Of a stretch of DNA of 64,000 nucleotides, positions 1-64,000 are shown in pieces. Position 1 is the stretch's first letter. Every line of letters begins with the position of its first letter. Made by a program: the position numbers and the translations under genes. The notes beneath the pieces are model-generated. The model searched no databases, was not told where the DNA came from, and was given only the letters and a program-made list of their open reading frames with translations. Source of the stretch: Akkermansia muciniphila (GTDB lineage Bacteria > Verrucomicrobiota > Verrucomicrobiia > Verrucomicrobiales > Akkermansiaceae); the NCBI GenBank assembly GCA_945874895.1, contig CAMCIC010000001.1:1-64000 (forward strand), written 5' to 3'.

Positions 1-1
1 A

Positions 2-430
2 ATCCGCAAGATCGCGGAACTGACCAATCGACTCGATTTTCATGAACGCGAAAAAAATCGCGCCAATCGCACCAACGAAGAATTCTTCCGCTTGCTGAGC
101 GCGCAGGAGCGAAGTCTTTTCATCAACCTTACGGTGGCGGAATCGATGAACCGCTTCATGCAAGCCCTAGATCAAATGCCTGCCGCCGAGCGCAAGCGAT
201 TTGTCAAACAGGGGCTGGAGGAAATTGCCAAAGGCAAGACAGCAGAAGATATGGAGCGCACTCGTGAGCTCGGTGACGATGTGATGCAAAAAATTGCCGA
301 AGAAGGCATGCGCGCCTATTTCGAAAAATCCAACGCGGAAACCAAACTCGATCTCGCGCCACTGATGGAATCGATGAACGAAGTCATGCAAGGTCTGCGC
401 GGCAATCGTTTCGGACCGCCGAGAAACTGA
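2..430 (+). CDS. Hypothetical helical protein, 5' end outside the window
   Basis: The reading frame is open from the first bases, so the gene begins before the window; 142 residues are visible. An in-frame TTG at 92 exists, but nothing marks it as a start. The product is hydrophilic, rich in Glu, Lys, Arg and Met, with no signal peptide or membrane segment in the visible part, and looks almost entirely alpha-helical. It ends in a short Gly/Arg/Pro tail. The pilin-like gene starts 6 bases after its stop, followed by the ABC exporter pair, so it is probably the first visible member of that operon. I do not recognise the family. A scaffold or regulatory role is possible but unsupported. Confidence 0.7.
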   Translation: MRKIAELTNRLDFHEREKNRANRTNEEFFRLLSAQERSLFINLTVAESMNRFMQALDQMPAAERKRFVKQGLEEIAKGKTAEDMERTRELGDDVMQKIAEEGMRAYFEKSNAETKLDLAPLMESMNEVMQGLRGNRFGPPRN

Positions 431-436
431 CGCCCC

Positions 437-973
437 ATGTCACACCCCGCCTCATACCGGTGCCGTCGCGGCTTCACTCTGGTGGAGATTCTGGTTGTCG
501 TAGGAATCATTGTAGCCATCGCGGCACTCATCGTTCCCCTCAGTCGGTCATTTATCGCAAAATCACGACAGGCCGCCTGCCTCAGCAACCTAAAACAAAT
601 CGGAATCGCCATCGAATCCTACCTGCAGGATCACAACGATACGATGCCAAATCTCGAGGCTGGTCGCCAGTCGCGCAACGAAGATCTACCGGTCATGGAA
701 AACACACTCAGCGACTATCTATCGAGCGAGGATGTGTTTCACTGTCCCGAAGACAAGGTCCATTTCAAAGCATCCGGCTCAAGCTACCTATGGAATTCCA
801 CTCAAAGCGGTCGCAATAAGCACCGTCTGGTTTTTTTCAACATCACGGGAGATTCCTCGCGCATTCCCCTGGTGAGTGACAAGGAAGGTTGGCACCCCGG
901 TGAGAACAGTGTGAACATTCTCTATGCCGACTACTCCGCCAGCAAGGAATTCAAATTCCGCACCTCACCCTGA
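437..973 (+). CDS. Type IV pilin-like protein (prepilin N-terminal methylation motif)
   Basis: A 178-residue protein with a class III signal: a short basic leader (RCRRG), then the cleavage/methylation motif GFTLVEILVVVGII at about residues 12-25, followed by a single hydrophobic helix. Prepilin peptidase would cut after the Gly and methylate the Phe. Just after the helix comes CLSNLKQIGIAIESY, common in verrucomicrobial and planctomycetal pseudopilins. Near the C-terminus, HPGENSVNILYADYSAS resembles the H-X9-DG motif of those proteins. It is probably a pseudopilin of a type II secretion-like or pilus-like machine, anchored in the inner membrane. No assembly ATPase or secretin gene lies nearby. 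The ABC transporter ATPase starts 15 bases downstream, which suggests co-transcription. Confidence 0.85.
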   Translation: MSHPASYRCRRGFTLVEILVVVGIIVAIAALIVPLSRSFIAKSRQAACLSNLKQIGIAIESYLQDHNDTMPNLEAGRQSRNEDLPVMENTLSDYLSSEDVFHCPEDKVHFKASGSSYLWNSTQSGRNKHRLVFFNITGDSSRIPLVSDKEGWHPGENSVNILYADYSASKEFKFRTSP

Positions 974-988
974 ACCAAGGACCTTTTC

Positions 989-1891
989 ATGTTAGAAATC
1001 AAAGAATTGCGCAAAAGCTTTCACGGTATCCCCGCGCTGAAGGACGTGTCGTTCCGTGTGGAGCGCGGTCAGATTTACGGACTGCTGGGCCACAACGGTG
1101 CTGGCAAAAGCACCACGCTAGGAATCATCCTAGGCATGGTCGCGCCGAACAGCGGCGATGTGCTGATCGATGGCGTTTCCGTGCAACGCGACCGATCCCG
1201 CGCCCTGCGCAAGGTGGGTGCGATTTTCGAAGCGCCGTCTTTTTATGAGTATCTGAGCGGTTGGCAGAATTTGAAGATCCTGATGAGCTACTCTGCTCCC
1301 TTCGACGAAAAACTCGCGCGTGAGGTGGTGGATCGCGTAGGCCTTACCAAGCGCATCGACTCCCAAGTGCGCACCTACAGTCACGGCATGCGCCAGCGTC
1401 TCGCCCTCGCGCAGGCCTTGTTGCCGGAACCGGAAGTGCTGTTGCTGGATGAGCCCACGGACGGACTCGACCCCGAGGGCATCAAGTGGTTCCGCGATTT
1501 CATTCTCGATCTGCGCCAGAATCGAGGCATGACGGTTTTGTTCAATTCCCACCTGCTGGCGGAAGTGGAACTGATGTGTGACCGCATCGCCATCCTGCAA
1601 GGCGGAGTAAGGGTCTTTGAAGGTCCACTCAAGGGTTTGGAGGAGGATCATCTGCGCTACGAGATCGACGCCACTCCCACCACCTTGATCCCCGCTCTCC
1701 TTTCTGCACACGGCGGCACGGTGGAAAGTGAAACAGTCATTCATCTACCGCGCGAGATCGATCCCGCCAAGGTCTTGCATGATCTCATCACGGGTGGTGT
1801 ACAAGTGCGTGCCTTCACACCGCGCCACCGCTCGCTGGAAGATCTTTACATGGAAATCAAAAACCAACCATCCTACGACCCAAGCGCATGA
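989..1891 (+). CDS. ABC transporter ATP-binding protein
   Basis: A 300-residue cytoplasmic ATPase of the CcmA/NatA type that drives export through the permease encoded next. The Walker A motif GHNGAGKST is at residues 34-42. A degenerate signature, YSHGMRQRLALAQAL, lies near residue 130, followed by Walker B LLLDEPTDGLDPEG and a switch histidine in FNSHLL. The C-terminal 80 residues after the nucleotide-binding domain are the usual accessory domain. The ATG follows the pilin gene by 15 bases, and the stop overlaps the permease start (ATGA), so translation is probably coupled. The substrate cannot be read from the sequence; the ABC-2 type partner suggests export of a lipid, polysaccharide, peptide or drug. 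Confidence 0.93.
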   Translation: MLEIKELRKSFHGIPALKDVSFRVERGQIYGLLGHNGAGKSTTLGIILGMVAPNSGDVLIDGVSVQRDRSRALRKVGAIFEAPSFYEYLSGWQNLKILMSYSAPFDEKLAREVVDRVGLTKRIDSQVRTYSHGMRQRLALAQALLPEPEVLLLDEPTDGLDPEGIKWFRDFILDLRQNRGMTVLFNSHLLAEVELMCDRIAILQGGVRVFEGPLKGLEEDHLRYEIDATPTTLIPALLSAHGGTVESETVIHLPREIDPAKVLHDLITGGVQVRAFTPRHRSLEDLYMEIKNQPSYDPSA

Positions 1892-2736
1892 ATTTCCTCT
1901 CCCAACTCCAAGGTGAAATGCGCAAGCTTTTCGCGCGCCCCCGCACTTACATCGGCTACGTCGCTTTCCTGGCGATGGAAATTCTCATCTTGGTCGTCTA
2001 CAAGCTGGACCGCACGCAGGACTTTACCCGCAAACAACTGCAGACCAACGGGCTCGAGTTCGACACCTACTACAGCTCCCTCTCGATCACCTTCACCATC
2101 ATGTTGCTGAGCATGTTTCTGTTAGGCTCCGTATTTTTTGCACTGGTCGCGGGTGACATCGTTGCGAAGGAAAACGAGGACGGCAATCTGCGCCTGATTT
2201 TTGCTCGTCCCATCTCACGCCTGCGTTTGTTGCTGGTAAAGTATGCTGCCGTCTGCCTCTACACCGTGAGTTTCGTATTTTTCGTGGGCATCACCGGCTA
2301 CCTCATGGCGGTGGCCGCCGTGGGTGGAGGTGGTGGATTGTTTGTGATGGAACCGAAAATGGCCGTCTTTGCCGCCTATCCGGAATGGGCGGAGGGAGCT
2401 GCCCGACTTGCGCTGGGTGCCTTGGGCATCGGCTTCAGTATGATCACGATCTCCTCCATCGCCTTCATGTTTTCCTGTTTCAAGATGAAACCCGCCGCCG
2501 CCACGATCATCACCCTGAGCATTCTCTTCGTGGACATGATCTTGCAGAATTTTCCGTTCTTTAAGGAATACGAGCAATGGTTCGTCACCTGGCGCATGAG
2601 CGCTTGGGTGTTTCTGATGGAAAACTACCTGCCCTGGGCCAAGGTGATCGAATCCTTCGCCTTCCTCGTCGGCCTCAACGCGACAGTTTTCATCATCGGC
2701 TGGCTCAATTTCCAGACGCGGGATTTTAAAACCTGA
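1888..2736 (+). CDS. ABC-2 type transporter permease
   Basis: A 282-residue integral membrane protein, the channel-forming partner of the ATPase whose stop codon it overlaps by 4 bases. An N-terminal segment (about residues 20-37) is followed by a periplasmic stretch. Further hydrophobic segments lie near residues 70-90, 115-140, 165-200, 205-225 and 255-275, giving about six spans as in ABC-2 permeases. The segment GDIVAKENEDGNLRLIFARP is the family's typical cytoplasmic loop and supports the assignment. It presumably works as a homodimer with two ATPase subunits. It ends the operon: the next gene is on the opposite strand, with 98 featureless bases between. Confidence 0.88.
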   Translation: MNFLSQLQGEMRKLFARPRTYIGYVAFLAMEILILVVYKLDRTQDFTRKQLQTNGLEFDTYYSSLSITFTIMLLSMFLLGSVFFALVAGDIVAKENEDGNLRLIFARPISRLRLLLVKYAAVCLYTVSFVFFVGITGYLMAVAAVGGGGGLFVMEPKMAVFAAYPEWAEGAARLALGALGIGFSMITISSIAFMFSCFKMKPAAATIITLSILFVDMILQNFPFFKEYEQWFVTWRMSAWVFLMENYLPWAKVIESFAFLVGLNATVFIIGWLNFQTRDFKT

Positions 2737-2834
2737 CCCTGGCCGTTGCTGCAGGAGCGCTGAGCCGTGATGAGGTGACACAAGCATGGCGCGGCTTGTT
2801 GTCATAGCTTCGCCCCCTTGACGACCCAGCGGGA

Positions 2835-3992
2835 TCACGCGATGCGGTGCGGGTGGAAGCGGCTCATGTTGCCGGTGATGGGCGAGGCATCGCCGCGGGC
2901 GGAGAGACCGCAGCAGTTGTCATCGATCATCCATAGCCCCCAGACGAAGTGGCGCCCACCCGCGCGGAATAAATTCGTGCGTTGTTGATAAATCATGCGC
3001 TCGGTTTCACGAGTGCCACTGCCTTTGACAGAAGGTGTGCCGTATTCGTAGAGAGAAATGCCACCGCCCTCGCGCCCGTAAACCGGTTTTTCCACCCACT
3101 GGGACATGCCCAGCCGACTCATTTCCTCACGGGAGTAGGTGGCGGGCAGCAACAATGGATGCCCCGGATGCAATTCCCACAAAATGGGAAGCAGCGCCTT
3201 GTTGGATAGCATCATTTTCCACATCGGCTCGATGAAACGACCACGCTCTGGCCCGATCTCCGCAAAGAACGGCTCCTTCATCATCCACTCCCAGGGATAC
3301 AGTTTGAAAAGACGGTCGATCGCCTGTTCGTTCGGATCGGTGAAACGACCCTCGGGGGAAAAACCAATGTCCGCCATGTCCAGCAAATGCACCGTCTTGC
3401 CCGCCTGCTCGGCGGTTTCTGCGAGGTAGGCGATGGTCTGCCTGTCCTCTGCAAGGTCCCACGCGCAGGCAAAATGAACCATCGAATCGGGCAACTCCTG
3501 CCAACGCGCCACAAGAGCCTCGTGCAAGGAATTCAATTGATCCGAGGAAGGATGGCAATCCTGCAACCAATCCCATTGAATCACCGCCGCCTCCAACAAG
3601 GACGTCGGAGTGTCCGCATTGTATTCTAACAATTTTGGCTGACCGCTGCCGTCCCATGCGAGGTCGAAGCGACCGTAGAGCGAAAAATCATTCGCAGTCC
3701 ACGATTGCTGGACCAGCGGCGCCACCTCCTCGGGAATGCCGAGTTTATCCCACCAGCCGCGGCAGATGATCTGCTCGCAAGCGTTCAAACACATGGCATG
3801 CAGCTCGTTCGCCGCGGCCTCGAGTGTCTCGATGGCGTCCAGGGTGAAGACCAGATGCTCATCCTCATTCCAATACGAGTCCTGACCATGGCCATGCCAT
3901 AGCAACCCGGAGTCTTCGACACGTTGCGTCCAGTTTGCCCGCGCTTGACTCGTTTCCAATCGGATCGGCGCGAAATGATTCGGCAAGTTCAT
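2835..3992 (-). CDS. YgiC-like ATP-grasp ligase, glutathionylspermidine synthase C-terminal family
   Basis: A 385-residue protein matching the synthetase half of glutathionylspermidine synthase and the length of the Escherichia coli YgiC/YjfC proteins. Visible family marks are EYNADTPTSLLEAAVIQWDW near residue 130, the ATP-grasp loop KPVYGREGGGISLYE near residue 310, and a C-terminus ending SRFHPHRIA. The amidase half of true Gsp synthase is absent. The family forms amide bonds with ATP, classically joining glutathione glycine to a polyamine; the substrate here is unknown. I chose the ATG at 3992, because a longer frame would run back into the YgiB-like gene that ends 22 bases upstream. Gene order YgiB-like then YgiC-like matches enterobacteria. 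Confidence 0.87.
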   Translation of the reverse strand: MNLPNHFAPIRLETSQARANWTQRVEDSGLLWHGHGQDSYWNEDEHLVFTLDAIETLEAAANELHAMCLNACEQIICRGWWDKLGIPEEVAPLVQQSWTANDFSLYGRFDLAWDGSGQPKLLEYNADTPTSLLEAAVIQWDWLQDCHPSSDQLNSLHEALVARWQELPDSMVHFACAWDLAEDRQTIAYLAETAEQAGKTVHLLDMADIGFSPEGRFTDPNEQAIDRLFKLYPWEWMMKEPFFAEIGPERGRFIEPMWKMMLSNKALLPILWELHPGHPLLLPATYSREEMSRLGMSQWVEKPVYGREGGGISLYEYGTPSVKGSGTRETERMIYQQRTNLFRAGGRHFVWGLWMIDDNCCGLSARGDASPITGNMSRFHPHRIA

Positions 3993-4014
3993 GCGTGCAT
4001 TACAACCTTGTGAC

Positions 4015-4791
4015 TTAGCTGCCGAAGGAAGTGCGACCCGCGGAGCTCGAACCAAACCCGCCACGCACCGATTTACCGGCCGTCACCGGCGCACCAGAGC
4101 TACGGCTTTCTTGCACCAGACGCTGGTAGCCGGGATTCGAAGCCGCATGGGATGCGACGCGCTGCCGGTCCTGATCCATGGTTTGTTGCCACGTTGATTG
4201 ATTCGTCTGGGCTCGATGAAAAGCACCGCCCGGGGTGTATGAACCTCGATTGCCCGAAAGCAACCAGTACATCATCAACATGTTGCCGATACCGCCGCCG
4301 TGATGGTAATGCGTCGTGGTGTGAGATCCGGTGGCGCCGGAACTTCCCGCCCCCCCTTGCGATACGACCTCCTGTTCGCGCTCCAAGAGCAGTTCGACTT
4401 TTTTTAAGGCATCGGGAGAAGGACGACTGGACGTCACGGAGGGATTGGCAGGAGCGGCATCCAGCCACTCGCCATTCGCATACCACTTGCCATCTTGCTC
4501 GTGACCATACTTATGAGGGAAAAAATCATGAGCGTCAGCGTGATAGAAACCCAGCCCCGGCAACTCAAAATTGTGTTCCATGTATCCTTGCGTCAACTGG
4601 GATCGACGGTTGTCGATGTCATCGAGTTTTTTCTGCAATCCCGCCATCTGCTCATCGGCAGGCGTAGCGGTGTAGGCGCTCTTCGAGTCACAGGACGTGA
4701 CTCCCATGCTAGCACCTGCCAACAGGCCAAGTGTGGACCAATGTAAGATGCCCCCTTTGCGGATGCGCACCGTATTGCCATGTTTTTTCAT
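4015..4791 (-). CDS. YgiB-like lipoprotein (DUF1190-like)
   Basis: A 258-residue exported lipoprotein: basic start, hydrophobic stretch, then lipobox VTSC near residue 34. After the Cys comes a predicted helical region (AGLQKKLDDIDNRRSQLTQG). The middle is low in complexity, with TGSHTTTHYHHGGGIGNMLM and MMYWLLSGN, and the tail is VRGGFGSSSAGRTSFGS. Both the short Gly/Met-rich hydrophobic patch and the RGGFG tail recall E. coli YgiB, which is likewise encoded beside YgiC. Similarity is limited to these features, so the call rests partly on context. It is probably an envelope protein working with the ATP-grasp partner 22 bases downstream. Its biochemical role is unknown. Confidence 0.7.
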   Translation of the reverse strand: MKKHGNTVRIRKGGILHWSTLGLLAGASMGVTSCDSKSAYTATPADEQMAGLQKKLDDIDNRRSQLTQGYMEHNFELPGLGFYHADAHDFFPHKYGHEQDGKWYANGEWLDAAPANPSVTSSRPSPDALKKVELLLEREQEVVSQGGAGSSGATGSHTTTHYHHGGGIGNMLMMYWLLSGNRGSYTPGGAFHRAQTNQSTWQQTMDQDRQRVASHAASNPGYQRLVQESRSSGAPVTAGKSVRGGFGSSSAGRTSFGS

Positions 4792-4909
4792 CAGGCGAAA
4801 TTACTAACCAAGCGACCTTGCCAGAGTCAAGAAGATGTGAATTCCAAAATCGAGCGAATTTTCCCATCACACGGAAGAGCGCCGGACCCGCGAGTCAAGC
4901 GACAAGCAC

Positions 4910-5485
4910 TCAGCAACCACTCACAAAATCCACCCACGATTCTGATCCTTTTTGGTGGGAAATGTCGTATTTTTCTTTGATCGTAAAAGGAATCACACTG
5001 CCATCATCCTTGGTGAATTTGCCTTCCATCTCGAGAGTGAAAGCTTCATCGCGTGACACGATATCGTTGAAACTGGCACGCAGGATGCGTGTTTTGTGGA
5101 CGACGATCGCCCCACCAGCCATGCTGTTGTGAGATTCATACAGTTCCGCCTTTGCACACACGGGGAATTTCAGCGCGGCGATTCCCGCATCTGTCGTGCC
5201 ATCGGCATAAGTGACAGTCACCTTGGTGTATTCGGCAGAGGCGAAAGTGAAAGTATCATCCGTGTAGTAGGCGCGAAGATCATATGGCTTATTGCTTTTG
5301 ACCGCGCCGCCGAACATTCCGGCAGAAATGTTGGTGTCGATTTCCAAAGTGGGAACTGGAGTCGTCGCGCCAGCGGTCTTCCCCGCAGCTTGGAAAGAAA
5401 CGGTGTCGTATTTGACGTTGCAGGAAGAGAATAAAAAAGCTCCACCAAGCACAGACCATAGGAACGAAGAAGATTTTGTTTTCAT
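4910..5485 (-). CDS. Predicted lipoprotein of unknown function
   Basis: A 191-residue lipoprotein with signal sequence KTKSSSFLWSVLGGAFLF and lipobox FSSC near residue 20. The rest alternates short beta-like stretches, with TFASAEYTKVTVTYADGTTD near the middle and FTLEMEGKFTKDDGSVIPF near the end, suggesting an all-beta globular fold. A longer frame reaches 5605, but the ATG at 5485 places the signal peptide at the N-terminus, so I use it. The YgiB-like gene follows after 118 bases on the same strand, so the two may share a transcript. I do not recognise the family. Confidence 0.72.
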   Translation of the reverse strand: MKTKSSSFLWSVLGGAFLFSSCNVKYDTVSFQAAGKTAGATTPVPTLEIDTNISAGMFGGAVKSNKPYDLRAYYTDDTFTFASAEYTKVTVTYADGTTDAGIAALKFPVCAKAELYESHNSMAGGAIVVHKTRILRASFNDIVSRDEAFTLEMEGKFTKDDGSVIPFTIKEKYDISHQKGSESWVDFVSGC

Positions 5486-5722
5486 GATCGGAAGAAAGGG
5501 AGAGAGGGATTGCTGGTTGCGTGACCTCATACAACCACCTATCGTCGTCAGCGTCAAGGTTGTAGATCTCCTAGGTGCGTGCTGCCTCATTGCATCGAAC
5601 TCCATGGATCTATAACGAGTTAGATGAATTTCTCCTGCAGGACATCATTTCCCTCGCTTGATCGCCGTGGAAGGTGGGTGATTGAGCGCAAGGAATTTTG
5701 GGAAATCAATGAATCTGATCGA

Positions 5723-6556
5723 TCAACGAGAAAGATACACTTTTTCCGCCGTGCCTCCCATGATGGCGGCTTGCTCATCGGTGCTGAGCGAAGCGATCCA
5801 TTGACGCACCAGTTCCACCCATCGCGTGTGGGAGGTGCGCATGAGACACACCGGCCAATCGGATCCAAACATCAGACGCCGCGGACCGAAGGCCTCCAGC
5901 ACGGTATCGAAGTAAGGACGCAGGGTTGGCTCGTCCCAATCTCCATCGCACACCTCGGTGGCCATGCCAGAGATTTTGCAAGTCACGTGCTCGCGTTTCG
6001 CCAGTTCACGGATGTTTTGCGCCCAGGCTTGATCGAATGCCCCTTTGCGGATGCTGGGCTTGGCGACATGGTCCAACACCATGCGGATGCCAGGGTGCTG
6101 GTCCACGAAGCGAATCGTCTGCGGCAAATGCTTGCCGAAAATCAGGATGTCATAACACAACGGATACTTGCCCAACTCGCGGACACCGGCATTGAAATCT
6201 GGGCGAAGAATGAAATCGTCATCGGGCTCGTCCTGAATCACATGACGGAAGCCGACGACTTTTTCCTCAGCAGCATACTGTTCCAAGTAACGCCCCACCC
6301 CGGCATCGCAGAGGGGAACCCAGCCCACCACACCCAGAACGCGCGGATGAGCAGCAGCCAGCTCTAACAAAAAATCCGTTTCCTCCACGATCTGCCGCGC
6401 TTGCACCGCGATGCTGCCATCGAGCCCAGAGGCATCCAGCAATGGCTCCAGATCCTCCGGTAGGAGGTCGCGTCGGCACATCGCCAATTCCTCGCTCATC
6501 CATGGATATTCCTCCGCGTTGTATCTCCAAAAATGCTGATGGCTGTCGATTCTCAT
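5723..6556 (-). CDS. Amidohydrolase family protein (amidohydrolase 2, L-fuconolactonase-like)
   Basis: A 277-residue cytoplasmic TIM-barrel metal hydrolase. It begins MRIDSHQHFW, the HxH metal-binding pair of the first strand. The middle has the pattern RHVIQDEP, and the last strands carry LDHVAKPSIRKG and LMFGSDWPVC, the closing Asp of the active site. These match the amidohydrolase 2 (COG3618) group, which hydrolyses sugar lactones such as L-fucono-1,5-lactone. No fucose or rhamnose genes lie next to it, so the substrate is not fixed by context. It stands alone on the minus strand, with 119 bases to the divergent dihydrouridine synthase gene. Confidence 0.86.
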   Translation of the reverse strand: MRIDSHQHFWRYNAEEYPWMSEELAMCRRDLLPEDLEPLLDASGLDGSIAVQARQIVEETDFLLELAAAHPRVLGVVGWVPLCDAGVGRYLEQYAAEEKVVGFRHVIQDEPDDDFILRPDFNAGVRELGKYPLCYDILIFGKHLPQTIRFVDQHPGIRMVLDHVAKPSIRKGAFDQAWAQNIRELAKREHVTCKISGMATEVCDGDWDEPTLRPYFDTVLEAFGPRRLMFGSDWPVCLMRTSHTRWVELVRQWIASLSTDEQAAIMGGTAEKVYLSR

Positions 6557-6675
6557 AAGTGCGCTGACTCATGGCATCGGACTTGGGCGCAGAAGTCAAC
6601 CCACAACCATCTTCAGCGCCGCGTGAAACATCGATGACGTCTTGCCACCGAGTGGCAGCGTGATAGACTGCGTGC

Positions 6676-7710
6676 GTGCTGCCTTGGTTCACGTCCGGAA
6701 ATTTCCCCCTCTATCTCGCGCCGATGGCGGGAGTCACGGATGTGGTGTTCCGGCAACTTTGCAAAGAGCTCGGCGCCGATGTGATGGTGACAGAATTCAT
6801 CTCTGCGGAAGGAATCATGCAACGCGATGAATATACGCGGAAATACACGGAATTCACCGACGAACAGCGCCCAGTAGGCATACAGCTTTTCGGCGCGGAC
6901 GGTGCGCGCATGGGCGAGGCGGCAAGGAAAATTCTCGATTGGAAACAACCAGACTTCATCGACATCAACTTCGGTTGCCCCGTCAACAAGGTCGTTTCCA
7001 AAAATGGCGGATCCTCCTTATTGAAGGATTGTCCGATTCTGGCCTCGGTGGCCTCCGGAGTGGTCCAAGCCATGGTCGGAACCGGAGTGCCAGTTACCGC
7101 CAAAATTCGCATCGGATGGGACCAACAGAACATCAATGCGGTAGAGGTCTGTCATATATTGGAAGACTGCGGCATTCAAGCCATCGCCGTGCATGGGCGC
7201 ACGCGTGCTCAGGGATACTCCGGTTTTGCCGACTGGGAAGTGATTGATGCCTGCGCGCGTTCTGTGAAAATTCCCGTCATTGGCAATGGCGATCTCCAAC
7301 GTGCAGACGACGTGATCAAGCGCCGCAACGAGTGCGCGATTTCAGGCGTGATGATAGGTCGTGCCGCCATGCAACACCCATGGATCTTTCGCGAGACCAA
7401 GGCGCAGTTGCGGGGTGATGGTGAAATCCCAGAAGTCACTCCCGAGGAGCGCTGGGCGCTCATCGTGCGGCATTGCCGCTTGGCAGTGCAGAGCCAGCGC
7501 TACGGCCATGAACGCCACGCGATGATGGCGATGCGCGGTCGACTCCTGGCGTATTGCAAGGGATTCGCCGGAGCCAAGGAATTGCGCCAGCTTTTGGCCA
7601 AAGTGGAAAGCGTCGGCCACGTCGAGGACATCGCCGCCATGGGACTGGCCCGCGAGCTCGCCGGCGAAGAGGAGCCCACCGCCTCGGAGCCGATTACCTA
7701 CCTTTCATAA
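6676..7710 (+). CDS. dusB: tRNA-dihydrouridine synthase (Dus family, DusB-like)
   Basis: A 344-residue flavoenzyme that reduces uridine in the tRNA D-loop. It shows the FMN-barrel start LAPMAGVTDVVFRQLCKELG (residues 14-33), the active-site segment DINFGCPVNKVV with catalytic Cys101, and later VHGRTRAQGYSG and VIGNGDLQ, which bind FMN phosphate. The GTG at 6676 gives the expected short leader before the barrel. The C-terminal helical tRNA-binding domain is present, so the gene is full length. Its TAA stop shares a base with the ATG of the following protease gene, so the two may be translationally coupled. DusB is the best guess among the subfamilies. Confidence 0.93.
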   Translation: MLPWFTSGNFPLYLAPMAGVTDVVFRQLCKELGADVMVTEFISAEGIMQRDEYTRKYTEFTDEQRPVGIQLFGADGARMGEAARKILDWKQPDFIDINFGCPVNKVVSKNGGSSLLKDCPILASVASGVVQAMVGTGVPVTAKIRIGWDQQNINAVEVCHILEDCGIQAIAVHGRTRAQGYSGFADWEVIDACARSVKIPVIGNGDLQRADDVIKRRNECAISGVMIGRAAMQHPWIFRETKAQLRGDGEIPEVTPEERWALIVRHCRLAVQSQRYGHERHAMMAMRGRLLAYCKGFAGAKELRQLLAKVESVGHVEDIAAMGLARELAGEEEPTASEPITYLS

Positions 7711-8453
7711 TGCGTCTTTTTTTATTCCTCATCTTTTTTTTACCTCTTGCCAATTGCGTGATGGCTCCCTTGCCGCGTGTGGACCGTCGCCCACCCAGCC
7801 CGGAATCGCTCCGCTATGCCCAGCAACGAGTCAGCGCCATTCTCCTCACCCGACGGAGCGACATTACCGGCTGGATGCGCAAAGGTTTCCCCAAATCCCA
7901 GACACCGCCTGACACCGATGGTGGTACAGCTTGCCCGATCGCACCCGATGGCTACTTTCTGACTGCCGATCACATTCTCAAAAATCATTCGACTTCCACG
8001 ATTCATCTTCTTTATGGACGAGGAAAAAATTTGCAAACGCAGAAGGGGCGCATTGTCTGGCGCGATGCTAGGCATGATCTCGCGATCGTGCACGCCCCGA
8101 TGGCAACTCCCGCCCATTATCATTTCTCCGATCCTGCCCTAACGGTTCCCGAGGGCACCACGGTCTTTCATGGAGGTCTCACCACGGGACTGAAGCCTGT
8201 GTTTGGCGCACTGCAAACGTCAGTTCGAGCGGAATCTCTATTTTCCTCTCCCCAACATTTCTGCATCGATATCCCATTGCAGCCCGGCGACAGCGGCGGA
8301 CCGGTTCTCGATGCAAGGGCGCAATTGATCGGTATCAATTCGGCGGTGGAATTTCTCATTCCCCTAGAAACACCGATTTTCACCGAATCCTCCGGTGTCC
8401 GACCGAATGTGCGCAAGGTGATGAAAATCATCGAGCGGGATCGCCGTAGATGA
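7710..8453 (+). CDS. Trypsin-like serine protease, predicted lipoprotein
   Basis: A 247-residue S1-fold protease. The N-terminus MRLFLFLIFFLPLANC is a lipoprotein signal with Cys16 as the lipidation site, so the enzyme should be membrane-anchored and face the periplasm. The catalytic triad is complete: His88 in TADHIL, Asp123 in RHDLAIV, Ser195 in QPGDSGGPV. There is no PDZ domain, unlike DegP/HtrA, so it is probably a simple housekeeping or processing protease. The ATG at 7710 overlaps the stop of the upstream dus gene. The next lipoprotein gene begins 7 bases after its stop. The substrate is unknown. Confidence 0.88.
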   Translation: MRLFLFLIFFLPLANCVMAPLPRVDRRPPSPESLRYAQQRVSAILLTRRSDITGWMRKGFPKSQTPPDTDGGTACPIAPDGYFLTADHILKNHSTSTIHLLYGRGKNLQTQKGRIVWRDARHDLAIVHAPMATPAHYHFSDPALTVPEGTTVFHGGLTTGLKPVFGALQTSVRAESLFSSPQHFCIDIPLQPGDSGGPVLDARAQLIGINSAVEFLIPLETPIFTESSGVRPNVRKVMKIIERDRRR

Positions 8454-8460
8454 TCCGACC

Positions 8461-8877
8461 ATGCTCCGTTTCCCGTTTTGCCTTCTGCTCAGCGCCTTGC
8501 TTTTTTCATGCGCCCCCTATCGGGCCGCATGGAATTCTGGTTGGACAGAAAAAGCGGCCAACAATAGCATCATGCTAGTGCACGCCCATCCGCCAACGCT
8601 GGGTTGGAAACGTCTGCAATATCAGTCCACCCTGCATCCGGAATTTCACGAGTTCCTCGTTCACCTCGGCACGCCCGATTGCATCGCGGAAACCACTCAT
8701 ACCGAGCGGCACTACCTCATCCTCTACTACCTCAAGAACCGACAGGCCTATTCCTTCCGTAATGACACTCGCTCCGTAAGCAAACCCATCGAGGTGGCAG
8801 GTCCCTACCCGATCAGCACCAAGGAGTATCGGTTGCTCAGCGATTTCAAGCATCGCGCGTTGGGAGGAAACGAGTAA
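8461..8877 (+). CDS. Small predicted lipoprotein
   Basis: A 138-residue protein with signal MLRFPFCLLLSALLFSC; Cys17 fits a lipobox (LFSC). The mature part is short and mixed in character, with ERHYLILYYLKNRQAYSFRN in the centre. Its gene lies 7 bases downstream of the membrane-anchored protease, so the two probably share an operon and a compartment. I do not recognise the family. A role as accessory or substrate of the protease is only a suggestion from position. Confidence 0.75.
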   Translation: MLRFPFCLLLSALLFSCAPYRAAWNSGWTEKAANNSIMLVHAHPPTLGWKRLQYQSTLHPEFHEFLVHLGTPDCIAETTHTERHYLILYYLKNRQAYSFRNDTRSVSKPIEVAGPYPISTKEYRLLSDFKHRALGGNE

Positions 8878-8958
8878 AACAGGCTGCATCGTCCCTTCTG
8901 CGGATGCCTCCCTCAACGCGCACATCCTCCTCTGGAAAAATCGATCATTCTCGATCTC

Positions 8959-11900
8959 ATGTCTTTACATTTGATGCAAGAACCGTTACCTTGCGAAGTG
9001 ATGTTGTCCGGAACCTCAAACACACAGCCGAAAAAAAACCATACAGGCTTCACTTTGATCATCACAGTGAGTCTTTTGGTTTTGTTGACGTTGATTGCGA
9101 TCGGCTTATTGAGCCTCTCGACCGTGACGTTGCGCATCGGCAGCAAGGAGCAGCATCTCTCGACGGCGCGAGCCAACGCGAGGATGGCGATGATGATCGC
9201 GGTGGGTGAGCTACAAAAACAACTGGGACCTGACCGCAGGATCAATGCGGTGGCAGGAATGGATGCATCCGCCGTGCCTGATCAACGCCAGTGGCTGGGA
9301 GTGTATGATGCGTGGCTGGGCAGTGAAACCACCCGCCCAGATCCCAGCACACGTTTCCGCCGTTACCTCGTCTCAGGCAATGAAACCACATTGAGAAACC
9401 GGGACTCCGCAAAATCGCCTTTGCCAGGTAAAACCATCGACATCGTAGGTCGGGATCCGAGTTCCTCACAACGGCGGGTGAAAGCTGGGCTGACCGCACT
9501 CTCTGATGCAACAGGCAACCTCGCCTGGTGGGTGGGCGATGAAAATGCGAAAGCCAAGATCAACGCCGGCAGCGACTACCCGACAGCGGTGACTAATGAA
9601 TTACTCGCCATGGAGGCTGGACAATCGGCCCCTGGCGTGGGTTTCCGGTTGCAAAGCGAATTGCAAAACATTTCCAACCAAGGCAGGGGCAGTTGGGACC
9701 TGAGCAATGCATTGCGTAGCAAATGCGTGTCTCTCCACTCTACCGAATTGATTTCCGGAGTCTCCGGTGACTTGAACCAGTATCAGCATGATCTCACAAC
9801 CAACAGCTATGGCTTGCTCACAGATGTGAGAAATGGAGGACTCAAACGAGATCTCACCCTCTACCTAGAGCAGCCGTATTCGAGCCGCCTGCGGCAACCG
9901 CTTTACACGGTCGGCAATAACGCCATCATCAATTACAATGCCGATTCAAACAACGCCTCTGCATTGGATGAATCTTCCGGTATCACCATGGAGGAATTGT
10001 GGATTTACTACAACCTTTACAAGCAAGTCAATTACAGCCGTCCCGCCAGCACCAGTGACAGCATCGGCCGCCGTCCTGCTGGATTTCCCACTCTGCTCTC
10101 TGGCAACAGTCGCGACGAGGTCATGGCCGATCGTTTTTACCCTTACAAACGCCGAGTCTATTCTCAGGTAAAATACATGCTTTCGCTGGCGGCGGCACCC
10201 GGCACGCAACCCGACCGCTTTGACCTGCGCCTCGCGATCGACCCCGTCGTGGTACTGTGGAACCCTTACAACGTCGCGCTCGAGTATCAACCAGGAGGGT
10301 TCGAGACGGTGGGCTTTTCTGGACTTCCCTACATCGCGGATTTCCAAACGCCCAGCGGCACAACCTCGGTTTCCTTCGCACAGTTCTTCCGGAATGACAA
10401 CGTGAACCTGATTCCAGCCAACATCGGACGAGATCAGCCCATCGTGCTCCAACCAGGAGAGAGTCGTGTCTTTTCACGTGTCAATGGCCAAGGCGACTCT
10501 CTGTCCAGTGGTTGGCGCTACACCGATGGCATCTCGATCAACCACGCGAGCTTCCCCAAAAATCTCCCGGCCAATGCCAACGTCAAGCTCACCCTGCGTC
10601 CGGATGCAGGTGGCTTCATCAATTATCTTACCTTTTGGTTCGGACTGCGCACTGATAGCCCTACCCTTCAATCCGGCACCTACGTTCTGCGTGGAGACAG
10701 ACAGAGCTCGACGCTGCCTACCGTGACAACACCGCAGACCATCACCGTCAGCAATATCGTCAGCGATCGCAAAATCCCCCATCTTCTCATCAGCCAGAAC
10801 ATGCGAACGGAGAATGACACCTCCACTCCATCCAAAACCTGGTTGTGGAGCAATCCCTCCGTGATCTACCGGCAGGCCGCCGATAGCACCCTCACGTCCC
10901 GTCTGGCGCACCAGATGGAAATTTTTGTGACTCAGGTGAGTTCGTGGGAAAATCCCTACGTGCAGATCACACCAGGGAATCAAGCCTACTGGGGCGGTGG
11001 CACGCGAGCTGATTTCGGCGTGCCATTTTTCACATTGCGTGGGGTTCCGTTGACCCCGATGAAGTCACTGGCTGCCTTTCAACATTCCTGTGCAAACGGC
11101 ATGAGAAGACAGTGGAAGGACAGCAACGTGAGCATACCCGCAAGCAGCTTTCCTGCCAGCGCAGAAGGTCTGGATGGCCACCGCTATCTTCAGCCCATGG
11201 GATCGAAATGGATCGGCAACTCCTTTGCCCATCCGCTCATCCCTGCCGGCACTACGGTGGGCCAAGCAGCTCTACCCGATAACCAAGCAACACCTCCGGT
11301 AGCGGGCCCTGTGAAATTGGCCGATCACTCCTACCTCGCCAATGCAGCACTGTGGGACACTTGGTATTTTTCTTCGATGGCCCCACAAACGGCTCATCCG
11401 TATCGTGGGAGCCCACGCACACAGCAGCGGGTGTTCGACGATTTTTTCCCCACTTCCCCTGCCACCGCGCATGTGCCACTTCCCACAACGCGCTTCACTC
11501 CCTACCGCGCTGGGAACGAAACTGTTTTGCGCGCGATGCTGCGCAACGGCACTCCCGATTCCCTAGCCTACCAACGACTCGCATCCTTTTTGATGATCGA
11601 TGGTGCTTTCAATGTGAACTCCACATCGGTCGCCGCTTGGAAAATGATGCTTGGCAGTCTGCGGGAACATGCCACCAACCGCAGCAACGCAGCATCCGGC
11701 ATGACGGTCGTCCCTTCATCCACCGCTAGCACTCCAGTGAATGGTCTCGGAATCGCCAATGGCAATCTCGTCACTCCGTCCGCCAATGTCGCAGAGCCCA
11801 ACCAATGGACCGGATTCCGCCATCTGAGCGATGCCGAGATCGATCGACTCGCCAACAACATGGTGACACAGGTAAAATTGCGCGGCCCCTTTCTCAATCT

Positions 11901-12366
11901 ATCGGATTTCATCAACCGCAGACCTGGCACACAACAGGAACTGGCCCGACAGGGAGCGGTTCAGGCAGCCATCGAAGCCGCCGATCTGAACGGTGCGCTC
12001 GACAAGGGGACGCGACAACTGGGTTCGCTCGCCGGTGCGACATTTCCTGATGCAGGTCGCGGATCAAAGGCCGCGGGCATTCCGGGCTTCATCACCCAAG
12101 CTGACCTGCTTACCGCCATCGGTCCTGTGCTGCAAGCCCGCTCTGACACATTTACCATCCGCGCCTACGGCAACGCGACTGATCCGAACGGCACCATTCT
12201 CGCAGAAGCGTGGTGCGAGGTCCTTGTCCAACGCCTGCCTGAATACCTCAGTCCGGCGGATGCAGCCAACCTGCGTGAAACCAACCTCACCACCCCGATC
12301 AATCGTGTTTTTGGAAGAAAACTCGCCATCGTCCAATTCCGCTGGCTTTCGAAAACCGAAGTCTGA
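8959..12366 (+). CDS. Verru_Chthon cassette protein A-like prepilin-type giant protein
   Basis: A 1135-residue protein with a prepilin-like N-terminus, HTGFTLIITVSLLVLLTLIA, followed by ARMAMMIAVGELQKQLGPDR. Together with the C-terminal VFGRKLAIVQFRWLS, these are hallmarks of the Verru_Chthon cassette A family, known from Verrucomicrobia and Chthoniobacter. It should be inserted by its N-terminal helix with a very large exported domain rich in Asn, Ser and Thr. The family is thought to act with pseudopilin-like B, C and D proteins in an undefined surface or secretion apparatus. None of those partners is adjacent here. The start is uncertain: ATG at 8959 or at 9001 would both leave the motif near the N-terminus. 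Confidence 0.85.
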   Translation: MSLHLMQEPLPCEVMLSGTSNTQPKKNHTGFTLIITVSLLVLLTLIAIGLLSLSTVTLRIGSKEQHLSTARANARMAMMIAVGELQKQLGPDRRINAVAGMDASAVPDQRQWLGVYDAWLGSETTRPDPSTRFRRYLVSGNETTLRNRDSAKSPLPGKTIDIVGRDPSSSQRRVKAGLTALSDATGNLAWWVGDENAKAKINAGSDYPTAVTNELLAMEAGQSAPGVGFRLQSELQNISNQGRGSWDLSNALRSKCVSLHSTELISGVSGDLNQYQHDLTTNSYGLLTDVRNGGLKRDLTLYLEQPYSSRLRQPLYTVGNNAIINYNADSNNASALDESSGITMEELWIYYNLYKQVNYSRPASTSDSIGRRPAGFPTLLSGNSRDEVMADRFYPYKRRVYSQVKYMLSLAAAPGTQPDRFDLRLAIDPVVVLWNPYNVALEYQPGGFETVGFSGLPYIADFQTPSGTTSVSFAQFFRNDNVNLIPANIGRDQPIVLQPGESRVFSRVNGQGDSLSSGWRYTDGISINHASFPKNLPANANVKLTLRPDAGGFINYLTFWFGLRTDSPTLQSGTYVLRGDRQSSTLPTVTTPQTITVSNIVSDRKIPHLLISQNMRTENDTSTPSKTWLWSNPSVIYRQAADSTLTSRLAHQMEIFVTQVSSWENPYVQITPGNQAYWGGGTRADFGVPFFTLRGVPLTPMKSLAAFQHSCANGMRRQWKDSNVSIPASSFPASAEGLDGHRYLQPMGSKWIGNSFAHPLIPAGTTVGQAALPDNQATPPVAGPVKLADHSYLANAALWDTWYFSSMAPQTAHPYRGSPRTQQRVFDDFFPTSPATAHVPLPTTRFTPYRAGNETVLRAMLRNGTPDSLAYQRLASFLMIDGAFNVNSTSVAAWKMMLGSLREHATNRSNAASGMTVVPSSTASTPVNGLGIANGNLVTPSANVAEPNQWTGFRHLSDAEIDRLANNMVTQVKLRGPFLNLSDFINRRPGTQQELARQGAVQAAIEAADLNGALDKGTRQLGSLAGATFPDAGRGSKAAGIPGFITQADLLTAIGPVLQARSDTFTIRAYGNATDPNGTILAEAWCEVLVQRLPEYLSPADAANLRETNLTTPINRVFGRKLAIVQFRWLSKTEV

Positions 12367-12392
12367 TCATTCATTTTTTACGTTGATTGTTT

Positions 12393-13118
12393 ATGTTTCC
12401 CATGCGCCAAAAGCTCCATCTCGTCATAGCTGGTTTTGTCAGCCTCATCGTATCGATCGTCTTTGCGTCCGCGCAGGAGACCACCGAACCAAACAAAGAG
12501 TCGGCGGTGATGATGCGCATCATATGCAACCAACCGGTGGAAGGAGCCACAGCATTGAAAATCGCGCAGGGCAGCAACATCCTTCAAGATCTTACCATCA
12601 TCCCCTCACTCGTCACCGATCCGGTCGCGGTCAAACGCGGCGAGCTGTCGCTGGCAAAATGGACAGGTAGCGACAAGACCCTAGTATTGAACCCTGTTGT
12701 CAAAATCACCATTCCAGACGCTGGAACACGCTTCGTTCTTGCTTTGTTCCCATCGCCTGACCCTGAAGCAGCAGCACCCTACCGGCATTTGCTCATCCGC
12801 ACGGATGGGCTGAATTTCAAAGCCTCCGATCTTTACCTTCACAACCTCACTTCCGTTCCAGTGGCAGGACTCCTGGGCAAAACGAAATTCCAGATCGCAC
12901 CTGCTAAGTCAACGGTAGTGACTCCCACACCGGAGCCGGCGGGGGAGCGCATGTATCAGGCACAGTTTTATTTCCAACGTGAGGGTGAGGCGTTCATTTT
13001 CAACGATACTCGCTGGCCGCTGGCCTCCTCGGCCCGCGTCTATCTCTTTTTCATCCCCGATCCCGTGAGACAATCCATGGGCTATGTTTCCTTTCGCGAG
13101 TATAGCCCTTTTCCCTGA
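12393..13118 (+). CDS. Secreted protein of unknown function, follows the Verru_Chthon A gene
   Basis: A 241-residue protein with an Sec signal peptide, LHLVIAGFVSLIVSIVFASA, cut near AQE. The mature part looks all-beta, with a Pro/Thr-rich linker TVVTPTPEPAGE near residue 180 and a C-terminal segment ARVYLFFIPDP. The gene starts 26 bases after the Verru_Chthon A stop on the same strand, and the heme O synthase gene converges 14 bases beyond its own stop. It is therefore probably the second and last gene of a two-gene operon. ATG at 12393 was chosen over a TTG at 12387; ATG at 12402 is also possible. Family not recognised. Confidence 0.78.
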   Translation: MFPMRQKLHLVIAGFVSLIVSIVFASAQETTEPNKESAVMMRIICNQPVEGATALKIAQGSNILQDLTIIPSLVTDPVAVKRGELSLAKWTGSDKTLVLNPVVKITIPDAGTRFVLALFPSPDPEAAAPYRHLLIRTDGLNFKASDLYLHNLTSVPVAGLLGKTKFQIAPAKSTVVTPTPEPAGERMYQAQFYFQREGEAFIFNDTRWPLASSARVYLFFIPDPVRQSMGYVSFREYSPFP

Positions 13119-13132
13119 TACGGATTTTGCAT

Positions 13133-14014
13133 TTACCAGCAAAGCGCCAATAAGGTGAGGGCGATGGGAAGATACAACAGTGTGTAGAGAAACAATCGTC
13201 GCGCACTGGCACGGTCACCATGTTTGCCAAAGCGCAGGGACAACCCCATCATTCGCGCGCCCAGAAGCAATCCACCCACGAGACAGGGCCATGTGACGCG
13301 CCCGCTGAGATAAGGCCAAAAGAATAGCAAAGCGAGCACCGCGGAAAACATCAGGCAAAGCCGCGCACTTCTGCTACCGGAGACATCGCCATTCGACCAC
13401 ATGCGATATCCCGCGGTTTCGTATTCCTCACGACACATCCAGTTGATCGCGATGAAGTGCGGCAACTGCCAGAAAAATAATAGAGCAAACAGGAACCATG
13501 CGGATGAATCAAGATCACCCCCTGCCGCAGTCCATCCCATCATGGGCGGAATTGCCCCCGGGATCGCACCAATCAGTGTGTTCACCGAATGTTTCCGCTT
13601 CATGGGTGTGTATAGAAAAACGTATGTTACCAGCGTGATCAAAGCCAGCACTGCCGTCATTTTGTTGACCATAACCGACAAATGCACCAAGCCGAAGGCA
13701 CTGAGCAGGACACCAATCACAAAAGCGACAAGCACGTCCATGCGTTTGGCAGGGAGCGGGCGATCTGCTGTGCGCGCCATGCGGGCATCGAGATCGATTT
13801 CCATCAACTGATTGAACACCGCCGACCCGAAAGCTGCCGCCGCCGTGCCAAGAATGGTGTGCACAAGCCTCATGCCCTGCCAATCCGTGGCGCGCGATGC
13901 GAGAAAATAACCAAAGCAGGTGGTCACCAAGACAAAAGTATTCAACCTAACCTTCGTCAACACAGCGAGGTCTTGGCGAAACATCGCGGCTTTCGGTGAT
14001 GGTTCATCATTCAT
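13133..14014 (-). CDS. ctaB: Protoheme IX farnesyltransferase (heme O synthase)
   Basis: A 293-residue UbiA-family prenyltransferase that attaches a farnesyl group to heme B, making heme O for terminal oxidases. The early strand KVRLNTFVLVTTCFGYFLA leads into NQLMEIDLDARMARTADRPL (about residues 70-90), the Asp-rich heme O synthase motif that binds Mg-prenyl diphosphate. A second Asp/Glu-rich loop lies after the fourth helix, around the segment ending NWMCREEYETAGYRMWSNGD. About nine hydrophobic helices follow the family plan. ATG at 14014 was preferred over a GTG at 14026. No cytochrome oxidase genes flank it in this window. It is divergent from the cyclophilin gene across a 133-base gap. 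Confidence 0.93.
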   Translation of the reverse strand: MNDEPSPKAAMFRQDLAVLTKVRLNTFVLVTTCFGYFLASRATDWQGMRLVHTILGTAAAAFGSAVFNQLMEIDLDARMARTADRPLPAKRMDVLVAFVIGVLLSAFGLVHLSVMVNKMTAVLALITLVTYVFLYTPMKRKHSVNTLIGAIPGAIPPMMGWTAAGGDLDSSAWFLFALLFFWQLPHFIAINWMCREEYETAGYRMWSNGDVSGSRSARLCLMFSAVLALLFFWPYLSGRVTWPCLVGGLLLGARMMGLSLRFGKHGDRASARRLFLYTLLYLPIALTLLALCW

Positions 14015-14147
14015 GCGCGCCGCCACTTTGCACAGATCAGCCTAAATCACAAATGCCAATTTCAGCCCACAACAGGCAGCGTGTTGCCCATTGATTCAGC
14101 GAAGTTTCTGATTGTCAGTTGTTGAGCGATGTGCCACATTCCCTACC

Positions 14148-15440
14148 ATGCCTTTCTTCCTCCGTTGGTTGATGTCGCTGTTGGTAATCTCCGGCAGCGC
14201 CACAGCGCAGATTTATGCCGACTTCCAAACGACCGCAGGGCATTTCACCTGTGAATTGAGTCACCAAGAAACGCCTCGCACCGTTGCCAATTTCATCTCG
14301 TTGGCAGAAGGCACACGCCGCTGGGTAGACGAGCGCAATGGTTTGCTATCGAGCGCATCCACGCGCCAACCATTCTACAATGGCATGGCCATCCATCGGG
14401 TGGTCAATGCGGAAGGCTTCCAACTGATGCAGGCAGGCTCCAAGCGCGGTGACGGCACCGACGGGCCGGGATACGAATTGCCTGACGAAATGAACGCCAA
14501 AGTCCCTGCCACCTATCGCTTCGATCAAGCCTATCGCATCGCCATGGCCAACGCGGGACCTAACACCAACGGTAGCCAGTTTTTTATCACCGGTACCGCT
14601 ATGAACGGGCTAGAAGGCAAACATACTGTCTTTGGCAAGGTGGTGTCAGGACAGTCCGTGATCGATGCCATCCTAGAAACGCAGGTCGATGCTCAGGAAA
14701 AGCCGATCGCACCCATCGTGATCGAAAAAGTAACCATTCGCCGTGTGGGCAAAGCGGCCATGAAATTTCAGGTTCCGGCCATGAAATTGCCAACGCTTTC
14801 CGAGCCATCTTTCGAACGCACCGTAGCACCCGCGCCAGAAAACACAGATCGTTTTGTATTCAGCCAAGGACAACGCAGCGAGCTACTGGTCTACGCCAGC
14901 ATTGATCCCGCTCGAGAAATCTGGCAGAAGCTCGAAAGCCGCTGGCACGCGCCCTCGCCCATCAATGCGCGCTTCTACGATGTCACTCACCCCGAGGGCT
15001 TTCCCGTGACAGGCTTCCGTCCCGTGCTGGCACGCTACCATTCGGATGCGATCACACCCATGGATCTCAAGGGCTGGACGCTATCGCTGGAAAACGCTGA
15101 GGGGGTTTATCTATTCTCTTTCCCCCACATGGGCGATATGGGCTACATGTTTACCCCCGCCGGTAGCAAGGTCTCGCAAACAGGCACCATCCGTTCCGCC
15201 AGTCTCATGTATCAAGCCGCACCGCACCATGCCGTGGCCGAGTTTGAACTCGATCAACGCAAGATCATCCACCTGCACTTGGGCTTTGACAAAAAAATCA
15301 AAAACAATCTTCACGGTCGATGTGTCACCCGAGTGAAGCATTTTGTTGTAACCAATCCCGAGACCCATACCGGATTTTATCCAGGTGAATCCACTGAGCC
15401 CGGCGGAGACCGCGGCTTCTCTATGGTGCCGATCCATTGA
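14148..15440 (+). CDS. Secreted cyclophilin-type peptidyl-prolyl isomerase with extra C-terminal domain
   Basis: A 430-residue protein. A signal peptide (residues 1-19, ending SGSATAQ) exports it to the periplasm. Residues 21-200 are a cyclophilin domain that catalyses proline cis-trans isomerisation in folding proteins: GHFTCELSHQETPRTVANFI, then YNGMAIHRVV, PNTNGSQFFITG and LEGKHTVFGKVV. All core segments are present, though the HRV motif replaces the usual FHRV. About 220 residues follow that I do not recognise, with SLENAEGVYLFSFPHMGDMG in the middle; this half looks beta-rich. Secreted cyclophilins usually end soon after the catalytic domain, so the extension is unusual. RlmN follows 19 bases downstream. 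Confidence 0.9.
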   Translation: MPFFLRWLMSLLVISGSATAQIYADFQTTAGHFTCELSHQETPRTVANFISLAEGTRRWVDERNGLLSSASTRQPFYNGMAIHRVVNAEGFQLMQAGSKRGDGTDGPGYELPDEMNAKVPATYRFDQAYRIAMANAGPNTNGSQFFITGTAMNGLEGKHTVFGKVVSGQSVIDAILETQVDAQEKPIAPIVIEKVTIRRVGKAAMKFQVPAMKLPTLSEPSFERTVAPAPENTDRFVFSQGQRSELLVYASIDPAREIWQKLESRWHAPSPINARFYDVTHPEGFPVTGFRPVLARYHSDAITPMDLKGWTLSLENAEGVYLFSFPHMGDMGYMFTPAGSKVSQTGTIRSASLMYQAAPHHAVAEFELDQRKIIHLHLGFDKKIKNNLHGRCVTRVKHFVVTNPETHTGFYPGESTEPGGDRGFSMVPIH

Positions 15441-15459
15441 ACCTCCGCACTAGACGTCG

Positions 15460-16554
15460 ATGACCACTGGACTCGCAGGCTCCCTGCATGATCTGAGTTT
15501 TGCAGAAATGCAACAACGTCTTGCCGCGGATGGGTTGAACCAAGTTCACGCCCGTTCTCTGTGGCGCGCGCTGCACGGCCATGCCGATCCCTTGCAACCC
15601 ATGCCCGCGAGTTTTCTTGGTCCGCTGCAACGATGGCTGGAAAAACATCTCTACGCCAATGATGCGGATTTTTTTGTGGATGTGCCGGAAACGGTTTCCG
15701 AGACCCACAGCAGCGATGGAATGACGCGCAAGTATCTGCTGCGACTGCGCGATGGAAGAACCGTGGAAACCGTTCTCATGGGCTACGATGGCCGATTCAC
15801 TGCCTGTGTCAGTACACAAGTCGGCTGCGCCATGGGCTGTGTGTTTTGTGCGACAGGACAAATGGGATTCACCCGCCACCTGCGGCCCGGCGAAATCATC
15901 GCCCAGGTGCTACACGTACAACGTGTATTGCGCAGCGATCATCAAACACGCCTGCGCAATCTGGTCTTAATGGGTATGGGCGAACCATTGCACAATTACG
16001 ATGCCGTGATGAAGGCCCTCGCCACCATCGCCGATGTGCGTGGACCCAGCCTATCAAAAAACCGCATCACCATCAGCACCGTGGGCCTGGTGCCCGCCAT
16101 TCGTCGCATGGCCGATGAAGGCTGTCCCTACAACCTCGCCCTCAGTTTGCATGGGGCCGATGATGCGCAACGTCAAGCGCTGATCCCGGTAGGCAAAAAA
16201 TGGGACATGGCAGAATTGATCGAGGCATGCCGGCACTACGACCGCACCATCGGCAAGAGAATTTTCATTGAGTGGACGATGATCGCCGGCCAGAACGACA
16301 GCCCAGAAATCGCCCGTCAATTGGCGGAACTGCTGCGCGGCATCAATGTGCACATCAATCTGATTCCGCTGAATCCCACGGCGGGGTTTGCAGGCAGTGC
16401 CACCGCCCACAAAGCAGGCTTAGTCTTTCAGCGCATTCTCCGCGACGCCGGTTATCCTGTGACGTTCCGCCAGCGGCGTGGCATCGATGTCGCCGCGGGC
16501 TGCGGGCAACTCAAAAGTGACCATTCGGCACGCACATCTGCCGCGTCATCATGA
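15460..16554 (+). CDS. rlmN: RlmN-family radical SAM methyltransferase, copy 1 (divergent)
   Basis: A 364-residue enzyme of the family that methylates C2 of A2503 in 23S rRNA and A37 in some tRNAs. The 4Fe-4S cluster motif CAMGCVFC gives Cys123, Cys127 and Cys130. The mechanism needs a methyl-carrying Cys and a resolving Cys: Cys348 in AGCGQL and Cys116 in TACVSTQ fit. The SAM-binding LMGMGEPL is intact. Compared with the second copy in this window (50768-51913), the C-terminal motif reads GIDVAAGCGQL rather than GHDIEAACGQL, and the N-terminal region is quite different. It could be a true RlmN or a paralogue with a changed target. It converges on the NadR-like gene, with 38 bases between. 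Confidence 0.9.
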   Translation: MTTGLAGSLHDLSFAEMQQRLAADGLNQVHARSLWRALHGHADPLQPMPASFLGPLQRWLEKHLYANDADFFVDVPETVSETHSSDGMTRKYLLRLRDGRTVETVLMGYDGRFTACVSTQVGCAMGCVFCATGQMGFTRHLRPGEIIAQVLHVQRVLRSDHQTRLRNLVLMGMGEPLHNYDAVMKALATIADVRGPSLSKNRITISTVGLVPAIRRMADEGCPYNLALSLHGADDAQRQALIPVGKKWDMAELIEACRHYDRTIGKRIFIEWTMIAGQNDSPEIARQLAELLRGINVHINLIPLNPTAGFAGSATAHKAGLVFQRILRDAGYPVTFRQRRGIDVAAGCGQLKSDHSARTSAASS

Positions 16555-16592
16555 ATGCCGCAATCCCATCCGATATCCAACAGGAAACCGAA

Positions 16593-17111
16593 TCAAGGCT
16601 GTCCTAACAAAGTCATCACCGCCTCTTCAGCTCGACTGATGCGCTCCCTACCACTGCCAGAAATGATGCGATACTCTCGGCCCGTGGCGCGAACGGCCGC
16701 GAGATGTTTTTCAAACAACTCTTCCCTTCCCTCAGGAGCTTCCCTCAAAGGATCGTATTCCCAGGGCAAATCCGGTTGGCAGATCAGATAGACGTGGTCT
16801 TTCTCCGCTGCGGCCGCCTCGCGCAACCAAGGCTCGCAACGCGCAAACGCCACCTCACACCAGATGAGGAAATTTTGCAGGTCCGTATCGAAGAACGCCA
16901 TGGATACCGTGGCAGGCACTTGTTGCACCTGATGAAGCAAATGACCGCGGGCGATGTCGTGCACGGTATCGCAATCATAATGCGGCCCGTGTTTTTCCAG
17001 ATAGAGACGAGCGTGTTCGAAGGCACAAGGGAAGTGGAATCGCTCCGCAAGCGCGCGTGTGAGCGTGGTCTTACCACTGGACTCGGGACCGGTGAGCACA
17101 ATTCGCTTCAT
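16593..17111 (-). CDS. NadR-like P-loop kinase, proposed thiamine or vitamin-precursor kinase
   Basis: A 172-residue ATPase resembling the ribosylnicotinamide kinase domain of NadR (AAA_28). The Walker A motif GPESSGKT is at residues 8-15. It is followed by FEHARLYLEKHGPHY, the family's Glu-Ala/His-Arg-x-Tyr segment, then FFDTDLQNFLIWCEV and LICQPDLPWEYDPLR. The transcription-regulator and adenylyltransferase domains of full NadR are absent. Its ATG overlaps the stop of the PnuC-family gene by 4 bases, and both sit in an operon under a TPP riboswitch. I therefore infer that it phosphorylates thiamine (or a thiamine-related compound) to trap it after uptake, rather than nicotinamide riboside. 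The family call is firm; the substrate is inferred from context only. Confidence 0.85.
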   Translation of the reverse strand: MKRIVLTGPESSGKTTLTRALAERFHFPCAFEHARLYLEKHGPHYDCDTVHDIARGHLLHQVQQVPATVSMAFFDTDLQNFLIWCEVAFARCEPWLREAAAAEKDHVYLICQPDLPWEYDPLREAPEGREELFEKHLAAVRATGREYRIISGSGRERISRAEEAVMTLLGQP

Positions 17112-17722
17112 GGCATGAGTTCCTTTCTTGTCCTGTGCCACGACCACCACCCATACAATCCGAGGATCAGGAAAAAACCATACTGTGCTGCATAGATCAC
17201 TGATCCCTGAACCAGGTAAATATGAATTCCCAATCCATTCACCATCGCCCAACCAATCCAGTTTTCCATACGCTTTCGCGCCTGCAAAAATTGCGCGAAG
17301 TAACTCAGCACCGTGGCTGTGGCATCACGCCACAAAACTGCTGGTGGGGCAATCCAAGTAAGATGATGAGAAAAAAACTTTACACCGATTCCCCACAAAA
17401 TCACTGCCAGAATCACCCCCAGCAACAAGATCATTTGACTCCGACGCGCCAACCACGTCGGGCGGAAGCTTTCCTGTGTAACACCGTGTTTGAGCCAAAC
17501 GCTCCAGCAATAGATCTGCAGCGGAACATAGGACACATAGAGAATGCCATCCGATATCAAATGCCAACGGGTAAAAGCGAGCCAAGCCGAGACCATTGCC
17601 CATAGAATTCCCAGCGGCCAACCAAGGGTATTCTGCCTCGCAATCAATGACACACTCACCACCGCCAATGCGGTGCCGAGATACTCGGGTCCCTGACCTG
17701 TTAGAAATTCTTGGAACTCCAT
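17108..17722 (-). CDS. pnuT: PnuC-family vitamin transporter, probably thiamine (PnuT)
   Basis: A 204-residue inner-membrane protein with about seven hydrophobic segments, the PnuC (SWEET-like) facilitator fold. Family marks are IARQNTLGWPLGILWAMVSA (residues 27-46), SDGILYVSYVPLQIYCW and the C-terminal ILGLYGWWSW. PnuC proteins carry nicotinamide riboside, whereas PnuT relatives carry thiamine; sequence alone does not tell me which. The TPP riboswitch and TonB-receptor gene upstream on the same transcript favour thiamine. It starts 15 bases after the receptor stop and overlaps the kinase start by 4 bases. Facilitated diffusion plus phosphorylation by the downstream kinase would make uptake irreversible. 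Confidence 0.88.
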   Translation of the reverse strand: MEFQEFLTGQGPEYLGTALAVVSVSLIARQNTLGWPLGILWAMVSAWLAFTRWHLISDGILYVSYVPLQIYCWSVWLKHGVTQESFRPTWLARRSQMILLLGVILAVILWGIGVKFFSHHLTWIAPPAVLWRDATATVLSYFAQFLQARKRMENWIGWAMVNGLGIHIYLVQGSVIYAAQYGFFLILGLYGWWSWHRTRKELMP

Positions 17723-17737
17723 GATCGTAATGATCCA

Positions 17738-19873
17738 TTAGAAATCACGCCTTACCGTGATACCGATCTGGCGTGGTTGCGCGAGCGAGTCGTAACGGGT
17801 AGGTGTGTAATCGGTAGCCGGATCATTGCCAAAGAAAAACACGCGCTGGGAGTAATCTTCATCTAACAAATTTCGCACCCACAAACTCACCGTCCAGTCA
17901 TCCTTGGTGTAGCCTATGCTCGCATTCATTTGGAAGAATCCATCGCGCTTTTCGTCATGATCAGTGGACTCGTAAAACTCACTGCGGCCCGTCAAATCCA
18001 GCGTGCTAAAAAAACCACACTCATGTTGGTATCTACCGCCGATCGAGAACGTTTGTGCCGGAGTCGCCGCCAGTTTCCGACCACCACCCGTGCCTCCTTT
18101 GGACAAGGTATAGGCATCGATCGAAGATTCCATCAGACCAATGCTATTGTAGAGTGAAAGTTGGGTATTCACCTGAAGTGCCGACTCGATCTCCACACCG
18201 GTGATGGAGGAATCGCCACCATTTTCTTGGGCAAAACTGAAGTTCCCCCCCTGCCCATCGGAGTATCGCACTTGGGTATTGTGACGCTGCATGTAGAATC
18301 CCGTGAGCGAGGAGGTGAGACGACCATCCCACCAATAGCCGCGGAGACCCAGCTCGTAATTCCAGAGGTCTTCCGTGCCGAAGTTCAACGGATCTTTGGC
18401 AGGATTGATCTCGCGGGCATCCACATTGAGACCGCCAGCTCTGTAACCTCGCGCCAGAGAAGCAAACCCCATCAGATCATCCATCACATCGTGCTCATAG
18501 GTACATTTCCCACCAAAGATGGTGTCAGAAAAATCAGGGGAAAATGCATCGCCATTGCTTGGATTCAAGCTGTCCGCTGAGGAATCGATGTGCTCCAAAC
18601 GCAGGCCCAAAATCAATCTGTCACGCTTTGAAACATCATGACCCGCTTGACCAAACAAGGCGTAATTGGCGGATGTAAAATCCGTATCCAATCGCGGCAC
18701 ACGATGATCTTCCCCCCTGATATACTGGCTTTTTTCCTGAATCACCCCGGCATAGGCTCCAAGCGTCCAGCGATCGATGAAACCGAATGCGCGCTCGGCA
18801 TCGGGAGTCGAATCGAGGCGCATCTCCTGGGCGAAATTTCCCCGCTCACGGGTCAACTCGCTGACTCCTTGATAAGACGCCGAAGTCCAGTCTTCATCGT
18901 AACTGTAGAATGAATCGGTGAATGTGCCCGAGGTGATGGATGTCAATTTCACGCCCTGCCAGCCATCGTAGGTCACCCGCACACTACCGCCGATCGATCG
19001 CTGGAAATCGCGGCCAGGTTCATCGCTGTAGGTATTGCGACCGTTGTTATCGAGCGCGAATTCATCGTAACCATTGTCCAGATACGCATGGAAAAACGTG
19101 GCATCCACCCGCAGATCGCGGTTCGGATTCCAGGTCAGGCGAAAGCGTGACGTCCACTCATCGAGCGCGTTGGTATCCTCGTTGAGAAACACATTTTTGC
19201 GGAAGCCATCGCTCTGGTTCCGATAGAGCGAAAATCGGAACATCAGCTCCTCAGGATTGCGTTGCAGCACTGGACCACCGAAGGCCAGTCCCGCTGCAAA
19301 AAGATCATCCTGCCCCGCCGTCACCTCGCTACGTCCCGTCCAATACGGCGTGGGACTGGCGGAAATCATGCGCACCATCCCCCCAGCGGCATTGACGCCA
19401 AAGGAACCTGCCTGTGGTCCGCGCAGGACCTCCACTTGCTCCATGTCAAAGGCACTGGCCACGGAAGCGATGCCGGTGAAGTCGATGTCATCCACCAGAA
19501 AGCGCACGGAGAAATCCGGTGTCTCGCCCTCGAACTGAGAGTTCTCCCCCATGCCTCGCAACTGGAAATACCTCGGGCGCGACGTGCCGCCGCTGTAGGT
19601 GAGATTGGGAGTGCGTTCGATCAAATCCGCGAAGTGGCGGATGTTCGGATTCTTCAATCCCTCCGCATCATAGACGGACACACTCGCGGGAATGTCGCTG
19701 AGCAGGGATTGCCACAGATCTGAGGTGACAACGATCTCCTTGAGCTCCTTGCCCTGCGGCGAGGGCTCTTCCTTTTTGGGCTCGATCTCCTGGGCGAAGC
19801 CGCAGGCCAGTGGCAAAAATCCGAGGCTGCCGAACGAAAACTTCCGGAATGTGTGTGATGTGCTGTGATTCAT
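17738..19873 (-). CDS. TonB-dependent outer-membrane receptor, probably for thiamine
   Basis: A 711-residue receptor. The signal peptide ends near ACGFAQ, then comes KELKEIVVTSDLWQ, a TonB-box-like stretch. The plug domain follows (LLSDIPASVSVYDAEGL to about residue 190, including QVEVLRGPQAGSFGVNAAGG, the plug signature). The rest is a 22-strand barrel with a C-terminal ending GITVRRDF, an aromatic-terminated last strand. The ATG at 19873 was chosen because it gives the signal peptide directly; a longer frame to 19963 would cover leader RNA. A TPP riboswitch lies 114 bases upstream, so expression should fall when thiamine pyrophosphate is plentiful. I infer uptake of thiamine or its derivatives across the outer membrane. 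Confidence 0.92.
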   Translation of the reverse strand: MNHSTSHTFRKFSFGSLGFLPLACGFAQEIEPKKEEPSPQGKELKEIVVTSDLWQSLLSDIPASVSVYDAEGLKNPNIRHFADLIERTPNLTYSGGTSRPRYFQLRGMGENSQFEGETPDFSVRFLVDDIDFTGIASVASAFDMEQVEVLRGPQAGSFGVNAAGGMVRMISASPTPYWTGRSEVTAGQDDLFAAGLAFGGPVLQRNPEELMFRFSLYRNQSDGFRKNVFLNEDTNALDEWTSRFRLTWNPNRDLRVDATFFHAYLDNGYDEFALDNNGRNTYSDEPGRDFQRSIGGSVRVTYDGWQGVKLTSITSGTFTDSFYSYDEDWTSASYQGVSELTRERGNFAQEMRLDSTPDAERAFGFIDRWTLGAYAGVIQEKSQYIRGEDHRVPRLDTDFTSANYALFGQAGHDVSKRDRLILGLRLEHIDSSADSLNPSNGDAFSPDFSDTIFGGKCTYEHDVMDDLMGFASLARGYRAGGLNVDAREINPAKDPLNFGTEDLWNYELGLRGYWWDGRLTSSLTGFYMQRHNTQVRYSDGQGGNFSFAQENGGDSSITGVEIESALQVNTQLSLYNSIGLMESSIDAYTLSKGGTGGGRKLAATPAQTFSIGGRYQHECGFFSTLDLTGRSEFYESTDHDEKRDGFFQMNASIGYTKDDWTVSLWVRNLLDEDYSQRVFFFGNDPATDYTPTRYDSLAQPRQIGITVRRDF

Positions 19874-19986
19874 GGTGGTGTGATTCGTTTGATGTCCACA
19901 CCCCACAGCAGCCGAAGAAAGATCACCACTGTCATCCTGTGAAGGCCTTTTGCCAGCCATCACACAACCACCACGGATCTCTCACT

Positions 19987-20087
19987 CTCGACTTCCTACG
20001 GCGGTGCGAACCGCATCAGGTTCCAAGGGTCCTTCAAACGAAGTCTCAGCCGTGCTTTCGCGAAAAAAACACCGCACCCCTGTCAAG
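19987..20087 (-). promoter_or_regulatory. TPP (THI-box) riboswitch
   Basis: Read on the minus strand, this 101-base segment carries the conserved parts of the thiamine pyrophosphate aptamer in order: ACAGGGGTGCGG near the 5' end, GGCTGAGAC, GACCCTTGGAACCTGAT, then CACCGCCGTAGGAAG at the 3' end. The outer stem P1 forms between CTTGAC (20082-20087) and GTCGAG (19987-19992), six pairs with one G-U. The gap to the receptor start is 114 bases. I did not find a strong terminator or a clear sequestered ribosome-binding site there, so how it switches is open. It makes the downstream receptor, transporter and kinase a TPP-repressed unit. Confidence 0.94.
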
Positions 20088-20242
20088 ATTGCAGGGAATA
20101 CCTACGAACGCAGCACCCCGCTGGCAAGGAAAAAAACGGAAGAATACTCAACATGATCAAATACACCTATGCAACTAAGCAGCCTAATTAACAAAGAGGC
20201 TGTCCAAATCTCAGGGGGCACTACACATCGAGCAGCGTTTCC
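20088..20242. other. Non-coding gap upstream of the TPP riboswitch
   Basis: With the riboswitch and the receptor leader, this forms a 369-base stretch without a gene (19874-20242). This part should hold the promoter of the riboswitch transcript, but I see no convincing -35/-10 pair. A 6-base inverted repeat, CAGCCT at 20180-20185 and AGGCTG at 20197-20202, lies downstream of the DUF3472 gene. It has an 11-base loop and no following T-run, so it is at best a weak terminator. Confidence 0.4.
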
Positions 20243-21544
20243 TCAAGGCAGTTTCGCGAAATCGATCACCGGCTTTTTCTCCGGTGTGGGCTTGCGTTCG
20301 AACCACTGGTTGGCTTTCACGTTGTCGCTGAAAAATCCGCCGTTGCGCATGAAGAAGCCGCCTTCGGTGACACACCCGGCGAAGTCGAGCCGATGCCCGC
20401 CGCCGCCCGTGCCATCGGTGGTGAAACGCGCGCGTGTCAGCTCGTGCCACTGGTCCTCGGTGTCGCAGACCCATTGGTTGCCGTGCAGCGAGCGGCGTTC
20501 GCGGAAGCCATCGCGATCATAAAAGTTTTCCAAAAACGAATGGAAGCCCGTGAGGTGCTTGTTCGTCTTGGGTCGTGAAAAACGAGCGATGAGTTCCCAG
20601 TCATCCTTGCCCACCTCGCCGAACCACGCGGCATAGATCGTGTTGCCCTTGCCATCGGGTTGGGCGGAGTTAAGAAAGCGATAGGTGGTGCCGGATTTCC
20701 AAGGGTAAATCTTATAGCTCTGTCCGCCTGATCCTTCGCCACCAAACTCACCGCCGCGAACGCCCTCGCCCTTGGCTAACAATTTCACGCGGTCGGACTC
20801 GGGGATGCTTTTCGGGTCATTGGTGGAAAAGGGACTCCACACGGAGAACAGGATCCAGCGCTCGTTCGCGCTTTTCACCTGAATGCCGAAGTAGCCTTCA
20901 CCGAAGCCATTGGCCATGTAGTAGGAACCCGCGGGATCTTCGCCGGGCTTCACCGTGATCTCGCTGTAGGCATAGCTGATGTTTTTGCCGCGCGGCATTT
21001 CGTAGCCCATGTGCACGGATGGTCCGCGACGCCCCCAGTAAAACATGTTGCCCTCGTTGTTTTTGACGCAATGCAATTTCACGTCGGGAGTGGCGGATTT
21101 CACGAGCAAGTCCGTGACGCGGGCGAAAGAACCGGCATCGGCACGCTGACCGGACAAATCGACACGAACGTAGCCGGGCTTGGCCACATCGATCCTGCCG
21201 ATATCGATCTCCTGCGAGGCCGCACCTTTGACCGGTAGTGACCAACGTTGCCCACCGACGGCGACTTTCAGCACCGACTCGCCCTGCTCCTGCTGGGCGC
21301 GGGCGGCCAATGACAATTGGCAGGCGCGATCCACATGAAAATACACCGAAACCACCGTGGCGGGATCACTCCAACGCGTTGACCCGCGCTCCAATCCATC
21401 GCGACTGCCGTGGGCGCTGCTAGTCACAAAAGCATTGCCACCGAGAGGCACATACCAAGCCGCCGAGTCCGCGGCCTGCAGCGCAGAAGCGCCGCAAAAG
21501 GCCTTAAACGAGAATTTTGCAAAAAATCGAAGTGTATGATTCAT
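20243..21544 (-). CDS. DUF3472 domain protein with DUF5077-like N-terminal domain, secreted
   Basis: A 433-residue exported protein; the signal region ends near ASALQA. Residues 25-150 form a beta domain (DUF5077-like) containing WYVPLGGNAF and VSVYFHVDRACQLSLAARA. Residues 165-345 are the DUF3472 part, with NMFYWGRRGPSVHMGYEMP, GFGEGYFGIQVKS and LFSVWSPFSTNDP. Such proteins occur widely in Bacteroidetes and Verrucomicrobia and are suspected to act on glycans or sulfated material, but no activity is established. The last 80 residues include an apparent Gly-rich loop, TDGTGGGGHRLDFAG. It stands alone on the minus strand, downstream of nothing and upstream of the riboswitch region. Confidence 0.85.
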   Translation of the reverse strand: MNHTLRFFAKFSFKAFCGASALQAADSAAWYVPLGGNAFVTSSAHGSRDGLERGSTRWSDPATVVSVYFHVDRACQLSLAARAQQEQGESVLKVAVGGQRWSLPVKGAASQEIDIGRIDVAKPGYVRVDLSGQRADAGSFARVTDLLVKSATPDVKLHCVKNNEGNMFYWGRRGPSVHMGYEMPRGKNISYAYSEITVKPGEDPAGSYYMANGFGEGYFGIQVKSANERWILFSVWSPFSTNDPKSIPESDRVKLLAKGEGVRGGEFGGEGSGGQSYKIYPWKSGTTYRFLNSAQPDGKGNTIYAAWFGEVGKDDWELIARFSRPKTNKHLTGFHSFLENFYDRDGFRERRSLHGNQWVCDTEDQWHELTRARFTTDGTGGGGHRLDFAGCVTEGGFFMRNGGFFSDNVKANQWFERKPTPEKKPVIDFAKLP

Positions 21545-21626
21545 GATTACAGGCTAACCGCCGTCAGAATATGGTTTTGTCTCTGATCTTGCCAATGTTT
21601 GTTTTCTGGATAGATTGGGCAGAGAT

Positions 21627-22586
21627 ATGAAAGCGATATGGCATGTGACATTTTATCTACTGGCGTTGCCGGTCTTCGGTCAGGAGACTGTGGAGCGCTT
21701 GGATCCGAAACTCGATGCGATCATCGCGCCGGGCACTGTGGTAGAGACCCTGTGCCAAGGGTTCCTGTGGGCGGAGGGCCCCGTGTGGGATGAGAGAGAG
21801 AAACGGTTGCTATTTTCAGACGTCCCGCGCAACACCATCTTTGCTTGGACCGAGGGCATGAAAGACGCCCGTGAGTTCATGAAGCCGTCAGGATTTACCG
21901 GCGTATCTGACTACGGTCGTGAAGCGGGCTCCAATGGACTAGCGATCGACGCTAAGGGTCAACTGGTGCTTTGCGAGCATGGTGACCGCCGCGTGTCCTA
22001 CCTCACTCCCCAAGGCGGAAAACGCACTCTAACAGATCACTACCAAGGCAAGCGTTTCCACTCGCCGAACGATCTCGTAATTGCCAAAAATGGTGACATC
22101 TATTTCACCGATCCGCCCTACGGTCTGCCTTCCAGGGATCAGCAAAAGTTCCGCGAACTGGACTTTCATGGCGTCTATCGGGTGGGAGCTGATGGTGAGG
22201 CGCATCTGCTGACGCGAGAATTGGATCGCCCCAATGGGGTAGCATTGTCTCCCGATGAAAAAACGCTATACGTGGCGCAATCGCACCCGCCGCGCGCAAT
22301 CATCATGGCCTATCCCGTCAAAGAAAATGGCGATCTCGGCGCGGGCAAGGTGTTTTTTGACACCAAGGGCCTGAGTGGCCCAGGTCTGCCGGATGGCATC
22401 AAGGTTCATGCGACGGGATGGGTGTTTTCCACCGGTCCCGGCGGTGTCCTCATCCTGGATGATGGCGGAAAACTCCTAGGGCGCGTTGTTTGCGGCCGCC
22501 CGACTGCGAACGTGGCATTCGGCCCTGGCCAGAAATCCCTTTTCATCACCTCGAAGGATCGTGTCTTACGACTGCCGCTTCGTTAG
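21627..22586 (+). CDS. SMP-30/gluconolactonase-family protein, exported
   Basis: A 319-residue six-bladed beta-propeller with signal peptide ending PVFGQ. Residues 30-70 read VVETLCQGFLWAEGPVWDER, the metal-ligand Glu of the family, followed by LLFSDVPRN. Later come GSNGLAIDAKGQLVLCEHGD, FHSPNDLVIAKNGDIYFTDP with the Asn and Asp metal ligands, and LDRPNGVALSPDEKTLYVAQ. Members hydrolyse sugar lactones such as gluconolactone, with a divalent metal; a periplasmic form fits lactones produced by dehydrogenases. The start at 21627 puts the signal peptide at the N-terminus. The DUF2721 gene follows 12 bases later. Confidence 0.88.
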   Translation: MKAIWHVTFYLLALPVFGQETVERLDPKLDAIIAPGTVVETLCQGFLWAEGPVWDEREKRLLFSDVPRNTIFAWTEGMKDAREFMKPSGFTGVSDYGREAGSNGLAIDAKGQLVLCEHGDRRVSYLTPQGGKRTLTDHYQGKRFHSPNDLVIAKNGDIYFTDPPYGLPSRDQQKFRELDFHGVYRVGADGEAHLLTRELDRPNGVALSPDEKTLYVAQSHPPRAIIMAYPVKENGDLGAGKVFFDTKGLSGPGLPDGIKVHATGWVFSTGPGGVLILDDGGKLLGRVVCGRPTANVAFGPGQKSLFITSKDRVLRLPLR

Positions 22587-22598
22587 AAAAAACGCACC

Positions 22599-23036
22599 AT
22601 GGAACTCACACTCTCCAGTCCTGCCGTCTTGTTCCCTGCAATTTCTCTGTTGTTTCTGGCTTACACCAACCGATTTTTGCATCTCTCGGCGCTGGTGCGT
22701 AAGCTGCACTCGGACTGGCTGCTAGGCCACGAGCCAGGAGTGCGGGCGCAGATTGCCAACCTCAGACAACGCATCGATCTGATCCGCTGGTGTCAGGCGG
22801 TGGGGATCGTGAGCTTAGTCGGCTGTTTGGCATCGATGCTGAGTTTGCTTGCGGAGCTAACGCGAGTGGCTCTGGGGCTCTTCGCTTTCAGCGCCATCAG
22901 CATGGCCGCATCTCTCGTGCTAGCTCTATGGGAAGTGATGATTTCTGGAGGAGCGCTCAACATCTATCTTGCCGAAATGTCGGACTCAGCCTCCACCCCT
23001 GAAAACACGCAACCGAAAATGCCGCCCCAGTCGTGA
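22599..23036 (+). CDS. DUF2721 membrane protein
   Basis: A 145-residue membrane protein. The N-terminal segment SPAVLFPAISLLFLAYTNRF (residues 7-26) is characteristic of DUF2721. A cytoplasmic helix containing RAQIANLRQRIDLIRWCQAV follows, and then two long hydrophobic helices at about residues 62-82 and 85-110. DUF2721 has no assigned function. Its gene begins 12 bases after the lactonase stop and probably shares that transcript, although no functional link is obvious. The downstream gene starts 70 bases later. Confidence 0.85.
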   Translation: MELTLSSPAVLFPAISLLFLAYTNRFLHLSALVRKLHSDWLLGHEPGVRAQIANLRQRIDLIRWCQAVGIVSLVGCLASMLSLLAELTRVALGLFAFSAISMAASLVLALWEVMISGGALNIYLAEMSDSASTPENTQPKMPPQS

Positions 23037-23106
23037 ACGCTCTTCACCTCATCGAATCACTTGTAAGACCCCAGCGCATCTTTTCGTATGCCAAAACCAA
23101 CATTGC

Positions 23107-26100
23107 ATGAAATTTTTCCGTTCCATTTTCCTGATTCTGATGGGCATCGGGCTCACCGCCTGCGATCGACCCAACTCGTCTGCCCAGTCACAAGGAGATG
23201 AGTCCGCTCCATTGTCAGCCAGTGCCGTAGATCAGAGGCCGCTGACTGCAATCGCTGCGCTTCCAGAAACGATCTCCTTTAACGAACACATTCAGCCCAT
23301 CCTCTCGGACACATGCTACCATTGCCACGGCCCCGACTCAGGCACTCGTGAGCCGAAAAAGGAGCCACTGCGCCTGGATCGCGCGGAATATGCCTTTGCC
23401 AAACGCGAGGATGGTCGCGAGGTCATCAAACCGGGCGATCCATCCAACTCGACGATGATCCGGCTCATCAAGGAAAAGGATCCCGATCTGCAAATGCCGC
23501 CACCTGAGGCGCACAAAGAAATCACACAGAGACAGCTCGCTCTGCTGGAGCGCTGGATTGAACAAGGCGCAAAATACGAAGAGCACTGGTCCTTCATCGC
23601 TCCGAAAAAATCCCCCGTTCCTGAGGTAAAGCAAAAGGACTGGGTGAAAAATCCCATCGACGCGTTCATTCTTCAGAGACTGGAGCAGGAAAACTTCAAG
23701 CCCAACCCTGTAGAGAATGCCCGCCGTTTGTATCGTCGGATGAGTTATGATCTCACCGGTCTGCCGCCCGCGCCCGAAGCCGTTGACGCCTTTGAGAAGG
23801 AATTCACGGTGGATGCCGACAAGGCGATAGGAGAAGCAGCAGATAAGATGATGTCGTCCGTGCGAGGCGCCGAGCATTTTGCGCGGCAGTGGCTGGATGC
23901 CGTGCGCTACGCTGACACGCACGGCATCCACATCGACAATTATCGTTCGATCTGGCCCTATCGCGATTGGGTCATCGATGCCTTCCGCCAGAACATGCCA
24001 TGGGATCGCTTCACCATCGAACAAATCGGCGGCGATCTTTTGCCAGAATCCACGTTGGATCAAAAGATTGCGACGGGTTACGGACGCTGCATGCCCACCA
24101 CAGGCGAGGGTGGAGCGATCGCGGATGAATATTTCGCGATCTACGCGGGCGACCAGGTCGCTACCACTTCCGCCCTGTGGTTGGGCCTCTCCACACAATG
24201 TGCCGCATGCCACGATCATAAGTTCGATCCTGTGAGCACCAAAGAATTCTATCAATTGACCGCATTCTTCCGCAATACGCCGATGTCTGCACTTGATGGA
24301 AATAACGCCAATCATCCACCTAACCTGTTCGCCGCGGCCAAGGAAGACCGCCCGCGCTTGGAAACAATCACCAAGGAAATCGCCACCCTTGAGAAACTTC
24401 TCGCCGAGCGTGAGAAGAATGCCAAAAAGGATTTCGAAACATGGCTCGCCTCCCAGTCGGCACCTGCACCTGATGCCCCTGATCCATCCCTCGTATTTTC
24501 CTTACCACTCAACGAATCAGAAGGACCTATCCGTGGCACCTTGATGGGGCGACCCTATGAAAACACCGCTGCGATCCAGCGACGCGACGGCCCCAACGGC
24601 AAGGCACTCTTAGCCAATGCCCAGGTGATTACGATCGGAGATGTCGGTAATTTCAAACGCACGGACTCCTTCTCTTATTCGACCTTTGTTTACGTGGAGG
24701 GGCAACCAAACGGAGCTGTCTTCGGCCGAATGAACAATGCGGAAAACTACCGTGGATGGGACTTCTGGCTCGAAAACGGCAAGCCTTCCGTGCATGTCAT
24801 CGATCAGTTTCCCGCCACTGCTGGAAAAATCATCGCCAACGATGTGCTCACGCCAGGGCAGTGGCACCATGTCGCTGTCGTGTTTGATGGCACGAAACCG
24901 TCCGACAAGACATTGGCCATTTATGTGAATGGCAAATTGAGCGCGCACACGTCTGCCGTGAAAAACGTGGGGCCGAACATTCAAACCGCAGTTCCTTTTA
25001 CCATAGGATCTCGCACGGGGGGCAGCAAAATCATCGGCACCACCGCCATCCAGGATTTCCGCCTATACAACCGCGCATTGAGTGCGGTGGACATCGCCGC
25101 ACTGGCGTCCCGCTCGACCTTGCAAAACATCCTCGCCCTGCCTGCGGACCAGCGCACACCTGCACAAACAAAAGCGCTCTATCAAACTTTCCTCGCGAAT
25201 CACGATAAGGTGAGCGCAAAATCCCGCGATACGATCGCCCACTGGAAAAAAGAACAGGAGGAGATCAATGCTCGGGGCGCCTTGACATTGGTCATGCAGG
25301 AAAAAGCCAACACCGAACCCTTCGCGCACGTATTGAATCGCGGATCCTATTCTGACAAAGGAGAAAAGGTGGGCGTGGGCACTCCGAAGGTATTGCCCCC
25401 CATGACGGATGCCATGCCGAAGAACCGCCTGGGCTTGGGTCAATGGCTCATGGATCCGAACAATCCGCTGGTCGGACGTGTTACCATGAATCGCCTCTGG
25501 GGCTATGTCTTCGGAAGTGGCATTGTCGAGACAGTGGAGGACTTTGGCATCATGGGCGCGCGCCCATCGCATCCGAAACTTCTCGATTGGCTCGCCGTGG
25601 AATTCCGCGAATCCGGATGGAACTATCGTCACATGGCGAAACTGATGGTCACCTCGGCCACCTACCGTCAATCCGCCCTGATTGCGCCCGAAAAACTGGA
25701 ACGTGATCCGCTCAATCGTTTGCTGGGACATGCTCCGCGTCACCGACTGGAAGCCGAGTCACTTCGCGACGGCATCCTGCAACAATCGCAGCTTCTCGCT
25801 GCTACCGTGGGCGGGCCCTCGGTCAAACCTTACCAACCGGAAGGCATTTGGGAAGCAGTCGCCATGGCTCAATCCAATACGCGCCACTATGTGCAGGATA
25901 GCGGCGAAAAACTCTATCGTCGGTCCATGTATACTTTGTGGAAACGCACCGCGCCAGCGCCTACGATGGAAATCCTCAACGCGCCGAGCCGTGAGGTATT
26001 CTGCGTACGGCGTGAACGTACCAACACGCCTTTGCAAGCCTTCGTGACATTGAATGATCCTCAATTTGTCGAGGCGTATCGTCAACTCGCGTCGCTCGCC

Positions 26101-26367
26101 ATGAAATCGACGAGCGATGTCACCGCCCGACATCAATTCATCGCCCAGCGCGTTCTCGCCCGCCCTCTTGCGGCAGCAGAAATTGCCCCATTGCAAGCCA
26201 CTTTGGATTCCTCGCTGCAGCACTTCGAAGCACACCCCGAGGATGCCAGCAAACTCATCGCAGTTGGCGTCAGCAAGGCTGAAACGGCACTATCCGCCAA
26301 GGAACTCGCCGCCTGGACCGTAGTCACCAGCCAACTGGCAAATCTGGATGAAGCCTTGACCAAATAA
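23107..26367 (+). CDS. DUF1549/DUF1553 cytochrome-type protein (PSD1 family) with LamG-like insert
   Basis: A 1086-residue lipoprotein-like protein. The N-terminus MKFFRSIFLILMGIGLTAC has a lipobox with Cys19. Residues about 50-150 form a planctomycete-type cytochrome c domain with heme motif CYHCH. DUF1549 spans about 175-410 and contains the family's second motif CAACH near residue 365. A concanavalin-like (LamG) domain sits at about 458-668, with TPGQWHHVAVVFDGTKPSDK. DUF1553 spans about 770-1020 (RVTMNRLWGYVFGSG). This is the usual composite of the family, which is always found with a DUF1501 partner, encoded 21 bases downstream. Both are thought to work in the periplasm on polysaccharides, but the reaction is not established. 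The ATG at 23107 yields the signal. Confidence 0.93.
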   Translation: MKFFRSIFLILMGIGLTACDRPNSSAQSQGDESAPLSASAVDQRPLTAIAALPETISFNEHIQPILSDTCYHCHGPDSGTREPKKEPLRLDRAEYAFAKREDGREVIKPGDPSNSTMIRLIKEKDPDLQMPPPEAHKEITQRQLALLERWIEQGAKYEEHWSFIAPKKSPVPEVKQKDWVKNPIDAFILQRLEQENFKPNPVENARRLYRRMSYDLTGLPPAPEAVDAFEKEFTVDADKAIGEAADKMMSSVRGAEHFARQWLDAVRYADTHGIHIDNYRSIWPYRDWVIDAFRQNMPWDRFTIEQIGGDLLPESTLDQKIATGYGRCMPTTGEGGAIADEYFAIYAGDQVATTSALWLGLSTQCAACHDHKFDPVSTKEFYQLTAFFRNTPMSALDGNNANHPPNLFAAAKEDRPRLETITKEIATLEKLLAEREKNAKKDFETWLASQSAPAPDAPDPSLVFSLPLNESEGPIRGTLMGRPYENTAAIQRRDGPNGKALLANAQVITIGDVGNFKRTDSFSYSTFVYVEGQPNGAVFGRMNNAENYRGWDFWLENGKPSVHVIDQFPATAGKIIANDVLTPGQWHHVAVVFDGTKPSDKTLAIYVNGKLSAHTSAVKNVGPNIQTAVPFTIGSRTGGSKIIGTTAIQDFRLYNRALSAVDIAALASRSTLQNILALPADQRTPAQTKALYQTFLANHDKVSAKSRDTIAHWKKEQEEINARGALTLVMQEKANTEPFAHVLNRGSYSDKGEKVGVGTPKVLPPMTDAMPKNRLGLGQWLMDPNNPLVGRVTMNRLWGYVFGSGIVETVEDFGIMGARPSHPKLLDWLAVEFRESGWNYRHMAKLMVTSATYRQSALIAPEKLERDPLNRLLGHAPRHRLEAESLRDGILQQSQLLAATVGGPSVKPYQPEGIWEAVAMAQSNTRHYVQDSGEKLYRRSMYTLWKRTAPAPTMEILNAPSREVFCVRRERTNTPLQAFVTLNDPQFVEAYRQLASLAMKSTSDVTARHQFIAQRVLARPLAAAEIAPLQATLDSSLQHFEAHPEDASKLIAVGVSKAETALSAKELAAWTVVTSQLANLDEALTK

Positions 26368-26388
26368 ACTCCCTGCGCACGTTGCCTT

Positions 26389-27840
26389 ATGAACGACATC
26401 GAACTTTTCAACTCTGCTCTGACCCGCCGTCACTTTTTCCGCAAAAACGCCACGGGACTGGGATACGCCGCACTCGCCTCTCTGCTGGGTCAGGAATCCA
26501 TGGCCGCCGGTTCAGGCGAAATTCCTCCTGCCTTGGCACAGTTTGCGCCCAAGGCAAAGCGCGCGATTTATCTTTCCATGATCGGTGCACCCTCGCAGTT
26601 CGAAACCTTTGATTACAAGCCCAAGATCGAATTCAACAAAGACCTCAAGGATTTCCTCACTGCATCGGGGCAACGCCTGACAGGCATGACCTCGGGGCAA
26701 TCGCGTTTCCCCGCAGCTCCCTCGATTTTCAAATTTGCCCAGCACGGCAAAGACGGCACATGGGTTTCCGAGTTGTTGCCATGGACGGCGAAAATGGCGG
26801 ACGACATCTGCGTGATCCGCTCGATGCATACCGATGCCATCAACCACGAACCGGCGAACCAGCTCATGTATACCGGCAACATGGTCGGCGGCAAGGCGTC
26901 CATCGGATCATGGCTTTCCTATGGTCTCGGTTCGATGAACAACGACCTGCCCACCTTCGTGGTGTTGCACGCCTCGCACTCGAATCCAGGTTCCAACGTT
27001 CAGGCGATTTCCTCGCGCTTGTGGGGCTCCGCTTTCCTGCCCGGCAAGTATGCAGGTGTAGCCCTGCGCTCCAAGGGGGATCCGGTTCTTTTCCTGCAAG
27101 ACTCCCCGGGAGTGCCTCGTGAAATACGACGCAAGATGCTCGACGGACTTGCGAGCATGAATCAGAAGTCCTATGAAGCCGTGGGCGACCCAGAAATCCA
27201 AACCCGCATTCAACAATACGAAATGGCCTTCCGCATGCAAACGAGCGTGCCTGAGCTGGCGGATGTAAGCAAGGAAAGCGAGGAAACCTACAATCTCTAC
27301 GGTCCCGATTCCAAGAACCCCGGCACCTTCGCTAGCTCCACTCTGATGGCGCGCCGACTGCTCGAACGCGGCGTACGATTCGTGCAAATTTTCCATCGCG
27401 GCTGGGACCAGCACGGCAACCTACCGCACGACATCGCGGCTCAATGTCGCGACATCGACCAAGGAAGCTACGGACTGATTCAGGATCTGAAACAGCGAGG
27501 GATGCTGGACGACACTCTCGTGATCTGGGGAGGCGAGTTCGGTCGCACCACCTACTCCCAAGGCAAACTCACCCAGACCACCTACGGTCGCGACCACCAC
27601 CCGCGCGCCTTCTCCATCTGGATGGCGGGCGGCGGAGTCAAAGGCGGGTTCAATTACGGTGAAACAGACGACATGTCCTTTAACATTACCTCAGGAGCCA
27701 TGCACGTTCGTGATTTGCATGCCACGATCCTGAATCAGTTGGGCATCGATCACCTGCGTCTTTCCTACAAATACCAAGGTCTCGATAACAGGCTCACCGG
27801 CGTACTTCCGGCAAAAGTCGTTAAAGAGATCCTGGCGTAA
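26389..27840 (+). CDS. DUF1501 family protein, Tat-type signal
   Basis: A 483-residue protein with a twin-arginine-like start, [18 protein letters not shown], so it is probably exported folded. The body has the alkaline-phosphatase/sulfatase-like arrangement of DUF1501: [20 protein letters not shown] near residue 62, later [19 protein letters not shown], and [15 protein letters not shown] with the metal-ligand-like Glu and Thr. [18 protein letters not shown] follows near the end. It is the standard partner of DUF1549/DUF1553 proteins, starting 21 bases after that gene. Its activity is unproven; hydrolysis of a sulfate or phosphate ester is possible from the fold. Confidence 0.92.
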
Positions 27841-27894
27841 ACCATCACGCGGAGGACATCGCCTGCATGTTCGACACAAAAGAATCGCCAGGGT

Positions 27895-28212
27895 ATGAAA
27901 GACAGCGACGAAGAGGAACTGCACCGTCTCTGCGATATGCTGAAAAAGGTCGATGAAATGTTGCATGCGGACTCACCGCTGCGTGAAGCTGTGATGAAAG
28001 GCGCACTGGCACTGTCGATCACTTTCGCTGATGGATCTCGTGCAAAGCTTGAAAGCATTGCACTCGGAACCGGCAAGCCTCTCACTGAAGCCCAAAGAAC
28101 GTACCTCGGTAAAATGGGCATTGATCTTGGAGAACAGAATCATCCGAACGAGAGAGCAGTGATGTCCCAGTTCATCGTAGTGGATTCTTCTGTGCCACCG
28201 CATCAACTTTAA
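27895..28212 (+). CDS. Small hypothetical cytoplasmic protein
   Basis: A 105-residue acidic protein with no signal or membrane segment. The first 45 residues are predicted helix (DEEELHRLCDMLKKVDEML), and the rest is mixed, with KGALALSITFADGSRAKLES in the middle. It lies 54 bases after the DUF1501 gene and 143 bases before the MoxR gene on the same strand. The operon it belongs to is unclear. I do not recognise the family. Confidence 0.6.
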   Translation: MKDSDEEELHRLCDMLKKVDEMLHADSPLREAVMKGALALSITFADGSRAKLESIALGTGKPLTEAQRTYLGKMGIDLGEQNHPNERAVMSQFIVVDSSVPPHQL

Positions 28213-28355
28213 CGTAATCAGAAAAATCAGATCAACAGGTCCGCTTCATCAATCGACGCATGCTTCTCCGTCGGTTTCAATGGAACTTTTTTCAACGGAT
28301 TCTCGACAAAGCCCGCACGAACACGCAACTTCAATTCAGCACCAATCCCAATCGC

Positions 28356-29462
28356 ATGGAACCAACACAGGATTTCGCCACACCAGCATCGGACTTCGGC
28401 TTTACACCCATCCACCCCGCCCCTGCTCCCGCCCCCGCTCCTGAGCCAAGTTCTGACACGAGCGATGGTTTGCCACTGGATGATGTGACGGCCATTGACG
28501 AACTGGGCAAAACCTACCAGGCATTTTGCGACGAACTGGGCAAGACCATCATCGGTCAACAACAGGTGATCGAAAACCTGGCAATCTGTTTGTTTGCGCG
28601 TGGCCACGCCCTGCTGATGGGGGTGCCCGGACTCGCAAAAACGCTGCTGGTTTCCTCGGTGGCGCAAACGTTCGACCTTTCCTTCAACCGCATTCAGTTC
28701 ACACCCGATCTGATGCCTGCGGACATCACTGGCACCGATATCATTCAGGAGACAGGCATCGGCGGACGACGCCAGTTCGAATTCATCAAGGGACCGTTAT
28801 TTGCCAACATCGTGCTTGCAGACGAAATCAACCGCGCTCCCGCCAAAACTCAATCGGCGATGCTTGAAGCGATGCAGGAGCAAAAGGTCACGGTGCTGGG
28901 TAATACCTATACACTCACACCTCCGTTTTTCGTGCTCGCCACGCAGAACCCCATCGAACAGGAAGGCACCTATCCTCTGCCAGAAGCCCAGCTCGACCGC
29001 TTCATGTTCCTGATCGATGTCGGCTATCCCACGGCCGAGGAGGAAAAACGCATCGCTCGTGAAACGACTGGTGCCGCGAAAGGGCGATTGAATGCGCTGC
29101 TCAGTGGCGACAAGATTCTGGCATTCCAGCAACTCGTGCGTCGCGTCCCCGTGCCGGAGCACATTTACGATTACGCCGTCAACATCGTTCGTAAAACACG
29201 ACCCAATGAATCTGATGCACCTGCTTGGCTCAAGGAACTTGTCGGCTGGGGTGCAGGTCCGCGTGCCGTGCAGTATCTCATCCTCGGTGCCAAAGCCCGT
29301 GCCGCTCTCAAAGGCTCCTACATGGTGCGTCTCGAGGACATCGAAGCTGTGGCTTCGCCCGTGCTGGCTCACCGCGTGATCACCAATTTCGCAGCCGAGT
29401 CCCAAGGCATGACCTCGAAAAAAGTTGTCGAACGCCTCGTCGCCGAAATGCGCGAGCAATAA
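28356..29462 (+). CDS. MoxR-family AAA+ ATPase
   Basis: A 368-residue cytoplasmic ATPase. After an acidic Pro/Ala-rich leader (about 40 residues, APAPAPAPEPSSD), the AAA core has Walker A GVPGLAKT at residues 89-96, Walker B VLADEINRAPAKTQSAMLEA, sensor 1 in FFVLATQNPIEQEGTYPL, and an arginine finger region in EAQLDRF. MoxR proteins assist folding or metal loading of vWA-domain proteins; here the DUF58 and vWA genes follow directly. The ATG at 28356 was preferred to an ATG at 28260, because the extra residues look non-family. The DUF58 gene begins 5 bases after its stop. Confidence 0.92.
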   Translation: MEPTQDFATPASDFGFTPIHPAPAPAPAPEPSSDTSDGLPLDDVTAIDELGKTYQAFCDELGKTIIGQQQVIENLAICLFARGHALLMGVPGLAKTLLVSSVAQTFDLSFNRIQFTPDLMPADITGTDIIQETGIGGRRQFEFIKGPLFANIVLADEINRAPAKTQSAMLEAMQEQKVTVLGNTYTLTPPFFVLATQNPIEQEGTYPLPEAQLDRFMFLIDVGYPTAEEEKRIARETTGAAKGRLNALLSGDKILAFQQLVRRVPVPEHIYDYAVNIVRKTRPNESDAPAWLKELVGWGAGPRAVQYLILGAKARAALKGSYMVRLEDIEAVASPVLAHRVITNFAAESQGMTSKKVVERLVAEMREQ

Positions 29463-29467
29463 TCCCT

Positions 29468-30364
29468 ATGCCCACGCAGCTTCTCGATCACGATCTGCTT
29501 GTCCGGCTGGGTGCCATCCCGGTCGAGGCTCGTTTGCCGATGTTGGGAAACGTCGCGGGCAAGCACCGCTCGCCGCATCGTGGTTCATCCGTGGAATTCG
29601 CGGAATATCGCAAGTATGTGCCCGGCGATGACACGCGCCGTCTCGACTGGAAGGCCTACGCCCGCTCGGACCGCTACTACATCAAGGAATTCGAGGCCGA
29701 CACCAACCTCCGTGCGTATTTCGTGGTCGATAATTCCGGCTCCATGGCCTTTGCCGAAAAAGGCATGGCAAAGATCGAATATGCGAGTCGAATCGCCGCC
29801 AATCTCGCCTACCTGCTGGTCAATCAAGGTGACGCCGCAGGGCTCTCCGTCTGCCGCGATACGCTCCACATCGAGATCCCGCCGCGCCGACGCCCCGCGC
29901 ACTTGCAATTGATCAACCACACCCTGCAAGACCTGAAACCCGAGGGTGAGACGGGACTCGTCGCGGCATTGCATCAGATCGCGGAAAAAATCAGCCAGCG
30001 CGCCGTGGTGGTGATTCTCTCCGATTTGTTCTGTGACACCGCCGCGCTGGAAGACGCCTTACAACACCTGCGCTATCGCAAGCACGACATCTGCATGTTT
30101 CATCTGATGGACCCGCAGGAAATTGCTTTCCAATTCGATAAACCCCATCGTTTTGTCGATATGGAGGATAACACTGTGCTTGTGGTGGAGCCGAATCTCA
30201 TCGCCGATGAATACCAGGAAGCTCTGCGAGAATTTTTGACCAACGTCCGCGGTGCCTGCCACAACGTCCACGCCGATTACCAACTCGTCACCACCGATGC
30301 CCCGCTGGAGCCCCTACTCCGCGACTTCCTGCTCAATCGTCTACCGAAGAAAGGAAAACGTTAA
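29468..30364 (+). CDS. DUF58 domain protein with vWA-like fold
   Basis: A 298-residue cytoplasmic protein. The DUF58 signature SSVEFAEYRKYVPGDDTRRL followed by DWKAYARSDRYYIKEFEAD (residues about 40-78) is clear. It continues into a vWA-like region with the metal-site motif FVVDNSGSMAF (DxSxS). It lacks the N-terminal membrane helices found in some DUF58 proteins. Together with the MoxR gene 5 bases before it, this is the classic MoxR-DUF58 pair of Bat (aerotolerance-type) clusters. It ends RLPKKGKR, and the small membrane-protein gene starts 9 bases later. Confidence 0.92.
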   Translation: MPTQLLDHDLLVRLGAIPVEARLPMLGNVAGKHRSPHRGSSVEFAEYRKYVPGDDTRRLDWKAYARSDRYYIKEFEADTNLRAYFVVDNSGSMAFAEKGMAKIEYASRIAANLAYLLVNQGDAAGLSVCRDTLHIEIPPRRRPAHLQLINHTLQDLKPEGETGLVAALHQIAEKISQRAVVVILSDLFCDTAALEDALQHLRYRKHDICMFHLMDPQEIAFQFDKPHRFVDMEDNTVLVVEPNLIADEYQEALREFLTNVRGACHNVHADYQLVTTDAPLEPLLRDFLLNRLPKKGKR

Positions 30365-30373
30365 CGAATTGTC

Positions 30374-30676
30374 ATGATCGACAGAATCTACAATGCAGCC
30401 ATCACAAACTTCTCGCGCGCGGTCTTTTATGACCTTGTTCTCGCATTATCTGTCACAACCTCCGCGATATTTCTGTACAACGTGTGGATGGCAGAAACTA
30501 AAAGAGTCGTTCCCGCAAGAGGCAAAATCATGACATATAAAGTTCGAGAAGAGAACGACCCTGCCCAATTTGCCATGTGCAAAAGCAACGCTTGGGAGCG
30601 CCTTACATTATTTTCCGCCATCAGTGCTCTGCTTTTCACCTTCCGCAAAGATGCTCATGAATTTCTAGCAGACTAA
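30374..30676 (+). CDS. Small two-helix membrane protein inside the MoxR/DUF58 operon
   Basis: A 100-residue protein with one clear hydrophobic helix (FYDLVLALSVTTSAIFLYNV, residues 19-38) and a second less certain one near residues 75-88 (LTLFSAISALLFTF). A positively charged linker between them includes KRVVPARGKIM. It sits 9 bases after the DUF58 gene and 21 before the BatA-like gene, so it should be co-transcribed. I know of no counterpart in standard Bat operons. It might be a membrane tether for the complex or an unrelated passenger. Confidence 0.65.
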   Translation: MIDRIYNAAITNFSRAVFYDLVLALSVTTSAIFLYNVWMAETKRVVPARGKIMTYKVREENDPAQFAMCKSNAWERLTLFSAISALLFTFRKDAHEFLAD

Positions 30677-30697
30677 AAAATATAAGATCTTTCTTCC

Positions 30698-32695
30698 GTG
30701 TCTTTCTACCAACAACCACTGCTTTGGTTCCTCTGCGCCGCAGCGATTCCGGTGATCATTCACCTGTTGAATCGTCGTCGCCACAAGACCCTGCAGTGGG
30801 CTGCCATGCAGTTTTTGCTCAAGGCCACACGCGAGTCACGCGGCAAGAAAAAACTCAGACACATTCTCATCCTCACCGCGCGCACCCTAGGCATCGCCTG
30901 TCTTGCTTTCGCCGTTGCCCGGCCCATGATCGGCGGATTGCTTGGATGGGGCGCCAGCCAGCTCGACACGGTCATTCTCATTCTCGACCGCTCGCCCTCC
31001 ATGGAAATCACCGCGGACAACACTACCGCGTCCAAACGAGCACTCGCGATCGATCGCGTGCGTGATGCGATGAAGTCCTTAGACGCGACGCGTCTGGTGC
31101 TGATCGATTCGGCAAGCAACACGCCACAGGACATACCTTCGCCCGATAGTTTGGCGGACATCACCAGCACGCGCGCCACGGATGCTGCGGCGAACATTCC
31201 CTCACTGCTCCAACGAGCTGCCGAATTCATCTTGGAGACACAACCAGGAAAAACCGAGGTCTGGATTGCATCCGACATGCAGCATGCGGATTGGGACAAA
31301 CAAAACGAACGCTGGACGACGGCGATTGCCACGCTGCAAAGCGCTCCGCAAAAACCTGCTGTACGCATTTTGGCACTGGGCACCCCCTCGAAGTCGAACG
31401 TTTCCCTGCGCTTGCTTTCCTCCTATCGCAGTGCCGATGAATTGCTGCTCGATCTCGAAATTCAGCGCTCAGGCGATGCTCAGAACCCTGTCAACCTACC
31501 GCTCACGCTTGCGCTCAATGGCATCAAAACCACGGACTCGATCGTTATTCCAGGTCAAGTGTTGCGTTTTCAGAAACGAATCAAACTCCCGCCTAAGCAA
31601 ACCGAGGGTCAAGGATGGTTGACTCTCCCAGGAGATGCGAATCCTCGCGATAACACTGCCTATTTCACCTACGGTTCTGCCCATCCCGTGAAGTCTCTCA
31701 TTGTCAGTGCCGCGGGAGAATCTGCCGCCTATCTCGCAGCGGCGGCTGCGCCTCCTGGGTATTCGGAGCAATCCAGTGAAACCATCGACTCCTCCGCATT
31801 TCTCTCCAAAGCAGCATTCCTCGGCGAATTTTCCACCATCATTTGGGCCGCACCGCTCCCCCAGGAAGCAGCGGCTCAAGCGATCACAGATTTCCTGAAC
31901 ACCGGTGGACATGTCGTGTTTTTTCCACCTATGGAAAACAATACACTCTCTTTTCAAAACATCAGCTGGTCGCCCATCAGCACCGCACCGCAAGGAAAGT
32001 TTTTCATTTTGCAGCAATGGAATCACGATGACGGCTTACTCCGTGACACCATCAACGGTGAACCACTGGCTGGACAAACCTTACGTGCCATCAAGAAACA
32101 AGTTCTGGAGAGCCCTATCGGGACCAGCACACCACTGGCCACATGGGACGACAGCACGCCATTTTTGTCTCGCATCGTTCTGGAACGCGGCACGGCATGG
32201 TTTTTCTCCTCCACTCCGGATTACACTTGGAGCAACTTGGGGGATGCTCACTTGCTGTTGCCTGGGATCCAGCGCGCGGTGCTAGCGGGCTCCGCTCGAT
32301 TCGATGCCGCATTGCTAGCGGAAGTCAACCGCGGAGACGCTCTGCCGCGCCATGCGGAGATCCGGACTCGCATCGATGACTTCGCAGAACAAACGAATGC
32401 TGACTCGATTTATGCTGCGGGCGTCTATCGTCTCGGCGAAAGAGTGATCGCCGCGAATCTTCCGGCATCCGAATACGATCCTCTAGCGCTTGAAAAAACC
32501 GAGCTTACCCCGCTATTCGAAGGCATCCGCTTCAGCACATTGGAAGAGACAGCCACCCATACGGCTGCCAGCGAAGAAAAGGAAATTTGGAAACTCTTTC
32601 TCGCAGCCGTTCTGTTTTTCCTGATCGCCGAGGCATTGCTGTGTTTGCCCAAAGCACCCACTGCTGCCACCTCACGCGCGCCTCGGCCAGCCTAA
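30698..32695 (+). CDS. BatA-like membrane protein with vWA domain
   Basis: A 665-residue protein that starts at GTG (30698). The N-terminus LWFLCAAAIPVIIHLLNRRR then RHKTLQWAAMQFLL (residues 10-40) is the BatA N-terminal signature, with two membrane helices. A vWA domain follows with metal site LILDRSPSMEI (DxSxS). The long middle part is periplasmic. A C-terminal hydrophobic helix (about residues 625-645, WKLFLAAVLFFLIAEALLC) anchors it again. The family is linked to stress tolerance and envelope integrity. The next large membrane protein gene follows 16 bases later, and the two are likely partners. Confidence 0.88.
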   Translation: MSFYQQPLLWFLCAAAIPVIIHLLNRRRHKTLQWAAMQFLLKATRESRGKKKLRHILILTARTLGIACLAFAVARPMIGGLLGWGASQLDTVILILDRSPSMEITADNTTASKRALAIDRVRDAMKSLDATRLVLIDSASNTPQDIPSPDSLADITSTRATDAAANIPSLLQRAAEFILETQPGKTEVWIASDMQHADWDKQNERWTTAIATLQSAPQKPAVRILALGTPSKSNVSLRLLSSYRSADELLLDLEIQRSGDAQNPVNLPLTLALNGIKTTDSIVIPGQVLRFQKRIKLPPKQTEGQGWLTLPGDANPRDNTAYFTYGSAHPVKSLIVSAAGESAAYLAAAAAPPGYSEQSSETIDSSAFLSKAAFLGEFSTIIWAAPLPQEAAAQAITDFLNTGGHVVFFPPMENNTLSFQNISWSPISTAPQGKFFILQQWNHDDGLLRDTINGEPLAGQTLRAIKKQVLESPIGTSTPLATWDDSTPFLSRIVLERGTAWFFSSTPDYTWSNLGDAHLLLPGIQRAVLAGSARFDAALLAEVNRGDALPRHAEIRTRIDDFAEQTNADSIYAAGVYRLGERVIAANLPASEYDPLALEKTELTPLFEGIRFSTLEETATHTAASEEKEIWKLFLAAVLFFLIAEALLCLPKAPTAATSRAPRPA

Positions 32696-32711
32696 CCGTT
32701 TTTTCGCTCCA

Positions 32712-34943
32712 GTGAACTTCCATCTCCATCACCTGCATTTCTCCCCGACTCTTCCCGTTCTCATCACGGGATTGGTGGCGATCGCGGTCGTTGCGATTCT
32801 TTGCCTTCTCAACTATAGGCGCAGTCCTAACAAAAAACGCGGGGCCATGCTTGAATGCCTGCGCTTTTTCATAGCCCTATTGGTAGTTGGACTGATGTTT
32901 CAACCGGAATGGCTCACCGTCATCCAACCATCCACCAAACCGCGCATCGCCATTCTTTGGGATGATTCGAAGTCGATGCAAACCACCGATGCCGAATTGC
33001 CTGAGATCTTCTCGCCGAAAAAAGAAATCGTCACTCGGGGCGAGTTCACCAAAAAAGTGTTAGATTCTGACCTGTGGAATTCCCTCTCCGCCGAGGGGCG
33101 CAACGAACTGATCAAGCGCGCTTTTTCTACACCGCCAGAGGATCAAGCCCTGCAAAGTGCATCCGGTACCGACCTGACAACACCGCTTGAGGAAATGCTG
33201 GAGCAGGAAACCAACTTGCGTGCCGCCATTGTCATCTCGGACGGCGATTGGAATCTCGGTCAACCACCCGTCTCAGCCGCGCAAAAGTTTTTGCTGCGCA
33301 AAATTCCTCTTTTTACCATTCCTGCTGGTTCCAAAGTCCGTCTGCCTGACCTCGATCTTCTCGCCGTGAACGCACCCACCTACGGCATTGTTGGAGAAAA
33401 CTTACAGATCCCCTTCAGCATTCGCAGCAGCCTTGATCGCGAGGTTCGGATAACGGTGCGCGTTCGAGATGAAACCGGCCGCGAACGCACCAAGGCCATC
33501 ACTCTACCGCCAAACAAAACCACCTACGACACCATTCTCTGGAAGTTGGAGAAGGAAGGATCTTCCACTATGGAACTCTCCTTCCCCATGACTCAGGGGG
33601 AATTGGTATCATCCAATAACTCGCGCAAATTCACGATCGCTGGCAAACCGGAAAAGATTCGTGTGCTCGTTGTCGAGTCCTTGCCGCGTTGGGAATACCG
33701 TTTCCTTCGCAATGCGCTATCACGTGATCCGGGAGTGGAGCTTTCCTGCCTGTTATTCCACCCACAACTCGGCACCGGCGGCGGACCCGACTACATCGAA
33801 AAATTCCCAGAGAAAATCGAGGATCTCTCCAAGTATGATGTGATTTTTCTCGGTGATGTTGGCATCGGAAATGATCAACTGACCAAAGACCAATGCAAAC
33901 TCATCCGCGGCCTGGTAGAGAACCAAGCATCGGGACTTGTGTTTCTTCCGGGGCCGCAAGGTCACCAGTTTTCACTACTCGATACCGAACTCTCCGACCT
34001 CTTGCCTGTCGTCCTCGATGCGTCAAAGAAAACGGGCATTGTCGAAACAAGCGCATCCCCGCTGGCACTCACATCAGACGGCGCCTCATCGTTGCTTACC
34101 ATGTTAGGCGATACAGAAGAAGACAACCCGATCGTCTGGCGCAGTCTACCGGGATTTTATTGGCACGCTCCCATCGAACGAGCCAAAGCCGGCACCAGTG
34201 TGCTTGCCGTGCATGCCAACCGCAATTCGGGAAATTACGGACGCGTTCCCTTGATTGTCACCAAAACCGCGGGAAGTGGAAAAATCCTTCACATGGGCAT
34301 CGACTCTGCTTGGCGCTGGCGTCGCGGAGTGGAAGACAAATACCATTATCGGTTCTGGGGGCAAGTGGCACGTTGGATGTCCTATCAGCGAAATATGGCC
34401 GCTGGCCAACGTCTGCGTCTATTTTATACGCCAGAACGTCCCTCACCGGGTGACACCGTCACCCTACATGCCAACGCCTTCGACAAAAACGGAGCACCAT
34501 TGCAAGATGGCAAAGTCACTCTCCAGCTCGCAGCACCCAATGGTAGCAATCGGATGCTCGACCTCTCGAAGGACGACAATTCGTGGGGCAGTTTCACGGG
34601 CCGATTCACGATCGACGCCCCTGGTGCTTGGAAATTGAGTGCGGGGATCGTCGATGATGACACCAAGCCAGTGGAAACCACACTGCTAGCACAAAGCATG
34701 GACCTTGAAAAAACCGGTCAACCAGCACGTCCTGAGGTCCTGGAGGAAATGTCACGCATCGCCCGCGCACGAATGATTCAGCCCGATGCACTGCCGGATC
34801 TCATCCGCGAAATCACCGCATTGCCGGAACCGCGTCCTCTGGAAAACCGTATCCCGTTGTGGCATCACTGGGCCGCGATCAGCATGATCATCGCCCTACT
34901 CGCGATCTTCTGGGTTGCTCGCAAGTTCAACGGGCAATTCTAA
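32712..34943 (+). CDS. Large membrane protein, vWA/glutamine-amidotransferase-like fold
   Basis: A 743-residue protein starting at GTG (32712). Two N-terminal hydrophobic helices (residues about 14-32 and 50-67) are followed by PRIAILWDDSKSMQT, a vWA-like metal motif (DxSxS) lacking the rest of a standard MIDAS. The centre holds KIRVLVVESLPRWEYRFLRN and, further on, an amidotransferase-like alpha/beta fold (VIFLGDVGIGND, ASGLVFLPGPQGHQ) without a visible catalytic Cys-His pair. A beta domain precedes the C-terminal helix (AISMIIALLAIFWVA). It resembles the large membrane proteins that often end BatA clusters in Planctomycetes and Verrucomicrobia. Function unknown. Confidence 0.8.
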   Translation: MNFHLHHLHFSPTLPVLITGLVAIAVVAILCLLNYRRSPNKKRGAMLECLRFFIALLVVGLMFQPEWLTVIQPSTKPRIAILWDDSKSMQTTDAELPEIFSPKKEIVTRGEFTKKVLDSDLWNSLSAEGRNELIKRAFSTPPEDQALQSASGTDLTTPLEEMLEQETNLRAAIVISDGDWNLGQPPVSAAQKFLLRKIPLFTIPAGSKVRLPDLDLLAVNAPTYGIVGENLQIPFSIRSSLDREVRITVRVRDETGRERTKAITLPPNKTTYDTILWKLEKEGSSTMELSFPMTQGELVSSNNSRKFTIAGKPEKIRVLVVESLPRWEYRFLRNALSRDPGVELSCLLFHPQLGTGGGPDYIEKFPEKIEDLSKYDVIFLGDVGIGNDQLTKDQCKLIRGLVENQASGLVFLPGPQGHQFSLLDTELSDLLPVVLDASKKTGIVETSASPLALTSDGASSLLTMLGDTEEDNPIVWRSLPGFYWHAPIERAKAGTSVLAVHANRNSGNYGRVPLIVTKTAGSGKILHMGIDSAWRWRRGVEDKYHYRFWGQVARWMSYQRNMAAGQRLRLFYTPERPSPGDTVTLHANAFDKNGAPLQDGKVTLQLAAPNGSNRMLDLSKDDNSWGSFTGRFTIDAPGAWKLSAGIVDDDTKPVETTLLAQSMDLEKTGQPARPEVLEEMSRIARARMIQPDALPDLIREITALPEPRPLENRIPLWHHWAAISMIIALLAIFWVARKFNGQF

Positions 34944-35072
34944 CCGCACGGAACGCGCCCGTCATTCCGCTTCAAAAGCACAGAGCATTGATAACTCCCA
35001 CTAATCTCTGCATGATGACATGAAGATTTCACGTGGCAAGCGCTCGGTTCTCTGCTACCTTGTTTTCACCTG

Positions 35073-36386
35073 ATGTTTGAAGTTCGAGAACGCCCTGAAA
35101 TGGTCGAGCGCGCGATGCTCGTCAGCATTTATTTTGACCCGCGCGAGGAGGATGAGGCCGCTTCACTCTTAGAGGAGCTCCACGAGCTGGTGGAAACTCT
35201 CGGCATTGGCATCGTGCACAGCGTATTCTATCGCAGCCGCGACATGCACAAACAATACCTCTGCGGCACAGGCAAGGCACAGGAGATCGTCGACCTCGCC
35301 CACGCCTACGAATGTGACGTAATCATCTTCGACAACGGCCTCGCACCTGCTCAGCAGCGGTCGTGGGAAAAACTTGCCAACATCGCCGTGATCGACCGCG
35401 AGGAGGTAATTCTCGATATCTTCAACAAACGTGCCCACACCCGTGAAGCACGCATCCAAGTGGATCTGGCGCGTATGCAATATGCCTTGCCTCGCATGGC
35501 TCGCATGTGGGGGCATCTCGACCGAGAAGGCGGTGGCGGCAGTAGCGGCGGCGGCGCTGCGAACCGTGGCATGGGAGAAAAACAAATCGAAGTGGACCGC
35601 CGTCTTGCGCATACGCGCATCGATCGCCTCAAGCGTGAGCTTGAGGATGTGCGCAGCCAGCGTAAAACGCAGCGTAAGGAGCGCGAGAAACTGGGAACCG
35701 CACACGCCGCCATCGTAGGTTACACCAATTCCGGTAAATCCACTCTACTCAACCAACTATCCGGTGCCGAGGTCCTTGCCAAGGACATGCTCTTCGCCAC
35801 ACTGGATACCACCACCCGCCGCATTGATTTGCCTGATGGTCAACCGCTGCTTCTCACCGATACGGTTGGCTTTGTGCGCAACCTACCCCACCGATTGGTG
35901 GAGGCATTCAAAGCCACATTGGAAGAAGCCGTGCTCGCCGATTTTCTGATCCACGTGCTCGACTGCTCTTCGCCCGAGATCGACCGACTCTACGACACCA
36001 CACTCGAAGTTTTAGAAGAGCTCGGTGCCGGCGACAAAAAAATCATCACCATCCTCAATAAGTCAGACCTTCTCCACGATCCGGTGCAGCGCCTACTGTT
36101 AGAAAATCGCTATCCTGGAGCCATTTTCACTTCGGCAGCGAGCGGTGAGAACCTCGACGGTTTACTTCAACTCTGTTGCGAAGCACTGGCGGATCGCATC
36201 TGCAAACAATCGTATCGCATTCCCCAGACGCGCGGAGACGTTCTCAACCTGCTTCATCGCGATGCCAAAGTGATCTCCACCGATTACGAGGACAACGATG
36301 TGCTCGTCGAAGCCATCGTGCCCGCCTCCATCGCGGGGAAATTGCAAGCCTTCGCTACCAACGATTCTTCCGTGCCCCAGTCATGA
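35073..36386 (+). CDS. hflX: GTPase HflX
   Basis: A 437-residue translational GTPase that binds ribosomes and helps rescue them after stress. The N-terminal half has AMLVSIYFDP and the HflX signature YLCGTGKAQEI, then LARMQYALPRM and a Gly-rich loop (GGGGSSGGGAANRG) with GEKQIEVDRR. The G domain begins at residue 216 with the P-loop GYTNSGKST, followed by LFATLDTTTRRIDLP, DTVGFVRNLPH and TILNKSDLL. All motifs are intact. A 129-base gap upstream separates it from the vWA operon. The L,D-transpeptidase start overlaps its stop by 4 bases. Confidence 0.95.
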   Translation: MFEVRERPEMVERAMLVSIYFDPREEDEAASLLEELHELVETLGIGIVHSVFYRSRDMHKQYLCGTGKAQEIVDLAHAYECDVIIFDNGLAPAQQRSWEKLANIAVIDREEVILDIFNKRAHTREARIQVDLARMQYALPRMARMWGHLDREGGGGSSGGGAANRGMGEKQIEVDRRLAHTRIDRLKRELEDVRSQRKTQRKEREKLGTAHAAIVGYTNSGKSTLLNQLSGAEVLAKDMLFATLDTTTRRIDLPDGQPLLLTDTVGFVRNLPHRLVEAFKATLEEAVLADFLIHVLDCSSPEIDRLYDTTLEVLEELGAGDKKIITILNKSDLLHDPVQRLLLENRYPGAIFTSAASGENLDGLLQLCCEALADRICKQSYRIPQTRGDVLNLLHRDAKVISTDYEDNDVLVEAIVPASIAGKLQAFATNDSSVPQS

Positions 36387-37516
36387 AGCATCTCCCCTGC
36401 ATCTTCTTCGCTTTCTTTTCCCTGCTTTTGCAGGCACAGGATACCGCTGCCCGTGCGCCACAGCGTGCGATCCTAGTCAAGCCGCACATCATTCGTGCCG
36501 TGCCTTTGCTTGACCCAGAATCGGTGCCACTGGCAAAACCGCTGGAAAGTGATGCGACGACGCAAGGCAAACCCACTGGACTCGATGCCGTGCGATTGCA
36601 GATTTTTCTCGATCAACAAAACTTCGGTCCGGGCGTGATCGACGGCAAACCAGGTCTTTTCACTGAGCATGCCGTGATGTCTTGGAACGAAGTACAGGGC
36701 CATGCACATCAGGACTGGTCCGCTGCACTCACTGCAGCTAAGCAGAGCATACTCACACCGCTCATCAGCGTAACGGTTCCTCCACTCACCGAAAAATGGG
36801 TGAACCCTAAACTCTCCAATGACCGCATCCAGCAATCGAAAGCAAAACGCCTCAGCTACCGCAGCGTTGGCGAATTGATGGCCGAGCGCTACCACACGGA
36901 TGTCGAGTTTCTCATCGAGATCAACAGCGAAAAAAAAATCTACGGTCTCGCGGCGGGCCAAGAGATCATGGTGCCGAACGTGCGGCCATTTGAAATCGAA
37001 AAAGTCGCCGGCGTGCAACACAAGCGCGACGAGGCGAAGGCGCAGCGTCATGTGGTAGTAGATACGAAACGCAACCAAATGCGAATTTTCGAAGCAACCC
37101 CCGTGGCTCTGATCGTGTCTGAGAATGATTCCCAAGGTGCGACAAAGCCCGCTGCCAATCGTTCGCTCATCGCCTCCTTTCCTATCACTCCCGGCAAACC
37201 ACAGTTCATCCATTACGGCATGTGGGAAGTCCGCACCGCGGTAGAATTCCCTGCATGGCGCTATGACAAATCACTGCTGGAAACGGGCAAACGCAGTAAG
37301 GATCCATCGAAAATTTACGACCTTCCCTCTGGACCGAATAGTCCGGTGGGAGTGATTTGGTGCGGCCTCAACAAATCCGGCATTGGCCTCCACGGCACCG
37401 CTGATCCAGAAACCATTGGTCGCGCACAATCCGCAGGCTGCATCCGACTCGCCAATTGGGATGCGATCCGCCTGCCCCAAATCATCAGCGCAGGAAGCTC
37501 GGTGGAAATTCGTTAG
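36383..37516 (+). CDS. L,D-transpeptidase (YkuD family), exported
   Basis: A 377-residue protein with an N-terminal signal (PCIFFAFFSLLLQAQ). Residues about 60-115 resemble a peptidoglycan-binding helical segment (RLQIFLDQQNFGPGVIDGKP, LFTEHAVMSWNEVQ). Residues about 150-195 have a LysM-like flavour (RSVGELMAERYHTDVEFLIE). The C-terminal YkuD catalytic domain includes His337 in GLHGTADPETIGRAQ and catalytic Cys353 in SAGCIRLANWD. Such enzymes make 3-3 cross-links or attach proteins to peptidoglycan. Its ATG overlaps the hflX stop by 4 bases, so the two are probably translationally coupled despite unrelated roles. Confidence 0.92.
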   Translation: MKHLPCIFFAFFSLLLQAQDTAARAPQRAILVKPHIIRAVPLLDPESVPLAKPLESDATTQGKPTGLDAVRLQIFLDQQNFGPGVIDGKPGLFTEHAVMSWNEVQGHAHQDWSAALTAAKQSILTPLISVTVPPLTEKWVNPKLSNDRIQQSKAKRLSYRSVGELMAERYHTDVEFLIEINSEKKIYGLAAGQEIMVPNVRPFEIEKVAGVQHKRDEAKAQRHVVVDTKRNQMRIFEATPVALIVSENDSQGATKPAANRSLIASFPITPGKPQFIHYGMWEVRTAVEFPAWRYDKSLLETGKRSKDPSKIYDLPSGPNSPVGVIWCGLNKSGIGLHGTADPETIGRAQSAGCIRLANWDAIRLPQIISAGSSVEIR

Positions 37517-37592
37517 AAAAAATCAAACTTGCTGCTGTGACAAAAAAGTCCGAGATCGAACAGATTCGAGGATGATGCCATACCTCTAAAAA

Positions 37593-37609
37593 GTGACATG
37601 TTGTGTCAC
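37593..37609. promoter_or_regulatory. Perfect 6-base inverted repeat, candidate operator
   Basis: GTGACA-TGTTG-TGTCAC is a perfect palindrome with a 5-base spacer. It sits 90 bases upstream of the ATG of the 1388-residue 5'-nucleotidase-like gene, in a 182-base gap. The half-sites resemble those of CRP/FNR-type or GntR-type regulators. No regulator gene is adjacent, so the protein that would bind it is unknown. Chance occurrence cannot be excluded. Confidence 0.4.
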
Positions 37610-37698
37610 ATAGGTGATTTGTTTGTAACAGATTTCCATTTGGTCGTCGCGAGCGACATTCCTACTTTGCCAGAGCATTGTAGAAATGCGCCCAAGAT

Positions 37699-40600
37699 AT
37701 GAAACCAAAATTCAAACACTACTTATTCGTTGCGGCCTTCATGGGCATCACGCAAGTTCCGCTCTCTGCTCAGGTGACAGGCCTGCGCCAACACCAAGCC
37801 ATCCCCCTAGGAGTTGCCGCGGGTGAGGTCGTGTCATTCTCTCCCACGAATGACACTCTCGCTGTTACGGACAACTCCGCTGGCGGCATTCGACTGATGC
37901 GCCACGATGGCACACAGTTTTCGAATCATGCAACGGTGGACATCTCGGCATGGTTTGCAGCCAATCCTGTGGCAGGTTTTGTCTATAGTGACGTCACGAG
38001 CGTGGCTCTTGACAAAGACGGATCCGGCTTGGGCGTCGCCACGGCCATCAACGCATCAAACGTCGATGTGGAGGGAACCAACTACACGACCTCCGTGCCG
38101 CAATTGGGACGTTTGGTGTATTTCAATCTTAACGACGGAACCGTTCTGGGATCAGTGCCCGTGGGATATCATCCCGACATGGTAACCATCAAAAATGGAA
38201 AAATCGCTCTCGCGAACGAAGCACAACATGCCTGGAATGGAACCAGTGTGAATGTTAGCGCTTTTGATTTCGTCCAACAACCGGGCTCCATCAGTTACAT
38301 CGATGCCACCGCGGTGACCTCTGGAAATATCGCGACTTTCGATTTCTCCACACTGATCGTCCATACCGTGGACTTCAGCGGTGTGCCTGATCTGATTTCC
38401 GGCCTGCGTGATCACACCTCATTCGAAACAGCGAATACCAAGGCAAAGTATTACCATATAGAACCGGAGTATGTTGCATTTGCTCCTGACAACTCGAAAA
38501 TTTTTATAGGTTTACAGGAAAACAATGCCATCGCCACCTTTGATATCGCTACACTCTCGTGGGAAAAGGTGACCGACTTGGGACAAAGATCTATTACCAT
38601 TGACGCCTCTGACAACGACGATCTCTACGATCTCAGCAACGCGGCATTGGGTTTGCACATGCCCGATGCCATCGCCACCTGGGAAAAAAATGGAGAAACC
38701 TACGTGATCACCGCCGATGAAGGAGATGCGCGAGTAGACGATGGTGATATTCAACGATTTGCTTCAGCCGTTAGCACCTACGGTCTTGCAACTGGATTCA
38801 CGGCCTCCACCGACAATAACAACTTTGGCCGGCTGAACATTCTCAGAGACCAATCGCTCAACGGCCCTGTATTCCCGACCACTACTCCCAACTCCGATAT
38901 CAGCAAGATCGTCAGCATGGGAAGTCGCGGTCTTTCCCTCTGGAAAAAAGAAGCAGACCATTCACTGAGCTTCGTCTCGCACCTACCGCTCGAATCCGAG
39001 TTGTTCCAGCGCGATCCACAACGCCACAACGCGAACAATGGCGGAATAAAAACGGATTACGATGCCCGCTCCGATGACAAAGGACCGGAGCCTGAAGCCG
39101 TGGCAGTGACCACTCTCGCTGATGGAACAGTGATCGCCGTGGCCGGTATGGAGCGCCAGAACGGAGTGATTGTCGTGGATATCACCAACCCTGCCTCTCC
39201 TCAAGTCATCCGCTACATCAACGACAGCGATAAGGGGCTAAGATCACCAGAAACCATCACGATTGTCGATGCAGCAGACAGCCCGACCGGAGTTACGATG
39301 GCCATCGTAGGTTATGAAGGTATTATCGAGAGCAGTGTGGCTGGCGGAGTCGGTGTTTATGAAATCAATCCTCCGTCCTTCCGCTTGCAAGTCTTGCACG
39401 CATCCGATATGGAAGCAGATACTTCCTCGATCGGCACCGCACCACAATTTGCAGCACTGGTTGACAAACTCGAGGATGCCGCAGGAAATCACGCTTCTGT
39501 AACGATCGGGGCAGGAGACTGCTTCATCCCAGGTGCCTTCCTCTCGGCCGGAAATGACATTTCTACACGCAACGCACTGAAAACAGCACAAGGTTTCGTT
39601 TTTGGATACAATGCCAGCGGTGTTGATTTGCGCGAAAACCCCGGTCGTCCGGATATCGCTATTATGAACTCCATCGGTTTCGATGCCACCTGCATCGGCA
39701 ACCACGAGTTTGACCTCGGTGCTACCGAGTTCGCCAATATCATACTGCCCGATTCACGGACCAGCAAAACGAACATGCGTCACTACGGTGCTGCATTCCC
39801 GTTCCTCAGTGCGAACCTTGACTTCAGCGCCGTCGTTACCGTGCCCAGCGCTGTGACTGATCTTGCACCTCGATTCACCAGTGAGATCCGCAACATCGGT
39901 GCCTTCGCACCGCATCCGGGCGAGAACTATCCTGGTCTCAGTGCATCTCCGACCAACGCCAAACTCGCTAAGTCCGCGATCATCGAACGCGGCGGTGAAA
40001 AAATCGGTGTTCTCGGCGTAACTCCACCCGACCTCGCCAGTATCTCCTCGCCCGGTCTAGTCACTGTCACCGGACCTACTGGTGCGGTCGTTGTTTCCCC
40101 TCGCACCTATGACATCGATGCCCTCGCTGCTCATTTGCAACCCACAGTGAATGCTCTTGTGAGTGCCGGATGCAATAAAATCATCATGGCAACGCAATTG
40201 CAGCAGCTCATCAATGAAAAACTGCTGGCTGCCAAGCTGCGCAACGTCGACATCATCGTAGCAGGCGGCTCTGGCACCATCATGGCCAAGCCCGGCACCA
40301 CGCTTCAGCCAGGAGACAGCATTGCGGAAAACTATCCTTACACCACCAATGACCTCGATGGCAAAACGGTCGCAGTCGTCAGTGGCGAAGGCCAGTATCA
40401 ATATCTCGGTCGCTTGGTGGTGGACTTCGATGCACAAGGCAACATCACGAACATCGATTCCGCCAGCAACAACATCACCGTCAATGCCGCTGCGGTCACC
40501 GCAGCGTGGGGCGTACAAGACCCCTATGCAACCGGCACACGGGGTGGAGCTGTCAAAGCTGTGACAGATGCCGTGAATGCGGTCATTGTCGCCAAAGATG

Positions 40601-41865
40601 GACTCATCATTGGCAAATCATCCGTTTATTTGGAAGGACGCCGCACCAATGTGCGCCAACAAGAAACCAACCTTGGTAATCTTTCCGCGGATGCGAACCT
40701 CTGGTATGCAAAGCAGATTGACTCCACTGTCGAAGTATCCATCAAAAACGGCGGCGGCATTCGCAATTCGATTGGCTCTGTCGATACAAACGGTGTTCCG
40801 CAACCCACTGCGGCGAATCTCAGTGCTTCAAAACTAGCGGGCGATATCTCGCAACTTGATTTGGAAGACTCCCTGAAATTCAACAACAACTTGACCCTAC
40901 TCACAGTAACGGCAGCTCAGCTGAAAGTTCTGTTGGAGCATGGTGTTCAAGGTAGCAACGGTGCAGGAGCAGCCAACAACACTCCCGGTCAGTTCTGTCA
41001 GCTTGGGGGAATGATGGTGGTGGCTGATCTGGCCGAGACGGCCATCAGCTACTCAAGCACAGGAACTCCTTCACAAATCAGTTCGGTCAATGGCGGATCT
41101 CGAATCCGTTATGCGGCTCTGATCGATGCCAACGGAGACCCAACCGAGGTTCTTGTATCGAATGGAGTGGTTCTCAATCCGAACCGTTCGATCCGTCTGG
41201 TGACGCTGAACTTCCTTGCGAACAGCTCACCTTCCGGTTCGGACTTCGGGGGAGACTCCTATCCATTCCCATGGGCGATTCGCAATAACACCTCGGCAAA
41301 TCGAATCGATCTGACGACGGATGGTTCCGCTAACGCTTATACGAAGGCAGTGAGCACCATCGGAGGAACCAGTGGAGCCGGCACCGAACAGGACGCCTTT
41401 GCAGAATACATGCGAGCCTTCTACAACGTGACGGCTTATGGCAATGCCGATACCGTCGTGGGCTTGGATCGTCGCATTCTGCAAGGCACCACCGATAGTG
41501 ATGGTGATGGTCTGAGCAACATCTTCGAGGTAGCTTCGCTGAATCTCGATCCCGATGTGGCTCATACCTCCACGCAGGTGAACGCCGCCATGACGAACCT
41601 GCTCAATACCAGTCGTAGCGCTGGCCAGACCGACGTTACCTCCAATCCGAGTAGCTTCAGCCTCTACACCGCTGACTCGATCCAAGATCTGCGCGGTGCT
41701 GGAAACATGATGGTTCAGGTGCAGGGTGGCAACGTTACCCTCCGCCTTCCCATCGAAAAATCTAGCACACTCCAGCAGAACAGTTGGGAAGCTGCAGGGG
41801 AACTCGACATCACGTTCCCGAAAATCGAGAACAAAGAGTTCTATCGATTGATTCTCCCACAATAA
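37699..41865 (+). CDS. Choice-of-anchor I beta-propeller fused to 5'-nucleotidase-like domain
   Basis: A 1388-residue exported protein; the signal ends near PLSAQ. Residues 30-550 are a choice-of-anchor I region (beta-propeller-like, with LYDLSNAALGLHMPDAIATW and VITADEGDARVDDGDIQRF). Residues 560-1250 have the plan of UshA-type 5'-nucleotidases: LHASDMEADT (567-576), GNHEFD (667-672), a VAGGSGT segment (854-860) and C-terminal NLGNLSADANLWYA, IKNGGGIRNS and LLTVTAAQLKVLLEHG. Compared with the standard TNDxHG and GHxH motifs, several metal-ligand His are replaced, so activity is uncertain. A short Asp/Gly-rich stretch (TDSDGDGLSN) and a beta tail close the protein. It has its own terminator, so it is probably monocistronic. 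Confidence 0.88.
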   Translation: MKPKFKHYLFVAAFMGITQVPLSAQVTGLRQHQAIPLGVAAGEVVSFSPTNDTLAVTDNSAGGIRLMRHDGTQFSNHATVDISAWFAANPVAGFVYSDVTSVALDKDGSGLGVATAINASNVDVEGTNYTTSVPQLGRLVYFNLNDGTVLGSVPVGYHPDMVTIKNGKIALANEAQHAWNGTSVNVSAFDFVQQPGSISYIDATAVTSGNIATFDFSTLIVHTVDFSGVPDLISGLRDHTSFETANTKAKYYHIEPEYVAFAPDNSKIFIGLQENNAIATFDIATLSWEKVTDLGQRSITIDASDNDDLYDLSNAALGLHMPDAIATWEKNGETYVITADEGDARVDDGDIQRFASAVSTYGLATGFTASTDNNNFGRLNILRDQSLNGPVFPTTTPNSDISKIVSMGSRGLSLWKKEADHSLSFVSHLPLESELFQRDPQRHNANNGGIKTDYDARSDDKGPEPEAVAVTTLADGTVIAVAGMERQNGVIVVDITNPASPQVIRYINDSDKGLRSPETITIVDAADSPTGVTMAIVGYEGIIESSVAGGVGVYEINPPSFRLQVLHASDMEADTSSIGTAPQFAALVDKLEDAAGNHASVTIGAGDCFIPGAFLSAGNDISTRNALKTAQGFVFGYNASGVDLRENPGRPDIAIMNSIGFDATCIGNHEFDLGATEFANIILPDSRTSKTNMRHYGAAFPFLSANLDFSAVVTVPSAVTDLAPRFTSEIRNIGAFAPHPGENYPGLSASPTNAKLAKSAIIERGGEKIGVLGVTPPDLASISSPGLVTVTGPTGAVVVSPRTYDIDALAAHLQPTVNALVSAGCNKIIMATQLQQLINEKLLAAKLRNVDIIVAGGSGTIMAKPGTTLQPGDSIAENYPYTTNDLDGKTVAVVSGEGQYQYLGRLVVDFDAQGNITNIDSASNNITVNAAAVTAAWGVQDPYATGTRGGAVKAVTDAVNAVIVAKDGLIIGKSSVYLEGRRTNVRQQETNLGNLSADANLWYAKQIDSTVEVSIKNGGGIRNSIGSVDTNGVPQPTAANLSASKLAGDISQLDLEDSLKFNNNLTLLTVTAAQLKVLLEHGVQGSNGAGAANNTPGQFCQLGGMMVVADLAETAISYSSTGTPSQISSVNGGSRIRYAALIDANGDPTEVLVSNGVVLNPNRSIRLVTLNFLANSSPSGSDFGGDSYPFPWAIRNNTSANRIDLTTDGSANAYTKAVSTIGGTSGAGTEQDAFAEYMRAFYNVTAYGNADTVVGLDRRILQGTTDSDGDGLSNIFEVASLNLDPDVAHTSTQVNAAMTNLLNTSRSAGQTDVTSNPSSFSLYTADSIQDLRGAGNMMVQVQGGNVTLRLPIEKSSTLQQNSWEAAGELDITFPKIENKEFYRLILPQ

Positions 41866-41895
41866 GTTCTTTTGGAGTTTCCTCCCCCTTGCCCC

Positions 41896-41928
41896 AACCC
41901 GCCCGGTCATTCACCGGGCGGGTTTTTT
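41896..41928 (+). terminator. Rho-independent terminator after the 5'-nucleotidase-like gene
   Basis: A 12-bp perfect GC-rich stem (41896-41907 with 41913-41924) and a 5-base loop are followed by a T-run. The hairpin core is CCCGCCCGGT/ACCGGGCGGG. It lies 30 bases after the gene's stop codon. The flanking A and T runs could also let it act on the opposite-strand transcript ending at 42002. Confidence 0.93.
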
Positions 41929-42001
41929 ATGGCTGTCGAATATCGACCACGCATGGTGTAACGATTTTCGAAAGAAGTGAGAAATCGTCATGACAAAACC
42001 A

Positions 42002-43087
42002 CTAATGCAAAAGCACCTGCAATGTGATTGCGAAATAATCTTCGTAGTTTTTCGGCCATTCGTGGCCTTTACCGGGAAATTCGTATTCGTGAACGATCGC
42101 TTGTTTTTCTGAGAGAGCGGAACGCCAATTCTGAACGCGGAGTTTAGGTCCCGCCCCTTCGCCGCTGATCCATGTGAAAAAGTAGCGTTGTCCTGATAAG
42201 GATCTTTCTAGTCTCAGTCGCTCAATGAGACCACTGGGATAACGAGAACCGGGGCTCATCGAGAGACAACCGCGGTATTGTTTCGGCTGCGATGCCGTGA
42301 TTTCGGCCGCCAATTGGCCGCCTTGAGAAAAGCCCACGGCCGCGCTGCGACCCGGCGCGATCTGCATCGATGACCGGCACCGCAGGATCGCTTGCTCCAC
42401 GTGTTGAAGATCCTTCTCGAAACTTTCCGTCCACATGAAGGCATGACGTCCGAGAGGTCGGCGGCCACTGACACCGAGGAAAGCAATGTTCTGCGTATCG
42501 CAGATTTTCTGAAAATCCGCTCCTGCAAAATCCTCGGGCATGGAACCGTAGCCGTGCAACCCAATCACGAGCGAGATTGGCGACTTCCCATCATAGGAAT
42601 CCGGTAAAGTCAATACATCCCGATAAAAAGCAGTGGTCTGCCAGTGAGCTTCGCAGGCGCGGAGAAAATCCAAAATCTTCGGCCAACGGTGATCTGATTT
42701 TAAACAGGCGAAACGCTCATCCGCAGCCAGTTCCCCCGTGTCGCAAACATCCTCGCGTGCGGCGCGTTGCAACCAGTAGATGGCATGATCCTTTTGCTCT
42801 GCTCTTGCACAACGAGCCGCCAGATCGAAGAAGAAATCCGGGCGCGCGGCTTGCGCGGCCCACCAGGTCAGAACCTCGATTTTTTCGGCATCGGTTTCCT
42901 TTCCTGCGAGAAATTGGCGTACTTTGGTGGGAGCTTCCTGCTGTGACCATCCTGTATTTTTGACTCGAGGAGCGGCAATGTCGTATAGCGCCTGTGGCAA
43001 AGTCTGCGGCAACTTTGCCTCGATGACTATGGTTTTAGCCCAAGCTACATGCATGACGAGAAGAAAGAGAACTGCACTTCGTTTCAT
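42002..43087 (-). CDS. Exported alpha/beta hydrolase, esterase-like, with helical N-terminal region
   Basis: A 361-residue protein with a signal peptide ending HVAWA. Residues about 30-150 are helical, including DFFFDLAARCARAEQKDHAI and YWLQRAAREDV, reminiscent of one or two TPR-like repeats. The hydrolase begins with ISLVIGLHGYGSMPEDFAG (oxyanion region). It has the nucleophile elbow AVGFSQGGQLAAEI, and a His in KGHEWPKNYEDYF close to the end. These three fit Ser-His plus an unseen Asp of phospholipase/carboxylesterase-type enzymes. The substrate is unknown. It is the last gene of a minus-strand group whose next member upstream starts at 44447, with 55 bases between. Confidence 0.8.
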   Translation of the reverse strand: MKRSAVLFLLVMHVAWAKTIVIEAKLPQTLPQALYDIAAPRVKNTGWSQQEAPTKVRQFLAGKETDAEKIEVLTWWAAQAARPDFFFDLAARCARAEQKDHAIYWLQRAAREDVCDTGELAADERFACLKSDHRWPKILDFLRACEAHWQTTAFYRDVLTLPDSYDGKSPISLVIGLHGYGSMPEDFAGADFQKICDTQNIAFLGVSGRRPLGRHAFMWTESFEKDLQHVEQAILRCRSSMQIAPGRSAAVGFSQGGQLAAEITASQPKQYRGCLSMSPGSRYPSGLIERLRLERSLSGQRYFFTWISGEGAGPKLRVQNWRSALSEKQAIVHEYEFPGKGHEWPKNYEDYFAITLQVLLH

Positions 43088-43142
43088 GAAAATGAAATGG
43101 ATGAATTTCCTCCCAATGGCAAGAGCATCCGGTATTTCATAC

Positions 43143-44447
43143 TCAACGGATCGCGCGCATCACCTCCTCGCTTTGCACATGAGTCCAGCGCAAAGCAGTC
43201 TTACTCGTGCGTTCGATGCGCAGCCATGTTCCCTGCGAAGTCTTGATCGCGTGACCAGGCAGCAAATCATCCGGCAGATCGGCTATCGCCGCACCCAGCG
43301 AACAAAAGGCCTGCAGGGCCTGATCCGTGGAAATCTCATCGCGGAGTTCGATGCACCAGACCAGATGATGTGTGCGATCATCGGTGGCAAACAGACGCCA
43401 TGCATCGTGCACCCACGCCTCCGAGAGATCGCGAGCTGCCTGCACATCACCGAGAGGTTCCAGCCACAATCGCAGCCCTAGAGATCCACCGGCATCCTCG
43501 AACACCATTTCCCCCGGAGTATCCGGAAGTTTCACCCTTCGGTCGATGGTGGCACGATCAAACAAAAACATCACGTCTGCGGTCTGTTGCGGTGGTTTGC
43601 GAAGAGATTCGATCAGAGTCTCGCGATTTTTCGATAGCAATTGATCGGCATAGGTTTTGCCCTCGACACCCAAAAAAGAGGAGAGACCTTGGATGAAAGG
43701 TGGCAGGCTCAGTAGCAATTGGTTGGCCTCGGTATCTTCTTTTAACGACATGAATCCGATCGCTCGGGCATGGTCTTGAAAGAATTTCGATTCCACCGCA
43801 GCGGCGACTCCCGTGTGCAGAGCATCGCGCGCGCGGACCTCTTCATCGAACAAAACTCCCTTAGCCATGGGGAAATGCTGCTCTAACAATATGCGTGCCA
43901 AAACGCGTAGAAGCGAAGCCTGATCGGGAATGTTGGCAATTTGAAAACGATCGGTCACCCATCCCTCCGCACTGACCTCATCAAACCATGCTCTGGCGCC
44001 GACCGAACGCAACGCTGCCCACTGTTCTGTGAGGTGATCCTCCGCCCCGAGCCAACCGATGAGTTGGTAGGCCTTTTGCCTGTCATCGAGAGAACCCTCA
44101 CCATATCTCGCCTCGAGCGATGCCTTGACGCGATCGCGCAATTCCTCTCCCGCGATCCGGTGGACCACGGGCGTAGAGACAAAACTCAGCCCTAGCTGTG
44201 ATTCCACACGCGCCACCAATTCTGGCGGCACGGAAAATTCGCCCCCTCCCTGAGCCAGCGAACGCAGGGCCTCGTTTTCGCGCGTGAGCTGATCGATCTG
44301 TTGCTGCAAAGCGACGATTTCCACCGAATCGACTTTATCCGCGGAGGAATCCCCATTTTTCCATGAGAGCCCCTGCATCCAACCCGCGGAGGCCAGAGCG
44401 CCGCCTATCAAAATAGGCAGCAACTGGGTAGATGGGGGGCGCTTCAT
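43143..44447 (-). CDS. Coiled-coil membrane-anchored protein of unknown function
   Basis: A 434-residue protein with an N-terminal hydrophobic segment (LLPILIGGALASAGWMQ) acting as anchor or uncleaved signal. It is followed by a short coiled coil (VEIVALQQQIDQLTRENEAL, residues about 43-62), and then a long mixed domain with LGAEDHLTEQWAALRSVGAR and LLRVLARILLEQHFPMAKGV. Many residues are acidic or aromatic. I do not recognise the family. It begins 3 bases after the stop of the 179-residue protein encoded upstream on the same strand, so the two are co-transcribed and the esterase gene may join them. Confidence 0.72.
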   Translation of the reverse strand: MKRPPSTQLLPILIGGALASAGWMQGLSWKNGDSSADKVDSVEIVALQQQIDQLTRENEALRSLAQGGGEFSVPPELVARVESQLGLSFVSTPVVHRIAGEELRDRVKASLEARYGEGSLDDRQKAYQLIGWLGAEDHLTEQWAALRSVGARAWFDEVSAEGWVTDRFQIANIPDQASLLRVLARILLEQHFPMAKGVLFDEEVRARDALHTGVAAAVESKFFQDHARAIGFMSLKEDTEANQLLLSLPPFIQGLSSFLGVEGKTYADQLLSKNRETLIESLRKPPQQTADVMFLFDRATIDRRVKLPDTPGEMVFEDAGGSLGLRLWLEPLGDVQAARDLSEAWVHDAWRLFATDDRTHHLVWCIELRDEISTDQALQAFCSLGAAIADLPDDLLPGHAIKTSQGTWLRIERTSKTALRWTHVQSEEVMRAIR

Positions 44448-44450
44448 GCC

Positions 44451-44990
44451 TCAGTTTTTCTTTTCCTCGAACGGATTTTCCGTTAAAGCGGATGGTCGTG
44501 CATACATCTCATCCGCCGTTTTACCAGGGCGCAAGACAATGGAGATGGGCTTGCTCTGCTTACCGTTCGCATCATAGGTATAAAGGAAACGACGCACTGG
44601 CATTTCATACTGACCGCTGGGGTCCAAGCGCTTTACCCGCGAATCAAACAATTGCTCCTCTACCAACCTTCCTGTATCCTTATCGTAACCATAACGAGCT
44701 TTGAACAGCTCTTGCTTGAGCCCGTCGTAAATCTTACAACCTAACGGATTGCCGCGTTTGTCCATTCGATACACGGTGAGCATGGTCAGCACGGAATCCG
44801 CACTGAAAGTTCGTTTCTCCAAAACCTCGTTGTCTGGCGTGCGACGGAAAATCGCGGTAGAACCATCTTGATTGCGCATTACCCGAACGAACTGGGCATC
44901 TTTGGCTTTGGTGGGATCGATGTCATTCATCACCTGCGCATGCACAACAAAGCACAGCGATCCGATGGAAAGATAGGACAATAGTTTCAT
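44451..44990 (-). CDS. Secreted protein of unknown function
   Basis: A 179-residue protein with a signal peptide ending CFVVHA. The mature part has repeated short motifs of the form YRMDKRGNPLGCKIYDG and YGYDKDTGRLVEEQLFDSRV, then RRFLYTYDANGKQSK. These are reminiscent of YD/RHS-type toxin-antitoxin repeat strands or simple beta hairpins, but there are too few for an RHS protein. Its C-terminus is charged (ENPFEEKKN). The next gene on this strand begins 3 bases later. No homologous family is evident by eye. Confidence 0.72.
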   Translation of the reverse strand: MKLLSYLSIGSLCFVVHAQVMNDIDPTKAKDAQFVRVMRNQDGSTAIFRRTPDNEVLEKRTFSADSVLTMLTVYRMDKRGNPLGCKIYDGLKQELFKARYGYDKDTGRLVEEQLFDSRVKRLDPSGQYEMPVRRFLYTYDANGKQSKPISIVLRPGKTADEMYARPSALTENPFEEKKN

Positions 44991-45054
44991 GGCGTTATGA
45001 TGGACGCAACGACAACTGATGCAAGCACGAATTGCTCCTGCGGTGCGAAGCGCA

Positions 45055-45084
45055 TTGACAAACCCAGCCTGTCCGAACCATGAT
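45055..45084 (+). promoter_or_regulatory. Candidate sigma-70-type promoter of ysxC
   Basis: A perfect TTGACA (45055-45060) is followed after 18 bases by CATGAT (45079-45084), four of six consensus bases. It would start transcription about 15 bases upstream of the ysxC ATG at 45105. The -10 box is only moderate, so the call is tentative. Confidence 0.4.
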
Positions 45085-45104
45085 TTTGGTCCGAACTTTT
45101 TTCC

Positions 45105-45689
45105 ATGCGTATCAAAACTGCCCTCTTCGAAACCAGTGCGCCGACTCTGGCCGATTGCCCCGAGGCGATCATGCCTGAGTGCGCCTTCATTGGACGATCC
45201 AATGTTGGCAAATCATCCCTGCTCAACATGCTCACGGGAAAAAAGGACCTCGCCAAAGTCTCCGCCACACCGGGTCATACCAAGCTGATCAACTATTTTG
45301 TGATCAATCACCAATGGCGTTTGGTGGATCTTCCTGGCTATGGTTTTGCGAAAGTGCAAAAAGAACAGCGGGATTTCTTTCACGATGTCATTGCCGAATA
45401 CATCAGCGGGCGTGAAGGGCTCGCCTGCACCTATGTCATTCTGGATGCCACCCTGCCACCGCAGCGCATCGATCTTGAATTTGTGCAGTGGCTGACCCAA
45501 CTGCGCCTACCTTTCGCCCTAGTGTTCAACAAGATCGACCGGGGCAAAGCAAATGCCGTCAAAAAAAACATCGAATTGTTTCAAAACGAGATGTCGCTGT
45601 GGACCAAGGCGAAACCGCAAGTCTTCCCAGTATCCGCCAAAACAGGCCACGGTGCAGGTGCTCTTGTGGAGAGCATGCAAAAACTCTGA
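45105..45689 (+). CDS. ysxC: Ribosome-biogenesis GTP-binding protein YsxC/EngB
   Basis: A 194-residue GTPase required for late assembly of the large ribosomal subunit. The G1 motif GRSNVGKSSLLN is near residues 29-40, followed by SATPGHTKLINYF (switch I), LVDLPGYGFAKV (G3) and FNKIDRGK (G4), ending with the G5-like VSAKTGHG. It is a complete, short member with no extension. A candidate promoter lies immediately upstream, and it is divergent from the gene at 44451-44990 with a 114-base gap. The 103 bases after it contain a small GC-rich hairpin without a T-run. Confidence 0.95.
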   Translation: MRIKTALFETSAPTLADCPEAIMPECAFIGRSNVGKSSLLNMLTGKKDLAKVSATPGHTKLINYFVINHQWRLVDLPGYGFAKVQKEQRDFFHDVIAEYISGREGLACTYVILDATLPPQRIDLEFVQWLTQLRLPFALVFNKIDRGKANAVKKNIELFQNEMSLWTKAKPQVFPVSAKTGHGAGALVESMQKL

Positions 45690-45737
45690 CTTTCGCCGCA
45701 AGGCGGCGAGTGAGGCTTGTTCTGTTCGCTCGCTGCA

Positions 45738-45766
45738 TTGACAGATATCAAACGAACTGACACATT
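45738..45766 (+). promoter_or_regulatory. Weak candidate promoter of the pectate-lyase-like gene
   Basis: TTGACA at 45738-45743 and CACATT at 45761-45766 are separated by 17 bases, with the ATG 27 bases beyond. The -35 is perfect, but the -10 matches only three of six bases. Offered as the best candidate in the 103-base gap. Confidence 0.3.
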
Positions 45767-45792
45767 CCACATCAGGAACAAATTCGGAATTC

Positions 45793-48700
45793 ATGTTACA
45801 CTTTTGGCAAACTGTCTTCTCATCGATACGGGCGAGAACAAACGGCCGTCGGACAGCCGCCTTGATCTGGGCCGGCGTATCCATGAATGCCTATGCCCAA
45901 ATCCCCTCTTTTCCTGGCGCGGAAGGCTACGGTTCCCATGCGTCAGGCGGGCGCGGAGGCGATGTTTACATCGTGACGAACCGCAATGCATCCGGCGCCG
46001 GATCATTCCCAGATGCGGTCCTTACAGCACCGACCAGCGGACGCACCATCATCTTCGCAGTGAGCGGCCACATTCGTCTTCCCAGCGGCAGCGGCGGTGG
46101 TCTATCGATCTCGAAATCAAAAATCACGGTGGCGGGACAAACGGCACCGGGAGATGGCGTGTGTTTTTGGAATAATACGATGAACCTCACTGGGGACGAC
46201 CTTGTGATTCGGAACATCCGCTGGCGTTATGGCAAATCAAGTGCGGGAGGTGATGCGGTGGACATCAGTGGCTCGCAACGAATCATTCTCGATCAATGTG
46301 ACGTCATGTTCGCTACCGATGAGAACCTCTCCTCTTTCGGCACTCCCCCGGAATACTTCACGTTCCAATGGAGTATCAACGCTTGGGGACTCAGCGGCCA
46401 TTCTGCGGGCGGGTTATGGGATGTGGATCACGCGACTTCCCATCACTGCCTGTGGGCAAACAACCATACGCGCAATCCCAAGCTCATCGCCCCAGCCGTC
46501 TTTGACTGGACGAACAACGTGACCTTCGGCTGGAATAATGGATTCAACATGGCGGAGAGCCCCACAGGTGGGACCGGCTATGTGCATCGGGTCAACATAC
46601 GGGGATCTACCTTCGTCCATGGAGGATCCACCACATCAGCCATTTATGGCGGCGGCGCCAATGCTGACGCTACGAACAAGTTCAAGCTTCACATGGCAGA
46701 CAGTGCACTGGATGGGAACAACAACGGCGTGCTGGATGCCTCGCGAACGAACTATCAGATGGTTTCATCGACCACCTACGATCAAACCGCGGTTGCATGG
46801 CCCCAGACGATCAACGGCGTGACTGGAGGCACGGCGATAGGCGTTCCAGTCACCATAGACCCGAGGATCACGGCGCACAAAAAAGTGCTCTCAAGAGTGG
46901 GCGCCGTTCGGATGGAATATGACGCGGCGCGCCCCCTGCGGGATGATCTCACGCAACTGTGTGTCAACCGAACTGCCGCACTCCAGAGAGGCATCATCAG
47001 CGACCCGCTGGAGCTGGGCTTGGGCTCGGCATTTGCCACACTCAACTCCGCAACTGCTCCAGCTGACGCTGACAAGGACGGCATGCCTGACGTTTGGGAA
47101 AGCGCGTTGGGAATGAACGCATCTCTCGCGAGCCACAATACGGTTTTCGCCAGCAGCGGCGGATTCATCACTGGTTCGACCTTTTTCCCCCCTAACACCC
47201 CAGCGGGTTATACTCATCTGGAAGAATACCTTCATTTCAAATCGCAGCCCCATGGCTTCCTCCCAAAGAACACACTGGGTGCACCCAGCTTCCTTGAAAT
47301 CGACCTCACTCGCTACACGGGAGGATTCACCGCTAGTCCCGTTTTCACGGTTAGCAATCTGAATGGAGGTGCAGTCACACAAAGCGGCATTGGTGGAAAG
47401 ATCGCGCGCTTCACACCAACCTTGGAGCTTTCTGGACGTAGCTGGTTCGATTTCACAGTAACGGATTCGGCAGGCAGCACATGGACGCAAAGGTTTCACC
47501 TGCTCGTAAGCGCAAATGCCTTACCCCGTGATCTCGTCTGGCAAGGAAATGGCACCAGCAATCCATGGAACAGCAGCAGCAGTATGTGGTCGCGAAGTGG
47601 TCAATCGACAACCTACAACAACGGTGACTTCGTAAGTCTCGATGATAGCGGTTCGACCACGCCGTCGATCACACTCAGCGGAGCACTGCAGCCCGGCGCT
47701 GTGCTTGTGGACTCCTCGATCAAAAACTACACCCTCACTGGAGGCAACTTTACGGGTGCGATGTCTCTAACAAAACGTGGCAGCGGCACTCTCACCCTGC
47801 GCTCGAACCACAGCCACACTGGAGGAACCATCATCGAGGACGGTTCACTGGTGCTCGGTCTTCTCGGCACCACAGCGAACAGCACGGGCAGTATCGGTGG
47901 CGGTCCGCTCACGCTTCTTGGCGACGCTGTGGTGACCAATGCCTGGTATGGCACACAGCTCCCCTTCAGCGCGTCGATCACTGTGCCCGAGGGAAGCGAG
48001 CCAATCATTGAAACCGGACGCAACATTCGCTTCAGTGGAACTCTGAATGGTAGCGGCACCCTCACCCTCCTCAACCAAACTGTGGTGGGTAACACGTTTG
48101 AATTGACAGGCGCGTGGGCGGCATTCGGTGGTGCATTGCGCATTCAATCTGCGGGCGCTAACTCGAGCATCCGGGCCATCTTCAACGGAGGATCCTTCAA
48201 CGGTCTCGACGCCGCATCGCTCGAACTCATCGGAACCCATACCATCAACCCCGTGACCAATTCAGGAGGGAACACCTTTGGCATCGGAGCGCTCACCAGC
48301 ACTGCTGCCGACGCGATTCTCAATGGCGGCTCGGCCGGAGCGCCGATCTACACCATTGGCGGGTTGAATCGATCTACGGCATTCGCTGGGAAATTCCAAG
48401 GAAACGCCCGACTTACCAAGACTGGCACAGGCACACTGACCCTGAGCGGTGCGAGCACTCACACGGGCGCAACTGCGGTCACCGCGGGCACGCTCCTCTT
48501 GAACGGAAGCTTCGCTTCGAGTCCCACCACCGTGGCAAGTGGCGCGACTCTTGGCGGGCGTGGTTCCATCGGCGGCACGCTGGGGCTTTCAAGCGGCGCA
48601 ATTCTCGAGCCAGATGGCATTCTGAGCAGTGGGGCGCTGACGAGTACTGCCGCAGTCATACGCATGGATTTATCTTCTTCTGCAAGCGGTGATAACGACC

Positions 48701-50649
48701 GCATTGCCGTGACGGGCAATGCCACCCTCACAGGAGCGCACACATTTGCTTTCACGGCGAAAGAAGGCAGCCTAGGCCCGGGCAGCTATCCACTCGTCAG
48801 TACCAGCGGCACGCTCAGTGCTAGCGGCGCGACTTTCTCCCATAACCTCGTCAACACTCCACGACAGACCTTTGCCATCCAAGCCACAGCCAATGCCCTG
48901 AATCTTGTCGTGACCGGCTCACCCGCCACGCTCGCATGGAGTGGCAGCCAGTCGCTCTGGGATGTAGCCACCACTTCCTCTTGGCTGAAAGGTGGCACGA
49001 CCGATGTGTTTCATGATGGCGATGCCGTGAGCTTTACCGATACGGCCACCAACGGTAGCATCACGCTGGCAGGCACCGTGTCGCCGCGAGACATGTGGGT
49101 CAATAACGCTACCCGCGCCTTTACTGTTGGTGGTTCGCCCATCTCTGGAAGCGGAGTATTGCGAAAATCCGGCACTGGCACGCTGACTTTGAATTCTTCT
49201 AACAGTTTTACTGGAGGGATCTTGATCGATGCTGGAACTCTCACGCTGGGCAACGCTGCGGCTAATGCCGGAGCCCTCGGCACCGGAACCGTCACACTGA
49301 ACGGCGGCATCCTAAGGATGTTCAATGCGGGAAACAACACCCACGCCGGCACGCTGCCTAACGCACTTCACATCGCAGGCAACGCGCGGTTCGATGTCGC
49401 ACCGCGTGGGGGATTCAGCGGCAACGTGACCGGTAGCGGAACTCTCGAATATCGAACCAGTTATGTGCGCGGCGACGTGACTGGTGACTGGAGCGCATTC
49501 AATGGTCAACTCCATATCACACCCAGCGGGAGCGGAGATTTCCGCATTGCGGCGAACTACGCTTGGGCCGGTTTGCCCAACGCATCCGTCAATCTCGCCG
49601 CCAGCACCTACTTTTACATGAGTGGTATCGTCAACAGCGGGTCAGGAACCACAATTTCGTTAGGATCGCTCAGCGGCGCTAGCGGTTCTTTCCTCCGCGG
49701 AGGTCCCACGGGTGACCGAACCTTGACCTATCGAGTCGGCGGAAGAAACACCGATGCCACCTATGCCGGAAATATCGGCGAACAAGGGAGCACCACCATC
49801 ACTGCCATCACCAAAACCGGTACGGGTGTGTGGACGCTAAGCGGAGCTTGTAGCCACCGTGGAGCCACCATCGTAGAATCTGGCACGCTCCGCCTTGTGA
49901 GTGGCGTCAACATCTCTCAAACGACGGACCTTTCCGTCCGGAGTGGAGCTACTCTCGATCTCGCAGGTGCGACCGTCACAGCCGGTGGCATCACGGTCGC
50001 AGATGGATCCACATTGATCTACCGCGGTGGAGTTCTCAACGGCGAAGCATCGTTGGGTGGATCCTTGGTAGCGGATCTCACAGGTGCATCCGCTGGCCAA
50101 GAACTCACCATCATTCAGAACCCTGCCAGCACGCCGGTATCGGGAATTTTCGATGGAAAACCGGAAGGCAGCTTACTGACAAGCGGAGGGCTCACCTTCC
50201 AACTCAGCTACGCGGGCGGTGACGGCAATGACGTCACTCTCACTGCCCTGAGTGCTCGGGAGTCGTGGCGGCTCAGTCACTTCGGCACTACGCAAAACAC
50301 AGGCAATGCTGCCGATGCAGCGGACACGAACGGTGACGGCGAGTCGAACCTCGTGGAGTTTGCCACCGGACAAAGCCCTCACACCAGCACCATCGCCATC
50401 CCGAGTCTCACAAAAAATGCCAACGTCTTGCGATTTTCATACAGTCGATCGAAAGCTGCTCTCGCCGAGGGTGTTATTTTCAACGTCGAATGGAATGATA
50501 CGCTCGAGTCGGGCAAATGGAGCCAGACTGGTGTTTCCGAGCAGGTCCAGAGCGACAACGGAACGATGCAGTCCGTGCAAGCGACCATGTCAACGGGTGG
50601 AGCAAGTCGGCGATTCGCACGCTTGAGGATCTCCGCTCCGGCACCCTGA
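45793..50649 (+). CDS. Pectate-lyase-like protein with autotransporter-associated beta-strand repeats
   Basis: A 1618-residue exported protein; the signal covers about residues 1-35 (ALIWAGVSMNAYAQ). Residues about 37-370 form a beta-helix of pectate-lyase type: FPGAEGYGSHASGGRGGDVY, NRNASGAGSF, ITVAGQTAPGDGVCFWNNT, then DDLVIRNIRWRYG and DVDHATSHHCLW. A calcium-binding-like stretch (ADADKDGMPDVWES) follows near residue 425. Residues about 590-1500 are beta-rich with four clear copies of a KxGxGTLTL...AGTLxL repeat, near residues 661, 875, 1126 and 1341. Another Asp/Gly loop (ADTNGDGESNLVEF) and a beta C-terminal domain end it. No translocator barrel is evident. It probably attacks pectin-like or related acidic polysaccharides outside the cell. 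Confidence 0.88.
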   Translation: MLHFWQTVFSSIRARTNGRRTAALIWAGVSMNAYAQIPSFPGAEGYGSHASGGRGGDVYIVTNRNASGAGSFPDAVLTAPTSGRTIIFAVSGHIRLPSGSGGGLSISKSKITVAGQTAPGDGVCFWNNTMNLTGDDLVIRNIRWRYGKSSAGGDAVDISGSQRIILDQCDVMFATDENLSSFGTPPEYFTFQWSINAWGLSGHSAGGLWDVDHATSHHCLWANNHTRNPKLIAPAVFDWTNNVTFGWNNGFNMAESPTGGTGYVHRVNIRGSTFVHGGSTTSAIYGGGANADATNKFKLHMADSALDGNNNGVLDASRTNYQMVSSTTYDQTAVAWPQTINGVTGGTAIGVPVTIDPRITAHKKVLSRVGAVRMEYDAARPLRDDLTQLCVNRTAALQRGIISDPLELGLGSAFATLNSATAPADADKDGMPDVWESALGMNASLASHNTVFASSGGFITGSTFFPPNTPAGYTHLEEYLHFKSQPHGFLPKNTLGAPSFLEIDLTRYTGGFTASPVFTVSNLNGGAVTQSGIGGKIARFTPTLELSGRSWFDFTVTDSAGSTWTQRFHLLVSANALPRDLVWQGNGTSNPWNSSSSMWSRSGQSTTYNNGDFVSLDDSGSTTPSITLSGALQPGAVLVDSSIKNYTLTGGNFTGAMSLTKRGSGTLTLRSNHSHTGGTIIEDGSLVLGLLGTTANSTGSIGGGPLTLLGDAVVTNAWYGTQLPFSASITVPEGSEPIIETGRNIRFSGTLNGSGTLTLLNQTVVGNTFELTGAWAAFGGALRIQSAGANSSIRAIFNGGSFNGLDAASLELIGTHTINPVTNSGGNTFGIGALTSTAADAILNGGSAGAPIYTIGGLNRSTAFAGKFQGNARLTKTGTGTLTLSGASTHTGATAVTAGTLLLNGSFASSPTTVASGATLGGRGSIGGTLGLSSGAILEPDGILSSGALTSTAAVIRMDLSSSASGDNDRIAVTGNATLTGAHTFAFTAKEGSLGPGSYPLVSTSGTLSASGATFSHNLVNTPRQTFAIQATANALNLVVTGSPATLAWSGSQSLWDVATTSSWLKGGTTDVFHDGDAVSFTDTATNGSITLAGTVSPRDMWVNNATRAFTVGGSPISGSGVLRKSGTGTLTLNSSNSFTGGILIDAGTLTLGNAAANAGALGTGTVTLNGGILRMFNAGNNTHAGTLPNALHIAGNARFDVAPRGGFSGNVTGSGTLEYRTSYVRGDVTGDWSAFNGQLHITPSGSGDFRIAANYAWAGLPNASVNLAASTYFYMSGIVNSGSGTTISLGSLSGASGSFLRGGPTGDRTLTYRVGGRNTDATYAGNIGEQGSTTITAITKTGTGVWTLSGACSHRGATIVESGTLRLVSGVNISQTTDLSVRSGATLDLAGATVTAGGITVADGSTLIYRGGVLNGEASLGGSLVADLTGASAGQELTIIQNPASTPVSGIFDGKPEGSLLTSGGLTFQLSYAGGDGNDVTLTALSARESWRLSHFGTTQNTGNAADAADTNGDGESNLVEFATGQSPHTSTIAIPSLTKNANVLRFSYSRSKAALAEGVIFNVEWNDTLESGKWSQTGVSEQVQSDNGTMQSVQATMSTGGASRRFARLRISAPAP
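47773..49904 (+). repeat. Four autotransporter-associated beta-strand repeats (coding)
   Basis: Four 28-codon units lie at about 47773-47862, 48415-48507, 49167-49252 and 49812-49904. Each reads K-x-G-[ST]-G-x-x-T-L, followed by a Ser/Thr/Asn-rich turn, TG, and ends [AE]-x-G-[ST]-L-x-L. They are spaced about 215-250 residues apart. Conservation is at protein level, and the DNA copies differ, so these are ancient domain repeats. Confidence 0.85.
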
Positions 50650-50767
50650 TCGAGCAAACACAAAGGTCATATTTTTTGAGAATGCCTCACTCGGGTCCCA
50701 AACCGCAGGTAGGGCATTTGGGCTGAATCTGCTCCATGATGATCATGATCGGAAAAAGCGACGTTGA

Positions 50768-51913
50768 TCATTCATGTCCTGATTCCAAAAGTGACGAATC
50801 ATCCGTCGACCCAACCTGTTTTTCTCTGGTTGCAGCGTTTCCGTTTTTTTCCAAAATTCCCTCTTCCGTTTCTTGGACCAAACGCAATTGTCCGCAAGCG
50901 GCTTCGATATCGTGGCCTTTTTCCAAGCGAAGAGTTGCAGTGACCCCATCTTTGGCGAGGACGTTGCGGAAGGCCTGGCAATGGGAGATCTCCGGACGTT
51001 TCCAGGGCAATCCTTCAACGGTATTGTAGGGAATGAGATTCACCTTCGCTTGAAAAGAGCGCGCATGCTTGGCAAGGATGTGCGCTTGTTCGAGGTCATC
51101 GTTCACCCCTTGGATGAGAATGTATTCCAGAGTAAGATGTTGTTTTTTGTTCGCGTTCCAGTCTTGCAGAGCGTCGAATAACATCTCCGTCGGATACTTT
51201 TTGTTGACGGGCATGATCTGATCGCGCACGGCATCGGTGGCTCCGTGAAGGGAAATGGCGAGGCGAATTTGGCGCGGATGCCTTGCCAATTCGCGGATTT
51301 GCGGCACCAGGCCAGAGGTGGAGATCGTCAGATGCCGCGCGCCGAGATTCATTCCCCAGGGCGAGGTGATCAGTTCGATCGCATGCAACAAATTTTTCAA
51401 ATTCGCCAGCGGTTCACCCATGCCCATGAAGACCAGATTATCGATGCGGTCACCGGCCAACATCTCCGTTTGCAGGACCTGTGCAGCGATCTCGGCTGCG
51501 GTAAGGTTACGGGTAAATCCCGCCAACCCTGAGGCGCAAAACTTACAACCGTAAGCACAACCCACCTGCGAAGAAACGCAAAGCGTAAGACGGTCGGCAC
51601 GACCACCATACAGAGCGGGGTTCGCAGGAATGAGCACACTCTCGATGTAGCGACCGTCATGCAGTTTATACAACATCTTTCGCGTCGTATCGGTGGAACC
51701 CAACTCGCGAGCCGGAGTCAGAGGATACAGCGAAAAAGATTCCTCAAGAAAAACGCGTAATGATTTTGGAAGGTTGCTCATTGCCTCCAGGGAAGCCGGG
51801 CGTTTTTTCCACAACCAGTCGAGAATTTGATCCGCACGATACGCCGGATGTCCGTGCTCGGTGAGCTGGGAGATCAGTTCTTCCTTGGTAAGGCCGAGAA
51901 GGGATGGTTTCAT
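50768..51913 (-). CDS. rlmN: RlmN, 23S rRNA A2503 C2-methyltransferase, copy 2 (canonical)
   Basis: A 381-residue radical SAM enzyme. The cluster motif CAYGCKFC gives Cys119, Cys123 and Cys126. Cys112 in LCVSSQ and Cys340 in GHDIEAACGQL fit the two catalytic cysteines. FMGMGEPLANL binds SAM. The N-terminal domain LTKEELISQLTEHGHPAYRA followed by QILDWLWKK is the family's RNA-binding region, absent in that form from copy 1. This copy therefore looks like the orthodox housekeeping enzyme. The C-terminal 38 residues are a charged tail. It begins 5 bases after the lpxK stop, giving an lpxK-rlmN operon. Confidence 0.94.
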   Translation of the reverse strand: MKPSLLGLTKEELISQLTEHGHPAYRADQILDWLWKKRPASLEAMSNLPKSLRVFLEESFSLYPLTPARELGSTDTTRKMLYKLHDGRYIESVLIPANPALYGGRADRLTLCVSSQVGCAYGCKFCASGLAGFTRNLTAAEIAAQVLQTEMLAGDRIDNLVFMGMGEPLANLKNLLHAIELITSPWGMNLGARHLTISTSGLVPQIRELARHPRQIRLAISLHGATDAVRDQIMPVNKKYPTEMLFDALQDWNANKKQHLTLEYILIQGVNDDLEQAHILAKHARSFQAKVNLIPYNTVEGLPWKRPEISHCQAFRNVLAKDGVTATLRLEKGHDIEAACGQLRLVQETEEGILEKNGNAATREKQVGSTDDSSLLESGHE

Positions 51914-51918
51914 AACGA

Positions 51919-53130
51919 TTATCCAACAAAGGCGAGGCGTTGTCGCAACACGGGATCACCGTGGGCGGCGGGTTGGCAGATTTGATCGATCATGTGATGC
52001 CAATGCTCATGACCGGCGAGAATTTCGACCTCAATTCGCAGGAACCAGACAGGCACTTCTGCTAGGGTGTTGCGAGGGTAGCGCACGGCATCTTTTTCCG
52101 TAGTCACGATCATTTCCACATCGCGCTCGAGGCACCGGTAGGTAAAGCTCGCAATCTCGCGACTGGAAAAACGATGGTGATCGGAAAAGCGCTTTTTTAC
52201 ATCGATGATGGCCCCGAGTTTCGTGAGAGAGTTCTCAAAATTTTCCGGCACGGCGATGCCCGATAGCGCGGCGATGTGTTTGCCAGCAAGATAATCCAGA
52301 GGTTTGCGTTCGAAGGTGGCGAGATTCTCCAAATACTTCGGACCATGTGTGGTGGTGATGATGGGAGCGGTGGGGTTATAGCGACGGAGCCTTTGTTTCA
52401 GTAACTCGTGGTCGGAGCCATCGGACTTCGTGAGAATGATGTAGTGGGCACGAGAGAGATTGTGTTTCGGCTCGCGCAAGGTTCCAGCGGGAAGCATGGC
52501 GCCGGTACCGAACGGCGTGTTCGCATCGACCAAACAGAGATCCAAACCTCGAGCCATACGCAGATACTGCATGCCGTCATCGAGAATAAGAGTATCCGCC
52601 GCCAATTCTCGGATGGCGAAACGGGCAGACTTCACGCGATCGCGATCGACGAGCACAGAAACCCCATTAAGGTTGTTGGCGAGCATGAAAGGCTCATCGC
52701 CGGCAAACTTGGAGTCGAGCAGAAGTGCGCGACCAGTGGAAACGATTTTAGGTAACTCCTCTGGCTTGACTTTGTGTCCCTGAACTGACTGCCATTTTTG
52801 TGGTTCGCTGAGAGCTTTGCTCTTATAACCACGGGAAAGAATAGCAACTTGTCGTTGGCGATCGCGCAGGGTGCGTGCGAGTAATTCGACGACGGGGGTT
52901 TTTCCCGTGCCTCCGACGGTGAGATTGCCTACAGAAATGGTGAGAGTGCCCAGATGATGGCGCTGCTTGAAATCGGCGGTAAAGAGAAACATTCTCGTCT
53001 GAATCACGGCACGATAGATTCCTGAGAGCGCGCGCAATGCCCAACGTGTGAGAAAAGCACGAAAGCCGCGGGCTCGTCCGAAAATCACATCGGAGGCCCA
53101 GCGTTCGAAATCATCGATGGTTTCCTTCAC
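51919..53130 (-). CDS. lpxK: Tetraacyldisaccharide 4'-kinase
   Basis: A 403-residue kinase that phosphorylates the 4' position of the lipid A disaccharide, at the inner membrane. The Walker A motif in [20 protein letters not shown] lies near residues 66-85, later than usual. An amphipathic or hydrophobic N-terminal stretch ([20 protein letters not shown]) precedes it and fits the membrane-associated N-terminus. [10 protein letters not shown] and [20 protein letters not shown], the DDG motif, follow. It is longer than typical LpxK (about 330-350), with extra residues at both ends. The start codon is GTG at 53130. It shares a transcript with rlmN copy 2 and is divergent from rph. Confidence 0.93.
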
Positions 53131-53231
53131 TGGGACAAGGTGACTTCCCGATCCCTTGTTGAAAAGACGAAAATGCCCAGTGTTTTCACGAAAGACTGGA
53201 CGCCCGGCGTCATGCTGGTATGGATTGTGCC

Positions 53232-54017
53232 ATGACTCGACCTGACGGCCGCGATGCGGCGAAACTTCGCGAAATCTCCTTTACTCCTAACATCGCGCCC
53301 TATGCCATGGGATCGGTATTGGTTTCCTTCGGCAATACCCGCGTGATTTGCGCGTGTAGTGTCGAAGAAGAAGTGCCGCGGTGGATGAAACAACAGGGAG
53401 TCAAGGGTGGTTGGCTGACGGCGGAATACTCCATGCTGCCCTACTCCACCCTAGAACGCAAACAACGCGACATCACGCGAGGAAAGATCGACGGGCGGTC
53501 CTCGGAAATCCAGCGCCTGATTGGTCGTGCTCTCCGTGCCGTGGTGGACCTCAAAAAAATCGGGCAACGCACCTTATGGATCGATTGTGATGTATTGCAG
53601 GCCGATGGAGGAACGCGCACCGCATCGATCACCGGTGCCTGTGTGGCCACAGCCATCGCCTGCAACCGGTTGCTGGCTGCCGGAAAAATCAAGGATTTCC
53701 CAATCCATCAACTGGTAGCAGCCGTTTCCTGCGGCATCTATCAAGACAACGCCATCCTCGATCTCAACTACCCGGAGGACAAGGATGCGACTGTGGATTT
53801 CAACGTCGTCATGACCGAGAGCGGGAAATTCGTGGAAGTGCAAGGGAGCGGAGAAGAAGCTGTATTTTCTGCCGAGGAAATGTCGGCCATGTTGGCACTG
53901 GCGAAAGAGGGCATTGCGGCATTGGTGGAGATGCAGAAGCAAGCCATCCTTGCAGCGGATCGCGTGGGAGCGGCGGCTTTGCAGGATTTGGCCAGTGTCT
54001 TTGGGGCTGGGCGCTGA
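53232..54017 (+). CDS. rph: Ribonuclease PH
   Basis: A 261-residue phosphorolytic exoribonuclease that trims tRNA 3' ends. It starts TRPDGRDAAKLREISFTPNI and continues GSVLVSFGNTRVICACSVEE, then GKIDGRSSEIQRLIGRALRA and LWIDCDVLQADGGTRTASIT. These are the RNA-binding and phosphate-binding segments. VEVQGSGEEAVFS completes the active site. The ATG at 53232 was preferred over one at 53220, because it begins right at the conserved start. The prs gene follows after 120 bases. Confidence 0.95.
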   Translation: MTRPDGRDAAKLREISFTPNIAPYAMGSVLVSFGNTRVICACSVEEEVPRWMKQQGVKGGWLTAEYSMLPYSTLERKQRDITRGKIDGRSSEIQRLIGRALRAVVDLKKIGQRTLWIDCDVLQADGGTRTASITGACVATAIACNRLLAAGKIKDFPIHQLVAAVSCGIYQDNAILDLNYPEDKDATVDFNVVMTESGKFVEVQGSGEEAVFSAEEMSAMLALAKEGIAALVEMQKQAILAADRVGAAALQDLASVFGAGR

Positions 54018-54137
54018 CGGTAAAACATTGGTGCTTCCGTCATCCGGCACCAGATGTGATACAATCACAAAAAAAATCTCACTCTGAGTGACGAATGATT
54101 GCACATGCGCGCACGCTTGTGCATGCTGTGCGCGCGC

Positions 54138-55067
54138 ATGAAACTCATCAGCGGAACTTCACACCGGGGCTTGGCCGAACGTATTGCCGAAAATATCGGA
54201 ACTTCACTGGCCAATGTGCATGTCACAGCCTTTCCGGATGGCGAGACTTTCGTGAAAATCAACGAAAATATCCGCGGCGACGATGTTTTCATCATTCAGC
54301 CTTCCTGCCCTCCCACCAATCACAACATCATGGAGTTGCTTATCATGGTGGATGCGGCGCGACGCGCCAGTGCAGGGCGCATCAATGCGGTAATGCCCTT
54401 TTTCGGCTATGCACGTCAGGATCGCAAGGATCAACCGCGGGTTCCCATCACGGCAAAACTCGTCGCGAACATGTTGACGGAAGCGGGGGTCGACCGTCTC
54501 ATCACGATGGACCTGCACGCCCCGCAAATTCAAGGTTTTTTCGATATCCCCGTTGATCACCTCTATGCCAAACCTGCTCTCATCGGCTATCTACGCGAAC
54601 AAGGAGCCGGTGCCGATGGCAATCTCACGGTGGTATCACCCGATGTGGGCGGCGTGAAAATGGCCAGAGCTTATGCCGATGCACTGGGTGCGGACCTCGC
54701 CATCGTAGCCAAACACCGAGTCAGTGCGACTCAGGTTGAGGCGATGAACGTAATCGGAGAAGTCGATGGACGCGATGTTCTGCTCGTGGATGATATGACG
54801 GAAACGGCAGGAACCCTTTGTGCCGCTGCGGAAATCCTGCAACGTCATGGTGCCCGTCGCATCTACGCAGGGGTATCACACGCGGTCCTTGGTGAAATGG
54901 GACGGGAACGCATCGAATCATCAGTTCTCGAGACCGTCATCACCACCGACTCGGTGCCCATGGCTTATGGCAAGAAAGTTCACGCCGTCGGCATTGCACC
55001 ACTGCTCGCCGAAGCGATTCGTCGCATCAATGGCGGTCAGTCGGTGACTTCGTTGTTCGAAGTTTGA
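54138..55067 (+). CDS. prs: Ribose-phosphate pyrophosphokinase
   Basis: A 309-residue enzyme that makes PRPP from ribose 5-phosphate and ATP for nucleotide, histidine and tryptophan synthesis. It opens MKLISGTSHRGLAERIAENI, then AFPDGETFVKINENIRGDDV, FFGYARQDRKDQPRVPI (ATP-binding loop), MDLHAPQIQGFFDIPVDHLY, and the PRPP-binding VLLVDDMTETAGT. All are in place and spaced as in the family. The ATG at 54138 was chosen over one at 54099, because the extra 13 residues (Cys, Arg and Met rich) are not part of the family. Confidence 0.96.
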   Translation: MKLISGTSHRGLAERIAENIGTSLANVHVTAFPDGETFVKINENIRGDDVFIIQPSCPPTNHNIMELLIMVDAARRASAGRINAVMPFFGYARQDRKDQPRVPITAKLVANMLTEAGVDRLITMDLHAPQIQGFFDIPVDHLYAKPALIGYLREQGAGADGNLTVVSPDVGGVKMARAYADALGADLAIVAKHRVSATQVEAMNVIGEVDGRDVLLVDDMTETAGTLCAAAEILQRHGARRIYAGVSHAVLGEMGRERIESSVLETVITTDSVPMAYGKKVHAVGIAPLLAEAIRRINGGQSVTSLFEV

Positions 55068-55192
55068 GACCGCTCGCATGATCTCCTAGCTCCATGCCTC
55101 GAAGCATGGCATCACCAAGGTTTGTGGGAATTCCAACAATCACCTGCATGATTTGTAATGTCGATCGTAGGAGCATCGTAGTATCAGAGATC

Positions 55193-56437
55193 ATGACAAA
55201 TTACGCACGTATCAGTCTCATCCTGCTAGTCACATCTTGTTTGAGCCACGCTCAGGAATTTCGCCCCCTGTTCAACGGGAAGGACCTGACGGGATGGAAG
55301 GGAGCAGGTTACGAGGTGGTGGATGGCACCATCGTATGCACTCCAAAGGGGAGCAACCTGGTGACAGAAGAGCGTTTCAGCCATTACATTCTCGATTTTG
55401 AATTCAAACTTCCACCCGGCGGCAACAACGGCCTAGGCATTCATTACCCCGGAACGGGCGACGCCGCTTATGTGGGCTTGGAGTTGCAAATTCTCGATGA
55501 TACCGCGGAAAAATACAAAGGCCTCAAGGAATATCAGTTCCACGGCTCCATTTATACCATGGTTCCCGCAAAAAAAGGTCATCTCAAAGCTGTCGGCGAA
55601 TGGAATCACGAACGCGTCACGGTATTGGGAGATCGTGTAAAAGTGGAACTGAACGGCACTGTGATCACCGAGGCCAACCTTACCGAACTGGAGCAAAAAT
55701 TCCCCAAACACCAAGGAGTCAAACGTCGTTCGGGCCACATCAGTTGGTGCGGACACGGCGATCCCGTCGCATTCCGCAACATTCAAATCGCCGACCTCGC
55801 CCCCACCACCCATGCCGAGGCACTGAAAAAACAAGGTTTCACCCCGCTGTTCGATGGAAAAACGCTAGAAGCATGGAAAGTGGAAGCGGGCAGTGAAGGT
55901 CATTGGCTGCCCCTCAATGGTGTCTTGAAATATGACGGCAAAAGCACGGCAAAAATCAAGGATTTGTGGTCGGTCAAGACGTATGGAGATTTCACCATGG
56001 TGCTCGACTGGCGTTGGAATGGTCTTGGCCCCGTGATGAACCGCCCTGTGATCAATGCGGAAGGCAACGAAACCGGTGAGACGCTCAAGGTCGAAGAACT
56101 CGATAGCGGCATTTACATGCGTGGCAACATCCATTCCCAAGTCAACCTGTGGAACTGGCCCGTTGGTTCGGGAGAAGTCTACGGTTTCCGCACGAACAAA
56201 GGACTGCCCGCCGAGGTCCGCGCCGGTGTCACGCCCAAGGAAAAAGCCGACCGCCCCGTGGGCGAATGGAATCACATGGAAATCACCATGAAAGGCGATC
56301 GCTTGACCGTCGTTCTAAACGGCAAAAAAGTCATCGGAAACGCCCAACTCCCCGGCGTCAAACCAACAGGTCCCGTTGGTTTGCAACATCATGGCAGCTC
56401 GATCGATTTTGCGAATATCTGGATCAAGGAGCTTTGA
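55193..56437 (+). CDS. Protein with two tandem DUF1080 domains (3-keto-disaccharide hydrolase fold), exported
   Basis: A 414-residue secreted protein; the signal ends LSHAQ. Two beta-jelly-roll DUF1080 domains follow: residues about 20-205, starting FRPLFNGKDLTGWKG, and about 220-414, starting FTPLFDGKTLEAWKVE. Each contains the typical ILDFEFKLPPGGNNGLGIHY or DFTMVLDWRWNGLGP core. Members of this family have been shown to cleave 3-keto-glycosides in some bacteria. Two domains in one chain suggest an internal duplication, with the second more divergent. It stands alone after prs, 125 bases upstream being clear of other genes. Confidence 0.9.
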   Translation: MTNYARISLILLVTSCLSHAQEFRPLFNGKDLTGWKGAGYEVVDGTIVCTPKGSNLVTEERFSHYILDFEFKLPPGGNNGLGIHYPGTGDAAYVGLELQILDDTAEKYKGLKEYQFHGSIYTMVPAKKGHLKAVGEWNHERVTVLGDRVKVELNGTVITEANLTELEQKFPKHQGVKRRSGHISWCGHGDPVAFRNIQIADLAPTTHAEALKKQGFTPLFDGKTLEAWKVEAGSEGHWLPLNGVLKYDGKSTAKIKDLWSVKTYGDFTMVLDWRWNGLGPVMNRPVINAEGNETGETLKVEELDSGIYMRGNIHSQVNLWNWPVGSGEVYGFRTNKGLPAEVRAGVTPKEKADRPVGEWNHMEITMKGDRLTVVLNGKKVIGNAQLPGVKPTGPVGLQHHGSSIDFANIWIKEL

Positions 56438-56506
56438 TCCATGATAAGATCAGGCGATTTACTCTATAGAATGCAATTCGAATAGCGCGCAGTATGGTAT
56501 CCTGCG

Positions 56507-57100
56507 CTAGGCGCTTTCCGTCACACGTGCGAGAATTTCTTCCATGACCTGGGTGTATTCGGCGATGCAGGCGGGTTCGCATTCGAGTTGGAACACTTGT
56601 TTTGAGAGTTCCTCTGCATCAAGGTAACCGGCGCGGATGAGTGTGACTAGGGTGTTGATGTCTTTGAGACCGCGATCGGATTCGCGCCTTCCAAAGCGGC
56701 GGTCGAGCCGGGAACGGGCGGTGGCATTCACCTTGGACGCGGCCATGTCCATGGGATGCAGCGCGACGACGTTTGTGAAACCGGGCATGGGAACCAAGCG
56801 GTCGCGCCAGCCTTTGGGAAAAGCATCGGCCAGACGCAGATCGACGAAATCAGCGTAGAAGCCGTGGGCGTGGTGGTAGCTGTTATCTTCACCAAGTTCT
56901 CCTACGAGTTCCATGCGAATCGAAAAATCATCAGGTTCAATAAAAAAGTCGGCATCGATAGTAACTGCTGCTCCGATTTCAACAGGATCTGCGTGCGGGA
57001 AAGATGCGAACAATGAAGATGATCCAAAAAGAATGATACGCCTACCTGGCGCCCGTTCGCACACCGCTGATACCAAAGATTTTAGTGCCTGGAACTCCAT
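56507..57100 (-). CDS. Nucleotidyltransferase-fold protein (DUF6036/AbiEii-like), possible toxin-antitoxin member
   Basis: A 197-residue protein with RRIILFGSSSLFASF near residues 20-34, then VTIDADFFIEP, the paired acidic metal site (D-x-D) of the nucleotidyltransferase fold. Later come LVPMPGFTNVVALHPMDMAA and KVNATARSRLDRRFGRRESD, a basic stretch seen in AbiEii/DUF6036-like proteins. The ATG at 57100 overlaps the 3' end of the 113-residue gene by 19 bases, so the two are coupled. Such overlapping pairs are common in toxin-antitoxin modules, but also in housekeeping genes, so the role is open. Confidence 0.75.
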   Translation of the reverse strand: MEFQALKSLVSAVCERAPGRRIILFGSSSLFASFPHADPVEIGAAVTIDADFFIEPDDFSIRMELVGELGEDNSYHHAHGFYADFVDLRLADAFPKGWRDRLVPMPGFTNVVALHPMDMAASKVNATARSRLDRRFGRRESDRGLKDINTLVTLIRAGYLDAEELSKQVFQLECEPACIAEYTQVMEEILARVTESA

Positions 57101-57423
57101 GAAAGTCGAGTGATTTCGTCTTTGGCAAGAATGCCGGGAAACGGCGAATAACCTTTCCATTGCACCGACTCCCAATCTTGGTCACGCAGGAGGTAGAGAA
57201 GATGTGCCATGCCTTGTTCCGAGGCGCGAGCTTCCAGGATCATGGAGCGCCAGCCCTCGAGGCGAACCCGGGCGGAATGGCCTTGGGCAAGCCAGCGGTC
57301 GATGTTGGCGAGCGGTATGTCCAACAACGCAGGATCAGCCTCGATCTTATCGGCAATGAGCCGAAAGCGATCCGCGGAAACTTCGTCGCCGGTGCGTTCG
57401 GGTAAGGACGATGCTGGTTGCAT
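57082..57423 (-). CDS. Small hypothetical protein overlapping the nucleotidyltransferase gene
   Basis: A 113-residue mostly helical protein (SADRFRLIADKIEADPALLD, IDRWLAQGHSARVRLEGWRS). No transmembrane segment, no HEPN signature (R-x4-6-H) and no clear helix-turn-helix motif are visible. Its last 19 bases overlap the next gene, and it lies 84 bases downstream of leuS on the same strand. It may be the upstream partner of a toxin-antitoxin-like pair. Family not recognised. Confidence 0.65.
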   Translation of the reverse strand: MQPASSLPERTGDEVSADRFRLIADKIEADPALLDIPLANIDRWLAQGHSARVRLEGWRSMILEARASEQGMAHLLYLLRDQDWESVQWKGYSPFPGILAKDEITRLSWSSRH

Positions 57424-57507
57424 GCACGCAATATATCACCTTAGGCGGAATGTGCCAAGCCGGGATTTTGCTTCGGTTCTCTTATCCGATGCGGATGGAG
57501 CGTATGC

Positions 57508-60057
57508 TCAACTCACCACCAGGTTTAGCAAACGACCTTGGACGTAGATGACCTTGCGCATGGTTTTGTCGTTGGTGTGCTCTTGGATCTTGAGGGACGC
57601 GAGTGCGGTTTGCAGGGCGACTTCTTCTGAGGCATCGGGAGCCAGACGAATGCGGTCGCGCAGCTTGCCGTTGACCTGCACGACGAGCTCGATCTCATTT
57701 TCGATCAGAGCTTCCGCATCGAACTCCGGCCATGGTTGATGGTAGAGCATGGTGCTGCCGCCAGTGAGTGTTACGTGCAATTCCTCCGCCAAATGCGGCG
57801 CGAAGGGATTGAGCAGGCGCAGGAAAATGAGGAACTCCTCGACGGGCACTTGCTCGGCCTGAGTGAAGGCGTTGGTGCAAATCATCATCTGCGAGATGGC
57901 GGTATTGAAGGCCATGCGCTCGATGTCATCGGTGACTTTTTTGATCGTCTCGTGCACGACCTTGCGCAGTTTGCTATCGCGACAGGGCTCTTTGCTGAGG
58001 CGTGATGACAATTGCCATTCTCCCGCTTGGTTTTCCTCCATCGCCACACGCCAGACGCGGGCTAAGAAGCGGTGCACGCCCTCGACTCCCTTCATCTGCC
58101 AAGGCTTCACCTGTTCCAGCGGACCCATGAACATTTCGTAGAGGCGGAGAGAGTCGGCTCCGTATTCGCGGATGACGTCATCGGGATTGACGACGTTGCC
58201 GAGCGACTTCGACATTTTTTGTCCGTCCTCACCAAGGATGAGACCTTGGTTCACCAGCTTCTGGAAAGGCTCGGGAGTGCTGAGATGACCCAGATCAAAC
58301 AACACCTTGTGCCAGAATCGGGCATACAACAAATGCAGCACCGCGTGCTCGGTGCCGCCGACGTAGAGATCGACTGCGCCGCTTTGCCCATCGCCGCCAA
58401 GCCAGTAATTTTCCGCTTCTTTCGAGAGGAAGGCGTTGGCATTTTTCGGATCGCAGTAGCGCAAATAATACCAGCACGATCCAGCCCATTGCGGCATGGT
58501 GTTGGTTTCGCGTTGGGCAGTATCCGTATACTTAATCCAATCAGTCGCTTTAATCAACGGACCGCGCGGATCGCCCGTAGGCTTAAAGTCTTCCAGAGCC
58601 GGTTGCAGCAAGGGTAGCTCGGACTCAGGGATGGCGGAGTGTTGACCATTTTCCCAGATGACGGGAAACGGCTCGCCCCAGTAGCGTTGGCGTGAGAACA
58701 GCCAATCGCGCAGTTTGTATTGGATCTTGCGAGCGCCTTTACCGTTTTCTTCGAGCCAGGCGATCATCTTCGATTTCGCCTCGGTGGTGGGCAGGCCGTC
58801 GAGGAACGACGAATTGACGGCAATGCCGAGGTCGGTGAAGCCTTTCCAATCATTTTCTTCTTTGAGTGGTTTCACTACCTGGACGATGGGGAGAGAAAAC
58901 TTTTCCGCGAAGGCGAAGTCCCGTTCATCATGCGCGGGCACAGCCATGATCGCACCGGTGCCGTAACCCATCATCACATAGTCGGCAATCCAAACCGGGA
59001 TGTTTTGACCGTTGACGGGATTGATCGCATAGGCACCTGTGAACACGCCCGTTTTGTCCTTGTTCATCTCGCCACGCTCCATGTCGGACTTCGTTGCACA
59101 GCCCTGGACGTAGGCTTCCACTTCCGCTTTTTGTTCGGCGGTAGTGATTTCATGAACGAGGTTATGCTCCGGAGCCAGCACCATGTAAGTCGCGCCGAAC
59201 AATGTATCCGGACGGGTGGTGAAAACCGTCACGGTGTGGCCGCCGACGAGGAAATCCACCGTCGCTCCCTCACTTTTTCCGATCCAATTTTTTTGCAACA
59301 ACTTGATGCCTTCTGGCCAATCGAGAGCATCGATCTCATTCAGCAAACGCTCGGCATATGAGGTGATACGCAGCATCCACTGCCGCAGCGGACGGCGCTC
59401 GACGATGTGGCCTTTATGGCGCCATTCATCAACCTCTTCGTTCGCCAACACTGTGCCGAGGTCAGGCGACCAGTTGACTGGAGCCTCGTGCACGAAGGCG
59501 AGTCGGACGGCATCCACCTGCTCACGCGTCCATCCCTTGGCTTCCAGTTCGCTGACAGGCTTGGCTTTTTGTTCTTCCTCATTGAAGTAGGAATGATAGA
59601 GTTGTAGGAAAATCCACTGTGTCCAGCGCACATAACTCGGATCGGTGGTATCGACTTCGCGATCCCAATCATACGAAAAGCCCAAGCGCTTCAATTGCTG
59701 GCGGAAGTTGTTGATATTCGCCTCAGTGGTGACCCGCGGGTGCTGCCCGGTTTTGATCGCGTATTGTTCGGCGGGTAGACCGAAGGCGTCCCAGCCCATG
59801 GGATGAAGCACGTTGAATCCGCGACAGCGTTTGAAGCGCGCAAGGATATCAGTGGCCGTATAGCCTTCCGGGTGTCCCACGTGCAAGCCTGCGCCGCTGG
59901 GATAGGGAAACATGTCAAGGACGTAATATTTCGGCTTCGACGCATCAAAGTCCACCTCTCCCGGTCCGGAGGTGCGGAATGTTTTCTCTGTATCCCAACG
60001 GTATTGCCACTGGGATTCAAAAACATCAAAGGGAAATGGTTTGCGACGCTCGGACAT
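57508..60057 (-). CDS. leuS: Leucyl-tRNA synthetase
   Basis: An 849-residue class I synthetase that charges tRNA-Leu. The HIGH-like motif is in [20 protein letters not shown] (about residues 52-71), the editing domain covers residues about 220-420, and [16 protein letters not shown] is at about 612-627. The anticodon-binding and C-terminal domains follow to the end. Length and order match the family, with nothing missing. It is divergent from hisI across 124 bases. It may share a transcript with the small gene pair 84 bases downstream. Confidence 0.97.
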
Positions 60058-60181
60058 AACTGCAAGGAAGATTGGGGGCGGGAGATTGGCGAATTTGCCG
60101 CAAATTGCAATGAAATATGCCCATGCAACTTGGGATCACCTCAGGACTTGCCAAATTTCTCCTGTCACTTACCCTGCAAGC

Positions 60182-60604
60182 GTGAGCGACGATATACCTA
60201 CCTGCTTTGCCCCGCGTCTCGACAAGAAACAAATCGAAGACGGATTGGAATTTGCGCCGAAGTTTGATGAAAACGGATTGCTGGCGGCTGTGGCGATCGA
60301 TGTGCACACGCGCGAGCCGCTGATGCTGGCATGGATGAATCGCGAATCCCTGCGTCTCACCTTGGAGAAAGGCGAGGCCGTATATTGGTCGCGCTCACGC
60401 CAAGAAATTTGGCATAAAGGAGCGACTTCCGGCCAAATCCAGAAAGTCCTCGAGATGCGCACTGACTGTGATCAGGACGCTATCATCCTCTATGTCGAAC
60501 AAGCCGGCGGCGGGGCCTGTCATACCGGAAGAAATTCCTGCTTCTACCGCACCATTCACCCCGGGAGTCCATCGGCATTGCGATTTTTGCAAGAAAATGA
60601 CTGA
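60182..60604 (+). CDS. hisI: Phosphoribosyl-AMP cyclohydrolase
   Basis: A 140-residue enzyme of histidine biosynthesis, without the HisE domain. The GTG at 60182 starts a protein whose family part begins near residue 15. It has VAIDVHTREPLMLAWMNRES, AVYWSRSRQEIWHKGATSGQ, and the zinc/magnesium site DCDQDAIILYVEQAGGGACH followed by TGRNSCFYR with all cysteines. An ATG at 60110 would add 24 residues lacking family similarity. No other his gene is adjacent, so the pathway is scattered. The next gene, rplS, starts 133 bases later. Confidence 0.93.
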   Translation: MSDDIPTCFAPRLDKKQIEDGLEFAPKFDENGLLAAVAIDVHTREPLMLAWMNRESLRLTLEKGEAVYWSRSRQEIWHKGATSGQIQKVLEMRTDCDQDAIILYVEQAGGGACHTGRNSCFYRTIHPGSPSALRFLQEND

Positions 60605-60639
60605 TTTTTCAAAAAAATCGCCTGAAATGAAATTCACAG

Positions 60640-60668
60640 TTGCCATCGCGCAAAAAAACCTCTAGCTT
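60640..60668 (+). promoter_or_regulatory. Candidate promoter of rplS
   Basis: TTGCCA at 60640-60645 and TAGCTT at 60663-60668 have a 17-base spacing. The -35 matches five of six consensus bases; the -10 matches only three. The leader to the L19 start (60738) would be about 63 bases and is GC-rich (GCGCGCCCCGCGCGACG). Weak evidence. Confidence 0.27.
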
Positions 60669-60737
60669 GCGCGCCCCGCGCGACGCTCCTTGTGAGCCGC
60701 GAAGGTCTCTAACCATCACATTCTCCTACTCAAGACC

Positions 60738-61085
60738 ATGAACATCATTGCCAAAATCGAAAGCGAACAACTGAAATCGGATATCGCCGAATTCAATGTG
60801 GGAGACTCCGTGAAAGTCCACTGCCGTGTGGTGGAAGGCGGTAAAGAGCGCGTTCAGATTTTTGCGGGCTTGGTCATCGGTCGCAAAGGTCATGGCGTCA
60901 ATTCCTCCTTTACGGTGCGCAAAATTTCATACGGCGAAGGTGTCGAGCGCGTTTTCCCCGTTCACACTCCCCGTATTGCAAAAATTGAAGTAACCAGCCG
61001 CGGCAAGGTGCGTCGCGCTAAGCTGAACTACCTTCGTTCCCGCGTCGGCAAGCGCGCTACCTTGGTAAAGAGCCTCGATGCGTAA
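60738..61085 (+). CDS. rplS: 50S ribosomal protein L19
   Basis: A 115-residue ribosomal protein at the 30S/50S interface. The sequence has [40 protein letters not shown] and [20 protein letters not shown], then a basic tail [16 protein letters not shown]. All parts are as in the family. It is monocistronic: an intrinsic terminator follows 23 bases after the stop. The usual partners trmD, rimM and rpsP are not seen upstream, so the standard operon is broken here. Confidence 0.97.
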
Positions 61086-61108
61086 TCAGCTCGCGTTACT
61101 TGCGCTTG

Positions 61109-61142
61109 AAAAAAAGACTCGACTGCGGTCGGGTCTTTTTTT
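61109..61142 (+). terminator. Rho-independent terminator of rplS
   Basis: An 8-base stem, GACTCGAC (61116-61123) with GTCGGGTC (61128-61135), has a TGCG loop and one G-T pair. It is flanked by seven A and seven T residues that extend the stem, and ends in a T-run. This is a classic intrinsic terminator. Confidence 0.92.
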
Positions 61143-61196
61143 GTGCCTTGATGCATCGTGCTTGCGCGGCGCAGGCAATCGACTACGATCCACCCC

Positions 61197-62138
61197 GTGA
61201 GAGTTCCTTGGTATGCCTACCTACCCCTGATCCTGTTGACGGTCGGCCTGACTTGGTGGCAAGGCAGCAAAAAAAAGGAATTTCTTGTGCCGCCCGACGA
61301 AAAGGCACTGGCCCAGATCCGCCAACAAACCAAAGAAGAACTCAAGGCGACAGATTCCATAGTTCAGGAAAGACCGATACTCGTCAAACCCAAGAAGCTC
61401 ATCCTGCCCGAGGAGCACAAAGACCAAGGATCGTTATCGAGCTTAAAACCTGAGGAGTTCGGCGATCCCACGGTGGCACCGGGACTCGATGGCTATCGAG
61501 CGCTGGCAGGAAAAGGAGCCATGCTTTTGGCGGAGCTGGCCACCCAACTCGAAAGCCGTGGCGAAACGCAGCGCGCACTGCTCGCATGGGAACGCGTCAT
61601 AGACTCAACGGAGGCAGAGCTCGCGCAACAGGATGCTGCCAGTCTTGCCATCCAGCGGCTGCGGGGTCAATTGCCGAACTGGAATGTCGATCCCACTGCG
61701 ACAAAGACAGTGTTGCTTCACGCGCGCTGCGGTCCTGAGCGCAATCGAGAGCTCGAGGCTATTTTTCTGGATATCATCGCCTTACTCAATAAGGCGAGCT
61801 CAGGATTGATCGATTTCCAACTGAAGCTTCAACCCGGCCCCAAGCCTACCAAGGGGTCGCCACCACAACCGGTAGCTCTGTGGTTTTCCGGCCCAACAGT
61901 CGACTCTGTCATTTCCAAAACCGCATCGATCCCTCTCGCAAATTCCCCTGCCGAAGAACAAAAAAACCGACTTCTTTTGGCTGTATACAAATTGCTGCGC
62001 GACGGATCCCGTATACGGCCAGACCTTCGGCCACTGCGTGATCCCCAGAGCCATGATCCTGTCCGACTGCTGGAAACCGCCATCACTCGACGAACATGGG
62101 AACTCTGGGCGCAAACTTTTGCATCGAAAAAATCATAA
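61197..62138 (+). CDS. Membrane-anchored hypothetical protein
   Basis: A 313-residue protein starting at GTG 61197, with an N-terminal hydrophobic helix (WYAYLPLILLTVGLTWWQG) followed by a lysine-rich linker. The remainder is exported or cytoplasmic, with helical stretches such as LAGKGAMLLAELATQLESRG and TQRALLAWERVIDSTEAEL, resembling half a TPR repeat. Later comes a Pro/Lys-rich segment (LQPGPKPTKGSPPQP) and a hydrophilic C-terminus. It starts 112 bases after rplS, beyond the terminator, and 37 bases before the YdjY-like gene, so those two may form an operon. Family not recognised. Confidence 0.7.
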   Translation: MRVPWYAYLPLILLTVGLTWWQGSKKKEFLVPPDEKALAQIRQQTKEELKATDSIVQERPILVKPKKLILPEEHKDQGSLSSLKPEEFGDPTVAPGLDGYRALAGKGAMLLAELATQLESRGETQRALLAWERVIDSTEAELAQQDAASLAIQRLRGQLPNWNVDPTATKTVLLHARCGPERNRELEAIFLDIIALLNKASSGLIDFQLKLQPGPKPTKGSPPQPVALWFSGPTVDSVISKTASIPLANSPAEEQKNRLLLAVYKLLRDGSRIRPDLRPLRDPQSHDPVRLLETAITRRTWELWAQTFASKKS

Positions 62139-62175
62139 TTTCCCCCAAGAAATTCGTTCCACCGACGTTATATTG

Positions 62176-62916
62176 ATGACACACATGATCCGATACTCCT
62201 TGCTTTTGCTGATCAGCCAATTTTGGGCCTGGGCCGATCCTGTTCAGACATCGGACAATGGCAGCGATGGCGCTCACAAAAATCCGGAAAAGCCGAAAAT
62301 GATCCGACTCGATGACGGACGCATGAAGTATGGCGATATCGAGTTCGACCCGAAAACGCGCCAAGTGCGCATTCCCTGCAGTGTCAATATGAACGATGGC
62401 TTGTTAGAATTCGCCATCGTGCATGAAAACGGCAAAATTCACGAGTCTTTGCTCATTACCAAATGCACACCCACCGACATCAACGTTGTCCTTAAACTGT
62501 TGCGCTATGTGGCATCTGAGGAGCTCTACGCCATTGAAAAAGAACCTGGGATTTTGAGCAAAAATTTTCCCGAAGTGCCCGAAGCCACCAAGAAGGCGGC
62601 TCGCGTCCATCTCAACATCGAATGGCAACAGGACGGCAAGCTGAAGAAAGTGGCACTGGCCGACTGGCTCATACAGGCTGAGACGCACAAGCCCATGAGC
62701 CAAGAGCCATGGGTCTATGGCGGATCCATGATCTACGACGGCGCTTTTTTGGCGGAGCAGACCGGTGATATCGCCTCCATTTTCGTGAGCCGCGGCTCCC
62801 TGATTTTGTATGCAGGCAAACACAATTTCAACGATGATGCATGGCTGGCTCATACCAAGCGCATTCCTGCTCAGGGCACCAAAGTCCACTTCATCATCCA
62901 ACCTCAACAACCGTAA
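62176..62916 (+). CDS. YdjY-like secreted protein
   Basis: A 246-residue exported protein; the signal ends QFWAWA. Residues about 45-110 have the YdjY-domain pattern: IEFDPKTRQVRIPCSVNMND, then LLEFAIVHENGKIHESLLIT with CTPTDINVVLKLL. YdjY-domain proteins are widespread in Planctomycetes and Verrucomicrobia and lack a proven function; in some ferredoxin-like clusters they accompany electron-transfer genes. The remainder is a beta domain containing EPWVYGGSMIYDGAFLAEQ. ATG at 62185 is an alternative start. It is followed 21 bases later by the terpenoid-cyclase-like gene. Confidence 0.78.
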   Translation: MTHMIRYSLLLLISQFWAWADPVQTSDNGSDGAHKNPEKPKMIRLDDGRMKYGDIEFDPKTRQVRIPCSVNMNDGLLEFAIVHENGKIHESLLITKCTPTDINVVLKLLRYVASEELYAIEKEPGILSKNFPEVPEATKKAARVHLNIEWQQDGKLKKVALADWLIQAETHKPMSQEPWVYGGSMIYDGAFLAEQTGDIASIFVSRGSLILYAGKHNFNDDAWLAHTKRIPAQGTKVHFIIQPQQP

Positions 62917-62937
62917 ATCTCAAAAACCACAAAAACC

Positions 62938-64000
62938 ATGAAATCCATCCTATGCTTCTTCGCCGCTGCCAGCGTCACATGGGCCGAAGTTTCGCCCTAC
63001 GTGTCGCTACAGGAAGAAATGAAACAATCCATCGCGCGCGGCAATGCTTGGCTCGCAAAGCAACAAAAACCGGAAGGTCACTGGGATGATCCAGAGATCC
63101 CTGCATTCACCGCACTGGCGCTGACGGCTGCCGTACGCGATCCGAACCTGAAAGCCGGTGCGCGGCCCGCTCACATCAAAACCGGTTTTGCTTGGTTGCT
63201 CAGCAACCAGAAAGAAGACGGTGGCATCTACAACCGCGGCCTCACCGTTTACAATACCGCCACCGCGGTGACCGCACTCACCTCCGCTGGCGATGAAGCT
63301 TACGAGGCTGCCATCGTTCGCGCACGCAAACATCTCATCAACAACCAGTGGGATACGGGCGAAAAAGGAAAAGTGGATGGGCCTAACGATGGAGGCGTCG
63401 GCTACGGCTCCAAGAACGATCGCTCTGACATGTCGAACACCTACCTCGCGATCGAAGCCCTAGCGTTGTCGAAAAAAGTCATTGAAGATGGAAAACATGG
63501 AGACCAACCGGATCTCGACTGGGGCGCTGCCGTTTCTTTCCTATCGCGTTGCCAGAACCTGAAGGAAACCAATTCCAGCGAGTGGGCTACCGAGGACCCG
63601 AAAGACAAGGGCGGTTTTGTGTATGGCCCGAACGAGAGCAAGGTGACAGCGGAGCCTGATGCCAATGGCAAAATACCGTTGCGTTCCTATGGCTCCATGT
63701 CCTACGCCGGACTACTGTCCATGGTCTATGCCAAAGTTTCCGCCGATGACCCACGCGTGGTCGCCGTAAAAGAATGGCTCGGAAAAAACTACACATTGGA
63801 AGAAAACCCCGGGGTCGGGGCACAAGGCTTGTATTACTATTACAACACCATGTCGAAGGCTCTGGCTGCCGCTGGCATCGATAAGCTCCCCTTAGAAAAC
63901 GGCAAGACCGTCGACTGGCGCAAAGAACTCTGCGAACGCCTTTTGAGCAAACAGCGCGAGGACGGGTCATGGGTCAACGACAATGGTCGCTGGATGGAGT
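62938..64000 (+). CDS. Exported terpenoid-cyclase/prenyltransferase-fold protein, 3' end outside the window
   Basis: 354 residues are visible, with no stop before the window edge. The signal ends AASVTWA. The repeated QQKPEGHWDD, ALTAAVRD and SNQKEDGGIYN pattern is the alpha/alpha-toroid (squalene-hopene-cyclase or prenyltransferase-beta) repeat. Later repeats read GGVGYGSKNDRSDMSNTYLA, RSYGSMSYAGLLSMVYAK and LLSKQREDGSWVND, with GxGYGxxN-like turns. Exported members of this fold occur widely in Planctomycetes and Verrucomicrobia and probably do not make terpenes. A catalytic DxDD motif is not seen in the visible part. It starts 21 bases after the YdjY-like gene. Confidence 0.82.
   Translation, partial: MKSILCFFAAASVTWAEVSPYVSLQEEMKQSIARGNAWLAKQQKPEGHWDDPEIPAFTALALTAAVRDPNLKAGARPAHIKTGFAWLLSNQKEDGGIYNRGLTVYNTATAVTALTSAGDEAYEAAIVRARKHLINNQWDTGEKGKVDGPNDGGVGYGSKNDRSDMSNTYLAIEALALSKKVIEDGKHGDQPDLDWGAAVSFLSRCQNLKETNSSEWATEDPKDKGGFVYGPNESKVTAEPDANGKIPLRSYGSMSYAGLLSMVYAKVSADDPRVVAVKEWLGKNYTLEENPGVGAQGLYYYYNTMSKALAAAGIDKLPLENGKTVDWRKELCERLLSKQREDGSWVNDNGRWME

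Follow-up and report, generated by a model that had tools for sequence, protein, structure and literature searches.

Which compound is taken up by an operon that opens with a riboswitch for thiamine pyrophosphate (TPP) and closes with a kinase resembling NadR of nicotinamide riboside salvage? Such an operon lies at 16593-20091 of the window, the 64,000-nucleotide stretch of Akkermansia muciniphila DNA analyzed here. An initial annotation had claimed the order TPP aptamer, TonB-dependent receptor, PnuC-family carrier and NadR-like kinase, with a 15-base gap between receptor and carrier and a 4-base overlap between carrier and kinase. RF00059, the Pfam matches and the minus-strand reading frames confirm this order, and both the gap (17723-17737) and the overlap (17108-17111) are as described. 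The features are:

19976-20091, minus strand: TPP riboswitch aptamer (RF00059, 64.1 bits)
19874-19975, minus strand: leader, from the aptamer to the receptor start codon (consensus and single-sequence folds)
17738-19873, minus strand: TonB-dependent receptor, predicted outer-membrane thiamine receptor (TonB barrel PF00593 112.5 bits, Plug PF07715 56.3 bits)
17108-17722, minus strand: PnuC-family inner-membrane carrier, predicted to be of the thiamine type (PF04973 110.7 bits)
16593-17111, minus strand: NadR-like P-loop kinase, candidate thiamine kinase forming thiamine monophosphate, TMP (PF13521 AAA_28, 99.3 bits)

We chose the receptor start, the ATG at 19873, by hand, the ORF tool beginning at the GTG at 19963; thiamine is the substrate predicted for the receptor from the riboswitch and the gene context. 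In G003, G006, G008 and G009, the four relatives of the genus with contigs extending as far as the kinase, gene order is identical; in two further ones (G001, G004) the contig stops at or within the carrier gene.

The aptamer, which had been proposed from its conserved elements, aligns with the TPP covariance model over positions 1-105 of 105 (64.1 bits, gathering score 54.3, E 2.8e-10). It is the sole Rfam match above gathering score that cmscan found in the 64-kb window, and a search of the genome, which is 2.92 Mb long and 97% complete, found no second TPP riboswitch. A scan of 16300-20400 for sigma-70-like promoters found none. The leader carries a GGUGUG-CACACC hairpin immediately ahead of the receptor start codon, and the RNAalifold consensus of five leaders from the genus contains a helix competing with P1, in which the 3' strand of P1 pairs with bases upstream of the start codon; 12 of 42 pairs are changed on both sides. 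When the leaders are folded, this helix appears in some of them, with the pairing of the start codon unchanged. A switch at the start codon gained no support: enforcing the aptamer in four leaders barely altered the pairing of the start region, in a comparison in which the P3 pairs were mis-set and mostly unenforced and the start index of the window was one base off. A search for a terminator as the expression platform listed no terminator-like site on the minus strand in 19874-19975. We therefore claim no switching mechanism.

The distribution of thiamine genes within the genus bears on the substrate. We searched ten genomes of the genus, 82-98% complete, for thiC, thiE, TPK, ThiL, PnuC and the kinase. 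Three had thiC and the other seven PnuC, without overlap, and thiE scored above its cut-off in the same three as thiC. In the seven operon-bearing genomes, including that of the window, we found neither thiC nor an intact thiE, G006 retaining a 35-bit fragment of the latter. The riboswitch heads the receptor-PnuC operon in these seven salvage genomes; in the three thiC genomes, which have no PnuC, it lies about 0.5 kb upstream of thiC. The kinase is absent from all three thiC genomes and scores 310-344 bits in five of the salvage genomes, the contigs of the other two ending at or inside pnuC. Counting against a salvage role, one prototroph, G039, also has a carrier-kinase pair. Searches for TPK (PF04263), which matched in 7 of 14 control genomes, yielded nothing in 57 relatives, the organism's own genome included. 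ThiL, in contrast, matched in all ten genomes of the genus (above cut-off in nine), among them all seven without thiC and intact thiE (above cut-off in six), and is an intact protein of 301 residues in the window genome.

Without ThiE the thiamine precursors cannot be joined, so that thiamine itself must be imported; and since TPK was not found while ThiL, which converts TMP to TPP, has been kept, the missing step is that from thiamine to TMP, for which the operon kinase is the candidate. We consider it likely, on the basis of sequence comparisons, that the locus is a TPP-regulated thiamine salvage operon and its host a probable thiamine auxotroph, the kinase forming TMP and the chromosomal ThiL turning this into TPP. 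At low TPP, the riboswitch would permit expression of the mRNA; the receptor would carry thiamine across the outer membrane and the carrier through the inner membrane; the kinase would trap it in the cell as TMP; and ThiL would convert TMP to TPP, closing the loop on the riboswitch. Three observations support the role in thiamine acquisition that was initially annotated: the riboswitch itself, the lack of thiC and of an intact thiE in exactly those members of the genus that bear the operon, and TPP riboswitches at other loci of this kinase family (see below). The further claim of a complete uptake and trapping pathway needs refinement, as the candidate kinase would depend on the chromosomal ThiL for TPP and the pathway is thus incomplete within the operon.

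In G005, a thiC genome, the thiC riboswitch adjoins close relatives of the genes at window positions 6667-8874 and 13136-14041, so that an old thiC site may have been located some 10 kb away from where the operon now lies. The salvage riboswitch may have originated from a thiC locus; the mean identity of four salvage aptamers of the genus to its three thiC aptamers is 68%, against 67% to 13 other relatives.

The carrier belongs to the PnuC superfamily (PF04973 cut-off 27.3 bits). Its profile aligns with the PnuC structure 4qtn (E 1.1e-12, positions 15-200 of 204), whereas phmmer with the sequence alone found no match in PDB, and it scores above the cut-off of the NCBI equivalog for nicotinamide riboside PnuC (54.8 versus 42.45 bits). 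In the carrier tree it falls, on a long branch, into a clade of its own with 21 rows (SH-aLRT 100). A group of 36 rows that contains it also includes E. coli PnuC (SH-aLRT 85), and all eight TPK-linked PnuT rows are in another clade of 32 (SH-aLRT 91). In the transporter phylogeny, which the initial annotation had suggested, there is no firm grouping of the carrier with nicotinamide riboside PnuC, so that neither this result nor the lack of a TPP model match, the two that would have refuted the annotation, was obtained. The carrier also lies outside the TPK-linked PnuT clade of Bacteroidetes. We regard it as a predicted thiamine transporter.

The kinase, a stand-alone protein of 172 residues, consists of the kinase domain only. 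It scores well above the AAA_28 cut-off of 27 bits, and a Pfam scan returned AAA families only, with no TPK_catalytic domain (PF04263). By comparison with known proteins and folds it is closest to NadR: its best NCBIfam matches are NadR models, below cut-off, and the solved structures nearest to its AlphaFold model (pLDDT 93) are NadR, with a TM of 0.83 to 8x7f. It is, however, no full NadR, reaching 67.8 bits against the TIGR01526 cut-off of 341 with only the last part of the model matched. An adenylyltransferase domain is part of NadR, whose lid in E. coli reads WVADGLR, whereas the window kinase is a single domain with the lid PDLPWEYDPLRE, of the type DxPWxxDxxR. This motif occurs in 112 of 128 loci scanned; it is partly selected, since part of the kinase set was collected with a pattern containing PDLPW. 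The 16 loci without it comprise six of NadR type (L198, L208-L212) and ten kinase loci from Bacteroidales, among which some genes are represented twice. A strict PDxPW was dropped as a mark of the family because IDLPW is frequent among Bacteroidales members. The TPP-linked rows require at least four changes in the kinase tree, and a test of NadR as one clade did not lead to its rejection (p-AU 0.745); L208, a row labelled NadR, falls among stand-alone-like ones, and three rows from Sphingomonas that carry the kinase label fall with NadR.

These assignments, with the carrier named PnuC by both Pfam and NCBIfam above cut-off and the kinase pointing to NadR in below-cut-off NCBIfam matches and in fold, would also fit a nicotinamide riboside uptake pair of PnuC and ribosylnicotinamide kinase that stands under a TPP riboswitch by chance. 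We judge this improbable in view of the riboswitch that precedes the operon and because, within the genus, the operon occurs exactly where thiC and an intact thiE are missing. Moreover, in relatives of the same order (G015, G027, G035, G037, G051) the PnuC carrier adjoins kinase matches of only 46-93 bits in frames of 341-566 residues, which look like NadR with a presumed second domain, whereas the window-type kinase stands alone.

Beyond the genus, stand-alone NadR-like kinases, most with the DxPWxxDxxR lid, were found in Verrucomicrobiota, Bacteroidota, Thermodesulfobacteriota and Pseudomonadota. In the 44 kinase-bearing genomes that we searched, covering 45 of 73 kinase loci, TPK was found in none and ThiL above cut-off in 41. 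Among 148 Bacteroidales, 67 had the kinase (>60 bits), 32 TPK and none both (Fisher p 2.4e-10, phylogeny ignored), and either enzyme can be encoded near a PnuC carrier. The free tree requires five switches from one enzyme to the other, but one origin of the TPK-linked PnuT in Bacteroidales is not rejected (p-AU 0.695); the exclusion could therefore be partly a lineage effect, and we do not claim repeated switching of partners.

That kinase (>60 bits) and TPK do not occur together in Bacteroidales, and that either can lie near a PnuC carrier, could also mean that thiamine uptake is correctly read and the kinase is itself a thiamine pyrophosphokinase, reaching TPP in one step. This we hold to be unlikely, since ThiL should then be dispensable in auxotrophs, yet it is retained in the salvage genomes of the genus and in nearly all kinase genomes searched. 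Import of a precursor (such as HMP or a thiazole) that the kinase phosphorylates is very improbable: TPP riboswitches do also control precursor transporters, but with no intact thiE found in the seven salvage genomes the precursors could not be joined.

Thiamine salvage, the reading we prefer, gains from several Bacteroidetes loci in which a TPP aptamer lies between kinase and TonB receptor, above gathering score in L102 and below it in L118, L110 and L115 (E 5e-6 to 0.002); at a further kinase locus (L097) the aptamer is upstream of the carrier. A weak minus-strand R1 match in L095 (E 0.01) was dropped, as Rfam at E 0.01 did not confirm it. Most kinase loci scanned are without a TPP riboswitch: at gathering score there was none in 14 kinase loci of Amphritea, Oceanospirillales and Desulfuromonad type, nor in 20 Bacteroidales regions, where R1 gave one match (E 0.6). 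A receptor was present at none of the 67 Bacteroidales kinase loci (short flanks), compared to 14 of 32 TPK loci. Given these absences, many of the kinases have no direct link to thiamine. A blastp search with the window receptor (1e-5) matched no ORF of the 32 TPK loci from Bacteroidales or of L102, L110, L115 and L118.

E. coli ThiK, which belongs to the aminoglycoside-phosphotransferase-like kinases, forms TMP from thiamine, followed by ThiL. The reaction predicted for the window kinase, a member of AAA_28, is the same. The PnuC-NadR system of nicotinamide riboside salvage shares carrier superfamily and kinase fold with the operon, and the thiC locus of the same genus shares its aptamer family, one per genome, controlling synthesis rather than uptake. 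The OMthi-PnuT-Tnr3 system of Bacteroides (BT2390, BT2396, BT2397), as described in PMC5613172, resembles the operon in TPP-riboswitch control, TonB receptor, PnuC-family carrier and a thiamine-phosphorylating enzyme, which in the window is predicted. Its last enzyme is Tnr3, whereas the window has a NadR-like kinase and a carrier from a separate PnuC clade. Counting against the reading we prefer, riboswitch-linked pnuT and OMthi of Bacteroides changed minimally in expression with thiamine (PMC5613172).

The losses and gains of genes point to the operon kinase as a thiamine kinase of a kind that has yet to be named, and a literature search aimed at the stand-alone kinase, partly by title, found no paper pointing to one. 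Somewhat more tentatively, we favor the view that the stand-alone AAA_28 kinases are an unnamed family of thiamine kinases, forming TMP upstream of ThiL and replacing TPK beside PnuC-type carriers, and that the carrier clade of Verrucomicrobia is a second thiamine-handling PnuC lineage. If true, a function would be assigned to a widespread family of kinases that has a nicotinamide riboside enzyme as its closest named relative and resembles such enzymes closely enough for annotation to misfile it. Auxotrophy calls would change for many genomes that otherwise seem unable to use thiamine or appear as nicotinamide riboside salvagers, and one genus would comprise relatives that place either thiamine synthesis or thiamine uptake under riboswitches of one kind.

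An operon comprising a TPP riboswitch, a TonB-dependent receptor, a PnuC-family carrier and a NadR-like kinase, read as a thiamine-acquisition operon in the initial annotation, is real, and its elements follow one another on the minus strand in this order:

19976-20091, minus strand: TPP riboswitch (64.1 bits, gathering score 54.3)
17738-19873, minus strand: TonB-dependent receptor
17108-17722, minus strand: PnuC-family carrier
16593-17111, minus strand: stand-alone P-loop kinase

The ORF coordinates reproduce the 15-base gap between receptor and carrier and the 4-base overlap between carrier and kinase, and the thiamine reading is supported. A whole-genome search found one TPP riboswitch in the window's genome (2.92 Mb, 26 contigs, 97% complete).

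Across 57 genomes (the window's own and those of its genus, family and order), 50 carried a TPP riboswitch, one apiece and 46 over the cut-off; searches over more than 40 genomes used stricter filters, by which weak matches were lost. Within the genus (10 genomes), thiC occurs only in G002, G005 and G007, where the riboswitch lies 546, 510 and 534 bases upstream of it, respectively. The same three have thiE over the cut-off (G006 has a 35-bit fragment) and lack PnuC-family proteins (PF04973), which are present in the remaining seven; in these, the riboswitch is followed by receptor and carrier. The seven genomes without thiC are 82-97% complete, so that a lone absence may reflect a gap, which could hardly hold for all seven at once. 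In contrast to them, five Akkermansia strains are judged, in excerpts of PMC6593275, to be capable of synthesising every vitamin but B12. When the thiC locus of G005 (L044) was compared with window positions 6667-14041 and 59927-63999, its riboswitch was seen to adjoin close relatives of the genes at 6667-8874 and 13136-14041, a site some 10 kb away from where the salvage operon now stands.

By established thiamine pathways, precursors cannot be joined to thiamine monophosphate (TMP) without ThiE, and thiamine itself must therefore be imported. Thiamine pyrophosphokinase (TPK) was found in none of the 57 genomes. ThiL, which converts TMP to TPP, had matches in all 57 (48 over the cut-off), including all 10 of the genus (9 over the cut-off; in G008 the match is split in two, at 105 and 79 bits, within one 312-aa frame), and reading of the frame shows an intact 301-aa protein in the window's genome. 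With ThiL present and TPK absent, some enzyme must make TMP from thiamine.

The kinase scores above 300 bits in G000 (the window's genome), G003, G006, G008 and G009; the contigs of G001 and G004 stop at pnuC or within it, and the three thiC genomes of the genus have no such kinase. G039, a prototroph of the order, has a carrier-kinase pair (238 bits) separate from its riboswitch-thiC locus. Kinase-profile matches near PnuC in G015, G027, G035, G037 and G051 reach 46-93 bits and lie in open frames of 341-566 aa with a NadR-like look. The AlphaFold model of the window kinase (pLDDT 93.2) has NadR structures as best fold matches (8x7f, TM 0.83; NadR is described in excerpts of PMC7221760). The lid of the window kinase reads PDLPWEYDPLRE; its counterpart in NadR of E. 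coli is NNTPWVADGLR.

Scanning the genome collection with a sequence pattern yielded 73 kinase loci, four of which (L064, L065, L066 and L071, from G009, G006, G003 and G008) are not independent of the genus set. In 55 of them there is a PnuC-like ORF (incomplete in L067), which in most cases immediately precedes the kinase; several of the loci without one are cut by a contig end. Model R1 placed TPP aptamers upstream in L064, L065, L066, L068, L071 and L097. Rfam searches with E up to 0.01 found them between kinase and TonB receptor in L118, L110 and L115 (46.8, 45.1 and 36.4 bits, all below the gathering score of 54.3) and in L102, a Cytophagales MAG locus with tandem aptamers (7534-7742, plus strand; 56.4 and 51.1 bits, the second below the gathering score) and no adjacent PnuC by profile search. 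At the gathering score, TPP was found in L102 only among 37 loci, and in none of 20 Bacteroidales regions, one of which (L198) is a NadR locus.

Carrier and kinase are separated by a small predicted outer-membrane protein in L097 (6265-6996, plus strand), which also bears a TPP riboswitch, and in L067 (294-1028, plus strand); the protein's TorF/gcw_chp match is weak (19-21 bits, cut-off 47), and no TonB receptor was seen at either locus. In two Bacteroidetes loci, a distant ThiE/TenI-family ORF accompanies carrier and kinase: one in L115 (5751-6383, plus strand; PF02581, 44 bits) and one in L095 (5684-6316, plus strand) assigned by its similar N-terminus only.

In 44 genomes searched, from 45 of the 73 loci, TPK was absent throughout and ThiL matched in all, over the cut-off in 41, in a set that is neither pure nor fully independent, as it includes two Sphingomonas and a few others of NadR-like appearance and four genus genomes counted before. 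ThiL stays under the cut-off in G064 (the G008 genome), in G085 (a fragment of 87 bits where a contig begins) and in G072 (weak matches only). Among 148 Bacteroidales genomes at least 85% complete, the kinase profile matched in 70 and TPK in 32, both in G176 alone, whose 53-bit match is a NadR-type protein of 334 aa with a cytidylyltransferase-like domain; above 60 bits, the counts were 67, 32 and zero together. Within the fetched loci, PnuC accompanies 55 of the 67 kinases (54 on the same strand within 150 bases) and 20 of the 32 TPKs; a receptor lies within the short flanks of 14 of the 32 TPK loci and of none of the 67 kinase loci. In the carrier tree, one 50-row clade (SH-aLRT 95) unites all 20 TPK-linked with 30 of the 55 kinase-linked carriers, which fits one substrate served by two alternative enzymes, though lineage effects may account for part of the pattern. 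G176 has two PnuC carriers (L198, L220), one beside the NadR-type protein and one near TPK, in different parts of the tree.

The window carrier falls into a 21-row clade (SH-aLRT 100) that also includes rows from Verrucomicrobia, Amphritea and Desulfuromusa, as well as G039 and the TPP-linked L097, on a long branch apart from the TPK-linked PnuT clade; the carrier's transport of thiamine is therefore predicted from gene context, not from PnuT membership. Since it passes the cut-off of the NCBIfam nicotinamide riboside PnuC equivalog (54.8 against 42.45 bits), automatic annotation would name it a nicotinamide riboside transporter. Excerpts of PMC5613172 describe the Bacteroides thiamine genes OMthi, PnuT and Tnr3; the genetically tested functional counterparts there are BT2396 (PnuT) and BT2390, whose transcripts changed little with thiamine.

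The B1 salvage enzymes named in excerpts of PMC6593275 are ThiK, ThiM and ThiN, with no NadR-like kinase among them; excerpts of PMC7074142 do no more than cite the thiamine kinase paper. Searches of open-licence literature, by their listings, brought up no account of this kinase taking part in thiamine salvage; few subscription papers came within their scope, so the result falls short of proving novelty. The point of interest in the operon is the kinase, for which the best reading, with somewhat better than even probability, is that of a new family of thiamine kinases.
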